Origin: a virus
Length of the DNA stretch: 44,560 nt
IMG/VR virus record: IMGVR_UViG_3300030685_000042
Location: 1-44,560 of that record
Strand: one strand, 5' to 3'
The position numbers were made by a program, and so were the translations under genes. Below are positions 1 to 44,560 of the stretch, in pieces. Each line of letters opens with the position of its first letter. Within the stretch, counting starts at the first letter, position 1. The notes beneath the pieces were generated by a model. The model was given only the letters and a program-made list of their open reading frames with translations, did no database searches and was not told where the DNA came from.

Positions 1-1
1 A

Positions 2-3000
2 CTATTCAGAGATATAGAATTAGGTATATTAAAAGGAGCTAGACCATCTAAAGGCAATTTACATGAGTTTGCTAAGAAATACGAAGAAGGAGCTCCTAAG
101 AGATTTAGAGAGTCTGGATTAACTACTATTAAAACTGTAGAGGCCAAGGATAGAATAGTAAATAGTTTGTCATACTACTTATTTAGAATAAGCGGAATAG
201 AAACTATTGATAATATATCTAAGTTGGACTTTAATGGACTAAAAGCCAGTATAGCCAAGCTTGCAGAAAAATATAAAGCAATTCCAGAAAGACAAACTCA
301 ATACGAACTGTTCACCGAAATACACGACCGATTTGATGATTACTTCTTAAAGGAAATCAAGAAGAGTGTTAAGAACACTGGAATAACAGAACTAACTGAC
401 ACTAAAGACGACCTTAATGAAGAAATAGTTAGTAAAGAAGCTGCTTCTCACGATAAGGCTTCGTATGAAATCTCAAAAAGAGATAACATTAGAGCTGAAG
501 TTAAATTCTTTATTAGAACTATTCCTGAGTCAGAAATGGTTAATAATACCGCAGCACCTAAGGCAGATCCACTTTCTTTATTGCCCTCGTTTGTTAAGTT
601 TGAATTAGCATGGAATACCATGATATATGAACTACACAAAGAGAATACAGTACAGAAAATGAAGGACAAAATCTCTTCACTTGCTAACGAAAAGAAGAAT
701 CCATTCTTTATTATGTTAGAAAGAAGACTAGCTACTGTTGATGATAACTTCTTGACTAAATTCTGGAACACAATGTATAGTCATAGACATGATTATATTA
801 ATACTGTTTACAATGCAAATAGCACTAAGGATGGTAATGACTATGAAAAGTCTATTAGAAACATATCAAGTAATATAGATAGAGCCGAAAGGGAATTGCC
901 TATATTCTGGGGTCAGAACATTTTATCTGGTGGCGTAGTTTATTCTATGACTGAAAATGGTAGAGTATTTAACAAAAAGAATGCAGAAGCAATTGTAGAA
1001 GCATATAAGGCCTTAGCTAAGTCTGTTCATAAGAATATGACTACAGAAGAGGCTAATAAATCATTAGAAGTATTTACTTCGTTATTGAGTAAATTGTCTA
1101 TAGATGTAGACGGTGAGACTATGGACTTTATGATAAATAATAAGTATCCTGGATTCTCAAGAGAACAAGCTATAAATGCAATCATTAATGACTATAAGTC
1201 TACTGCTCAAATATTTACCACTATATTGCCAGACATAATCAAAAAGGATGGTAACAAAGGAAATATAAAATTAAAAGAAGTTACTCCTAAGGTGTTATTC
1301 GGCGGAGAAAGATCTATAAAAGAATACGCGTTAGCTTATGCTAAGGTTCATCCAAACGCAAATGAGACAATGGCTTATGGAGCTGATGGAGCTACTTTGT
1401 ATCAGATATCATCTAGAAATGCAGTTACTGATGTAATTGATAGAGTTTCAGGTGATGCTGCTTATTTAAAGGATGTGCTTTCTGTTCCTATTAATCAAGG
1501 ATCTATATTATTTAATCAAATAGCAAATGGAACCTCAAAAGGCATATCATTTGGTACTTTCGTTAAGATATATGAAGAAGGCGTAGCTGACCAAGGTAGA
1601 GATTATTTTGATATATCCCCACTAGAGGACTACACAATTAAGATGACTAACTTACTGTCTGGCAATATAGCATTACCTGCTATGGCAGATAAGAAGACTT
1701 ATGGATTTATATTTGGTATTAAAATGCCAGATATGGTTTCTCGTGGTCGTGGAGTTCAGAGAATGAGCTGGTTCAATAATCAGATATCATATCCAAAAGA
1801 GGCTGTAGATATCTTTGATGGATACTACAAGGCTGAATTTGAGGCTATAAAACAAGCCTGGCAACAAGTAAAAGACGCTAATGGAACAAAAGATCAATTG
1901 GTAGAAAACTATCACTATCAAGGAGCTAAGAGTAATAAATGGGCTGGTGGTCATGGTAATGGATTAAGATTCAGATACATGGACATACTTCATGTAAACT
2001 CAACTACTCCAGGTGATCAGTTTAATGGAGTATTTGATCTCAATGACTACATAGATAATGTAATTAAAACTAAGGGCCCTCAAATTGGCGAAGTTGCTGC
2101 TATGGACGAGGCGATTGCTAGATTAGATAAGAAATTCTTTAGTGAGTCGTATGAGAATAGGTCTAAAATGATCAGTTCTACTATTACTTCTTTAGTTAAG
2201 AAAGAAATTGATTACGCTGCTGAAATTGGGCTTATAACTAAGAATGAGGTCAATTACGTAGCCACAATGGATAATGAAGCTACAGGGGTTAAGATTGGAG
2301 ACAAAGTAAATAGCATCTCTTACTTTAACAACGCGATAGATGCCTCTATATTTAATTTCAACTTAGAACAATATAAGAAAGCTGGAATCGATTCTAAAAG
2401 CGTCAACATGGTTGCTATTACCAATATAATGGCAAACACTACTATAAATAGTATTATATCAGAATTTGAGACTGATAAATTGATCTCAAAGGACTCTGCA
2501 TTCTATTTAAATACTGACGACAAGACCAAGAGGTTATCTTCTGTATTGTCTACTGGTACTGCACTTAGAACTTCATTTCCACAAGGACATGTTCTCCAAG
2601 GAATAAGTTCATTCAATGTAGCTGAAGTTTCTGATAGTATTATAAAGAGTACTGAGCTTGGCACTATAAAGAACATGTCATATGCTGCTCAAGTAAATAG
2701 ATTAATGCAGCAATCTGGAGTAGATGTTATTTCTGATTTGAGTGACATATATTCTGACCCAAATAGAAAAGCAGAATTAGATGAGTTAAAAGGTAAATTC
2801 CCTAAGCAGTTTAATCTTGCTGAGGCGTTAGTAGATGCTCAATCAAAAGAATATGAGAAAGTAAATGTTACTGATGCTACTGCATATATATCACCATATA
2901 TGTACAGATCTCTTATGACTAGACTCGGAGAGGACTATTTCACTCCAGAAATGAATGAGATATTTGACATTCTTGAGTCTGATGATTTCTCATGGATGAA

Positions 3001-6000
3001 TGATCCTACTAAATATGCAAAAGTAGAAGATCTTGCAATTCACCCGTTAAAGATGGTTTACTTTGGAGAATCATTCCAGAATGGATTGAATATTCCTAAG
3101 CTAAATAAGATGGCATTATTTATACTGCCTAAATTCTTAGCTACTGGAGATTTGAAAACTCTGTATGACAGAATGAATAATCCTGCAGCCGGTCAACAGA
3201 AAGTGGATATGGTTGCATTTAGTACTGCTGTTAAGGTTGGTACAGATAAACCTGTATCTATTCATAATGATAAGAATGAACAAGAGTTGTCTGACTTAAG
3301 TAAGATGAAGGTCGTTCCTCAATCATTTGACTACTTAAGACACCAGTTGCCAACTGAGCCGCATGAAGGTGCAGAAATGTCAATTGCCACTCAGGTTCAG
3401 AAAGCATCTATGGGAAACATAGTAGCTACTGACATCTATCCAAATATAGAAATTAATGGCAAGAAAGGCGCTACTGGAGCTCAATTAGTTCAAGAATGGA
3501 ATGGAGCAATGTCAGAATTATCTGATAGAGGTAAAATTGAGGTTGAAAAACAGTTTGGTATTAAGGTGGATGAAACTACTGGAAACTACTCGTTTAACAC
3601 TGAGAAAATGTATAACTTCTTAGCACAGGAAGCAGAGAAGTCTAACATGCCTAGCGACGTTGTTGAGATACTTGGAGAATACGATAAAGAAAATCCAGAT
3701 GCTAACCCATTACAGGCTTTAGTAGATAACGCATTCGTTGAGTCAAAGATACTTTCTAATATACTTAAAAAGACTGTAGATATCAAGGCTCCAGGTGGAA
3801 TGTTTATTCAGATGACTCCATTTGGATTAAAACATATGGATGACTCTAGTGCTGCATATAGGATTAATGGAGGAAAGAAATTAAGGTTCTTAAATAGCGA
3901 TGGATCTATGGATTGCGTAGTATCTATTACTTTATTTAAAGACAGACTTCCACAAGAATTAAATACATATGACGAGAAAGTAAATTGGCTTAGAGAAAAC
4001 AACGTAATTGGAGAAAACGCTAATCCTGCTGCAATGGGATATCGTATCCCTACTCAAGGTCTATCATCTGTATCTGGATTAAAGATAGTAGATGTACTTC
4101 CAGAATTTATGGGAGATACTATTGTATTGCCATATGAATTTACTGCTTTGACTGGATCTGACTTTGACGTTGATAAATTATATATTACTAGGTTAAATTA
4201 CGAAACATCGTATACTTACGACAAGGACGAAGCTACTGAAAAAGAAAGAGAGGCTGAATATACCACGTATATAAATACTCCCAATTTCTCTCCTAGGGCT
4301 AAGAAGGATATAGTTAGGGCAGAAATACCTAATTTTGACGACGATAGAGCTCGAGTTGAGTTCGCTAACAAAAGAGGCTACTTCTATGACATTAAGAATA
4401 GCGCATGGGCTACAGTTAGACATGAGGGAGTTGAAAAGACTCAGATGGATGACTCTAAGGCTGATAAATGGAAAGAAAACTCTACCAAGGCTATTCAGAA
4501 CAGATTTATAGACGTAATGATGGCTGTGGTTACTAATCCTAACAGCGTCAATGAGACTAGAATTCCGTTGGATGCAATGAAGGGAGAAGTATTAAAAACC
4601 CTTGCCATAATTGACGAAAAGTCTGGAGGTCAGGTAAAACTGTCTGGTATGGATAAAGCTACTTTATCTTATGAAAGTAAGAAGAAAATAGAATATTCCG
4701 GTGGCAAGCAAGGCATACCTACATTTGCATTGGCTGGAGTACATCATGTATTAACTCAGATAGCCAAATTGAGGTTTAAAAATAATGGTACTGTCAATAA
4801 ATTTGGATTAGCTAATCTTGGTGATATTTACGGCAAAGACGGAGTTAGGATACTGGACTGGTTATCAGCAATGGTAAATGCCCATGTCGATGTCGCAAAG
4901 GATCCATATATCATTAGAATGGGAGTAAATCAATATACTCACAAAATGACTTCTTTATTACTCAGGACTGGATATGGAGCAAAGACATTTTTATTCTTAA
5001 GTCAGCCTGCATTGAAAGAAGCATATAAGATAATGGATACCAAAGGCAGCGAATATCTATCTGGTGTTAGAAATGCAAAATCAACTACAATTGAAAAGCA
5101 GGTAGATTTACTGATAGTTCAATATAAGGAGAATGCTAGGAAATCAGCTAAGAATGACTATGACAGAGCTCAGTTTAAGAAACTGTATAAAGAAGGAAAA
5201 TATGGTAAAGAAGTAATACAAAATGAAAATGTATTCGATAACCTTAACTTAGTTAATGGATTAGCCAGAAAAGATAAGACATTTGACTATTATTATCACC
5301 AATTAATTGCGCTTGAAACATTTAAAGAATTAAGTCCGCTGGCTAGTTCACTTGCAGAAGTAGTTAAGTACTCGCAGGTAGATACCAAGAAGGCTGGTAA
5401 TTCATTCTCATCTCAACGTCTATTCTTCAATAAAGTAAAAGAACTTATATCAACTAAGTCTTCATTTGCAAATCTTCCTGAGTTGTTCTTAAACACTTTC
5501 ATTTATAAGAAGTTACAGAATAGTGCTGGTCTTGCTGCTAAATTAGGACAAGGAGTATTATTTAGAACTACTAAGTCTGTAGAGATTTCTGCAGATAAAG
5601 TATTAGCAGCAGCTGGTAGATATGGACAGGATAATAGAGAATTAATATCTAAAGTTAATAAGTATATAGACTCTAAGATTAAATCTGAGTTCTTTGACAA
5701 ATTAGCTGAGGATAGAGGAGTCAATGTTCCTGGACTGTTCTTTGGCAGTAATACAATTGCAAAGAGATTATTTGCTATTCAGCAGAAATTTCCACAGGAA
5801 ACGCAGGATAATGTATTCTTACGTGGAATGTCGGCAGAAATGTATGCTCCATTTGAACAAGAAAGACCAGATCATATTAGACCTAGAAACAACAATACAA
5901 ATGAACCAGGTTTAGTAGAGGAAATTAAACAACACTTTAGTTCATTATTAGATAGCCAGAATGCAGAGATAAAGAAATTTGCAGAAGACTTCATATTGTA

Positions 6001-8338
6001 CCAATTTTACAGTACTGGTGACAATCATGCTTCAAATACCGTTAAAATATCTGAATATGATAGACGCGACTTAAGTATACCTACAGAGGATGGTGGCACT
6101 ATGAGCTACTACGATTTTGTTAGAAACAAATTAGGTGATTTGTCTAATATGGATGAAGCTTTAACTGATACTGATTTGCAGGACATATTTATAAACAAAT
6201 GGTATGATAAGGACTTAGTTTCTACTGTAGAAAACTTCACTATGGACTCAGATCCAGAAGTTGATGATGGCAAACCATTTAAGGTGCTTATGCCTCAGAT
6301 AATGTCTACTAAAGGGATCGATGGAGTGCAATATCCATTATCATTTGTTAATACTAAGTCATGGCCATTATTTGGGAAAGACGAACAAGGAATTGATACT
6401 TATTATCATGCTCCGTTTGTCAAATTACAATTCTTCCCAGAAGAAGGAAATCCATTCCACGTATTATACAAATGGGTTGGAAATGTTCCTACTGATAGTG
6501 AAAAGAGTCCATATCAACCAATGTATATCGCTATTGACAAAAAAGGTAGTAAGAAAGATGCAGTTTCGGTTGTAGAGCATAACTCTGATAAGTCAATGAT
6601 TAAGGCTAATATATTACCTCAGTCATTCAATGGAGTTAATAAAATTACTGGAGCTGAATATGCTCAAGCAAGAGTTTATGCAGAGGAATATAATAGATTA
6701 CTTAATAGTCGTAGAGAGCAGAATGAACTATTCAATTTCGATGATGAAATATACGATCCATATAATTTAGTAGAAGATATATCTAGTACTGAATTAGAAT
6801 CTGTAATTAGTTCTGCCGTCGAAGTGGCAATTATATCTGGAGATTATACTATAGCCAACCTAGAGCAGATGCTTGATACGTATGATAGCGTTCCAAGTGA
6901 GGCTATGAGACAGGCTAAGTATGAATTCGCTAAACGCATTTTAGAGCGATCTGACGAACTCACTCCTTCGACTGACATAATTAATCAAACTGGAGAAGAA
7001 AGTGTCTTAGAAGCGATTAAAACAAGCGTGGAGGCCTATCTACGACCTATTTTAGAGGCCAACAAAGCAGATGAACGAGAACCTCTGAGTTTGGATTTTG
7101 GTGAAAATATAAAAACTATTTCTTTATCTAATATTAAATACTCCAGAGATTTAGTAGAGAAAAACCCAAAAACTATTTATGTGTTTACAGATAATACTGA
7201 TAGAACTTCTGGTACTACGCCAAATGTAGGGGGATGGTATGCGAAGAAATACGGAGAAGGATTGTCTTTTGGATCAGTCAATAATCCTACTACAGCTGTA
7301 ATACGAGGGGCTAATAACGCATTCCCAATTAGTACTATGAAGTGGTTTTATAAAAATCATAATGTTTCTGTAAATGATGCTAGATGGATAGATTCTGATA
7401 TTGTTCAATTTAAATCAACTATAGATGATGAAATAAATCAGATAAAAATAGCTCTATCGACTGGAAATTATGACAATGTTGTAATCCCTAGCGGAGATGG
7501 ATTTTTTAATTCTAAAATAGCAGATATATCAAAAACAAGAACACCCGTATTATATGATTATCTAAAGAATGCGTGGTCTAATTTTGAAAATGAAATATCT
7601 AGGAAAGACAATACTAAAAGTGCTGTTTCAAATAAAGAAGCAGTATTAGAAATTACCTCAAAAGATAGAATTATATGGGCTCATCCTGGAATAGGTAAAT
7701 CATATGCCAAAGAACAAGGAGAGGATATAATAGTATTGGATGACGATTACAAGGAAGAACATAGGGCTCTTATTAAAATGAAAAGAGATGGTGCTCCTGC
7801 TGTTGAATATGAACAGGCTCTGTTAGATTATTGGAATAAGGCAAAAGAAGATGCAAAAGAATCTGGTAAACAGCTGTTTGTGTCTGATCTTCCTATACTG
7901 AAAAGGTTCCCAGATGATTTTGACAAGGTATTAAATATGTCTGACGAAACATTTGCTAAACGAAGCGAGCAGAGAGGAGAGGTGTGGGATAATGAAAATG
8001 CAAGTTGGAAAGTCGCTATTAACGATGTAATGGGTACTTTAGACCAAAGTAAAGTAGTTACTACTGACAGATATATGTCTGATATACTAGGAACTAAAGA
8101 AAGCATATTGCCAACTCTTGCCCCAGTAGCTCAATCTGAAATAGAAAGAAATGTAAATGACATTGCTAAGTTTAGAGAAGCACAAGGACTAAACGTAAAA
8201 ACTGTAGAGGAATTGTGGTCTACTTATAGATTTAAGATAGCAAGGAAAGCTCCTGGAACTACAATGGCTGACATACAAAAAGTGTCCGATGAAATTGGAT
8301 TAGATAAATTAGAAGAATATATCAAAAAATGTTATTAA
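2..8338 (+). CDS. Giant crAss-like virion RNA polymerase protein (5' end outside window)
   Basis: The reading frame is open from position 2 to the TAA at 8338 (about 2,778 residues), so the true start lies upstream; a TTG at 167 is only an internal codon. The diagnostic feature is DFDVDKLY at 4160-4183, preceded by a hydrophobic LTGS context. It matches the Asp-rich catalytic motif of the crAss-like virion RNA polymerase, whose active site binds Mg2+ through such aspartates. Near 7170-7580 lies a separate segment with VFTDNTDRTSG and IPSGDGFF motifs, which I recall only as a recurring phage domain. A P-loop, HPGIGKS, follows at about 7682-7702, suggesting a C-terminal NTPase. The protein therefore looks multidomain. 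By analogy it is packaged in the virion, enters the cell with DNA and transcribes early genes. The neighbour at 8360 is the other giant virion-type protein. Sure of the ORF; polymerase role inferred from motif, size and context. Confidence 0.82.
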   Translation, partial: LFRDIELGILKGARPSKGNLHEFAKKYEEGAPKRFRESGLTTIKTVEAKDRIVNSLSYYLFRISGIETIDNISKLDFNGLKASIAKLAEKYKAIPERQTQYELFTEIHDRFDDYFLKEIKKSVKNTGITELTDTKDDLNEEIVSKEAASHDKASYEISKRDNIRAEVKFFIRTIPESEMVNNTAAPKADPLSLLPSFVKFELAWNTMIYELHKENTVQKMKDKISSLANEKKNPFFIMLERRLATVDDNFLTKFWNTMYSHRHDYINTVYNANSTKDGNDYEKSIRNISSNIDRAERELPIFWGQNILSGGVVYSMTENGRVFNKKNAEAIVEAYKALAKSVHKNMTTEEANKSLEVFTSLLSKLSIDVDGETMDFMINNKYPGFSREQAINAIINDYKSTAQIFTTILPDIIKKDGNKGNIKLKEVTPKVLFGGERSIKEYALAYAKVHPNANETMAYGADGATLYQISSRNAVTDVIDRVSGDAAYLKDVLSVPINQGSILFNQIANGTSKGISFGTFVKIYEEGVADQGRDYFDISPLEDYTIKMTNLLSGNIALPAMADKKTYGFIFGIKMPDMVSRGRGVQRMSWFNNQISYPKEAVDIFDGYYKAEFEAIKQAWQQVKDANGTKDQLVENYHYQGAKSNKWAGGHGNGLRFRYMDILHVNSTTPGDQFNGVFDLNDYIDNVIKTKGPQIGEVAAMDEAIARLDKKFFSESYENRSKMISSTITSLVKKEIDYAAEIGLITKNEVNYVATMDNEATGVKIGDKVNSISYFNNAIDASIFNFNLEQYKKAGIDSKSVNMVAITNIMANTTINSIISEFETDKLISKDSAFYLNTDDKTKRLSSVLSTGTALRTSFPQGHVLQGISSFNVAEVSDSIIKSTELGTIKNMSYAAQVNRLMQQSGVDVISDLSDIYSDPNRKAELDELKGKFPKQFNLAEALVDAQSKEYEKVNVTDATAYISPYMYRSLMTRLGEDYFTPEMNEIFDILESDDFSWMNDPTKYAKVEDLAIHPLKMVYFGESFQNGLNIPKLNKMALFILPKFLATGDLKTLYDRMNNPAAGQQKVDMVAFSTAVKVGTDKPVSIHNDKNEQELSDLSKMKVVPQSFDYLRHQLPTEPHEGAEMSIATQVQKASMGNIVATDIYPNIEINGKKGATGAQLVQEWNGAMSELSDRGKIEVEKQFGIKVDETTGNYSFNTEKMYNFLAQEAEKSNMPSDVVEILGEYDKENPDANPLQALVDNAFVESKILSNILKKTVDIKAPGGMFIQMTPFGLKHMDDSSAAYRINGGKKLRFLNSDGSMDCVVSITLFKDRLPQELNTYDEKVNWLRENNVIGENANPAAMGYRIPTQGLSSVSGLKIVDVLPEFMGDTIVLPYEFTALTGSDFDVDKLYITRLNYETSYTYDKDEATEKEREAEYTTYINTPNFSPRAKKDIVRAEIPNFDDDRARVEFANKRGYFYDIKNSAWATVRHEGVEKTQMDDSKADKWKENSTKAIQNRFIDVMMAVVTNPNSVNETRIPLDAMKGEVLKTLAIIDEKSGGQVKLSGMDKATLSYESKKKIEYSGGKQGIPTFALAGVHHVLTQIAKLRFKNNGTVNKFGLANLGDIYGKDGVRILDWLSAMVNAHVDVAKDPYIIRMGVNQYTHKMTSLLLRTGYGAKTFLFLSQPALKEAYKIMDTKGSEYLSGVRNAKSTTIEKQVDLLIVQYKENARKSAKNDYDRAQFKKLYKEGKYGKEVIQNENVFDNLNLVNGLARKDKTFDYYYHQLIALETFKELSPLASSLAEVVKYSQVDTKKAGNSFSSQRLFFNKVKELISTKSSFANLPELFLNTFIYKKLQNSAGLAAKLGQGVLFRTTKSVEISADKVLAAAGRYGQDNRELISKVNKYIDSKIKSEFFDKLAEDRGVNVPGLFFGSNTIAKRLFAIQQKFPQETQDNVFLRGMSAEMYAPFEQERPDHIRPRNNNTNEPGLVEEIKQHFSSLLDSQNAEIKKFAEDFILYQFYSTGDNHASNTVKISEYDRRDLSIPTEDGGTMSYYDFVRNKLGDLSNMDEALTDTDLQDIFINKWYDKDLVSTVENFTMDSDPEVDDGKPFKVLMPQIMSTKGIDGVQYPLSFVNTKSWPLFGKDEQGIDTYYHAPFVKLQFFPEEGNPFHVLYKWVGNVPTDSEKSPYQPMYIAIDKKGSKKDAVSVVEHNSDKSMIKANILPQSFNGVNKITGAEYAQARVYAEEYNRLLNSRREQNELFNFDDEIYDPYNLVEDISSTELESVISSAVEVAIISGDYTIANLEQMLDTYDSVPSEAMRQAKYEFAKRILERSDELTPSTDIINQTGEESVLEAIKTSVEAYLRPILEANKADEREPLSLDFGENIKTISLSNIKYSRDLVEKNPKTIYVFTDNTDRTSGTTPNVGGWYAKKYGEGLSFGSVNNPTTAVIRGANNAFPISTMKWFYKNHNVSVNDARWIDSDIVQFKSTIDDEINQIKIALSTGNYDNVVIPSGDGFFNSKIADISKTRTPVLYDYLKNAWSNFENEISRKDNTKSAVSNKEAVLEITSKDRIIWAHPGIGKSYAKEQGEDIIVLDDDYKEEHRALIKMKRDGAPAVEYEQALLDYWNKAKEDAKESGKQLFVSDLPILKRFPDDFDKVLNMSDETFAKRSEQRGEVWDNENASWKVAINDVMGTLDQSKVVTTDRYMSDILGTKESILPTLAPVAQSEIERNVNDIAKFREAQGLNVKTVEELWSTYRFKIARKAPGTTMADIQKVSDEIGLDKLEEYIKKCY

Positions 8339-8359
8339 TAAAATGTTATAAAACGAATT

Positions 8360-11300
8360 ATGAATTGCGTAAACATTAATAGTAAGGACTTTAAAGGTCT
8401 TTTAAAAGAAACAGGACTACCTTCTCTCCTTCTGGAGACGAGGGTAGCTCAGTATCAGGATGAGAATGGGATAGATTCCTGGCCTTCTGCAGATGACGTT
8501 AGATCATCCAGACTAACTCATACTGATAAAGTACGAAAAGAAATAAATAGTAAACTTCCGTCAGAGGTTGCAAATTCTATAAATATAGTAGATAAAGTTC
8601 CAAACGAGATCCTCGGAAGAGATGATTTATATTTGTCTATTAAAGGTCTACTTGAAGATAAAGGAATTACAGACCCATTACTAATAAATTGGGTTGGAAT
8701 AAACAAGGATGTCATAGGGAATATAAAAACTATAAGAGATTCTGAACATTTACAAGAGCTTGTTCAATCCTCATATGACAAAAAATCGAACAAATCTAAC
8801 TACGAAGAATTCAAAACTAATAAGGTGGCTTCTGATAGTTTTGACGAATGGGTTGAGGCATTAGAAAAATATCCATTAGTGTTTAGAGATATAATTCTGT
8901 CTCATGCAACAAAATATATTACAAAAGTAGATAGAGAGTCTAAATATGTATTAAGTCTTAGTAAGGTCGCACTTACAAATACATATGGAACTCTAGTAAA
9001 TAAGCCTCACGAGGCTAATAGGCTTGGTAAAATATATGATGAAGAGGCCTTAAAGTCTACGTCCGATGCGGTTGATCACGAACCATCTGCAAGTGGTAAT
9101 GGATATTGGGTTCACGTCCCTATGACTCCATCTGATTCTGAAATGGAATTTGAATCATATTCTGATTTGAAGAAAGCCATAGTTGGGCTAGAGGCAAAAG
9201 TGAATCGAATTGAAGAATTAAAGTCTGCTCCTCCTAAATTTTACAAACAAGAGCCTAGCTTGACTGGAGAAGCTGTTAATGAATATGGATTTAATGATTA
9301 CTCATATGTTAGAGTAGAGAGCACTTATAGTAGAAGCGGAAATGGGTATGAGAGTGAATTAGGAAGAGGATACGAAGGGTATTATATTCATGGATACAAT
9401 ACGGATAAAAGAAAAAACCTAGATACTAAAATATTGGCTATCTCGAAGGAACAGGCAGAAAAAATATGGTCTGACGAACTAGCTAGATATCCTAATTCTA
9501 AATATGACGCACATGATAGCAATGAGATTCTCAATTTGCCTGTATTTATTCTAGAATTAAACAATTTAAAGAGATATTTAGCTAATACTAGTGAGGAATC
9601 ATGGTCTAAGCGTAATGACATTTTTAATGAAAATGTTTCATTACTTAAAAAACTATCTCCTAGTACTTGGTGTACTTCTGGTTCTATGACCAAACATTAT
9701 GTTAGAAACTACGATAATTATCTTTTGATAGTTAATGGAGTAACTGTTGTAGGAATAGAGGCTTCTGATGAGACAAATGAAAATGGCAAGATAAATGTAA
9801 ATGAAGTAACTTCTAGAAACAATAACGGCATAGCATCGATAGATCATCTTGACGACACATTAGCATTTTTTGAAAAACACAATCTAGATCCAGATAATAG
9901 CACAATAAAATCCGCACAAAATAAAAAAGACCTAGGAAAGAACGATAAAGATGTTTCCAGGGATAATGACTACGACGAGAATGATTTTTGGGGAGATCAA
10001 GAATTCAATATGGATCATGATCACAACTATGAACCAGACTACGATCCGGAACAGGAGATGTATGATTATGCTAAATCTAATATAGATAATTTTATACTTG
10101 AAAATCATATTAATAACGCAAGGGAATTTCTTAACGCCAATCCAAGTCGCGTAATTTTCGAAGGGTTAGTATATTATGCTCCAGAGTATCTTCAAACTAA
10201 TGACGAAGTTCAAGCATACGTTGGAGCTACAATTGAACCTCATAATATTATTTATGCTGGAGTAGGAACTGACTATAGGGATAATATAGTTAGGTATATC
10301 CTTAATAATTATCCAAAGATGTATGAATATCTTGGAGCCGAGGAAAAATTAAATCCAGAATATAAGGATTTATATGATTCATTTTTAGAAAGACAAGAAG
10401 CTGCTATAGAGGCAGAGAGAGTAAGGGTTGCAAATTTAACTCCAGAGGAGCGAGAAATGGAAAACGTGATTAACAGGAATCTACCATTCTCAAAAACAAA
10501 TAACAACTCTATACAGGGATATTATGATCCGAAGACAGATAAGGTTATAGTTGTAGCAGAGAATACCCCGGTAAATGAATCTAGCAAAGTCGCAATACAC
10601 GAGGTAGCTCATAGGGGAATGATTAGAATGGCTAGAGAACTTGGTGGCACCGAAGAATTACACACTGCTCTTATTTCTTCAAAGAAACAACTCATGGAGA
10701 AATTGCCAGATCTATTAAAAAGAACTGGGCATAACACTCTTGATGAGTTAATGACTGATTATGGATTTAACCCAGAATCAAAAGAAGGCGAATTGAAGCT
10801 TCTTATGGAACTTTCTGCCAGATGGTCGGAAACATTAATAGACAAGCCTAAGCCGTCTTGGTGGAAGAAATTACTTGGATCTATTAAGAATTGGCTTAAA
10901 AAATTCGCAAATATAACATTGTCTGAGTCTCAGGTAGATGAACTTGTTGGTGGATTTGTTAAATATGGATCTAAAGAGAATGTAGAATCAATTAAAGATA
11001 GCCAAACTATAAATGGAGTTGCTGTATCTAAGTCAATAGATGCTATATATCAAAGAAACTTAAATAAAATTCAAACTGGCGTAGATTCTCTGAATAAAGA
11101 ATATGAGAATAAGCCTATATTTCAAAAAGACTATTTAAGACTTTCAAAAGAATATAATGATATTGATGGTAAAAATAGCGTATCTAGAATAGAAATATAT
11201 AAAGTATATAATCCTTCCGCAGAATATGGCAATCCTAGTGATGTTTATGTTCGATTTAAGGCAAAGGACTGGGCAAATAGAGAGGCCTATGATGCTGCTG

Positions 11301-14300
11301 AAAAGGAGTACAAAGACTCAAAGAACGCACCATTTACCGAAGACGCTAAAATTCAAATGACCACCGGAAAGCCAGAGCAGTTAAATCTTGAGTTTCCGGC
11401 TAAATTAGCAGAATCTCAGAAATGGACTAAAAATAGAATGTCCAGATCTACTGTAAATGCAATCGGGTCTATAGCCAATAAAATTAAAAATAGATTTGGT
11501 ATAGATTTCCAAATAGTTTCAATGGAAGAAGGAATTAGATTATATAATCTTAATACTTCTACAAATAAGCAAATTAAGAGAGGTGATTTATTACTTGGAT
11601 TCTACGACCCTCAGAAGAACACTGCATATCTAATAGGTAGTCGATTAAACAGAAATACTACAGTTCATGAAATGTTTGGTCACCCATTCTTGGAGATTAT
11701 AAAAGCTACTCCTGAATTGAAGTACATTTACAATCAATTAGCATTAGAGACAGTCCGTCACTACAAAGAGCTGGCTGAAATAAACTCTATTTACAAACAA
11801 TTTGCAGATGCTGAAAGATTAGACGAGTCCATTATACATGCATTAGAAGGGAAGATTAGTGAAAAGACTACTCCTCCTGGACTAAGAAGTGCAATTCATG
11901 ATTTCTGGAAAGCTATTACAGACTTCTTTAAGAAGTTGTTTAGTAAAAGAGATTTTGTTGAAGAGATTAGACCTGATGCTACATTAGAAAGACTTGCAGA
12001 TTGGTTATTGTATGGTGAAGATCAACTTAGTTTAGTTGGTGGAAAACAAAGAACTATGATGGAATCTGAAATCAATCAGGTTCTGGACAAATTAGATCCT
12101 AAGAGATTGGGCGAGTTTACTCAAAGAAAGATAACTTTGAATGAAGCTGTCAAATTTAACAATGACGTTACTGGCGAGTTGGCCAGAGAGGCTATGGTTA
12201 ATGATGGAGTATACGATATGGAGTATATACGTGCAAATGTATTGTCTAAATTGACCAATGTTAATTTTGGAACTAAATCCATAGAATATGCTAGCGGCAA
12301 TCAAATGGCTACATTCGAGTACAATGATATGGGTAATTCTATACTTATAACTGACATTTCTATAAAAGATAAGTCTAGTAGAGTAGATATACCATTCATA
12401 GTTCTGTCTATTGTTAACTCACTAGATAGAACAAATCACAATGAAGTGCTACTTAGAATTGACAAAGATACTAAAGCATATGAAGCATTGACCCAAGTAA
12501 TAAAAGAAGACGCCATATCCTGGAAATCCGTGGATGGAGATAATTATTTAGTATTCAGTCAAGATAATAATAGGATAGCCAACATGGCCGCTCTTGGAAG
12601 AAAGTCTAGACTTAGAAAAGCTGCTGCTTCTATAGTAATACCTGGTGCTACTAGCAAAGAGACTTCAATGCCTACTAGTGATGAGACCATGTTAAGCAAT
12701 GCTGAAACGTTGATGCACGATATTAAGGTTGGTTTGAATGTTCGATTAAAAACTCTTGAGAGAAATAAGAATATAGATGCCAATACGAAGGATGAGATTA
12801 GCAGGCTAGTTAAATCATTGGAGAATAATAACGTAGCCACCAATGCAGTTAACTTTATTAAGTTCGCTAGCATAGATGTTTCTAAATCTGCAGAAAGATT
12901 AGAGAATATGTTTAATGCCATGAAAAATGGAGAGGACATATCTAACTCTGATGTTAACTATATTGAGAAATACTTCTTGCCATTGTACGAAAAGACAATG
13001 ACTTCTATCCATGAGATATATCAAGCCAAGGACTATGGTATATTTAAAGGATTATCTGCTCATGTTATAAACGACCTCATACACAGAGTTTCTGAGGTAA
13101 ATAAGACTGTTGATGATATGAATAGAATTGTTAATATCATAATTGACAAGAATTCTACTAAATTATTCTCAGATATCGCAGATGATGCAGAATCTCCTAC
13201 GATGAAAGACGTACTTATGAGAAGTAGAGAGGTCTCTTCAGACTTACCTGCGCTTGGAGTATTCTTTGGTAGTATGGATGACAAGAAATCTGAGCATTTA
13301 AGAGCCTTAGATAAGCTAGTTGTTGATGTTCAGACTCAAGTTACTAAAATAGTAGCTACTGATGGAACGCTATCGGATCTTGCAAATTCATTTACGCATC
13401 TGAAAGGAATAAACCCAACTACTACTTATAAGGAATTCATGGAGCACGTTGATGGTAAGGCCACTGGATATGCTACTTCTGATTTACTTAGAGGTCAGTT
13501 CAATAAGGACCTTGCTAATTTTAGAAAAGAACTTGCTAAGAAATATGGATTAGTTGGTGAATATACTACTCCTACTGATTTAGCTGAGTATAAGAAATAT
13601 ATAGAGGAATTAGATGACTGGAAATCAGAACATGCAGAAAGAATGTTTATGCCAGAATATTATGAGGCAAAGAAGGTTCTATCATCTGAAGCTGCTGAAG
13701 CCCTGCATGAGGCAAAAGAAAATCTAGCTTCATTTGGATTAGCATTTAAAAATGAGGAAGGATTCTTGGATACAAGACTTATGACTCCTGCTGAATTAAA
13801 TGCATATCATGAACTTAGAAGACTAAAGAATAATCTTACTTCTATCGTATATCTGAATGGTGAAGAGAAGATGCCTGGTGGATTAGATAGACAGATTGCT
13901 AATGAAATATCTGAATTCTATAAGAAAATCAATAAAGGTATTGACTATCAGACTAGAAATGAGTTATTTGATAAGACATATAAAGAAGTATTAAAAAACA
14001 TGTCTGCTGAGGATGCTGATCTTTGGTGGAAACAAAATACTAAAATATCATTTGAACAGAAATTCTGGGATCAATTGACCTCAATGGAAAAGAATCCTCA
14101 GATACCTGTATATGACGACTTGTATGAGAAGAGAAAGGCAATTCTAAACTTATATAGAAATCAGGATACTGGTGAGGTTCCAGCTCAATTATTAGAATCT
14201 ATTAGAAATACAAAAGGAGAAACTCTTGCAGAGACTGTTAAGAAGCTTGATTTGGCTATGACTAATGCGAGACTTCAATATCCTCCAAAGCCTGGATTAG

Positions 14301-16822
14301 GGTTCAAGGATATAGCTAAGATTGAGCCATCTGACGAATATAAGAAGCTATTGAGATCGGTGGCTAATGAGGCATTAACAAATCCTCAGGCCATGATAGA
14401 CTTCGATAGAAGAACTACATATGTAGATTCTAATGGATATAGACAATTATACTCTCATTGGACTAAGCTTATGCCTAAGGATGCTAGTATGATATTTAGT
14501 GAACCTAATTCTTTGTGGTCTGAAATGGATCCTCAGTCTGAATATATCAATAAGAACTTTGATATAGATGAGTCGGAAGAAGGAATGGTTCCAAGAAGAG
14601 ACAAGTATGACAATTCTCATGCATATAATAGAATGCGTAACAACCCTTCTAAAAGAGATTTCCATGATAAATTGATATCCGCATACGAAAAGGCTAATTC
14701 TAACTATGACTATATACAAAGACCGTCTAAATACAGACTGGCGCAGATTCCTGGAAAGTTCTTCGAAAGAGTAACTAAAGGAGATAGATTCTTGTCTGGA
14801 CTTATAGAAGCATTGAAGGATCAGGTTAGATGGAGACCATATGACTATATAGATGGAGATTACGACACTAAAGGAAACTATGGAGTTGACGGAAGTAAGG
14901 TAAGGTTTGTTCCTACTAAATATAGACAGATGCTTGATGATAGGGATTCAATATCTAGAGATTTACTTGGAGCTTTCGAAGAATATTATAAAGCTGCGGT
15001 TAACTTTAGTGAAATGTCTAAGCATGCAGACGACATAGAGACTATGTTGAGTGCTATTAAGAGACTGTCAGTAAAGGATAGTAAAAATAAAGAGATAAAA
15101 GGACCTGGTCAAAGCAATATATATAATAGAGCTCAGAACTTTGTCTCGAATACTGTTTATGGAGATCAAATGGCTAACCAATATGGAATGAAAGTTCTTA
15201 AAGGTACTAGGTCTATATCAATGGCTAAACCAGTAAGAGGGTTTGTGAACTATGTAAGGAAGCTTGTATTGTCAATGAACGTCCCTTCTATTGTTGGTAA
15301 CTTTACCGCTTCAGCTGTGAATTTAAAAACAGAGGCTGTATGTGGAATATGGTTGAATAATGGTGGATTAAACAAAGGAATGAGGGAACTAGCATTAGCA
15401 CTTCCTAGTTTGGTCACTTCCGATTTGCATTCTTATTCTAACAATAAGCTAATAACGTTCATGAGAGCTCTTGAGGTAACTAAATCTCAGCACAGGGATA
15501 TGCAGAATTTGCATGGACTATCGTTTACAAAGAACTTATTATCCAACTTCCATTACGGACCATATACTGCTGGTGACTTGGCTGTAAAAGGACCTATGAT
15601 GGTAGGAGTATTAAGTAACTTTAAAATGTTTGAAGATAAATTCTATTCTAGAGAGCAATTCATAAAAGAAAGGTTCCCAGGAAAGAGATCTGAAGGAGAA
15701 TTAGTATTTGATGCTATGGACAATAATATGTACGATGCATTTGAAGTAAAGGATGGCAATTTGAAGATTAAACAAGCCTATGCGGGAGCCATGGACGAAA
15801 GAACATGGAATTATGCAGCAAATGTAATTCATAGTTTAGGAAGTAAGTTAGACGGAACATTAACTCATGCAGATAAGAGTGCTTTGCACGCAGATGCATT
15901 TGGATCGGCATTTACCTTAAATAAAGGCTGGATGCAGGTTGCAATTAGACAGAGACTATCTTCTAAAAAATGGAATTATAGACTAAAGCAAATGACTGCT
16001 GGTAATCTTAGAAATCCAAAAACTTCAACTAAGATCTTAATGAGCTTTTTAGCCGAAAAATTAGGAGAGCTTGGAAAATTTAAATTGCTTCATTTAACTA
16101 AAATGAATGGAATGCAAGACAGTTTTGAGCCAAATGAATTGTATAACTTTAGAAAAACCTTGACTGACGTATTAATGTTGATTGCAGTATCTGCGGCCAC
16201 ACTATTTGCTGGAACAATGACTGGCGGTTCGGATGACGACAAAAAAAGGTCTTGGGCTATGTTCCTGTATGTAATGATTATGAGAACGAACATGGAGCTT
16301 GGATCTACATTATCTGCGGTTGACGCAATAGGCCTGATTCAGAATACCACTACCGTTCAAGGTCCAATCACGGAACTAAAGGAAATATCAGATGGTATAT
16401 TTGACGGAACATTGTTTACTCAGGACGTGCAATCTGGTAGATATATGTATATTCCTAAATGGAAGAAATCACTTATTAAACTTACTCCAGGATATAGAAA
16501 CTATTTCCAGAATTTTGTTAAGCCAGATTTAAAAGCAAATGCTTATTTTATGAGTAAAAATATGTCGGGTATCTACGATTTAACTCAAGGCGTATGGAAT
16601 CTTATAGATCCTGTCAAGAGCAATAAAAATGAGATAAAAGACTTAGAATATCAGAAATTCGAGAACAAAAAAATGATAGACAAGAGTGAAAATACTTATA
16701 AACCACTTGGATATAAAGAAACTGAGCAAGATAAGAGAGATACTAGAATCAACAAAAGGAAAAAAGCAATGAAGTCTCGCGGAATCAATATGAAGATAAA
16801 ACATTTGAAGAAAGAGGAATAA
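8360..16822 (+). CDS. Giant multidomain virion/ejected protein with two zinc-peptidase-like motifs
   Basis: ATG at 8360, 21 bases after the polymerase stop; 2,820 residues. Visible landmarks are a WCTS motif near residue 439; HEVAH at residues 747-751 (10598-10612), the HExxH signature of zincin metallopeptidases; a second motif HEMFGHPF starting at residue 1103; long charged, helix-rich stretches through the middle; a hydrophobic segment around residues 2605-2625 followed by another near 2640; and a very basic C-terminus (RINKRKKAMKSR). Size, position after the polymerase and mixed enzymatic modules fit the cargo or internal virion proteins of crAss-like phages and the broader class of phage polyvalent proteins that enter the host with DNA. 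The hydrophobic segments could help cross the membrane. Which substrates the zincin modules cut, and whether the second motif is catalytic, cannot be told. The gene ends just before a convergent terminator. Confidence 0.75.
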   Translation: MNCVNINSKDFKGLLKETGLPSLLLETRVAQYQDENGIDSWPSADDVRSSRLTHTDKVRKEINSKLPSEVANSINIVDKVPNEILGRDDLYLSIKGLLEDKGITDPLLINWVGINKDVIGNIKTIRDSEHLQELVQSSYDKKSNKSNYEEFKTNKVASDSFDEWVEALEKYPLVFRDIILSHATKYITKVDRESKYVLSLSKVALTNTYGTLVNKPHEANRLGKIYDEEALKSTSDAVDHEPSASGNGYWVHVPMTPSDSEMEFESYSDLKKAIVGLEAKVNRIEELKSAPPKFYKQEPSLTGEAVNEYGFNDYSYVRVESTYSRSGNGYESELGRGYEGYYIHGYNTDKRKNLDTKILAISKEQAEKIWSDELARYPNSKYDAHDSNEILNLPVFILELNNLKRYLANTSEESWSKRNDIFNENVSLLKKLSPSTWCTSGSMTKHYVRNYDNYLLIVNGVTVVGIEASDETNENGKINVNEVTSRNNNGIASIDHLDDTLAFFEKHNLDPDNSTIKSAQNKKDLGKNDKDVSRDNDYDENDFWGDQEFNMDHDHNYEPDYDPEQEMYDYAKSNIDNFILENHINNAREFLNANPSRVIFEGLVYYAPEYLQTNDEVQAYVGATIEPHNIIYAGVGTDYRDNIVRYILNNYPKMYEYLGAEEKLNPEYKDLYDSFLERQEAAIEAERVRVANLTPEEREMENVINRNLPFSKTNNNSIQGYYDPKTDKVIVVAENTPVNESSKVAIHEVAHRGMIRMARELGGTEELHTALISSKKQLMEKLPDLLKRTGHNTLDELMTDYGFNPESKEGELKLLMELSARWSETLIDKPKPSWWKKLLGSIKNWLKKFANITLSESQVDELVGGFVKYGSKENVESIKDSQTINGVAVSKSIDAIYQRNLNKIQTGVDSLNKEYENKPIFQKDYLRLSKEYNDIDGKNSVSRIEIYKVYNPSAEYGNPSDVYVRFKAKDWANREAYDAAEKEYKDSKNAPFTEDAKIQMTTGKPEQLNLEFPAKLAESQKWTKNRMSRSTVNAIGSIANKIKNRFGIDFQIVSMEEGIRLYNLNTSTNKQIKRGDLLLGFYDPQKNTAYLIGSRLNRNTTVHEMFGHPFLEIIKATPELKYIYNQLALETVRHYKELAEINSIYKQFADAERLDESIIHALEGKISEKTTPPGLRSAIHDFWKAITDFFKKLFSKRDFVEEIRPDATLERLADWLLYGEDQLSLVGGKQRTMMESEINQVLDKLDPKRLGEFTQRKITLNEAVKFNNDVTGELAREAMVNDGVYDMEYIRANVLSKLTNVNFGTKSIEYASGNQMATFEYNDMGNSILITDISIKDKSSRVDIPFIVLSIVNSLDRTNHNEVLLRIDKDTKAYEALTQVIKEDAISWKSVDGDNYLVFSQDNNRIANMAALGRKSRLRKAAASIVIPGATSKETSMPTSDETMLSNAETLMHDIKVGLNVRLKTLERNKNIDANTKDEISRLVKSLENNNVATNAVNFIKFASIDVSKSAERLENMFNAMKNGEDISNSDVNYIEKYFLPLYEKTMTSIHEIYQAKDYGIFKGLSAHVINDLIHRVSEVNKTVDDMNRIVNIIIDKNSTKLFSDIADDAESPTMKDVLMRSREVSSDLPALGVFFGSMDDKKSEHLRALDKLVVDVQTQVTKIVATDGTLSDLANSFTHLKGINPTTTYKEFMEHVDGKATGYATSDLLRGQFNKDLANFRKELAKKYGLVGEYTTPTDLAEYKKYIEELDDWKSEHAERMFMPEYYEAKKVLSSEAAEALHEAKENLASFGLAFKNEEGFLDTRLMTPAELNAYHELRRLKNNLTSIVYLNGEEKMPGGLDRQIANEISEFYKKINKGIDYQTRNELFDKTYKEVLKNMSAEDADLWWKQNTKISFEQKFWDQLTSMEKNPQIPVYDDLYEKRKAILNLYRNQDTGEVPAQLLESIRNTKGETLAETVKKLDLAMTNARLQYPPKPGLGFKDIAKIEPSDEYKKLLRSVANEALTNPQAMIDFDRRTTYVDSNGYRQLYSHWTKLMPKDASMIFSEPNSLWSEMDPQSEYINKNFDIDESEEGMVPRRDKYDNSHAYNRMRNNPSKRDFHDKLISAYEKANSNYDYIQRPSKYRLAQIPGKFFERVTKGDRFLSGLIEALKDQVRWRPYDYIDGDYDTKGNYGVDGSKVRFVPTKYRQMLDDRDSISRDLLGAFEEYYKAAVNFSEMSKHADDIETMLSAIKRLSVKDSKNKEIKGPGQSNIYNRAQNFVSNTVYGDQMANQYGMKVLKGTRSISMAKPVRGFVNYVRKLVLSMNVPSIVGNFTASAVNLKTEAVCGIWLNNGGLNKGMRELALALPSLVTSDLHSYSNNKLITFMRALEVTKSQHRDMQNLHGLSFTKNLLSNFHYGPYTAGDLAVKGPMMVGVLSNFKMFEDKFYSREQFIKERFPGKRSEGELVFDAMDNNMYDAFEVKDGNLKIKQAYAGAMDERTWNYAANVIHSLGSKLDGTLTHADKSALHADAFGSAFTLNKGWMQVAIRQRLSSKKWNYRLKQMTAGNLRNPKTSTKILMSFLAEKLGELGKFKLLHLTKMNGMQDSFEPNELYNFRKTLTDVLMLIAVSAATLFAGTMTGGSDDDKKRSWAMFLYVMIMRTNMELGSTLSAVDAIGLIQNTTTVQGPITELKEISDGIFDGTLFTQDVQSGRYMYIPKWKKSLIKLTPGYRNYFQNFVKPDLKANAYFMSKNMSGIYDLTQGVWNLIDPVKSNKNEIKDLEYQKFENKKMIDKSENTYKPLGYKETEQDKRDTRINKRKKAMKSRGINMKIKHLKKEE

Positions 16823-16876
16823 TCGTGGTTTATGCTGCAAGGAGTTGAAAGCGAAAGCAAAAAAACAACAAAGTAT

Positions 16877-16914
16877 AAAAGCCGGTGCATATTAATTTAT
16901 GTATCGGCTTTTTC
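16877..16914. terminator. Bidirectional intrinsic terminator between convergent gene blocks
   Basis: An imperfect long stem with left arm AAAAGCCGGTGCATA, right arm TATGTATCGGCTTTTT and loop TTAATT sits between the plus-strand giant gene (stop 16822) and the minus-strand gene ending at 16917. An A-run on the left and a T-run on the right mean it has the hairpin-plus-U-tract form in both directions. Confidence 0.85.
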
Positions 16915-16916
16915 TT

Positions 16917-17453
16917 TTAATCCCAATCGCTTCTCAGTGAAAAGTTAGTAACGTATTGCTTTCCTTCTTCTTCGTCCTCTAGGTAATCCTCTTCTGGTAG
17001 TATCTCTTTCGAAATATCCATTTTTGGATTTACATATAGTGTGTCGAATAGGATAGAATTTACAGGCATATCCCAAAACTTCAGTATTTTTACTTTTATT
17101 TCTGGCGCCAAATTGAACGCTTTATTTTTAAGTATTAATTCTAAACTTGAGCTATATTCCTCTGCTATTCTTAAAGCATATGATTTTACATATATTCCTG
17201 ATAGTTGGTATGACGAAATCTTTTCGAGCTCTGACTTGTCTTTAATAGTTGCGACTTCTCTTTCCCTAAATAGCAGTGTATCAAATACTATGTGTATATG
17301 ATTGTCTAAATAAGGCTTGTTAATGTCGTAATGAAATGCATTTACTAAAGCTTTTGAATATCCTTCTAAATAGTCCTCTGCTCTTTTGTCCTCTATTGAT
17401 ACCAATGGCAGCAATAGAAACAAGGATAGATTGTATTCTTCTTTAATATTCAT
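16917..17453 (-). CDS. Hypothetical protein, last gene of the minus-strand block
   Basis: 178 residues from ATG at 17453. I do not recognise the family. The N-terminal half is helix-rich (SLFLLLPLVSIEDKRAEDYL), and the C-terminus is acidic (EEDYLEDEEEGK) before a short tail ending in SDWD. No signal peptide, cysteine cluster or catalytic motif stands out. The start codon overlaps the end of the upstream PD-(D/E)XK nuclease gene by 11 bases, so the two are probably translated from one message and may act together, for example as nuclease and partner protein. The stop lies directly beside the convergent terminator, making this the distal gene of the leftward transcription unit. Confidence 0.75.
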   Translation of the reverse strand: MNIKEEYNLSLFLLLPLVSIEDKRAEDYLEGYSKALVNAFHYDINKPYLDNHIHIVFDTLLFREREVATIKDKSELEKISSYQLSGIYVKSYALRIAEEYSSSLELILKNKAFNLAPEIKVKILKFWDMPVNSILFDTLYVNPKMDISKEILPEEDYLEDEEEGKQYVTNFSLRSDWD

Positions 17454-18444
17454 TTAGTAATGATTCTACACCATCACCTTCGTAGTATTCTCTCGTGTAA
17501 TCCCACATATTTTGACTGTTATGCCAATCAATTTCTGCTAAGATTTGTAATATTTGTTCTGATTTGTTAGTAATAACTGAGTCTGGTACGCTAAACACTC
17601 TACATGCACAGTTTCCATTATTTTGAATGGCTACTATGTTTGTTTCATGTTTGTAGTCGAATATATCAATATGTAATTCGTTAGTAAAGTACCAGTAAAT
17701 TGCAGCCCAATAGAATGCCATTTGTCTTCCATAGTCGTATTCATTAAATGATTTTGCAAATGCGTTAACATCTGCAGTGGTCTTAATGTCTACTAATTTG
17801 ACTATTTTGTTTTCATGGTCTATTATCAGTCTGTCAATTAAGGATTTACATTGTATGGTGTTTCCACTTTTCAATGTTATATCCCAATTTATGTGAAATT
17901 CATTATGAGCTTCAAACTTCGGTGAATTCCCGTTATTAAATAAGAGTTCGCTTGCCTTCTTATGAAGTTGAACGTTCTCTTTTGTTTTCTTTAATGAATT
18001 CAGTGCCGACCATGTGATTGTAGTTCCAGAGTTGCCCCCGGCTCGTAACCACTTAATATACGACTTCAATTTTAAGGCCATTTCTAGCCCTTTCTTGCCT
18101 ATCTCTTCTTCAGGTCTACCATTTGTACTATAACTATCTTTAAATGCCTCAGAAGCCTTTAAAATGGCTGTGGGGGCTATGCTAGCTATGTATTCCTGGC
18201 AGAATTTTTTCTGTTGAGGGGAAGTAGGTGTTTCGAAGTTTAATATCTTATATGTCTTCTTAAATTCATCTGGTTGAAGCAAGTACATATGGGTCATTGT
18301 CCCATTCTCCATTGCTTTCGTTGCTGTGAAGACTTCTTTACCATCTATCATATCCTTGAAGTATCTTGGACTTGCTAAAAACCACCCTAATGAGCTATTG
18401 CTCACTCTGGAATTGTCTTCGTAATATGGTATAGTTATATTCAT
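17443..18444 (-). CDS. PD-(D/E)XK nuclease, RecE/exonuclease VIII-like
   Basis: 333 residues from ATG at 18444. An N-terminal GTMTH motif (His52), followed by LLQPDEF, matches the conserved start of phage RecE/DUF3799-type nucleases. Candidate catalytic residues are Glu178/Glu182, Asp204 (in SLIDRL), the D-I-K of LVDIKTT (Asp219, Lys221) and Gln241 in GRQMAFYW, the usual E-D-(D/E)xK-Q order of this fold. Such enzymes degrade one strand of double-stranded DNA ends to give single-stranded tails for annealing or recombination. The Sak4-like ATPase and SSB-like gene in the same block fit that role. The downstream gene overlaps by 11 bases; the upstream gap to the coiled-coil gene is 4 bases. I infer a recombination or replication-associated exonuclease rather than a restriction enzyme. 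Confidence 0.85.
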   Translation of the reverse strand: MNITIPYYEDNSRVSNSSLGWFLASPRYFKDMIDGKEVFTATKAMENGTMTHMYLLQPDEFKKTYKILNFETPTSPQQKKFCQEYIASIAPTAILKASEAFKDSYSTNGRPEEEIGKKGLEMALKLKSYIKWLRAGGNSGTTITWSALNSLKKTKENVQLHKKASELLFNNGNSPKFEAHNEFHINWDITLKSGNTIQCKSLIDRLIIDHENKIVKLVDIKTTADVNAFAKSFNEYDYGRQMAFYWAAIYWYFTNELHIDIFDYKHETNIVAIQNNGNCACRVFSVPDSVITNKSEQILQILAEIDWHNSQNMWDYTREYYEGDGVESLLNEY

Positions 18445-18448
18445 CTTC

Positions 18449-18862
18449 TTATTTAATTATTTCTACTTTATTTCCAAGCTTCGAAGTTAAATCTTCTATG
18501 ATTTTTGTCAAACGTTTAATTTCATTCAATCTGCTGTCTGCAATTAATTCTAACGCGATTCGTTTTTCTCCTAATACTGCAGAGGATTCTTTTAGTAATA
18601 CTTCTTTGATCTTTAAATCTGCATCAAATACTTGTTTTTTCATATCAAGTTCTTTTTGTAAATTCGAATTTTCAAGTCGAAGTTTTTCTCTTTCTCGTTT
18701 CAAATTATCTTCGTAGTATATATTGTCTTTGTCTGACCAAAAATTAGTTTTTCTTTTTTCGAATTCTAATTCTTCTGCCTCTCTATTTAATTTGTACTTC
18801 AGCTCATCTAATTGTTTCTGCAACTTTTTAGATAGGAAATTATATAAAAAATTCTTTTTCAT
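18449..18862 (-). CDS. Small coiled-coil protein
   Basis: 137 residues from ATG at 18862, ending four bases before the nuclease start. Most of the sequence is a predicted coiled coil: repeated Leu, Lys, Glu and Arg with few helix breakers (for example KLQKQLDELKYKLNREAEELEFEKRK, quoted in part: LQKQLDELKYKLNREAEE). The extreme N-terminus (MKKNFLYNFL) is basic and hydrophobic but short for a signal peptide. There is no catalytic motif. Tight coupling to the nuclease gene suggests an accessory or scaffold role in the same process, but this is inference. The start follows an ORF-less structured stretch of about 430 bases, so this may be the first gene of its own message. Confidence 0.7.
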   Translation of the reverse strand: MKKNFLYNFLSKKLQKQLDELKYKLNREAEELEFEKRKTNFWSDKDNIYYEDNLKREREKLRLENSNLQKELDMKKQVFDADLKIKEVLLKESSAVLGEKRIALELIADSRLNEIKRLTKIIEDLTSKLGNKVEIIK

Positions 18863-18874
18863 GTTCTTTGTTTT

Positions 18875-19285
18875 TAAATGTAAATTATAAAGAGTAAAAC
18901 CTGTACATTCACATGCATTTTGTAGTACTCTTTATAAAAATGGCTAACCCTTTTTCAACTTAGTATGCCGTACTAAATATTGTAGACTTTCGTCTTAGTT
19001 ACCTATCCGGGACACACTCCCGGTTCACTAATCGCTATGAGGTATTTTATGGACGCTGTAAACAGTTGGTCACTTAGCTCTGTATCATTGCAAGCAAGCA
19101 TTTATTGAATATCACACATATTGAAATATGTGATTATTTATCTAATATCTGCATCGCTGCTCAACTATACAATTAGTAGCATTGTCAATGTTGTGCTTAA
19201 TAGGCTAGATAATAAAGTTTTAATTTCAAATACTGGATTTGAGTATTAATGTTCTTCATTATCTAATTCGTCTAGATTCATATGA
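18875..19285 (-). ncRNA. ORF-less stretch with strong hairpins, candidate structured RNA
   Basis: About 430 bases between the VWA gene and the coiled-coil gene hold no convincing ORF. Read on the minus strand, there is a long stem with arms ATCACATAT and ATATGTGTGAT (about 19113-19136) and a two-hairpin motif at 18983-19023 that recurs at 30.6 kb. There is also a paired element flanking 18890-18950 (arms around AAAGAGTA and TACTCTTT). The strand is inferred from the flanking genes and from GNRA-type loops that read correctly only on the minus strand. It could be an independent RNA or a long 5' leader of the downstream genes. Confidence 0.5.
18983..19023 (-). repeat. Copy 1 of a covarying two-hairpin RNA motif
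   Basis: On the minus strand: a CCGGGA/TCCCGG hairpin, a short linker containing GGTAACTAAG, then a hairpin GACGAAAGTC with a GAAA tetraloop. The copy at 30569-30610 keeps the linker and the tetraloop but changes both stems with compensating bases. Confidence 0.6.
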
Positions 19286-19294
19286 GTAATATTA

Positions 19295-20515
19295 TTACCC
19301 AATGGTCCAGCTGAATGGTGTTGATTTATTGTTTTCATTGTTATCTCCGTTCTGGAAGATTTGAAATATGTCGGACTTCTTTATTCCGTTCATAGTACTA
19401 TCATCCGTAAATAAAGCAAACTTAATATCTATGTTCTTTTCAGCACATAACTTGTATATCATTGCGGCATTTCGGTCTATTGAACCGTCACCATCAGAAA
19501 TAACAAGTAGATATTGTTTTGCTTTAGTCTTTTTTAATAATTGTAATTTTTGAATTGTGCTTGTTTCCATATCCGTTCCATTTCCTCTAGGGAAAGAATC
19601 AAGGACTTTCTCTTTCAAGTCTTTCTTTGATTTAATAGTCTGAGGTCCATAAGATCCTCCTGGATATAAATTTGTATCCCAGAATGTGTTTTCGAACGTA
19701 ATGTTCATTTTTTCACAATCTTCGTAAATTCTTTCAAGTAATAGATTTCTCCATTTATTGAAACTTGACATACTTGGTGAGAAGTCGATTATAGTATTCA
19801 TAAAGCGATCCGCGGGGACGCTCTGTTTGCAATAAAGTTCTCTGTTAACTATTTTTTTCATTAATAGTCCTCGAGGTTTCACAAATTCAATTGCCGATAC
19901 CTTTTGCAAGTCCGACATCTTTGAAATTGGTTGAAATTTCTTCTTTGTTGCGTCTGAAGTTTTAATCGACTCAAACCATTCTTCTAACTGCTTGTATGCT
20001 GATAATGCTTGCAATGGATTCTCTGGGCCTTCTGGTGGTTTATGGCCACTTCCGCCTTTCGGTTCTTTCTCTTCCATCTGTTTCTTCATTTCTTTTTCAG
20101 TTGGAGCTTCTATAGTAACATCTTTGTACTGATTGTACATTGAAGTTATAGTTTTGTCCAGTATACTTCCCTCTTCGTATTTGGCACCTTGGGCGATTAC
20201 GTCCATAGCTCTAGATACATCCTTAAGGGTTTCACTTGGTTCTCCATCTGGTCCTTTATGAAAAGACGTTTGAGTTTCATATCCTCCGACATTATTATAA
20301 ATACTCGGAAGAACAACTTTATCAAAATTTTGAAGCATAAAATTCGTAGAGGCCTTCTGCGGATTCTTAACTCCTGTTTCTTTTTCTTCGCGAGTCATTC
20401 GGTCTAGTTCCGATTTCATTGCTTTTTTAGTTGAAACTATTTTGAAACATTGTTCTTCTGTGAGATTATATTTTACGTCTGCTAAGCATTGATCATTGTT
20501 ATGACCTGCTATCAT
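19295..20515 (-). CDS. VWA-domain protein, partner of the adjacent MoxR-like ATPase
   Basis: 406 residues from ATG at 20515. The C-terminal half is a von Willebrand A domain with a complete MIDAS: DFSPSMS (Asp244, Ser246, Ser248), Thr314 in GNGTDM and Asp341 in VISDGDG. The N-terminal half is charged and helix-rich, with a low-complexity Lys/Glu/Gly/Pro linker near residues 140-168. The start overlaps the ATPase stop by one base (TAATG), implying coupled translation. A MoxR-type AAA+ ATPase next to a VWA protein is a well-known pairing (as in RavA-ViaA and MoxR systems) that remodels or activates target complexes, often metal-dependent. Inside a phage replication block its target is unknown. 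Identification of the domain is firm; the role is inferred. Confidence 0.85.
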   Translation of the reverse strand: MIAGHNNDQCLADVKYNLTEEQCFKIVSTKKAMKSELDRMTREEKETGVKNPQKASTNFMLQNFDKVVLPSIYNNVGGYETQTSFHKGPDGEPSETLKDVSRAMDVIAQGAKYEEGSILDKTITSMYNQYKDVTIEAPTEKEMKKQMEEKEPKGGSGHKPPEGPENPLQALSAYKQLEEWFESIKTSDATKKKFQPISKMSDLQKVSAIEFVKPRGLLMKKIVNRELYCKQSVPADRFMNTIIDFSPSMSSFNKWRNLLLERIYEDCEKMNITFENTFWDTNLYPGGSYGPQTIKSKKDLKEKVLDSFPRGNGTDMETSTIQKLQLLKKTKAKQYLLVISDGDGSIDRNAAMIYKLCAEKNIDIKFALFTDDSTMNGIKKSDIFQIFQNGDNNENNKSTPFSWTIG

Positions 20516-21735
20516 TATGCTGCTTTCTTTAGAAGTAATTGTACAAATTCTTCAATTTCCGAATCTACATTATTTGGAATTTTTGCTCCATTCACAAAAG
20601 CATTTCGCATGATTCCTAAACTGTGATTAATGTCCATGAACGAGTCATAATCTCTTATTTCCTCGGCTTTCACGGCACTCTTCGTAGTTACAATGGATTC
20701 AAATAATACTTTGTTGTGGTCGATATTCGACTTATTTTTCAAATAATTAATTACGGGTAACATAAAGTTGTTGGTAATCTTCTCATCGTAATTACGAGTC
20801 TTGATTATCTGCAAATCTTTAATGTATTTTGACATTTCCAATACTTTACGCGGAGTATAGTCTGCCATATCATTGATTGTCTCAACGATTGCTGCAAGTT
20901 TTGCTCCATCAAAATTTGGATAGCGATTCAACACAAGGCTGGCGGTATTCAATTTTGTCATTTTGTACTGTACTTTTAATGAAACTGGAAAACGTTGAGT
21001 CAAAGCTTCTGTAGAGTCATCTTGGATAACTTCTTCATAAGTTTTGTTTGTCAGACCAATGATAATTTTGGTTTTCATTGGAAAGCGTTGGTTTCCGTTT
21101 CGGATTTCTTTCGAAGTCAATGTGTCTTTCAATGCAGCCAAAACACGTGGATTGGCGTCAAATATTTCCTCGAAAATTACGATTTCTTTATTTGCAAAAG
21201 AGTTTTCGCAATTGTATTCGATTACGCCGGTTTCAGTCATTTGTTTAATGTTGATACCGCCGAACAGATCTTCTTCTGTTGTTGCTTCGGAAAGAGATTT
21301 AATAAATACTCGTTCCTTTAATTCCGGACAACTAAAAAGCATATCCATAAATTCAGATTTACCAAATCCACCTTTGCCATACAATATGAGATTCATATCA
21401 TTAGCAAGAGAGTTCTTGATTACTTCTGAAACGCCGGAAGTGTTAATAAACTTCTGACTTAATGTTTCATATACTTTGTTAGTTGTTTTGTACTCGTGTA
21501 ATCGAATATCACCGAATTGTTCGATAATCTGTTTTTTCAATTTTCGGAACTTACGTCCGTCCAATTTTTCTTCTCCCCAAGAACCATCAGTCAGCGATTT
21601 ACCGCTATCTTCAATAATGAATTCCATAGAGTTTTTGTCGATTAAAACAAGTTTGTTGGTTTTGATACCGAAGAAGTTATTAATTTCTTCCGGGGTAATC
21701 AAATATGTATTTTTGTTATCAGTTTTGATAATCAT
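20515..21735 (-). CDS. MoxR-like AAA+ ATPase
   Basis: 406 residues from ATG at 21735, which is preceded by TATATCAAATG. Walker A is GKGGFGKS (residues 120-127), Walker B is IVIFEE (185-190), a sensor-1 Asn falls in GLTN (residue 230), and an arginine-finger candidate is in TQRFP (Arg248). The glutamate-rich Walker B, followed by a DANPRVLAALKDTL insert, is typical of MoxR/dynein-like AAA+ proteins. The N-terminal 100 residues are not recognisable. It ends overlapping the VWA gene by one base. The likely job is ATP-driven remodelling of a protein complex with the VWA partner. Codon and base use here (more GC and CGG/CCG) differs a little from the neighbours to the left. A tRNA-like element lies just upstream at 21794-21855. 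Confidence 0.85.
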   Translation of the reverse strand: MIIKTDNKNTYLITPEEINNFFGIKTNKLVLIDKNSMEFIIEDSGKSLTDGSWGEEKLDGRKFRKLKKQIIEQFGDIRLHEYKTTNKVYETLSQKFINTSGVSEVIKNSLANDMNLILYGKGGFGKSEFMDMLFSCPELKERVFIKSLSEATTEEDLFGGINIKQMTETGVIEYNCENSFANKEIVIFEEIFDANPRVLAALKDTLTSKEIRNGNQRFPMKTKIIIGLTNKTYEEVIQDDSTEALTQRFPVSLKVQYKMTKLNTASLVLNRYPNFDGAKLAAIVETINDMADYTPRKVLEMSKYIKDLQIIKTRNYDEKITNNFMLPVINYLKNKSNIDHNKVLFESIVTTKSAVKAEEIRDYDSFMDINHSLGIMRNAFVNGAKIPNNVDSEIEEFVQLLLKKAA

Positions 21736-21793
21736 TTGATATAATTTGTAAATTTGTTAATAATAATACTTATTTTCTCTGCCCCTATCTAGT

Positions 21794-21855
21794 CGGGCAT
21801 ACAGGTCTCGCTCCTGTAACACTATTTCTAATGCTTAACTTCCGAGCTAATGCCC
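21794..21855 (-). ncRNA. Short tRNA-like fold without anticodon arm
   Basis: On the minus strand a six-base acceptor pair GGGCAT/ATGCCC encloses a D-arm-like GCT..AGC and a perfect five-base T-arm stem ACAGG/CCTGT with a seven-base loop AGCGAGA. Only about 15 bases remain where an anticodon arm (17 bases plus a variable loop) should be, forming at best a four-base stem. The element (62 bases) sits in the 126-base gap between primase and MoxR genes. It may be a degenerate tRNA, a tRNA-like processing signal or chance folding. Confidence 0.35.
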
Positions 21856-21861
21856 TTCTGT

Positions 21862-22833
21862 TTAATTAATCATTTCTTCAAGGACAGTTAATGCTTTCAC
21901 ATATCCTATTTTCTTGACTAAATCACTAATGTCCTTTGTTTTGTGTTTCTTATTTATAAAGATCGCATGGAAATTATATTCAGAGCATAACTGCCTTGCA
22001 AATTTCATTCCTGTTTTATCTCTATCATAAAAAACTAATATTCTTGTGAATCTTGATTTTAAATTGTCTATAACCGCTTTTGGTATGATAGTGCTTTCGC
22101 TCGAAGGAGCAACTGCATTATATCCCAATTCTTTTAGCACCATAATGTCTTTTAAAGACTTAGTAATAATTAATAAGTCTCCAGATTCGGGCAATTGCTC
22201 AAATCCAAATATGTCTAGTGCGCTAAGATTTCCTCTCCACTTGTTTAGCTTCGTTTCATACGGTTTGTAAATTTTAAACTTGTTAAATACTTTATAGCAA
22301 TACATTGGGTTATCGTTTTCATATTTGGATTTTACCAAATTGTCAACTAGGTATTTTTGTATAGGGTCTACCTTGTATAATTTCAATGTATCTGCTGTTA
22401 TACAGAACTGTTCCCAGAACTCCTTATCTACTTGCGTAAATGGCTTTCTGACTACAGCTATGTGTTTTTCCTTTGCTTGATAAGTTCTCTTCTTATCTGT
22501 CATATTATCCGATAAGGACTCTATTGACATATCGTCAAAGACTATCTTTAAGGTCTCACTGTATGTTGATAAGTTTTTGTATTTTTTTACAAAATTAAAA
22601 ACGTCTCCACAATCACCACTGGCCATATCTTTGTAAAGTAAGGCCCCGGTCTTGTTGCTAACAAATATTCCAAAAGACGGATTTTTATCGTCTCTTAGAG
22701 GACTGTTATATATATGACCAATCTTGAAATTACCGATATATTTAGCGAAAATGGCATATTCTGTCGTCTTCGATAAGATATCGGTTTTTTCGATTCTGTT
22801 TGTTTTTGGATTAAGTATGACGTTTGTGTTCAT
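21862..22833 (-). CDS. DnaG-type DNA primase with TOPRIM domain
   Basis: 323 residues from ATG at 22833; a TTG nine bases upstream is less likely. The N-terminal region has NSPLRDDKNPSFGIF and LYKDMASGDCGDVFNFV (residues 43-82). These match the core of the CHC2-type primase domain, though the usual zinc-binding Cys/His set is missing. The TOPRIM part includes LLIITKSLKD (220-229), which has Lys-Ser where many primases have Glu, and the metal-binding Asp pair in VFYDRDKTG (Asp270, Asp272). It would make RNA primers for replication with the DnaB-like helicase encoded upstream at 24.9-25.9 kb. The SSB-like gene ends 12 bases before this start, so they share a message. Loss of the zinc ligands and the altered TOPRIM residue are the odd points. 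Confidence 0.85.
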   Translation of the reverse strand: MNTNVILNPKTNRIEKTDILSKTTEYAIFAKYIGNFKIGHIYNSPLRDDKNPSFGIFVSNKTGALLYKDMASGDCGDVFNFVKKYKNLSTYSETLKIVFDDMSIESLSDNMTDKKRTYQAKEKHIAVVRKPFTQVDKEFWEQFCITADTLKLYKVDPIQKYLVDNLVKSKYENDNPMYCYKVFNKFKIYKPYETKLNKWRGNLSALDIFGFEQLPESGDLLIITKSLKDIMVLKELGYNAVAPSSESTIIPKAVIDNLKSRFTRILVFYDRDKTGMKFARQLCSEYNFHAIFINKKHKTKDISDLVKKIGYVKALTVLEEMIN

Positions 22834-22845
22834 ACTATTCAATTA

Positions 22846-23448
22846 TTAGAACGGCAAATCGTTATTGGCGACTGTCGGTGTTGCTGTAAATACTTCTGCT
22901 GAAGATTTTTCTGCATTTTCTTTATCACCTAATACAGGTCTTTCGAATAAATCAATTGCCAACTTCGCGATTTTACTCTTTTCTGTTGGTATTTCCATTG
23001 ATTCAATAAACGTATATACAGAGTATTTAGGTAATGAGGTATAACCATTCTGTCCATAGACAATTTTTAATCTAACTAATTTGGTTTTGTCAACCGCATT
23101 CATTAAATCAGTTACCCATTTAAAGAAGGCTTCAAATGAATCGTATGAGAAATTACTCAACTGATCCTTTGTATACCATACACTCATTATCTGCAATATT
23201 CTTGCGGCTTGTTTATTTGCTTTTTCAGCAAACTCAGCATCGGTCTGGTCGTTGAATTTTGTAGGGATATATTCGGTCTGTGTTAAAGCAGCGCCATCCT
23301 TTACAAATTTGAACTCAATGAATAGATTACCGTTTGTTGATTTTTCATTTCTTACTCCAGCGAATTCTACATTCTCATGTATACCAGCGCCCAGAAATGA
23401 AACGTCTTTCGATTTTAAATCAAAAGCGTTATTTGTATTAAATATCAT
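22846..23448 (-). CDS. Putative single-stranded DNA-binding protein
   Basis: 200 residues from ATG at 23448. The body has alternating beta-like segments but no family I can name with certainty. The telling feature is the C-terminus: a Ser/Thr/Ala-rich linker ending in NNDLPF, closely matching the acidic DDDLPF-type tail through which bacterial SSBs recruit partners. The length (200) is a little long for a classical OB-fold SSB. The position directly between the Sak4-like ATPase (13-base gap) and primase (12-base gap) supports a replication/recombination role: coating single-stranded DNA and docking other replisome proteins. What else it could be: a phage recombination mediator with an SSB-like tail. 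Confidence 0.7.
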   Translation of the reverse strand: MIFNTNNAFDLKSKDVSFLGAGIHENVEFAGVRNEKSTNGNLFIEFKFVKDGAALTQTEYIPTKFNDQTDAEFAEKANKQAARILQIMSVWYTKDQLSNFSYDSFEAFFKWVTDLMNAVDKTKLVRLKIVYGQNGYTSLPKYSVYTFIESMEIPTEKSKIAKLAIDLFERPVLGDKENAEKSSAEVFTATPTVANNDLPF

Positions 23449-23461
23449 AATTTATATCTTT

Positions 23462-24211
23462 TTAATCGTTACTTGGCAAAAACACTTTATCCCAATAGGT
23501 AGTTATCTCATTTTCCGTGTTGGAATCTGCGATTACTATTTTCTGTCCTCTTAAGTGTGGCGCTCTTGCTTCTCTAACTGAATTTACTCCTCCTTCAAAC
23601 GAAATTAAAGTCTCGTTTGTTTTTCTGTATACATATCCGACTGCGTCTGCTTCTCCGCAAACTATGTCTCCAAGTTTTCCCACTAAATCTATTTGCATTT
23701 CTGACAATTCTTGTCCGTCTTTCGTTATTAGCGTATCTTTCGTATGCCCAATCAAAATAAAATGATCGGTCAAATTTCTGAATTCGTCTATTATCGTCTT
23801 AACGGCTTCTCTTAAGTAAAGATAACCTGCACCTTTTTCTAATGTTCTCACATCAGTTCCAGTCCAGTTCTTCGCTATAGGATTTTGTTTGTATAAACTA
23901 GCGGCATATGGCAAGCACATGTCTTCTAATCTGGTAGCATTGTCTATTGCTATATATTTATATGGTTTAGTTCCTGTTTCCACAATTTTTGCTTTGATTG
24001 CCTTCACAATTTCGCCCAAATCTGCGACGCTTCTAGCCTGAACGGCCATTGCTTCTAGAAATTCCGATCCTCCCTCTAAATCTACGATTAAGCAGTTATC
24101 TAGGGTTGACAATAATGTTGTTTTTCCAGTTTTTGGCTTTCCAAACAAAATTAAGAATCGCGGGTTTAATACTTTAGGTATACTTTTTATTGTAGGTAAT
24201 TGTATGCTCAT
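23462..24211 (-). CDS. Sak4-like RecA-family ATPase (AAA_24 type)
   Basis: 249 residues from ATG at 24211. Walker A is GKPKTGKTT (residues 24-32), followed by LIVDLEGGSEFL with acidic residues 44-46. A Walker B-like YIAIDNATRLED and an FILIGHTKD sensor-like strand follow. Size and motif order match the phage Sak4/AAA_24 family of single-strand-annealing or recombination ATPases that work with SSB. The SSB-like gene is next downstream, which fits known Sak4-SSB pairs. A perfect nine-base-stem hairpin abuts the start codon (24212-24233), which could control translation. I am fairly sure of the fold; recombination is the family-based inference. Confidence 0.8.
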   Translation of the reverse strand: MSIQLPTIKSIPKVLNPRFLILFGKPKTGKTTLLSTLDNCLIVDLEGGSEFLEAMAVQARSVADLGEIVKAIKAKIVETGTKPYKYIAIDNATRLEDMCLPYAASLYKQNPIAKNWTGTDVRTLEKGAGYLYLREAVKTIIDEFRNLTDHFILIGHTKDTLITKDGQELSEMQIDLVGKLGDIVCGEADAVGYVYRKTNETLISFEGGVNSVREARAPHLRGQKIVIADSNTENEITTYWDKVFLPSND

Positions 24212-24233
24212 GTGTTATTTGTTTAAATAACAC
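24212..24233 (-). promoter_or_regulatory. Hairpin directly abutting the start codon of the Sak4-like gene
   Basis: On the minus strand the arms GTGTTATTT and AAATAACAC form a perfect nine-base stem with loop AAAC, and the next base is the A of ATG. Such placement covers the ribosome footprint and resembles a translational operator. No T-tract follows, so it is not a terminator. An AAATTTTATCAGA element lies about 15 bases further upstream (24248-24260). Confidence 0.55.
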
Positions 24234-24306
24234 GAAGATATATTTTTTCTGATAAAATTTGAAATTATTTGATATTGTCTGAAACCTTCATGTCATAATA
24301 TTACTA

Positions 24307-24888
24307 TTAGAACGCTGATTTAATCGTAACTACGATAGTTTTAATTGTTTCCAATTGATAACTAGTGTATCTACTGAACGTTTCAGGTTTTGCATAGCGT
24401 GGAATAATCGTGTATCCAACTTTAATGAAATTATCGTAAATTTCAACTAAATTACCGGCTACATACACATAGTTTGCTGGCATGTTGCTTTTGAAACAAC
24501 TGCAGCCACTTGAGTATGTTCTGATATATGGATTGTATGATTGTTTTGGCTTGCGAGCTTCAGCGAATGCTTCCAGCTTGTCCATTACTGTGTTCCACTC
24601 ATTTTTGAGATCGTGCACAGGAACGTTACCTTGCAGGAAGTTATTGTTTTTAACCCAATTGACGTCGAATGATTTTGAGGTGCCAAACGTAATAGTGTGG
24701 CCCGGTTTTGCATAGTTGATTCCTTTAATCTCTACACCACCTGTGGTATAAAACGGAGCATCCAATCCAGCAACTGTTAATTGTGGATATTTTTCGATCA
24801 ATTTATTGACCAATGCTTGTTTGTAAATAAGATAAGGATCTACGTTTGCTTTCGGAATTGTTACCGCAAAAGATTTATTATATGTCAT
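24307..24888 (-). CDS. Hypothetical protein within replication operon
   Basis: 193 residues from ATG at 24888, five bases after the helicase stop. I do not recognise it. Visible features are a mixed alpha/beta composition, LIYKQALVNKLIEKYPQL near the N-terminus, a KPGHTITFGT segment, and a central CSCF pair of cysteines (GCSCFKSN). The C-terminus is hydrophobic and ends KTIVVTIKSAF. There are no nucleotide-binding motifs and no signal peptide. Base use is slightly more GC-rich than the helicase. Its place between helicase and Sak4-like genes suggests a replication or recombination accessory function, but the sequence itself gives no mechanism. Confidence 0.7.
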   Translation of the reverse strand: MTYNKSFAVTIPKANVDPYLIYKQALVNKLIEKYPQLTVAGLDAPFYTTGGVEIKGINYAKPGHTITFGTSKSFDVNWVKNNNFLQGNVPVHDLKNEWNTVMDKLEAFAEARKPKQSYNPYIRTYSSGCSCFKSNMPANYVYVAGNLVEIYDNFIKVGYTIIPRYAKPETFSRYTSYQLETIKTIVVTIKSAF

Positions 24889-24893
24889 GGTTT

Positions 24894-25883
24894 TTATTTT
24901 TTAAATTCGAGTTGTTGTTGTGATTGTTGGGCTTTTTCCGAATCCTCATCCGGTTCTTTCAAATTGTTAAATTTAAGGTCATTGATAAATTTCAATATTC
25001 TTAAATCTCCCTCTCTGTTTTTGAGAAAATGTAGATATACGCAATCCTTGACGGGGAGATTGTAAATGCCATACGACATCAAACCGAGTAGTTCAGGCCT
25101 GTGTATTACAATTACGTAGTCGCTACCTTGGAAAACTGCATCACTAGACGATAAATCGCTTCGTTGAGGATAATGCATTCCCGAGTTGTTCAGCCTTTCG
25201 GGCCGTTCTATTTCTCTATTCATTTGAGAAATTTGTATTATAGAAGTCTTGCCAACTTTCTTTACTTCTATTAATGATTTTTCTAAATCCACTATTATCG
25301 CTCTTTCCGATTCTCCAGAAGACCCACGTATTAATAGTGTATGGTCTATTGTTACTACTAGCCATTTGTTTTTAGCTATAGTTGATTGGAAAAATTTGAT
25401 TGTGTTTTCTATTTCCTGCACACTACCCGCAGAGTCCACATAATATATTGGATACTGGGTTATTTGCTGTGCTACCTTTTCAACGCCTGTGAAGTCTTCT
25501 TCGGTTATTAGGCCTTTGTCTGAGGCGGAATATAATTCTGACGTTGTTTTCTTTAATTTATATGATATCTTTCTACCAACTTGGCGAGAGCTTAACATTT
25601 CAAAGGAAAATGATAGCATTACTACATCTTCTAGTGGATTTAAATCTATTAAATCAGTTTCAAGGGTATTTACAAAGGAAGATTTACCGGAGCCTGATAT
25701 GCCCGCTACTGCGTAGATTGCATTTGGCTCGATTCCTCCCATTGCTAGTCGATTAAATTTAGACCATCTCGTTCTTAGTGATCTGACCTTATTCTCTCTT
25801 CTATCCTTTATGTACTTTACAATTTCATTGGTTGCAGAAGAGATATGTCTATAGTTCAGAACTTTAGTCGATTTCTGTTCCAT
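24894..25883 (-). CDS. DnaB-type replicative helicase
   Basis: 329 residues from ATG at 25883. The RecA-like motor has Walker A GISGSGKSS (residues 61-69), the SFEM motif (93-96, the DnaB H1a context), Walker B-like WLVVTIDHTLLI, the QISQMNRE strand typical of DnaB motif H3, and a final PQRSDLSSSDAVFQGSDYVIVIHR segment (DnaB H4: the LSSSDAVFQ glycine/serine-rich loop). The usual N-terminal primase-interaction domain is reduced to about 35 residues, so it is shorter than cellular DnaB (about 450-470). It would unwind DNA 5' to 3' as a hexamer at the phage fork. The start overlaps the upstream putative loader gene by 20 bases. Confidence 0.88.
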   Translation of the reverse strand: MEQKSTKVLNYRHISSATNEIVKYIKDRRENKVRSLRTRWSKFNRLAMGGIEPNAIYAVAGISGSGKSSFVNTLETDLIDLNPLEDVVMLSFSFEMLSSRQVGRKISYKLKKTTSELYSASDKGLITEEDFTGVEKVAQQITQYPIYYVDSAGSVQEIENTIKFFQSTIAKNKWLVVTIDHTLLIRGSSGESERAIIVDLEKSLIEVKKVGKTSIIQISQMNREIERPERLNNSGMHYPQRSDLSSSDAVFQGSDYVIVIHRPELLGLMSYGIYNLPVKDCVYLHFLKNREGDLRILKFINDLKFNNLKEPDEDSEKAQQSQQQLEFKK

Positions 25884-26430
25884 ATATTTTCTCTGCTGTA
25901 TGTTGGACTTTTTTGTCCTTTAGAAACTCGTCATATAATAGCCACTCTTCTGCAAGTAGCCATTTAGACATTCGTTTCATATATCCCATCGACCCACTTG
26001 ATTTTCGAGTTGTTAATTCGAATTTCAAACAGTCTAAAATGTGTTCGTGTTTTGTTTTACTTTTCCCCACGATCTTTTCGTAGGCTTTTCTGCATCTACT
26101 TACATCTCCTCTCAGATAGTCTTTCATTCCATCTGGTCTGCTTGTCGATATTGGATATGATTCGTAGAACTCGTCAAAGAAGTTCCTGGTTTTGAACTTA
26201 TTCTCGAATTCCTCGGTTATCTTTAGACTCGATATGTCCATTTCGTTGTATACCGATTCTTTTGTTAGTATATTTTTGTCTATTAGATTTAAAATGTCTG
26301 AATCAACTATATTTATTGTGTTTTGGTATGCACTAAAATTGATTTTTTCTACTATAAATTTAATAAGCATAAACTGATTTGTCGTTATTTTGAGGCGTTT
26401 GGCCTCGTCCAAATCTAGTTCTATCAGCAT
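25864..26430 (-). CDS. Putative helicase loader / replication initiation protein
   Basis: 188 residues from ATG at 26430. The C-terminal half has the pattern FFDEFYESYPISTSRPDG, then a helical stretch KAYEKIVG, then FELTTRKSSGSMGYMKRMSKWLLAEEWLLYDEFL. I recognise this as the shape of phage replisome-organiser proteins, in which a Trp-rich basic terminal helix pair contacts DNA or helicase. The N-terminal part (residues 1-80) is helical with DILNLIDKNIL. It overlaps the DnaB-like gene by 20 bases, the usual neighbourhood of a loader. A gene-specific leader contains ATTTTATCAGA at about 35 bases upstream. Assignment rests on context plus a weak family memory. Confidence 0.6.
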   Translation of the reverse strand: MLIELDLDEAKRLKITTNQFMLIKFIVEKINFSAYQNTINIVDSDILNLIDKNILTKESVYNEMDISSLKITEEFENKFKTRNFFDEFYESYPISTSRPDGMKDYLRGDVSRCRKAYEKIVGKSKTKHEHILDCLKFELTTRKSSGSMGYMKRMSKWLLAEEWLLYDEFLKDKKVQHTAEKIYGTEID

Positions 26431-26488
26431 TTTCTTTTTACTTTAAAGTTTAAATTGATTGCTCTGATAAAATCTGATATGATTTGTA

Positions 26489-26947
26489 TTATGCTGCCAT
26501 TAGAAGCTCTTCTTCTGGCGGTGATTTGCTTAATAAAACATTATCAAATGCTTTCTGCATATCTGGTGAGATCCTACCTCCATAGTTATACATAAATGTG
26601 ATAATGTTGTTTATATGCTCTGGTGTTAACGTAGCAACTAGTCTCGTTTTAGGAGTTTCTAATAATACTTCGTTTTCGTCATACATTGACGTCCAGTATA
26701 AACATTCTTCCGGTGGTAGGCCTTGATCAATTAAGATAGTAGCTTCTTCGGTAACCCATTTTTCAAGCGAGTCTTCGATTAGTCCTAAGTTAATTAATAA
26801 TTGGCCAATTCGCTGATCTGGATTTTCCTTCCAGGACTTGCGAATAAACTCCGTATCAATTTCTAATACTGGAATTTTCCATTTTTTCTGTAATTCAGAC
26901 CAATTTACTTTTGCAAGAAAATCGTCTATTCTTTCTTTTGGTCTCAT
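26489..26947 (-). CDS. Hypothetical protein, helix-rich
   Basis: 152 residues from ATG at 26947. Unrecognised family. The sequence is helical and rich in Trp and acidic residues; the most distinctive block is SWKENPDQRIGQLLINLGLIEDSLEKWVTEE, quoted in part as NPDQRIGQLLINLG. There is no nucleotide-binding site, signal peptide or cysteine motif. The C-terminus (SPPEEELLMAA) is acidic. It lies 58 bases upstream of the loader gene, so it may be co-transcribed with the replication set. A strong nine-base-stem hairpin (26968-27027) sits in its leader. Confidence 0.65.
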   Translation of the reverse strand: MRPKERIDDFLAKVNWSELQKKWKIPVLEIDTEFIRKSWKENPDQRIGQLLINLGLIEDSLEKWVTEEATILIDQGLPPEECLYWTSMYDENEVLLETPKTRLVATLTPEHINNIITFMYNYGGRISPDMQKAFDNVLLSKSPPEEELLMAA

Positions 26948-26967
26948 AATTGTTAATTTTAATGAGG

Positions 26968-27027
26968 ACTAGCGGTAGTCTTGGTAATTTTTGTCGGACC
27001 CATAGGCTGACCGTCTTTACCGCTAGT
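26968..27027 (-). promoter_or_regulatory. Nine-base-pair closed element in an intergenic leader
   Basis: Minus-strand arms ACTAGCGGT and ACCGCTAGT pair perfectly and enclose 42 bases. The 3' arm is followed by CCTCATTAAAATT, a poor U-tract, so this is more likely a leader structure of the gene starting at 26947 or a processing site than an ordinary terminator. I see no convincing internal fold or known riboswitch core. Confidence 0.45.
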
Positions 27028-27108
27028 TTTTTGTTAAAGCGAGGGGATTGAACCACTCCTACTAATCTTTCTGTCACTGATTAATATTCTCCATTACTTC
27101 CTTTTTGT

Positions 27109-27537
27109 TTAATTTCCAAATTCAACTGAATTGTTGAAGTTTTCAAGTTGTTTTTCAATTGCCAGAATCATTACATCGATTTCCTGTACTTCGTTTGTCA
27201 CAAATACTGGAGATAAAATAACATTTTTACCTTTGGTTGGCATCATGTTAAGTTTGATTTTTTGTTCTTTTAATTGTTGCAGTGCGTAGATTGAAGGATA
27301 AATGCATGTTGCAGGTACTTGACTCATTTCGGTGAATCCCATATTTGCGGCCTGTATTTCTACTTTTACGTCTACTAACTTTTTTGAATCACTAATGATT
27401 GCTTTGTACAATCCTTGGATATCGTAATTACGCGGCCCTGAGTCTGCTACGTTTTCAATGCGAATGCGATCCCAATTCTTTTTGATATTGGCAATTAATA
27501 ATTCGCGTTCTGTAATAAGTGTTTTTGCTGTTTTCAT
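27109..27537 (-). CDS. Hypothetical protein
   Basis: 142 residues from ATG at 27537. Not recognised. The N-terminus is basic and helical (ELLIANIKKNWDRIRIEN), the centre contains SGPRNYDIQGLYKAII, and the C-terminal third is helical again with acidic residues (EIDVMILAIEKQLENF). No membrane segment or catalytic motif is visible. The leader has an AATCAATT element about 13-20 bases before the ATG, shared with several other genes here. A terminator for the preceding gene lies about 100 bases upstream of this start, so this gene is probably expressed from its own promoter. Confidence 0.65.
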   Translation of the reverse strand: MKTAKTLITERELLIANIKKNWDRIRIENVADSGPRNYDIQGLYKAIISDSKKLVDVKVEIQAANMGFTEMSQVPATCIYPSIYALQQLKEQKIKLNMMPTKGKNVILSPVFVTNEVQEIDVMILAIEKQLENFNNSVEFGN

Positions 27538-27639
27538 TGTTATAAAATTGATTTTTAATTGTTTGACTTTATGATAACTATTCAGCCTGGTACTTCTACC
27601 CCGTCAGTTCAATATCGGAATCACTTCCCTTATTGTATC

Positions 27640-27673
27640 AAAAGAGGGCTTGCGTTTGACTTCAAGCCCTCTC
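27640..27673 (-). terminator. Intrinsic terminator downstream of the 27793-28317 gene
   Basis: On the minus strand AGAGGGCTTG pairs with CAAGCCCTCT across a loop of about 13 bases and is followed by TTTTGAT. Ten GC-rich pairs plus a U-run make this a strong rho-independent terminator. Confidence 0.85.
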
Positions 27674-27721
27674 TGTATGTGTATTTAAATTTAAGAAACA
27701 AATCGGCATCCTTATGTAATT

Positions 27722-27765
27722 CGGAGTTACCCTACATAAAGAATATTCGTTTTCCGGAGTTACCC
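27722..27765 (-). repeat. Direct repeat of an 11-base element in a 3' untranslated region
   Basis: GGGTAACTCCG (minus strand) occurs at 27722-27732 and again at 27755-27765, 33 bases apart, between the stop at 27793 and the terminator at 27640-27673. I see no coding sequence here. Confidence 0.6.
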
Positions 27766-27792
27766 AACTTATATTTGTTTAATGTGTTCTTA

Positions 27793-28317
27793 TCATCCTT
27801 CGACCACTCCAACAACTGTGTTGCGGTTATTCAAGAATGAAGCAAGTAAATCGGTGTTTAAATTTCCACCTCCCATAAATATTTGCATATTTTTTGGCAT
27901 TGCTCTCTGCTCGATTACACGAATGTTCTCAACAACTTCTCTGTTACGAGATTTTGTATTTTGAAAGTTCGGTTGTGATTCTGTAAGGTGAGCCATATAC
28001 AAGCTAGTTACAACTTGTTTGCGGTCATTAGTAGATACCAATGCGCCTATGGCTTCGCCACAAAGCCACTGAACGTAAGGTATTTCTCCTTTAGTTTTAT
28101 GTGCGAGTAGTTTTGCAATAATAATATGCGAACATGATAGGAAGTCTATTTGATTCCCCGAACGTACAAACCAATCAATGAATGGTCCATACTTATTGAA
28201 TACAACTGTTCCGTCGTTTTTGATTTTGAATGCAGAACTATTTTCTAAGTAGATCTGAATCAATTCAGCAAAACGGTTTTTGTCGAATTCGTCAAAGATT
28301 AATTCTTCCGTATTCAT
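27793..28317 (-). CDS. Hypothetical protein with strong Shine-Dalgarno
   Basis: 174 residues from ATG at 28317, stop TGA. Not recognised. The N-terminus is acidic and helical (EELIFDEFDKNRFAELIQIYLE), the middle is hydrophobic (HIIIAKLLAHK), and the C-terminus ends with a Gly-rich GGGNLNTDLLASFLNNR stretch. No clear catalytic or membrane motif. Unlike most genes here it has a near-perfect AAAGGAGG seven bases before the ATG, as does the gene upstream (28341-28814, gap 23 bases), so the pair forms a separate unit. It ends at the terminator pair near 27.65 kb. Confidence 0.72.
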   Translation of the reverse strand: MNTEELIFDEFDKNRFAELIQIYLENSSAFKIKNDGTVVFNKYGPFIDWFVRSGNQIDFLSCSHIIIAKLLAHKTKGEIPYVQWLCGEAIGALVSTNDRKQVVTSLYMAHLTESQPNFQNTKSRNREVVENIRVIEQRAMPKNMQIFMGGGNLNTDLLASFLNNRNTVVGVVEG

Positions 28318-28340
28318 GGCGGCCTCCTTTCTGACTGAGA

Positions 28341-28814
28341 TTACTCTCCGTCAAAAGCTTCCACCGACCGGTCGTTTGCTGCGACGATATCCAAAATGGC
28401 ATCTTTCTGCGCGGTCAAATCAGCGATAATCGCGTCAATGCGGGCAACTTCACTCAAGTTTAGTGCTTTTGTGATTTCGGTTGGAGTTGCAGCATTTCCG
28501 AAGAAAGTACGCTTCTTTTCCAAGTCGTAGCCAGTTGGTAACTCTTCAGCCTTCATAACCAGTTTTTCTGCCAAGCCGACTGATAATTCTGCCTGACCAC
28601 CGTTAATCACCACAACATCAATATTGCCGGACATTTGTTTATGCGCTACAGTATTAACTTTAATGTGTTTGATCGTGAAGCTATTCACCGGGATTTTAAT
28701 CCGGACTGCTTCGTCTTTTTTTGAGTCTTCCCGGTCTACAGGAACGACTTCGATTACGTGAAGGTGACCGCCAAGGGTGCTTCCGTAAAGTTTTAATGCT
28801 TCTTTAATTTTCAT
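28341..28814 (-). CDS. Hypothetical protein with strong Shine-Dalgarno
   Basis: 157 residues from ATG at 28814, preceded by AAGGAGG at the standard distance. Not recognised. The N-terminal 90 residues look beta-rich with alternating hydrophobic and charged residues (VVPVDREDSKKDEAVRIKIP), and the C-terminal third is helical (ARIDAIIADLTAQKDAILDIV). There is no motif I can name. Codons are more GC-rich than in the flanking replication genes. It is the first gene downstream of the 2.1-kb ORF-less region, from which its leader extends, with two ATCAAAAA elements just upstream of the ribosome-binding site. Confidence 0.72.
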   Translation of the reverse strand: MKIKEALKLYGSTLGGHLHVIEVVPVDREDSKKDEAVRIKIPVNSFTIKHIKVNTVAHKQMSGNIDVVVINGGQAELSVGLAEKLVMKAEELPTGYDLEKKRTFFGNAATPTEITKALNLSEVARIDAIIADLTAQKDAILDIVAANDRSVEAFDGE

Positions 28815-28829
28815 TTTTTCCTCCTTATT

Positions 28830-30905
28830 TTTGATAATAAATTTAATTTTTTGATAAACACTGGAATTTTTCCTACTTGGTTGGAATGTCCTGCCTAAGC
28901 ATACTTAACTCGATCCAACTATACATTTTAAAGAATTCTTCGGATAAGATTTGAAATAATTAATCCTACGTTTTCACACGCTACTCCGGTTTCCAATCTT
29001 GTACTAGGGAGTTGTTAGGATTTTCTGAAAGAAAAACGACTAATTTACGATTAATCTATGGGTTTTGCGCCCACTGCAGTTATTAGTTCGAAATGGTGCC
29101 CGTGAAGGCTATTTAGAGGCGTTTTAAGACACTTTTAGGTACTCTCTGGCAGATTGTTCCCGCAGTTACGCAAGGTCTCTTAAATCGACTTAAAATATGG
29201 TTTGTGGTCATGTTGGGATTTGATCCCCTTCATGATATCCGGGTTTGAAATATTCAGCTTCTTGAACTATTTCTAAAATTTAATTGGAGTTATCCGCCCA
29301 ATGAATGGTATATGCTGCATATTGGCATGTGCATCAAATTAAATTTTATGTAACTAATCTGTGTTTGGTAGACTATATATTTTCTTGTAGTGAAGAAAAT
29401 AGTAAAGAACATATGATTTTTTTGTTGCGATCCTCGTATTAGTTCCTATTAATTCATGTCAACGTAATGAGGTTGATTGTCTAAAAATGGTGTTCTAAAG
29501 ATCCGTATTGTGACAGTCCTCGAAAACTGTGCAACTCTGTTATAGTCTGAAATTGTTTGAAAGCGCATTTTCTCCTATCTAGTGACTACATATTATGTTC
29601 TCATAAGCAGGGGACCAACTTTTTCAAATTGGTAGAAAGCTCCAATTCTACCCAGTCGGCTTTGTGTACCCGGTTGGAATGGGCCTGTTCTGAGCCTTTT
29701 ATCGTAGACTAAATCTACAACCAGTAACGCTATGTACTGGGTTTCTAGCCGTCAGAGGGGGAGTTACTAATCCTGTTTAGTTGTACAGGAATTCACCACC
29801 TTAATTTATATGGTTTTTGAGTGTTTGACCAATCCACTTTAATTTACAGTTATCTTCTGTCGTATTTAGCACTTAATTTGCCGCTACAGCGTTCTGCGTG
29901 ACTGGCAGGCACTGACTTTCATGACCGTTGTTTGCCATGAATATACGAATTTGATCTTAATGTGGCGATATCGATCTAATGATATGAATTGCCCCACATC
30001 CGGGTGTAACGATATAATTCGGCCAATCGTCCTAAAAGCAATTTAATTTTTGCATAGATATTTCCGTATCTCGCCGGGTTCTTGGCAGCTACTACCTTTT
30101 GTAACGATCCCTGCACTCTGCCAACCGAGTAAATCGAAGTGTTTTCTTTTGTGACCGATTTCACACATAACGGTCTGCATTGTTGCTGCTTTCACGAGTC
30201 AAATTGGCTCGGAGAGTCGCTAACTCTCAATGGATATCGCTGCTAATTAACTATCGGACTTTCACCCCATACATTACTAGCTGGTTTATATATTACATTG
30301 ATAGTTAATTTTTTGTAACTTAGTGCTGCTTTTATTGCTGCGACAATAAATATTGCGGTTACTGAATTTACATACTTTGATCTTTCTCCATTTTTATCTG
30401 TTACGTATCTGTAATGTTATTCTGTAAATTCTACCCATATTCCCTTAGGGCGTGGTCGACTGTTGTCAGAGGCAATCTCTCGACGGTTCTTTTTCTAGGC
30501 TACCGCTTTCCATAGGCACGCTAATGCGTTTGTTCCCCCCTCTATCTTTCAAGGGATCCGCGTGTTTTTAGGCTTTCGCCTTAGTTATCCATTTGGGTTC
30601 CAAAGCCCAAGCCGTCAACTCTACTTCTCTATATCGAACAGAAGCTTAAACCCTACGGAGCGTTTCTTTTAGGCGCTCACCCATAATCACTATTTCGCGT
30701 TTCTCCATTTAAGGATCGAGGTGTTAGTGAACGTCTTCCCTCCAATTATTTAGTTCATCGTGTCTAATAGGCAGGTTTATCTTAGTCCGTTGTCGTTCTA
30801 CTGCACACAACACCCTGTTGCACGCCTCAATCTTACGTATTCAGTCCTAACTTAGACTTTAATTGTTAATATTTTATTTAATAATCTCTGAAAATGCATG
30901 CTATC
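28830..30905 (-). ncRNA. 2.1-kb ORF-less, hairpin-rich region, candidate large structured RNA(s)
   Basis: No ORF of more than about 62 codons is present in either strand that looks real. Base composition is higher in GC than the neighbouring genes. Read on the minus strand there are many local helices: CCTGT/ACAGG at 29772-29789, CCAGTA/TACTGG at 29721-29740, GTAGA/TCTAC at 29704-29718, GAGAGT/ACTCTC at 30212-30228. A two-hairpin motif at 30569-30610 is shared with 19.0 kb. Purine-rich single-stranded joints and GAAA loops are frequent. It may hold several RNAs. I could not match it to a known class such as GOLLD, ROOL, group I or group II introns. Confidence 0.55.
30569..30610 (-). repeat. 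Copy 2 of a covarying two-hairpin RNA motif
   Basis: Minus strand: TTGGG/CCCAA hairpin, linker containing GGATAACTAAG, then GGCGAAAGCC with a GAAA loop. Compared with 18983-19023 the linker and tetraloop are kept while stem pairs differ by compensating changes (GGC/GCC versus GAC/GTC; TTGGG/CCCAA versus CCGGGA/TCCCGG). Confidence 0.6.
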
Positions 30906-30912
30906 GGTTTAT

Positions 30913-31335
30913 TTAAATTGGCACATGCCCGACACCAATTTCCTCACTTATAAAGATTTCTGCAAGATTTCTTATTTCGAGAGGAACGTTATCTGCAGAT
31001 ACAATATCTCCAGACGACAGGTCTAAGTAATCTGTGTCTATGTCAGCCATAGCGAGATCTACATATCCAGCCTTTAAATCCGATTCCGAGAAATAATCAA
31101 TAGGCAAATGCCTTGTTTGATCATATCCGGGTAGTCCTTTCACAATACGTGAAATAATATCCCTTAACATTAGAATTTCAAATTCGATTTCCTGTGTGCT
31201 TTTCTTTAGACTCAGAGTTATGTATGGGTCTTTGACCAATGTTACATTTATTATCTCCGCTATTTGCACTTTAGCCTTTATTAGACTCTTAACTTTTGCT
31301 GATATTGCAATTGCTTTGCTTAATTTGTTATGCAT
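30913..31335 (-). CDS. Hypothetical protein
   Basis: 140 residues from ATG at 31335. Not recognised. The N-terminal half is helical and basic (SKAIAISAKVKSLIKAKVQ). The C-terminal half is acidic, with DYFSESDLKAGYVDLAMADIDTDYLDL quoted in part as LAMADIDTDYLDL. No transmembrane segment or enzymatic motif. It ends just before the 2.1-kb ORF-less region and begins 11 bases after the stop of the next gene upstream, so it is probably the last gene of the 30.9-33.9 kb message. Confidence 0.7.
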   Translation of the reverse strand: MHNKLSKAIAISAKVKSLIKAKVQIAEIINVTLVKDPYITLSLKKSTQEIEFEILMLRDIISRIVKGLPGYDQTRHLPIDYFSESDLKAGYVDLAMADIDTDYLDLSSGDIVSADNVPLEIRNLAEIFISEEIGVGHVPI

Positions 31336-31346
31336 AATGTCTTTTG

Positions 31347-31766
31347 TTAAATTGGGTTTACTTCAAATTTCGGATAGACGATTTGACGTACCGTTAAGTA
31401 CACTTGACGCGTAGGTATTGGTTTCATTTCGATCCATCTAAAGAAAGTTCTGGGTACTCCTGCATTTATTTTTGCGAAATGCGTCGCTGTTGTTTTTGTA
31501 TTGTCAATGTTCGTTATCACAACTTCTTGTAACATCGGACCTTGATATGCAAAATTGTTTGCATTAGGAGAAAGTTCGGTTATCTTATCATTAAGAAAAT
31601 TTGCATCTTCTTTTATGACTCCAACAATTGGCTTCAGTGAAATTTCTTTCACCTCTGTTATTGCATTCCAATCTGTCTCACTCATTGTTTTAGTGGTTTG
31701 AGATATCTGCATTCCATATGCAAATCCTAAAACAAATATCATTATTGGTATAATGAATCGTTTCAT
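31347..31766 (-). CDS. Small exported or membrane-anchored protein
   Basis: 139 residues from ATG at 31766; an in-frame TTG two codons earlier is less likely. MKRFIIPIMIFVLGFAYG at the N-terminus is a basic pair plus a hydrophobic helix, fitting a signal anchor or an uncleaved signal peptide. No lipobox cysteine is present. The rest looks beta-rich (VYLTVRQIVYPKFEV). The start lies three bases past the upstream TGA at 31769-31771, so translation may be coupled. Possibly a cell-envelope protein of the infected host or virion; nothing more specific can be said. Confidence 0.7.
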   Translation of the reverse strand: MKRFIIPIMIFVLGFAYGMQISQTTKTMSETDWNAITEVKEISLKPIVGVIKEDANFLNDKITELSPNANNFAYQGPMLQEVVITNIDNTKTTATHFAKINAGVPRTFFRWIEMKPIPTRQVYLTVRQIVYPKFEVNPI

Positions 31767-31768
31767 AA

Positions 31769-32746
31769 TCAAATCACTGGATAACCTTTTTCCACATACG
31801 GCTTTCTTTCAAGGATTTTAGCACGTTTTGTAGGCGAACACATGTTCAAAATCGAGGTCAGGTGTTTCATTAATTTGTCTTCCTCTATTTTCTTCCCAAC
31901 GGGAATTCCAAGAATGGACTTAATAATGTCAACATTTCTGTCTATCTCGGCGTAAGCCTTAACATCTGACGGACCTTTTTCAAGGATCATGTCAATTGAC
32001 ATTCTTGTTGATTCATATTTTCCTGTAGCAACAGTATCCATAGCTTCTTCCAATGCGTTGTGCAGCAGAATGGCGATATCAATATCACTCCAAGTCGGTA
32101 AATGTTTTTGTACCTGATAAAAAGCCTTGATAGGGCCTTCATCGATTAAGTTCTCACGTAAACGTCCATACCATAACGGTAGGTTTTTGTGCACTCCCTT
32201 TAAGAGTTTAGACACTTTGATCCATGCCACGCCATCGGGATCTGTTGAGTTGGTTAACTTACGGAATAAGTCCACTGCAACCGGAATTTGAGCGACGAAA
32301 TCCTTTTTGAGAATCTCGTTTAATTGCTCCACCATTGTTGATTCATCAGTAATTTCCGGGCTTGGATTAGCCGGCTTTTCTTCTGGTGCTTCTTCAACGA
32401 CTTCTGCTACTTCAAAGTCCATTTCAGTTTGTCCTGGCATCAATGCTTTTGAGGCATCAAAGTTAGGCAATAAAACTTTAATCTCTGCCAAGGTAAACAT
32501 GTTCAAATCAATGCGTATGGTTGGCATTACTGTCTCCATATCATTCATAAGAATACTGTCTAACATGATATCAATTACATCAATTCTTTTACGAATCGAT
32601 AACGCTTTTGTTGCTTGTCCAGAATGAACACATTCATATAATTTATCCTTCAACACTACCCGAAGCCCTAATAGCTCAGTTGGTGTCATCGTTGGGGTAC
32701 TGGGTACCCCTGCGGCCGCTGTCTTATTTGACGGCTCATTTTTCAT
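31769..32746 (-). CDS. Hypothetical protein with strong Shine-Dalgarno
   Basis: 325 residues from ATG at 32746; the leader carries AAAAGGAGG seven bases before the ATG, preceded by repeated TATCAAA elements. Not recognised. There is a Thr/Pro/Ala-rich N-terminus, a long helical body, an acidic Pro-rich linker near residues 113-135 (VAEVVEEAPEEKPANPSPEI), and a helical C-terminal domain ending with basic residues. No catalytic motif. Codon use is more GC-rich than the 34-44 kb genes. The arrangement of an N-terminal domain, linker and C-terminal helical domain suggests a structural or adaptor protein. Confidence 0.72.
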   Translation of the reverse strand: MKNEPSNKTAAAGVPSTPTMTPTELLGLRVVLKDKLYECVHSGQATKALSIRKRIDVIDIMLDSILMNDMETVMPTIRIDLNMFTLAEIKVLLPNFDASKALMPGQTEMDFEVAEVVEEAPEEKPANPSPEITDESTMVEQLNEILKKDFVAQIPVAVDLFRKLTNSTDPDGVAWIKVSKLLKGVHKNLPLWYGRLRENLIDEGPIKAFYQVQKHLPTWSDIDIAILLHNALEEAMDTVATGKYESTRMSIDMILEKGPSDVKAYAEIDRNVDIIKSILGIPVGKKIEEDKLMKHLTSILNMCSPTKRAKILERKPYVEKGYPVI

Positions 32747-32949
32747 TTTGACCTCCTTTTTTTGATAAAAATTTGATAATTGAAAATAATAAAAAACAAA
32801 TTGTTAGACTTATAGTCTCTGAGGTTACTTCTTTGGATTTCACTCCAAAACTCTTACTCATACTCTGTTTGCCTAGTGTATTCCACGCACTATTTTTAAC
32901 AATTTAAACTGTTTTGGCTAGCTTCTTTTTCTCGCCACAAGAACTTTAG
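32747..32949 (-). promoter_or_regulatory. Leader region with small hairpins and repeated TATCAAA elements
   Basis: 203 bases without a gene. On the minus strand it holds a TTTGGA/TCCAAA hairpin (about 32838-32857), a short GACT..AGTC hairpin, and then two ATCAAA elements just before the AAAAGGAGG of the 325-residue gene. I see no terminator with a clear U-tract. Likely promoter and leader of the downstream gene. Confidence 0.4.
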
Positions 32950-33336
32950 CTAACTAGTATTTTCAATTAGATCATCTCCTCTCGGAGGTCTGCTGTCTAC
33001 ATTAACAGCGATTTCGGGGGATTGCCGCCGATTCTCAACGGTCGTCTTTTTGTCCTTCATCTTTTCGATTCGTTGCCGAAGCGCTTCTCTTTTCAGGGAG
33101 CTATTTGCCAGGACGAATTGTGACTGTTGGACATTCAAAGCGTTCAATAACGAGGTAACTAATTCATTGCCAACTGTTGGTTGTTCTACTGTGGTAGGGC
33201 TTACAACTGCCATATCCATGCGAACCAGTAACTTTGAATCTTCCCGGGCTTTACCGAACTTTCCCCCCAAGAAAATAGCAAAAACGAGAATACATAAGAG
33301 CTTTGCTCCCTGTATCAACAATTGATTTGTTTTCAT
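32950..33336 (-). CDS. Small membrane-anchored protein next to the sigma factor, possible anti-sigma
   Basis: 128 residues from ATG at 33336, five bases after the sigma-factor stop. The N-terminus has one hydrophobic helix (LLCILVFAIFLGGKFGKA), then a Ser/Val-rich segment and a helical, charged region (SSLKREALRQRIEKMKDKK), ending in a low-complexity basic and acidic tail. ECF sigma genes are often followed by a membrane anti-sigma factor. The position and single membrane helix fit, but a recognisable anti-sigma domain is not visible and the cytoplasmic part would be very short or on the wrong side. Treat anti-sigma as a guess. Confidence 0.65.
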   Translation of the reverse strand: MKTNQLLIQGAKLLCILVFAIFLGGKFGKAREDSKLLVRMDMAVVSPTTVEQPTVGNELVTSLLNALNVQQSQFVLANSSLKREALRQRIEKMKDKKTTVENRRQSPEIAVNVDSRPPRGDDLIENTS

Positions 33337-33341
33337 TTTGT

Positions 33342-33917
33342 TTACTTTTTTTGGGTTGTTTTTAATTTGTTTGTTGCCTTCGAAATGTAAGATTTAACAG
33401 TTCCAATCCTCATGCCTAACGCATCAGCAACTTGCTGATATGAATGGCCTTTGGTATATCGTAGTGTCAAAACTTCACGAGCCCTGGGGCTTAGCTCGCT
33501 TATTCCTTTTTCAAGTAACTCAATACCTTCTTTCTTAATTAGCTCTTTTTCTGGGTTTGAATAGTCTGAGTAAATATATTCATTCTCCAAATCCAAATCT
33601 ATTGAAATATCGTTCTTTTGTTTTATTCCGCCACGGATAAAGTCAATTGAATGATTGTTAGCAATAGTTTTAAGCCACATCTCAAAAGAAATGTCTTTCG
33701 TAAACTTGTCAATATTCTTAAAAGCTTTGGTAAATGTTTCTGATAATAAATCATCAGCTACATCTCTATTCTTTACAATATTATAAATAGTACCATAGAT
33801 AGATCTATTGTATTTATTATATAGTGCTGTAAATGCGCGCTGTGAGCCTAATTTGGCTTCACCAATTAATTCTGCATCGGTTTTTTTCATATGCAATTTC
33901 TGGCCTTTTGTTGCCAT
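33342..33917 (-). CDS. ECF-type sigma factor
   Basis: 191 residues from ATG at 33917; an in-frame codon at 33938 would add seven residues but the ATG inside TACAATGGC is preferred. Region 2 spans about residues 13-97, with the conserved GSQRAFTALYNKY start, DDLLSETFTKAF and FEMWLKTIANNHSIDFIR. Region 4 spans about 130-188, with LSPRAREVLTLRYTKGHSYQQVADALG and a helix-turn-helix GTVKSYISKA. Length and lack of region 3 fit extracytoplasmic-function sigma factors. It would direct host RNA polymerase to particular promoters, alongside the phage's own virion polymerase. The leader contains a folded three-way-junction-like element. Confidence 0.9.
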   Translation of the reverse strand: MATKGQKLHMKKTDAELIGEAKLGSQRAFTALYNKYNRSIYGTIYNIVKNRDVADDLLSETFTKAFKNIDKFTKDISFEMWLKTIANNHSIDFIRGGIKQKNDISIDLDLENEYIYSDYSNPEKELIKKEGIELLEKGISELSPRAREVLTLRYTKGHSYQQVADALGMRIGTVKSYISKATNKLKTTQKK

Positions 33918-33973
33918 TGTAGGGGTAAAGCGGATCAATGCTAAGTCATACCCCTTAATTTCCTCTCACTTTC

Positions 33974-34023
33974 ACCACCGTCCGAGAGGTCTTTTCTCTA
34001 TCGACTTTGAGGGTCGAGGTGGT
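33974..34023 (-). promoter_or_regulatory. Three-way-junction RNA element in the sigma-factor leader
   Basis: Minus strand: outer stem ACCACC/GGTGGT, inner hairpin TCGAC/GTCGA with a seven-base loop, and a second hairpin AGAG/CTCT with a seven-base loop. All three stems pair without mismatch in 50 bases, 57 bases ahead of the sigma-factor ATG. Could be a regulatory fold. Confidence 0.5.
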
Positions 34024-34110
34024 TTTAAATCTAAATCCAAAACTTAGTTTTTTGTTCATAAGTAATTTTTGTTAGTTTTAAAAAATGGGCTTTTAATGTA
34101 CCCTAACATT

Positions 34111-34677
34111 TTATCTCGGTATTTTCATATTTGGCCCGTAATGTACGTATCCAAATTTTCCTTCTTTTAAAAATGCGGCTTTCCTATTTGCCTCATTACA
34201 AAATACTCTTTCTGTAATTGCTAATTGGTTAGTTTTATATACTAATGTATTATATTCTATTGAGTATTTGAATATCCTTTCATTTCGTGCATTTCTTCCG
34301 ATATAATCCACATCCCAATTTAATACCTCTATGTCGTTACTTCTCATTAAATATAAGAAATAGTCTCTAGTTATATTAATTGCTGTGTCGCGTCTCATCC
34401 TTATTACCTTTGCTTTGTTTATCATTGCTTGGCAATAATTATCTTTTCCAAGTAAGCTATTATATAAGTTTAATATCTGAATATCATTTACTCCCATTAT
34501 TCCTAATGATTCTAACAATTTTCTTACTTTAAACTTATTAATCACCTCTACTACTTCTTTTTTCCATGGTTTGGTTGCCCAATATTTGGGTTTCCCATCA
34601 TCAAGGCCTTTAAATAGCGTACTTGGTGTAAAGATAATATCGTATGTTTTCTTTTCTTCATTCCATTCGTATCTCAT
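34111..34677 (-). CDS. Hypothetical protein
   Basis: 188 residues from ATG at 34677, overlapping the upstream gene by four bases (ATGA arrangement). Not recognised. The N-terminus is beta-like (EWNEEKKTYDIIFTP), the middle is basic and helical (KVRKLLESLGIMGVNDIQIL), and a Tyr/Asn-rich stretch (DYIGRNARNERIFKYSIEYN) follows. No signal or catalytic motif. The four-base overlap implies a two-gene unit with the 75-residue protein. Confidence 0.7.
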   Translation of the reverse strand: MRYEWNEEKKTYDIIFTPSTLFKGLDDGKPKYWATKPWKKEVVEVINKFKVRKLLESLGIMGVNDIQILNLYNSLLGKDNYCQAMINKAKVIRMRRDTAINITRDYFLYLMRSNDIEVLNWDVDYIGRNARNERIFKYSIEYNTLVYKTNQLAITERVFCNEANRKAAFLKEGKFGYVHYGPNMKIPR

Positions 34678-34901
34678 CTTGTAAAGTCGTATTTTTTGTT
34701 TATAAACTGAACTAAATCTACTAAGTCTTTATCTGAATCTTTGTATGGGAATGCCATTTGTTGACTTTCGTCTTCTAAAAAGTAATTTCCTAGCCAGAAT
34801 GTAAAATTTTCTGACTTGTACTTTTCGTATTCTTTGTTCATTTCGCCTGTTGCGGTTACTCTAAACTCATTTAACGCTTCTATAACTTTTTCTTTTTCCA
34901 T
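34674..34901 (-). CDS. Small hypothetical protein
   Basis: 75 residues from ATG at 34901, preceded by TATCAAATG. Acidic and helical (MNKEYEKYKSENFTFWLG, then DSDKDLVDLVQFINKK). Not recognised. Overlap of four bases with the next gene indicates coupled translation. A tRNA-Arg gene lies 21 bases upstream. Confidence 0.65.
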   Translation of the reverse strand: MEKEKVIEALNEFRVTATGEMNKEYEKYKSENFTFWLGNYFLEDESQQMAFPYKDSDKDLVDLVQFINKKYDFTR

Positions 34902-34922
34902 TTGATATGAATTTAAAATTTG

Positions 34923-34997
34923 TGATCCCTGGGAGATTCGAACTCTCGACCCACACCTTAGAAGGGTGTTGCTCTAATCCAACTGAGCTAAGGAACC
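34923..34997 (-). tRNA. tRNA-Arg (anticodon UCU)
   Basis: All four arms are standard on the minus strand: acceptor GGTTCCT pairing with AGGGATC (two G-U pairs), D arm GCTC..GAGC with GG in the loop, anticodon stem ACACC/GGTGT with loop CTTCTAA (anticodon TCT, reading AGA), and T arm with TTCGAAT. The discriminator is A; CCA is not encoded. AGA is a frequent arginine codon in the AT-rich phage genes. Confidence 0.95.
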
Positions 34998-35035
34998 GGG
35001 CATGCGTATTTGTAGAGGTCGCATCCCCTCCTCGA

Positions 35036-35398
35036 TTATGCCGCTTTTTTAATCAGCCTTTTTTCTGATCTTCTTTTTTGGCTTAATTTCTTTCTCGCTA
35101 CTTTACGTGAACAATTGTTTTCTGTACAGTAAGTGGTAATTTCCTTTGATTGTTTGTCGGCTTTTTCTTGCAATATCAAACTTTCAAGAATTTTTTGTTC
35201 CTGATATTCCTTTGCGGCCGCAGCTTTGGCTTTCTTTGCCTCTACTTTACTTTTTGCTTCATAGTACGCCTTATTGAAAGAGCTTACCACTTTGCCAATT
35301 GAGTTAATGCCCAATTTAATCATCCCCTTTTTAACGTTTTTAAGTACGCTATAATTTGAATGAGTTTTTCTTTTTACGATTACTTTTACTTTCTTCAT
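35036..35398 (-). CDS. Small Lys/Arg-rich protein
   Basis: 120 residues from ATG at 35398. Strongly basic: KKVKVIVKRKTH at the start, a helical Ala/Lys/Glu middle (AKSKVEAKKAKAAAAKEYQEQ) and a basic end (KKLSQKRRSEKRLIKKAA). No recognised family. Two closely spaced cysteines (CTENNCSRK) are the only Cys residues. It is first of three adjacent basic genes (35.0-35.8 kb) with short gaps, which may bind nucleic acid or ribosomes, but this rests on charge alone. Confidence 0.65.
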   Translation of the reverse strand: MKKVKVIVKRKTHSNYSVLKNVKKGMIKLGINSIGKVVSSFNKAYYEAKSKVEAKKAKAAAAKEYQEQKILESLILQEKADKQSKEITTYCTENNCSRKVARKKLSQKRRSEKRLIKKAA

Positions 35399-35409
35399 CT
35401 TGATAATGA

Positions 35410-35622
35410 TTAAACGGTTAGTGACTCGATTTCAATTCCAATTTCGACGATTCTGTCATTCAGAGTGTCAACCAATTTGGTTTTTCTGTACAAAAGCATC
35501 TTTTCCTTTTTAAGGCAATTAACACCCTTTTCTTTAAGGATTGTAATAACCTTTTCTGCTTTTACGATTTTGCGTTTCGTCATTTTAAGCTCGTTGTCAA
35601 GCTGTCTTTTCGTCTTTGCCAT
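35410..35622 (-). CDS. Small basic coiled-coil protein
   Basis: 70 residues from ATG at 35622, preceded by CAATTATCAAAA. Helical and Lys-rich (LDNELKMTKRKIVKAEKVITILKEKG), with a likely coiled coil along its length. Unrecognised. The gap to the next basic gene is 11 bases, to the previous 15 bases, so they form one unit. Confidence 0.6.
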   Translation of the reverse strand: MAKTKRQLDNELKMTKRKIVKAEKVITILKEKGVNCLKKEKMLLYRKTKLVDTLNDRIVEIGIEIESLTV

Positions 35623-35637
35623 TTTTGATAATTGGTT

Positions 35638-35826
35638 TTAAACTGGTTTGTATTTTCGTAATTTTGTTGCAGTCTCCTGTCTCAAATTCCTTTCGGTTCT
35701 TGCCGACATTTCACTTACGCTACGTGATCTTTGTCGACTTTTCTGAGTTTCTTTACTTTTTACAGCTTTTACTTCTCTTAGAGCGTTGACTGACTCTTTT
35801 TTACTTGCGCGATTTGTTACTTTCAT
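35638..35826 (-). CDS. Small Arg/Ser-rich protein
   Basis: 62 residues from ATG at 35826. Low complexity: many Arg, Lys, Ser, Glu and Thr (SKETQKSRQRSRSVSEMSART) and no hydrophobic core, so it is probably disordered or nucleic-acid binding. The leader has AATCAATTAAAAG within the end of the preceding phosphoesterase gene. It belongs to the set of three basic genes. Could also be a random ORF, but its spacing and leader argue for a gene. Confidence 0.55.
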   Translation of the reverse strand: MKVTNRASKKESVNALREVKAVKSKETQKSRQRSRSVSEMSARTERNLRQETATKLRKYKPV

Positions 35827-35828
35827 TC

Positions 35829-36392
35829 TTATCTTTTAATTGATTTAACTGATTCAAATTCTGTTTTTCTGTCGTTAAAGTATTCTATTACTTTTTCAAT
35901 TGACATTGGATAACCATCTAACACATCCCAACTTACGTTAAGATATCTATTGTCTGGTTCATCCTTTACTTTTACACTTAAGGGCTCGTATGTTAGTTTC
36001 CTTACATATCTATCATGAGTATGTCCATGAATATTCCCTTTAAATCTTGATACTTCCTGAGTATGCACTGGAATGTGCGTTACTATGAATCCTTTGTACT
36101 CTAAGGCTCCAACAACTGCTTCTGCATATTGTTCAAGTAGTTTGCAAATTCTTCTTGTATCATTATTTCCACCTACGAATACTAGTCTTCCATTTAGCCT
36201 TGCTAATAAAGGTAGATATAAAGGATTGTCCATTGTCGCATCTCCAATTAAGAAAATTAGAGTTTTAGCTGATACAACAGAATTCCACCTTCTTATTACT
36301 TCTTCATTATAGGCATCAATGTCATCAAATCCACGTAGCTTAGCAATTGCTTTATGACCTATATGAGGGTCAGATATAAATCCTACATCCAT
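35829..36392 (-). CDS. Calcineurin-like metallophosphoesterase
   Basis: 187 residues from ATG at 36392; a codon 36 bases earlier would overlap the upstream gene needlessly. The metal-binding set is complete: DPH (Asp8, His10), GD (Gly50-Asp51), GNND (75-78), His106/His110 in THIPVH, and GHTH (123-126). These bind two metals and hydrolyse phosphoester bonds. Small phage proteins of this fold include nucleotide or cyclic-nucleotide phosphodiesterases and protein phosphatases; the substrate is not evident. The start follows the upstream stop by a base or two, and the gene is probably co-transcribed. Confidence 0.85.
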   Translation of the reverse strand: MDVGFISDPHIGHKAIAKLRGFDDIDAYNEEVIRRWNSVVSAKTLIFLIGDATMDNPLYLPLLARLNGRLVFVGGNNDTRRICKLLEQYAEAVVGALEYKGFIVTHIPVHTQEVSRFKGNIHGHTHDRYVRKLTYEPLSVKVKDEPDNRYLNVSWDVLDGYPMSIEKVIEYFNDRKTEFESVKSIKR

Positions 36393-36393
36393 A

Positions 36394-37065
36394 TTAATCA
36401 AATGGTAATTGAGCTGCCTGAAATTCAAGAAGTAATTTAAACGACTCTTTCTTCACGTTGAAAATCTTTTCGCCCTGTATAAGCATGAATTTCTCCAATA
36501 AATCTACAACTCTACTAATTCTTCTTTCTTTTCTTAGCATATTTTTTGCTATTGAAATGTTAACTAGTATATTTGTTTGTTTTATTGAATTTTCCCGTAC
36601 TTCTTGTAGCTTTTTCATAAACCAATAAAAAACTCTTTTTTCTACTGATTCTTCATCCAAATTCCATAGATAAGCTAATTCGCTATCCATGTCTTTTGTT
36701 TGCAGAACTCCTTCTTCGTACATTTCTTGTACAAATTCGTAGTTTTTGTAGTTTCTTTTATCGTAATGAACCAACGCCGAATTTACTTTGTATGTATTTC
36801 CGTATTTTTTATTTACGGAAGTCCAAAGATATTCCATGCATCCACTAGCAATAAATTGTTGGTTTATTTCTTGATTTCCTGTACTGCATACGCAATATCC
36901 TTCAGACGTGCTTTCTGCAAGATATAATGCTTTGATTGGACTGAAAATTCCTTTCATCCATATTATTTCGCATTCTGCATCATGAATTAACTCGAAGCCT
37001 CTTATTCTTTTAATGATTTTCGATAGAGATTGTCTCTTTTTGAGCTCTTCTTTGGCGTCCAGCAT
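36394..37065 (-). CDS. Hypothetical protein
   Basis: 223 residues from ATG at 37065, overlapping the 3' end of the upstream gene by 64 bases. Not recognised. The N-terminus is basic and helical (EELKKRQSLSKIIKRIRG). The middle has CEIIWMKGIFSPIKALYLAES and a VCSTGNQEINQQF segment, and the last third is helical with an ISRVVDLLEKFMLIQGE stretch. No motif I can assign. The unusually long overlap may mean that the real start is further in; only one other Met (in MKGIF) could serve. Confidence 0.65.
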   Translation of the reverse strand: MLDAKEELKKRQSLSKIIKRIRGFELIHDAECEIIWMKGIFSPIKALYLAESTSEGYCVCSTGNQEINQQFIASGCMEYLWTSVNKKYGNTYKVNSALVHYDKRNYKNYEFVQEMYEEGVLQTKDMDSELAYLWNLDEESVEKRVFYWFMKKLQEVRENSIKQTNILVNISIAKNMLRKERRISRVVDLLEKFMLIQGEKIFNVKKESFKLLLEFQAAQLPFD

Positions 37066-37385
37066 ATGTGTAGTAATTTAGCATTAATTCCTTTGTTTCT
37101 ACTTCTTAAATCATATAATATGCTTTTAGAAGAGTATTCAAATTCATAAGTGGCACAAGTATACAAATCATAAATATATACACAAAGATTTACTCCGGGT
37201 ATAATTCGCGATAGTTTACTGAGGATTTCCGGTCCAATTTCTTTGCGGTAAAACTCCTTTGTGGAGCTCAGTCCTTGGTTACGCTGTTTCTTTTTCCAAT
37301 GGGAATAGTTTAACTCGTATGTGTTGTAAGATAAATCAAACGACAATATCGTTATGATTAGTGAGAAGATAATTAATATCCACAT
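37002..37385 (-). CDS. Small membrane protein
   Basis: 127 residues from ATG at 37385. MWILIIFSLIITILSFDLSY is a clear N-terminal transmembrane helix or signal anchor with no positive start. The rest is basic and Tyr/Cys-containing (GVNLCVYIYDLYTCATYEF), suggesting a cytoplasmic or periplasmic domain. Not recognised. The leader carries AATCAATTTAATTT. A 475-base ORF-less region lies immediately upstream. Confidence 0.65.
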   Translation of the reverse strand: MWILIIFSLIITILSFDLSYNTYELNYSHWKKKQRNQGLSSTKEFYRKEIGPEILSKLSRIIPGVNLCVYIYDLYTCATYEFEYSSKSILYDLRSRNKGINAKLLHICWTPKKSSKRDNLYRKSLKE

Positions 37386-37389
37386 AAAT

Positions 37390-37858
37390 TAAATTGATTT
37401 TAATTGTTAATAATTGCTCCCTACGCAGTTCTCGAGGCTGCCGACCGACCAAGCTGTTCGTCGGATATAGGGCGTGTTTTAAAACCCTACCAGGGCTAAT
37501 TGAATAGACAGGCGGCTTTGATATGATCTCTGCTCCTGACCTGGTAGGTACGTTCTAAATTATGCAGACATTAAGCCCACATAATTGTTGATTTGGATTG
37601 TTTTTGTGCCAGTTATCTAGCGTGTGCAGTCCTATCCATATTCAGCGGACGCCAATCAATACTTTGCACCCCCGTGTTTTATTAGCGCTCTCATGGTGGG
37701 GCTCAAACCCACAACTTCCAGGTACCTAATTTGCATTAGGCTCTTTAAATTACTTAGCCTGGTCCGCTATTCAGTTGCGGCACATGAGAGTTTTGGTGGA
37801 GGTGGGGCTTTCGAGGTCCCGTCTTGCTCGTCATAAATACAGCCTAACAGACCGTACT
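37390..37858 (-). ncRNA. ORF-less structured stretch including a tRNA-like element
   Basis: About 470 bases with no real ORF, between the 37002-37385 gene and the 37861-38334 gene. It contains the tRNA-like element at 37687-37790 and GC-rich segments. There is also an ACCTACCAGG / CCTGGTAGGG pairing at about 37486-37550 which can form a stem enclosing some 45 bases (minus strand CTACCAGG with CCTGGTAG). No known family recognised. Confidence 0.45.
37687..37790 (-). ncRNA. tRNA-like element with expanded anticodon arm
   Basis: Minus strand: acceptor CTCTCAT/ATGAGAG (seven pairs), D-arm-like CCGC/GCGG, outer anticodon stem CCAGG/CCTGG, five-base variable loop AAGTT, and T arm GTGGG/CCCAC with loop TTTGAGC. 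Between the anticodon stem arms lie 35 bases instead of seven. They contain a hairpin CCTAA/TTAGG with loop TGCAAA, which would expose a GCA triplet. The D loop lacks GG. Could be a tRNA with a small insert or a tRNA mimic. Confidence 0.5.
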
Positions 37859-37860
37859 TC

Positions 37861-38334
37861 TTAATGTTTTAATGCCGGGTAAAATTGATTCACATCGTAG
37901 ATTGTAAATGTAAACATTTCTAATCCATTCCATACCTGAATTAAATAGCCATCTGAAGATATGCTAACTAACTCAACGTATTTTTCTCTTTGTAAATCCT
38001 GATTCCAGGCATTTGTTTTGTGTGTCATCGCTTCATAAATCTCTTTGTATACCTTTGGTTTTTTGACCAATTTGATTTCAACTTTTCTTATTATCGCTTC
38101 GCGTACATCATTATTTAACGATCTTAAGACTGTTATTAATGTTTTTGTATCGCAATGACGTAAAGATACGTTGGTTTTGTTTCTTAGATATTCATTCCAC
38201 TTTTTCCCAATCTTTTTGTGCAGTCTTTCGGCGTCTGTCTTTGGGAATGCTGCCATAAATGCAGTCAGTACTTCTTCTTGTGTTCTAGCATGAGCGATCA
38301 GCGCATCTAAAATCTCGTTTTCTTCGTGTTTCAC
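37861..38334 (-). CDS. Hypothetical protein
   Basis: 157 residues from GTG at 38334 (preceded by TATAAA); an ATG at 38385 would add 17 hydrophobic residues but would start inside the terminator hairpin, so I prefer GTG. Helical, acidic N-terminus (HEENEILDALIAHARTQEEVL), a basic central part (RLHKKIGKKWNEYLRNK) and a beta-like end (IQVWNGLEMFTFTIYD). Unrecognised. No signal. It follows a terminator and precedes an ORF-less region, so it may be monocistronic. Confidence 0.65.
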   Translation of the reverse strand: MKHEENEILDALIAHARTQEEVLTAFMAAFPKTDAERLHKKIGKKWNEYLRNKTNVSLRHCDTKTLITVLRSLNNDVREAIIRKVEIKLVKKPKVYKEIYEAMTHKTNAWNQDLQREKYVELVSISSDGYLIQVWNGLEMFTFTIYDVNQFYPALKH

Positions 38335-38367
38335 TTTATATTTATTATTGATTAATATTAAAATGAT

Positions 38368-38409
38368 AGAGAATGGGGCGCACAACCTTTTATGTACGAA
38401 CCATTCTCT
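38368..38409 (-). terminator. Nine-pair hairpin, likely terminator
   Basis: Minus strand arms AGAGAATGG and CCATTCTCT enclose 24 bases including a second stem GTACA/TGTGC, followed by ATCATTTTAAT. It sits just downstream of the 38461-38838 gene. The U-run is short, so terminator is probable rather than certain. Confidence 0.6.
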
Positions 38410-38460
38410 TAGGCCTGTTCGGTTTAGTGAACAAACTCCACCAATTGCTATTGCAATGAG

Positions 38461-38838
38461 TTAAATTTCTTTTGCATATTTTAATGCTCTGAATGAATCA
38501 CTTCCTCTTCGTATAACGAATTTTCCATATTCGTGTTTTATGGTACCAAATACTATTGATTTGAACCATTCGTGTCCATCTTCGGATACCATCATTTCTC
38601 GTGGAAATTTGCGACGAGGCTTAGAAGGAAGTTTGATTACATTTAGCAATGGAATATTATGAAATATAATTGAATTGTTTTCTTCTAAAATTCCATAATA
38701 TCCAATAGTAGAATCTCCAACAAGATTATGGTTATTTTTAAATCCAAAACTTTCATAGAATTTAATAATTTTCTTTCCATTGTATCTTTTTGACACTTCA
38801 ATACATGTATTTACTAATGTTTCTTTTGTCCATTCCAT
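38461..38838 (-). CDS. Hypothetical protein
   Basis: 125 residues from ATG at 38838, preceded by AAAAGGAAAGG, a usable ribosome-binding site. A longer frame from 38910 would overlap the small gene upstream, so I prefer this start. Mixed alpha/beta with MVSEDGHEWFKSIVFGTI and RRGSDSFRALKYA, which resembles short single-domain phage proteins of unknown function. No catalytic motif seen. Confidence 0.65.
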   Translation of the reverse strand: MEWTKETLVNTCIEVSKRYNGKKIIKFYESFGFKNNHNLVGDSTIGYYGILEENNSIIFHNIPLLNVIKLPSKPRRKFPREMMVSEDGHEWFKSIVFGTIKHEYGKFVIRRGSDSFRALKYAKEI

Positions 38839-38839
38839 A

Positions 38840-38974
38840 TCAAATCCTTTCCTTTTTAGTGAATGGTTGCATTTTAGTCTCTCTTTGTAGGCCATTATTC
38901 TTTTTGACAACCTTTAGTTCTACTTCTTTGATTCCGTCACCATTTCTGTCCTTTAATCTTTTTGTTTTACCCAT
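38840..38974 (-). CDS. Very small protein (44 residues)
   Basis: ATG at 38974, stop TGA at 38840-38842, starting two bases after the stop of the 38977-39180 gene and ending one base before the ATG of the next gene. Sequence begins MGKTKRLKDRNGDGIKEVE. It is basic, with a DRNGDG segment reminiscent of calcium-loop (DxNxDG) motifs. Tight spacing on both sides is the main evidence. Confidence 0.6.
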   Translation of the reverse strand: MGKTKRLKDRNGDGIKEVELKVVKKNNGLQRETKMQPFTKKERI

Positions 38975-38976
38975 AA

Positions 38977-39180
38977 TTACTTTAATTTCATTTTGTTATA
39001 CACTTTTTGAATATTAATGCTAATAATAAAGCTTAATGTAATTGTGGCAATAAGAATAACTGCTCTATTCTCTTGACTTGGAACCGTCTTACTAATATCA
39101 TTTGACATTAGTAATAACACGGGTAAATTAGATATGCATGCACACCCAATTAAAAATAATAAATTAAATGCTTTTTTCAT
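38977..39180 (-). CDS. Small membrane protein
   Basis: 67 residues from ATG at 39180, leader AATCAATAATTT. Two hydrophobic segments: LLFLIGCACISNLPVLLLM near the N-terminus and VILIATITLSFIISI further on, joined by a short polar loop, so a two-pass membrane protein. Not recognised. Small membrane proteins in phages often act in superinfection exclusion or lysis, but nothing here shows which. A tRNA-like element lies 30 bases upstream. Confidence 0.65.
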   Translation of the reverse strand: MKKAFNLLFLIGCACISNLPVLLLMSNDISKTVPSQENRAVILIATITLSFIISINIQKVYNKMKLK

Positions 39181-39210
39181 AAATTATTGATTAATAAATG
39201 TTAATATTGT

Positions 39211-39307
39211 TGTCTATACAGGGCTCGAACCCGCGACTTCATGATATGCCTTCCGTTAAAACGGGTTTGTCACTTTCATGCGCTCTAACCAACTGAGCTA
39301 ATAGACT
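39211..39307 (-). ncRNA. tRNA-like element with expanded anticodon arm
   Basis: Minus strand: acceptor AGTCTAT with ATAGAC (six pairs), D arm GCTC..GAGC with a normal GG-containing loop, outer anticodon stem CATGA/TCATG, five-base variable loop AAGTC, T arm GCGGG/CCTGT with loop TTCGAGC. The anticodon stem encloses 31 bases instead of seven, with an inner CCG/CGG hairpin whose loop TTTTAA could present TTT. D and T arms are far closer to a real tRNA than chance would give. A U33 is not obvious. Confidence 0.6.
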
Positions 39308-39309
39308 TC

Positions 39310-39690
39310 CCATGGATTACCATGATTTTGGGTTTGCACATAATTGAAAGCTTAAGAGCACTTTCTTTCAATTATATACCAATCAAAACTTAGCCGACCT
39401 AGTCCTTGTATACTTAGACTAAATCACTGCACTCTCCCAACAACTGAAACTGTGCAGTAAGTGATACTTCGCCCCCTCTTGCAAAAAGGTTGAGTATAAT
39501 CATATCCCATCAGGCTTAGTAGACCTTCAAAAGATACTGATCTTCGACTTTACTGTGTCGTTTTAAAATTTATAAGACTAATTATTAATTATAAGTCATT
39601 CATGGGCTGTCAGCATTACCTGTCCCCATTGCCCATCCCTTAGCATTTTAGCATTGAGACTCTCCCCCGCCCAGCGGTTTGCACGGTATA
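39310..39690 (-). ncRNA. ORF-less structured stretch upstream of the tRNA-like element
   Basis: About 380 bases with no ORF. Minus strand: an 11-pair hairpin ATAATTGAAAG/CTTTCAATTAT at 39340-39375; CTGCAC/GTGCAG helix at about 39428-39460; an outer ATGGGC/GCCCAT stem near 39601-39637. Together with the tRNA-like element this may form a single RNA. No known class recognised. Confidence 0.45.
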
Positions 39691-39696
39691 AACTAA

Positions 39697-41031
39697 TTAA
39701 TAATTTTGCCTTACTGGCAAGTTTTGATTATCCTGTTTTCTAACGATTTCACCTAGCATATGGATATATGCCTCGTTAGGTTTTTTGTTTTTGTATTTTG
39801 CACATTCTGTAAGGTGGATTACCAAAAGAATCTGCGGCATCATTGTTTCGTACACTAATGTCGGATATAACATCCTCCATTCAAGTGTTTTAAATGAACA
39901 TTGAATGTTTACTCGTGGAATAATTTCTTCGGCTAATTTATTATAACTTCTTAAGTGAGTGCTCATTCTTAATATTGTTATTATGTCATCTTTTGCCTCT
40001 TGGCTCATAGATTTCATATCTTTAGCCATCCGTTCTTTCATTGCTGTAAGTACGTAAGAAAAATCCTTTTTGTTATTTCTCAAATCCATATCTCTACAAT
40101 CAACATGAACGTGAAGTCCAGAGTTATTATCAATTGCACATCCATTTCTTACCATATAAATTAGTAATTCATTTAATGCTCTAATACCTCTTAGTCCTTT
40201 TATTCTTAATCTGTTTTCTCGCAAAGTGCCTGATTTATAATCGTTTCCGTCTTGACTTCCTCCATCCCATCCAGAATTAAATTCAACAGCCTCTAACTGT
40301 GCTAATTTTTTCCCTATAGGTTGACAGTTACATCCATTGTATTCTATTTCAATGCCAATGTTAACAGAATCGTATTCTATTTGTTTCCTTTCCAGTATCG
40401 ATACTTTTTTTGGTGCTGGTCCTAATATTGTCATTAATGTGTTAAAACAATATACTCTAGCTGCCAGCATGTCGCTAACTGATCTGTTTGTACTTTCTTT
40501 TCTTATTGCTAAGAATCGCATCCTTTCTGCTCCTGAACCTCTTATATCGCTTGCTAGCATTTTTATTCTAGTAATGATATTTCTTTGCCCTGAGCTATTT
40601 GGGTCGTATATTCTTTTTGCATCTCTTCCATTTTCTCCAATTGCTATAATTGAGAACATATCTCCACATCCATCAAACATATTATCTTCTGCTCTTGATT
40701 CGATTTCGCACATTTGTTCATATATTTGATCTGCGTTAAAATACATATCTCGACATCCTAATAGTATTTCATCTTGGTTGTCGTTTGTCGTACAGTCAAT
40801 TGTATTAATTGCATTCGCTAATTCTCTAAAGACATATTGTAAAGTATGTTCCTTCTTTCCTGAGATAGACTTTATCCTTATATTATTTGCCTTTTTGTAT
40901 TTATAAGGCCATAATTTACAAACAAATTGATCTAACATCTTTCTGTTTATTTGTTTTGCCTTAAATACTTTAAATGCTTCTGGGCTTTCTATTAAAGCTT
41001 CTAAGCATGAGCGTTGCCATTTTGTTGCCAT
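39697..41031 (-). CDS. Amidoligase-like enzyme (putative COOH-NH2 ligase)
   Basis: 444 residues from ATG at 41031. The C-terminal half has the amidoligase signature: GIEIE (226-230), then GWDGGSQDGNDYKSG, and NNSGLHVHVD (about 302-311), with FKTLEWRMLYPTL near 380. Amidoligases of this ATP-grasp/glutamine-synthetase-like family join carboxyl and amine groups, often to modify peptides or proteins. The N-terminal 220 residues are helical and unassigned. In a phage this might tag a host or phage protein, or act in envelope peptide metabolism. The family is recognised from motif order with moderate certainty; the substrate is unknown. Confidence 0.7.
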   Translation of the reverse strand: MATKWQRSCLEALIESPEAFKVFKAKQINRKMLDQFVCKLWPYKYKKANNIRIKSISGKKEHTLQYVFRELANAINTIDCTTNDNQDEILLGCRDMYFNADQIYEQMCEIESRAEDNMFDGCGDMFSIIAIGENGRDAKRIYDPNSSGQRNIITRIKMLASDIRGSGAERMRFLAIRKESTNRSVSDMLAARVYCFNTLMTILGPAPKKVSILERKQIEYDSVNIGIEIEYNGCNCQPIGKKLAQLEAVEFNSGWDGGSQDGNDYKSGTLRENRLRIKGLRGIRALNELLIYMVRNGCAIDNNSGLHVHVDCRDMDLRNNKKDFSYVLTAMKERMAKDMKSMSQEAKDDIITILRMSTHLRSYNKLAEEIIPRVNIQCSFKTLEWRMLYPTLVYETMMPQILLVIHLTECAKYKNKKPNEAYIHMLGEIVRKQDNQNLPVRQNY

Positions 41032-41057
41032 TTTTGTTATTTTATTGATTAAACATA

Positions 41058-41087
41058 ATAGGACTCCATATTGCTATAGAGTCCTAT
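41058..41087 (-). terminator. Hairpin between the 87-residue gene and the amidoligase gene
   Basis: Minus-strand arms ATAGGACTC and GAGTCCTAT (with small mismatch at the loop side) form a nine-pair stem, followed by TATGTTT. It lies between the stop at 41107 and the amidoligase start at 41031. Probable terminator. Confidence 0.65.
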
Positions 41088-41106
41088 GATTTACTTTCTC
41101 AACGAA

Positions 41107-41370
41107 TTAACTACGTTTGTAAGATTCGCCAGAACGACCGGTATTTGTTTTTGCAGGCTCAGCGGCTTTTTCAGCTACAGGTGCATTCAAAATACCATCA
41201 ACTTTGGCCTTGAAACCATCCAGGTCTTCTTTGTAGAACTTGGTTGTAGTTGCTGCTGCAGCTAATTCCTTGTCCGAAGATTTACCGGCTTTCAATAACT
41301 TTTTTACATTGCTGTTCGCAGCAAATGACATACTAGCCAACATAGTGGCAAAAACTGTTGCTTTACTCAT
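41107..41370 (-). CDS. Small Ala/Lys-rich protein
   Basis: 87 residues from ATG at 41370, with leader TTATCAAAAATT. Low complexity: Ala and Lys rich (SSDKELAAAATTTKF; PVAEKAAEPAKTNTGRSG). The N-terminus (MSKATVFATMLASMSFAANS) might be read as a weak signal sequence, but lacks the usual core. Not recognised. Its GC content is above its neighbours. It could be a decoration, virion-associated or nucleic-acid-binding protein, but nothing decides this. Confidence 0.6.
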   Translation of the reverse strand: MSKATVFATMLASMSFAANSNVKKLLKAGKSSDKELAAAATTTKFYKEDLDGFKAKVDGILNAPVAEKAAEPAKTNTGRSGESYKRS

Positions 41371-41438
41371 AATTTTTGATAAATTAATTGTGTTTAATAA
41401 AAATGGTTTAAAAAATTGTATTTAAAAAGAAAATTCAG

Positions 41439-41523
41439 TGCCAGTTATGAGATTCGAACTCGTTAGACAGATTGCTCTGTTTTCCGTGGTCATTATAGGG
41501 CTCTCATCCTATATGATACTGGC
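41439..41523 (-). ncRNA. tRNA-like element with two non-standard hairpins
   Basis: Minus strand: acceptor GCCAGT/ACTGGC, T arm with GAG TTCGAAT CTC, discriminator A. In place of the D and anticodon arms there is an eight-pair hairpin CATATAGG/CCTAT(A)ATG with one bulge and a hairpin ACAGA/TCTGT with a GCAA tetraloop. The element is 85 bases long. No anticodon arm can be drawn. Confidence 0.5.
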
Positions 41524-41582
41524 GGATTGTAAAAATGCATATAACATTTGAATGGCGTCCCCATAGGGATATTACTCGCTCG

Positions 41583-41768
41583 TTATGTGGCATTATAAAA
41601 AAGTGGCTCGAAGCATCTACAGGTTTCAAATCGAACCTTGTGATTTTGGTATCTCCACCTATCACTTTCCCAATAATGCCAGCTTTTTTCATTTTGACAA
41701 AAACCTAACTGTCTATGCTTACAAGTTTCACAGACTTTTGTGTAATCTTTTTTTATAATATCTGCCAT
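41583..41768 (-). CDS. Small cysteine-rich protein, possible zinc-binding
   Basis: 61 residues from ATG at 41768, leader AATCAATTTATT. Contains CETCKHRQLGFC and CRCFEP: five cysteines with CxxC and CxC spacing, likely to bind one zinc ion. Rich in aromatic residues (WHYWESDRWRYQNH). Such tiny zinc-binding proteins are common in phages as DNA- or protein-binding accessory factors. An overlapping frame ending at 41504 was rejected. Real gene likely because of the leader and Cys pattern. Confidence 0.6.
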   Translation of the reverse strand: MADIIKKDYTKVCETCKHRQLGFCQNEKSWHYWESDRWRYQNHKVRFETCRCFEPLFYNAT

Positions 41769-41794
41769 AATAAATTGATTTTTAAGTTTTTAAA

Positions 41795-42755
41795 ACATGT
41801 TTAGGAAATGAACTTCCCGAAGATAAATAAATAACGCCCACATAACACACGTGTATCATACATGCAGGGCTTTATCGGTTGTTGTCGATTTGTCTCACGT
41901 GCGACCTTCGGTCAAGTATAGGCAGGTTCGCCACCCGCATTGGCTTTTGTGCTTCGCTGACAAGTCAGCTCCTGTAATTCGCCACATGCTCATGGCTGTA
42001 TGCGCTATATGCATTCTATTTGACCGGCTGTCTGACTCATTGTCAACGGTAAAGGCTGTATTTATCAACCAATGCTTGCTTTTCACATACAAATACTACA
42101 CGTACACTCCCTCTGCACCAGTCCTAACCCTACCCTCCTCGTATTTGTATTTTTTAGCCTTCTTGTTTTAGATTCGTCATACGAGGCATTGTATGAAGTT
42201 TCGTATCCGCTCTTCGTACGTCACGGACTATCATACTACTTCGCTAAAAGTAATATAATAGGCAATCGGCCCTATATACCTCGAACCCCTGGTTTTTTGA
42301 CTGACTTCATACAATCTTCGAGTTCTTAACTAATCATCAGCATTTAAGGATACGGATTTCCTCAGAGGCATTTCTGCGTCCTAGCACTTTTATGGGTTTA
42401 ATGCCTTCCCTCTATTCCGACTTTATACGGATACTCAATTCTCTTATTTGCATACAATGCTTCTAAGTAGCTGAATAGTGGTTTTGTTCATCCTAAGTGG
42501 TCAAATGAACTGAATCAGATTTTCACCCAATGGCCTGATTTTCTCCAATTTTATGGTTTGGCAACTACTTTTTGTTAATATTCAAGGATTTCTCCCTATC
42601 CTCACCTCCATTGTAATACCCATCCACAACGCCAAAGTTTGATTTAATATTGCTTAACTCCCACTAAGTAGTAGTCACAATATTATTTCTCCCTGTTCAC
42701 TGGTTCGGCTTGCGTCAAACTCCCATAGATATCACTTTAGTTCGGTAATTAACAT
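41795..42755 (-). ncRNA. 960-base ORF-less structured stretch, candidate large RNA
   Basis: No credible gene. Minus strand long-range helices: a 12-base pair-set ATTGTATGAAGT (42304-42315) with ACTTCATACAAT (42188-42199), and a 10-base set ATACAAATAC (42141-42150) with GTATTTGTAT (42087-42096). Local stems include GCTGAC/GTCAGC, TAATATTG/CAATATTA around 42648-42690, and GACC/GGTC with GAA loop. Many unpaired A-rich joints. Probably one or two ornate RNAs. Confidence 0.6.
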
Positions 42756-42762
42756 GAGAATA

Positions 42763-43131
42763 TTAATTCTGCGCGCCTTCTTTTAGGTAATTACCATAAG
42801 AGCGTTCGCATTCTGTCAATTCATCCATTTCTTCAGATACATTATGTTCATCCAATACTGGACGTACATCCTGATATCCAAAATTAGGAATATCTTCTTT
42901 CATGCTTTTTATGAACTCTTCTGTTGGGTCCACATGAATAATCTTTTTGTTAACCTTTGAAATCTCTTTCATTCGGTCTTTGTCGTCGCAGTAATTTACA
43001 TTGGCTTTGTAGACGTTTGTAACATCTTCTATCCAAATATAAATACTTCTTGGTACTTTCTTTTCTGTCCAGCACCATTGAGCAATCGCATATAACATAA
43101 TTACAAACGATTTGTTTTCGAATTGTTTCAT
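42763..43131 (-). CDS. Hypothetical protein
   Basis: 122 residues from ATG at 43131, leader AATCAATTAAG. Helical, with Trp-rich start (MLYAIAQWCWTEKKVPRSIYIWIE) and an acidic C-terminus (ECERSYGNYLKEGAQN). Two cysteines near the start do not form a motif. Unrecognised. Codons resemble those of the neighbours. Confidence 0.65.
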   Translation of the reverse strand: MKQFENKSFVIMLYAIAQWCWTEKKVPRSIYIWIEDVTNVYKANVNYCDDKDRMKEISKVNKKIIHVDPTEEFIKSMKEDIPNFGYQDVRPVLDEHNVSEEMDELTECERSYGNYLKEGAQN

Positions 43132-43142
43132 CTTAATTGATT

Positions 43143-43352
43143 TTAGTCAAAGATTTCAGAACAAAATTCTACGATCTCGCAAACTAATGCAATTGCAAAT
43201 ATCCACATTATTGACATGTGTAAACCTCCAAAACGTAGCTCTTGATATACTGCATTAAATGTATCATGTGGCATTTTTATGTCCCAAATAATTCCAGCTA
43301 GTAGAATAGTTATTATCATGATAATTACTCTTATAACAATTTTCTGTTTCAT
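43143..43352 (-). CDS. Small membrane protein
   Basis: 69 residues from ATG at 43352, whose leader has AATCAATTAAG as in other genes; an earlier in-frame start at 43394 would overlap the upstream gene. Hydrophobic segments IVIRVIIMIITILLAGIIW and IMWIFAIALVCEIVEF suggest two transmembrane helices. Not recognised. Eleven bases separate its stop from the next start. Confidence 0.65.
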   Translation of the reverse strand: MKQKIVIRVIIMIITILLAGIIWDIKMPHDTFNAVYQELRFGGLHMSIMWIFAIALVCEIVEFCSEIFD

Positions 43353-43369
43353 CTTAATTGATTTATAGA

Positions 43370-43630
43370 TTAAACTTTTTCTTCTTTTTCCCATTTAAGG
43401 GCGCGAATTGATATTCCATTCCAGTATGCCTCTCCCTCAACCGAATTAAACCATGTGAATGCCAATGCAATTATTTTGCTTGGTGTCATATTCTTTGCAT
43501 CTTCTAATTTCATTCTTTGTAATCTCTCTGAGTTACAAATTCTAAAATTATGAGCAAATATGGTTTTTATTCTGTTCTTTTTAAGGAACTTTTCCATTGT
43601 TGGATTAAATTCTACTACTATTCTTGCCAT
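43370..43630 (-). CDS. Hypothetical protein
   Basis: 86 residues from ATG at 43630. Basic N-terminal half (MEKFLKKNRIKTIFAHNFRI), then an aromatic C-terminal half with WFNSVEGEAYWNG. Unrecognised; no signal or catalytic motif. It follows the terminator at 43647-43685, so it likely starts a new transcript. Confidence 0.6.
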   Translation of the reverse strand: MARIVVEFNPTMEKFLKKNRIKTIFAHNFRICNSERLQRMKLEDAKNMTPSKIIALAFTWFNSVEGEAYWNGISIRALKWEKEEKV

Positions 43631-43646
43631 AATATTATATATTTCA

Positions 43647-43685
43647 AAATGAGACCATTCGCGTTGAATAGGAATGGTCTCATTT
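43647..43685 (-). terminator. Fourteen-pair intrinsic terminator
   Basis: Minus strand arms AAATGAGACCATTC and GAATGGTCTCATTT with an 11-base loop, followed by TTG. It lies 20 bases after the lipoprotein stop. Confidence 0.8.
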
Positions 43686-43706
43686 CTTTTGTTTAACTAT
43701 GGCAAA

Positions 43707-44195
43707 TTAAACTATATTGTATTCAAATAAACATTTGCACCCACCTTTTCCCTTTCCTGATTTTTTAGGTCCTTTGGTGTATTCAATATGTTTCTTTCCG
43801 GTCGACTTACACTTGGCTACAATTGAGTCAGGCTTAACATCTTTCTGTATTATTGATTCCGGGCATTTAAATGGACTATTGATTGGCGTTATTAATACTA
43901 TTCGAATAGTACTACCCACCGGCTCATTATTTAAATACTTTGTTTCTCCAATACGACTGGCATCCCATTTATCTGTTGCATAAGCGTACACTGAGTATTC
44001 TGTTTGAAGAGAATCTGCACGTGTAATTACAATTTGATACAGGTTTGCGTCAACCATTACAGGTGCTACTGCTTTCACAGTGTCAACGGTTTCTACTTTT
44101 TGCCAAGGCAAATGTTTGCATGAAGTAAGAGCGGCTGTTGCTGCGATTGCAAACAAGAAGCCTACGAAAATGATAATTTTGATACTTGTTTTCAT
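43707..44195 (-). CDS. Lipoprotein
   Basis: 162 residues from ATG at 44195, leader TTTTATCAAAAAG. Signal peptide KTSIKIIIFVGFLFAIAATAA with a lipobox LTSC (Cys26), so it should be lipidated and anchored in the membrane or surface of the infected cell. The mature part is mixed beta and ends with a Lys/Gly-rich tract and several cysteines (KCKSTGKKH, GGCKCLFEY). Phage lipoproteins can block superinfection, which is a possible role, but the sequence does not prove it. Confidence 0.8.
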   Translation of the reverse strand: MKTSIKIIIFVGFLFAIAATAALTSCKHLPWQKVETVDTVKAVAPVMVDANLYQIVITRADSLQTEYSVYAYATDKWDASRIGETKYLNNEPVGSTIRIVLITPINSPFKCPESIIQKDVKPDSIVAKCKSTGKKHIEYTKGPKKSGKGKGGCKCLFEYNIV

Positions 44196-44222
44196 AACTT
44201 TTTGATAAAATTTGATTGTTAA

Positions 44223-44546
44223 TTAATTGAAATTTGTTCTCTTGTCTAGTAAGTGTGTTAATGCATCTTTAATGAAGCATTTTTTGGCGTCTATTGCATT
44301 GAATTTTTGTTCGACATTTATTATCCAATTAGCATAAATTGGAGCTTTAGCATCGTATCTGTCAAATGCAATCATGTATAACTGAATGGCATTACCCATT
44401 TCAATTCTTATTGGACCTTCAAATAACTGAGCATTTGGTGCATCTGTTATTCTTATTGGTAATTCAGTCTGTTGGATTGGTCCATATCCTAGACATTTAG
44501 CTGCTGCCATAATTCTGTATGTAATGGCTTGTTTATTTACTGGCAT
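44223..44546 (-). CDS. Hypothetical protein
   Basis: 107 residues from ATG at 44546; the frame is still open in the 12 bases to the window edge, so an earlier start is possible. Mixed alpha/beta (LPIRITDAPNAQLFEGPIRIEM; MIAFDRYDAKAPIYANWI), no signal, no motif recognised. The stop is 27 bases before the lipoprotein start, so they are probably co-transcribed. Confidence 0.6.
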   Translation of the reverse strand: MPVNKQAITYRIMAAAKCLGYGPIQQTELPIRITDAPNAQLFEGPIRIEMGNAIQLYMIAFDRYDAKAPIYANWIINVEQKFNAIDAKKCFIKDALTHLLDKRTNFN

Positions 44547-44560
44547 ACTATAGGCTGTTA

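Follow-up and report, generated by a model that had tools for sequence, protein, structure and literature searches.

Are two look-alike pairs of hairpins in one phage genome copies of a single RNA motif, or do they belong to separate RNAs? The window, the whole 44,560-nt stretch of DNA analysed here (IMG/VR record IMGVR_UViG_3300030685_000042), derives from a crAss-like phage whose DnaB-type helicase is 66% identical to its counterpart in cr118_1 (Suoliviridae). A preliminary description had reported a covarying two-hairpin motif present twice, in two regions free of open reading frames (ORFs). The letters, coordinates and pairings given for both spots are correct, and both are read on the minus strand, which also encodes the neighbouring genes. 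Copy 1 (18983..19023) runs from 19023 to 18985 as CCGGGA-GTGTG-TCCCGG, ATA, GGTAACTAA and GAC-GAAA-GTC; copy 2 (30569..30610) runs from 30610 to 30571 as TTGGG-CTTTGGAA-CCCAA, ATG, GATAACTAA and GGC-GAAA-GCC. Both are letter-identical in IMG/VR contigs 3300028767_000022 and 3300030047_000102, which represent the same virus, and a further relative used for comparison, L016, has a helicase 88% identical to the window's. Based on orthologous regions in such relatives, we consider it likely that the two spots belong to two phage RNAs that are distinct and unrelated, and that their likeness is coincidental.

What is the region in which copy 2 is embedded? It spans ~2.1 kb on the minus strand (28815..30912), holds no ORF of at least 80 aa and is a candidate for a giant structured RNA. 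A gap of 1.3-2.5 kb occupies the same position in all 12 of the annotated Suoliviridae genomes that were checked, as it does in many IMG/VR relatives; the gene order around it is the same in those 12 genomes and in environmental relatives, and its orientation relative to the flanking genes is constant. The gap measures about 1.85-2.5 kb and is unannotated in cr118_1, cr53_1, cr4_1 (60882-63028), cr55_1, cr114_1, cr52_1, cr60_1, cr56_1, cr113_1, cr109_1, cr50_1 and cr125_1, except that an opposite-strand 'hypothetical protein', probably spurious, is annotated within it in cr113_1 and cr109_1 (L112 2038-2475, L113 2040-2477). Among environmental contigs it is found in L016, L037, L039, L040, L043, L047, L050, L051, L054, L058, L088 and others. 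Similarity of the region between subfamilies is confined to short islands, and the region is absent from crAss001 (Steigviridae) and p-crAssphage (Intestiviridae).

Besides its synteny, the region lacks coding capacity and carries conserved pairing. In eight Loutivirinae sequences, no forward frame is open for more than 82 codons in the standard code, and only 210 of 1,411 pairwise indels come in multiples of three. An alternative genetic code was rejected as the cause of the missing ORFs because the longest frames are still short with TAG or TGA readthrough and because the indels are not in threes. The Loutivirinae consensus fold contains 363 pairs, of which 118 have changed on both sides, and 95.8% of the cells are paired. 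Pairs predicted on both strands number 216, and 84 of these have Watson-Crick to Watson-Crick changes. Among four relatives of the window, each 200-nt stretch of the giant region has on average 6.9 compensatory pairs, compared with 3.6 for genes nearby on the same contigs (Mann-Whitney p 0.001). Mean structure-conservation z-scores in four relatives of the window's clade are -4.2 versus -2.3 in neighbouring genes; these scores are biased, coding controls being negative too (mean -2.3) and Loutivirinae genes upstream of the giant region reaching about -5, so that the comparison with coding sequence outweighs the absolute values. Consensus folding of the whole region failed for 11 sequences of the window's clade, which share 52% identity. 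Given this evidence, copy 2 probably sits in a non-coding RNA candidate of ~2 kb that is base-paired and has a constant position in Suoliviridae genomes.

It is conceivable, if improbable, that the region is instead the 5' leader of the downstream gene of 157 aa, that is, a giant cis-regulatory leader. At its end stands a good ribosome-binding site for that gene, a search there for terminator-like sites gave none, and conserved bases continue to the end, the conserved 3' end coming to within ~45 nt of the ribosome-binding site, which would allow for a very long leader. Yet the region stays in place even where the flanking gene diverges to less than 30% identity, and known bacterial regulatory leaders are far shorter than 2 kb.

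Less probable still, the region would act in cis as DNA and not be an RNA gene, for instance as an origin of replication or a packaging site rich in inverted repeats. Selected DNA hairpins would give compensatory pairs too, and a count of 42 G-U versus 30 A-C cells favours neither strand as the RNA. The summed consensus folding energy is, however, somewhat better on the sense strand, and long-range helices with unpaired conserved blocks and an orientation that is always fixed relative to the flanking genes are more in keeping with an RNA.

Within the ~2-kb RNA candidate, copy 2 is part of a variable neighbourhood. A block just upstream of it, GATCCTTAAATGGAGAAA ... GCTTCT/AGAAGT, is retained in several relatives, and the hairpin in this block (30623..30645, minus strand) covaries, with GCTTCTC/GAGAAGT, GCTTCTT/AAGAAGT, GCTTCGC/GCGAAGT and GCTTTC/GAAAGT in relatives. 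Hairpin 1 of copy 2 (30593..30610, minus strand) has the loop CTTTGGAA in the window and CYYYNGAA in relatives, an octaloop that recurs on compensating stems (TTGGG/CCCAA in the window, GTACAG/CTGTAT in L016, GG/CC in L058, CC/GG in L037); the linker is not retained. The linker GRTAACTAAG is altered here in L016, L037, L040, L043, L050, L051 and L054, with CCCAGGC or AATTAAGGC in its place; the site reads, for example, GACCTCTTGAAAATGTCGGCCCAGGCGAAAGCC in L054 and GACTTTGGAATCTAGAGAACAATTAAGGCGAAAGCC in L043. Hairpin 2 (GGC-GAAA-GCC, 30571..30580, minus strand) is the same in relatives or becomes an extended hairpin on the GGC/GCC base. A competing single hairpin, GGCUU..GCUUUGG paired with CUAAGGC..AAGCC (30571..30613, minus strand), is predicted to be more stable than the two-hairpin fold: for copy 2 plus 8 upstream bases, a stretch of 50 nt, the single long hairpin has -17.0 kcal/mol versus -11.5 kcal/mol for two hairpins, and the L043 orthologue folds into the same single hairpin. 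Copy 2 would represent a fast-evolving peripheral hairpin region of the candidate RNA. The giant region of L037 (5566-5606) and of L051 (2720-2762) has a second site, absent from that of the window, in which a hairpin is followed by ATAACGAAC.GAAA and GGCGAAAGCC.

Copy 1 lies between two minus-strand genes in an intergenic region (18863..19294, minus strand) with orthologous regions in L016, L050, L033 and L057. Judging from these orthologues, it probably lies within an intergenic RNA that is conserved, measures ~330 nt and is located upstream of an exonuclease gene; this candidate is separate from the giant region. Hairpin 1 (19007..19023, minus strand; CCGGGA/TCCCGG with a conserved GGAGTRTGTCC) is unchanged letter for letter in L016, doubly compensated in L050 (CTAGGA-GTATG-TCCTAG) and TCGG/CCGA in L033 and L057. 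Hairpin 2 (GAC-GAAA-GTC, 18985..18994, minus strand) is not kept: in L016, GGTAACTAA-GACGAAAGTC is replaced by GGTTTCTAA-TGCATATTTATATGCA, and L050 lacks both the linker and a counterpart of hairpin 2. Overlapping the supposed linker, ATAGG (19002..19006, minus strand) is assigned to pair with CCTAT (19200..19204, minus strand). This long-range closing helix covaries, appearing in single-sequence folds as CCCAT/ATGGG (L050), GCCTAT/ATAGGC (L033) and ACTCAT/GTGAGT (L057); in the window it is assigned by homology and is absent from the minimum-energy fold of the window's own sequence.

We propose that the CCTAT/ATAGG helix closes a multi-arm domain of which hairpin 1 would be the last arm, followed by an H-type pseudoknot. 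The pseudoknot candidate, TTAGTA[CGGCA]TACTAA...AGGGTTAGCC (18942..18976, minus strand), has a stem and a loop-tail pairing that change with compensation in five phages, the others being L016, L050, L043 and L045. In all five (L016 16848, L050 16745, L043 16302, L045 10937 and the window) it is situated upstream of the exonuclease gene or in its vicinity and has a conserved AAGGGT(T)AGC; a hairpin often follows. The arrangement resembles that of preQ1-I, an H-type pseudoknot riboswitch, in that a short stem stands at the end of the RNA and its loop pairs with a tail that follows an A-rich strand; unlike preQ1-I, the copy 1 RNA has other conserved bases and matches no Rfam family. It would most likely act in cis on the surrounding operon.

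Do the two spots nevertheless share an origin? Orthologues place different hairpins at the two sites, the conserved hairpin-1 loops being GGAGTRTGTCC at copy 1 and CYYYNGAA at copy 2, and the two-hairpin fold is preferred at copy 1 but not at copy 2 once 8 nt are added. The hairpins that had been set against each other as covarying thus prove, on this sequence comparison, to be non-homologous. Conserved RNA structure in both ORF-less regions is supported by the orthologues, and in this respect the preliminary description holds; the comparison of one copy with the other, which it had offered as evidence of covariation, does not. Aligned locally over their full extent, the copy 1 and copy 2 regions scored no higher than shuffled sequence, and neither region had a blastn match among annotated phages.

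A covariance model built from the two copies, the check proposed at the outset for an RNA family, was applied to 70 loci, 1.2 Mb in total, and to the contigs of near relatives. It recovered each spot's orthologues, that of copy 1 in L016 via hairpin 1 (E 0.003) and that of copy 2 in L043/L055 mainly via GGCGAAAGCC (E 0.026), and otherwise weak matches, including those in the giant RNA candidates of L037 and L051, which are mostly due to the stock hairpin GGCGAAAGCC; it yielded no third member, and within this search both spots occur together in no phage but the window's own virus. An exact-pattern scan of IMG/VR returned only contigs that represent the same virus and are almost identical, together with matches elsewhere without hairpin 1, most of them apparently coding, and the one new contig found in a scan with GATCCTTRAATGGAGAAA was rejected as a chance coding match.

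The linker alone is at chance level, with 8 matches at up to one mismatch in the window versus 6.9 expected. With an architecture defined from the observation itself (a hairpin of at least 5 Watson-Crick pairs, a 9-nt linker and a 3-bp GNRA hairpin), a pair with the observed linker identity of 8/9 arises in 9 of 1,200 dinucleotide-shuffled versions of the window, and an earlier run of 100 shuffles gave no pair as good; since the definition is post hoc, this rarity is suggestive at most. The likeness is probably a coincidence of common building blocks, namely a hairpin of 3 bp with a GNRA cap that follows an A-rich strand. Both spots recall the GAAA tetraloop and its 11-nt receptor in having a GAAA-capped hairpin. 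The receptor pattern CCTAAG/TATGG does not occur in the linker GRTAACTAAG, however, and the linker is not retained, reading differently at copy 1 in L016 and L050.

The least probable of the alternatives is that both spots are true copies of one small motif, a protein-binding site or tertiary-contact module used in two RNAs: an identical 8-nt core (TAACTAAG) within the same architecture, a likeness matched in ~0.8% of shuffles under a post hoc definition and hence somewhat rarer than chance, so that a binding site common to both and peculiar to this virus is conceivable, and the second giant-RNA site of L037 and L051 all speak for it, but the linker and both hairpins are not jointly kept in either orthologue set, no third strong match was found with the covariance model, a strand of a long-range helix overlaps the linker at copy 1, and in its context copy 2 favours a different fold. 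More generally, look-alike hairpins within one genome may be a coincidence despite stems that appear to compensate.

Other RNA features were noted in the window and in related phages. Rfam identifies a 98-nt tRNA at 39210-39307 (minus strand) that ARAGORN missed, and further ORF-poor stretches of 0.4-0.7 kb lie at 37389-37863, 39015-39699, 41422-41826 and 42327-42765. Rfam matches in crAss-like phages include the Hatchet ribozyme, RAGATH-9, RAGATH-22, a permuted tmRNA and group I introns (L031 (cr114_1) 385-513, 1743-1910 and 2199-2517; L028 354-589; L030 249-449 and 1105-1349; L029 798-1087). In crAss001 (MH675552), a gene-free gap of 0.9 kb (95965-96869; L105 42966-43870) lies just downstream of the early gene for the TROVE-domain (Ro60-like) protein Gp96 and may encode a Y-RNA-like partner; nothing was found to link it to the giant region. 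A TROVE/Ro60 protein beside the giant RNA was considered and dismissed, as Pfam gave no match and a profile comparison with crAss001 Gp96 gave none either.

What, then, might the giant region be? The finding of value is this RNA candidate and not the two-hairpin motif. A group I or II intron was rejected, as the region has no Rfam intron match and the flanking genes are complete and separate; it matches no other Rfam family either, and none of the large RNAs of Rfam (GOLLD, ROOL and others) was matched in the window or in relatives L025 and L028-L031. In a literature search for non-coding or structured RNAs of crAss-like phages or Crassvirales, the region went unmentioned in the open-licence PubMed Central articles covered, a scope that makes this weak evidence of absence. 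GOLLD and ROOL are large, ornate phage RNAs (PMC12286853). Like them, the region is long, ORF-less and phage-encoded, with extensive conserved pairing, and lies in a part of the genome with tRNA genes (tRNA-Arg, 34922-34997). Unlike them, it measures ~2 kb as opposed to roughly 600-800 nt, has no Rfam match to either (E up to 10) and belongs to crAss-like phages of the Suoliviridae type. We infer that it is transcribed and serves as a scaffold; by analogy, the product would most likely be a free-standing folded RNA made during infection, a scaffold or cage similar to GOLLD and ROOL.

There is perhaps an even chance that a structured non-coding RNA of ~2 kb is made by all Suoliviridae and the crAss-like phages related to them, that it forms a new family and that it is essential in infection, with copy 2 as a variable surface hairpin. 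Across a whole family of phages abundant in the gut, an RNA-like region of 2 kb keeps its position and is unannotated in the records checked. If the proposal is true, this RNA would be among the longest known in bacteria or their phages, ribosomal RNA aside.
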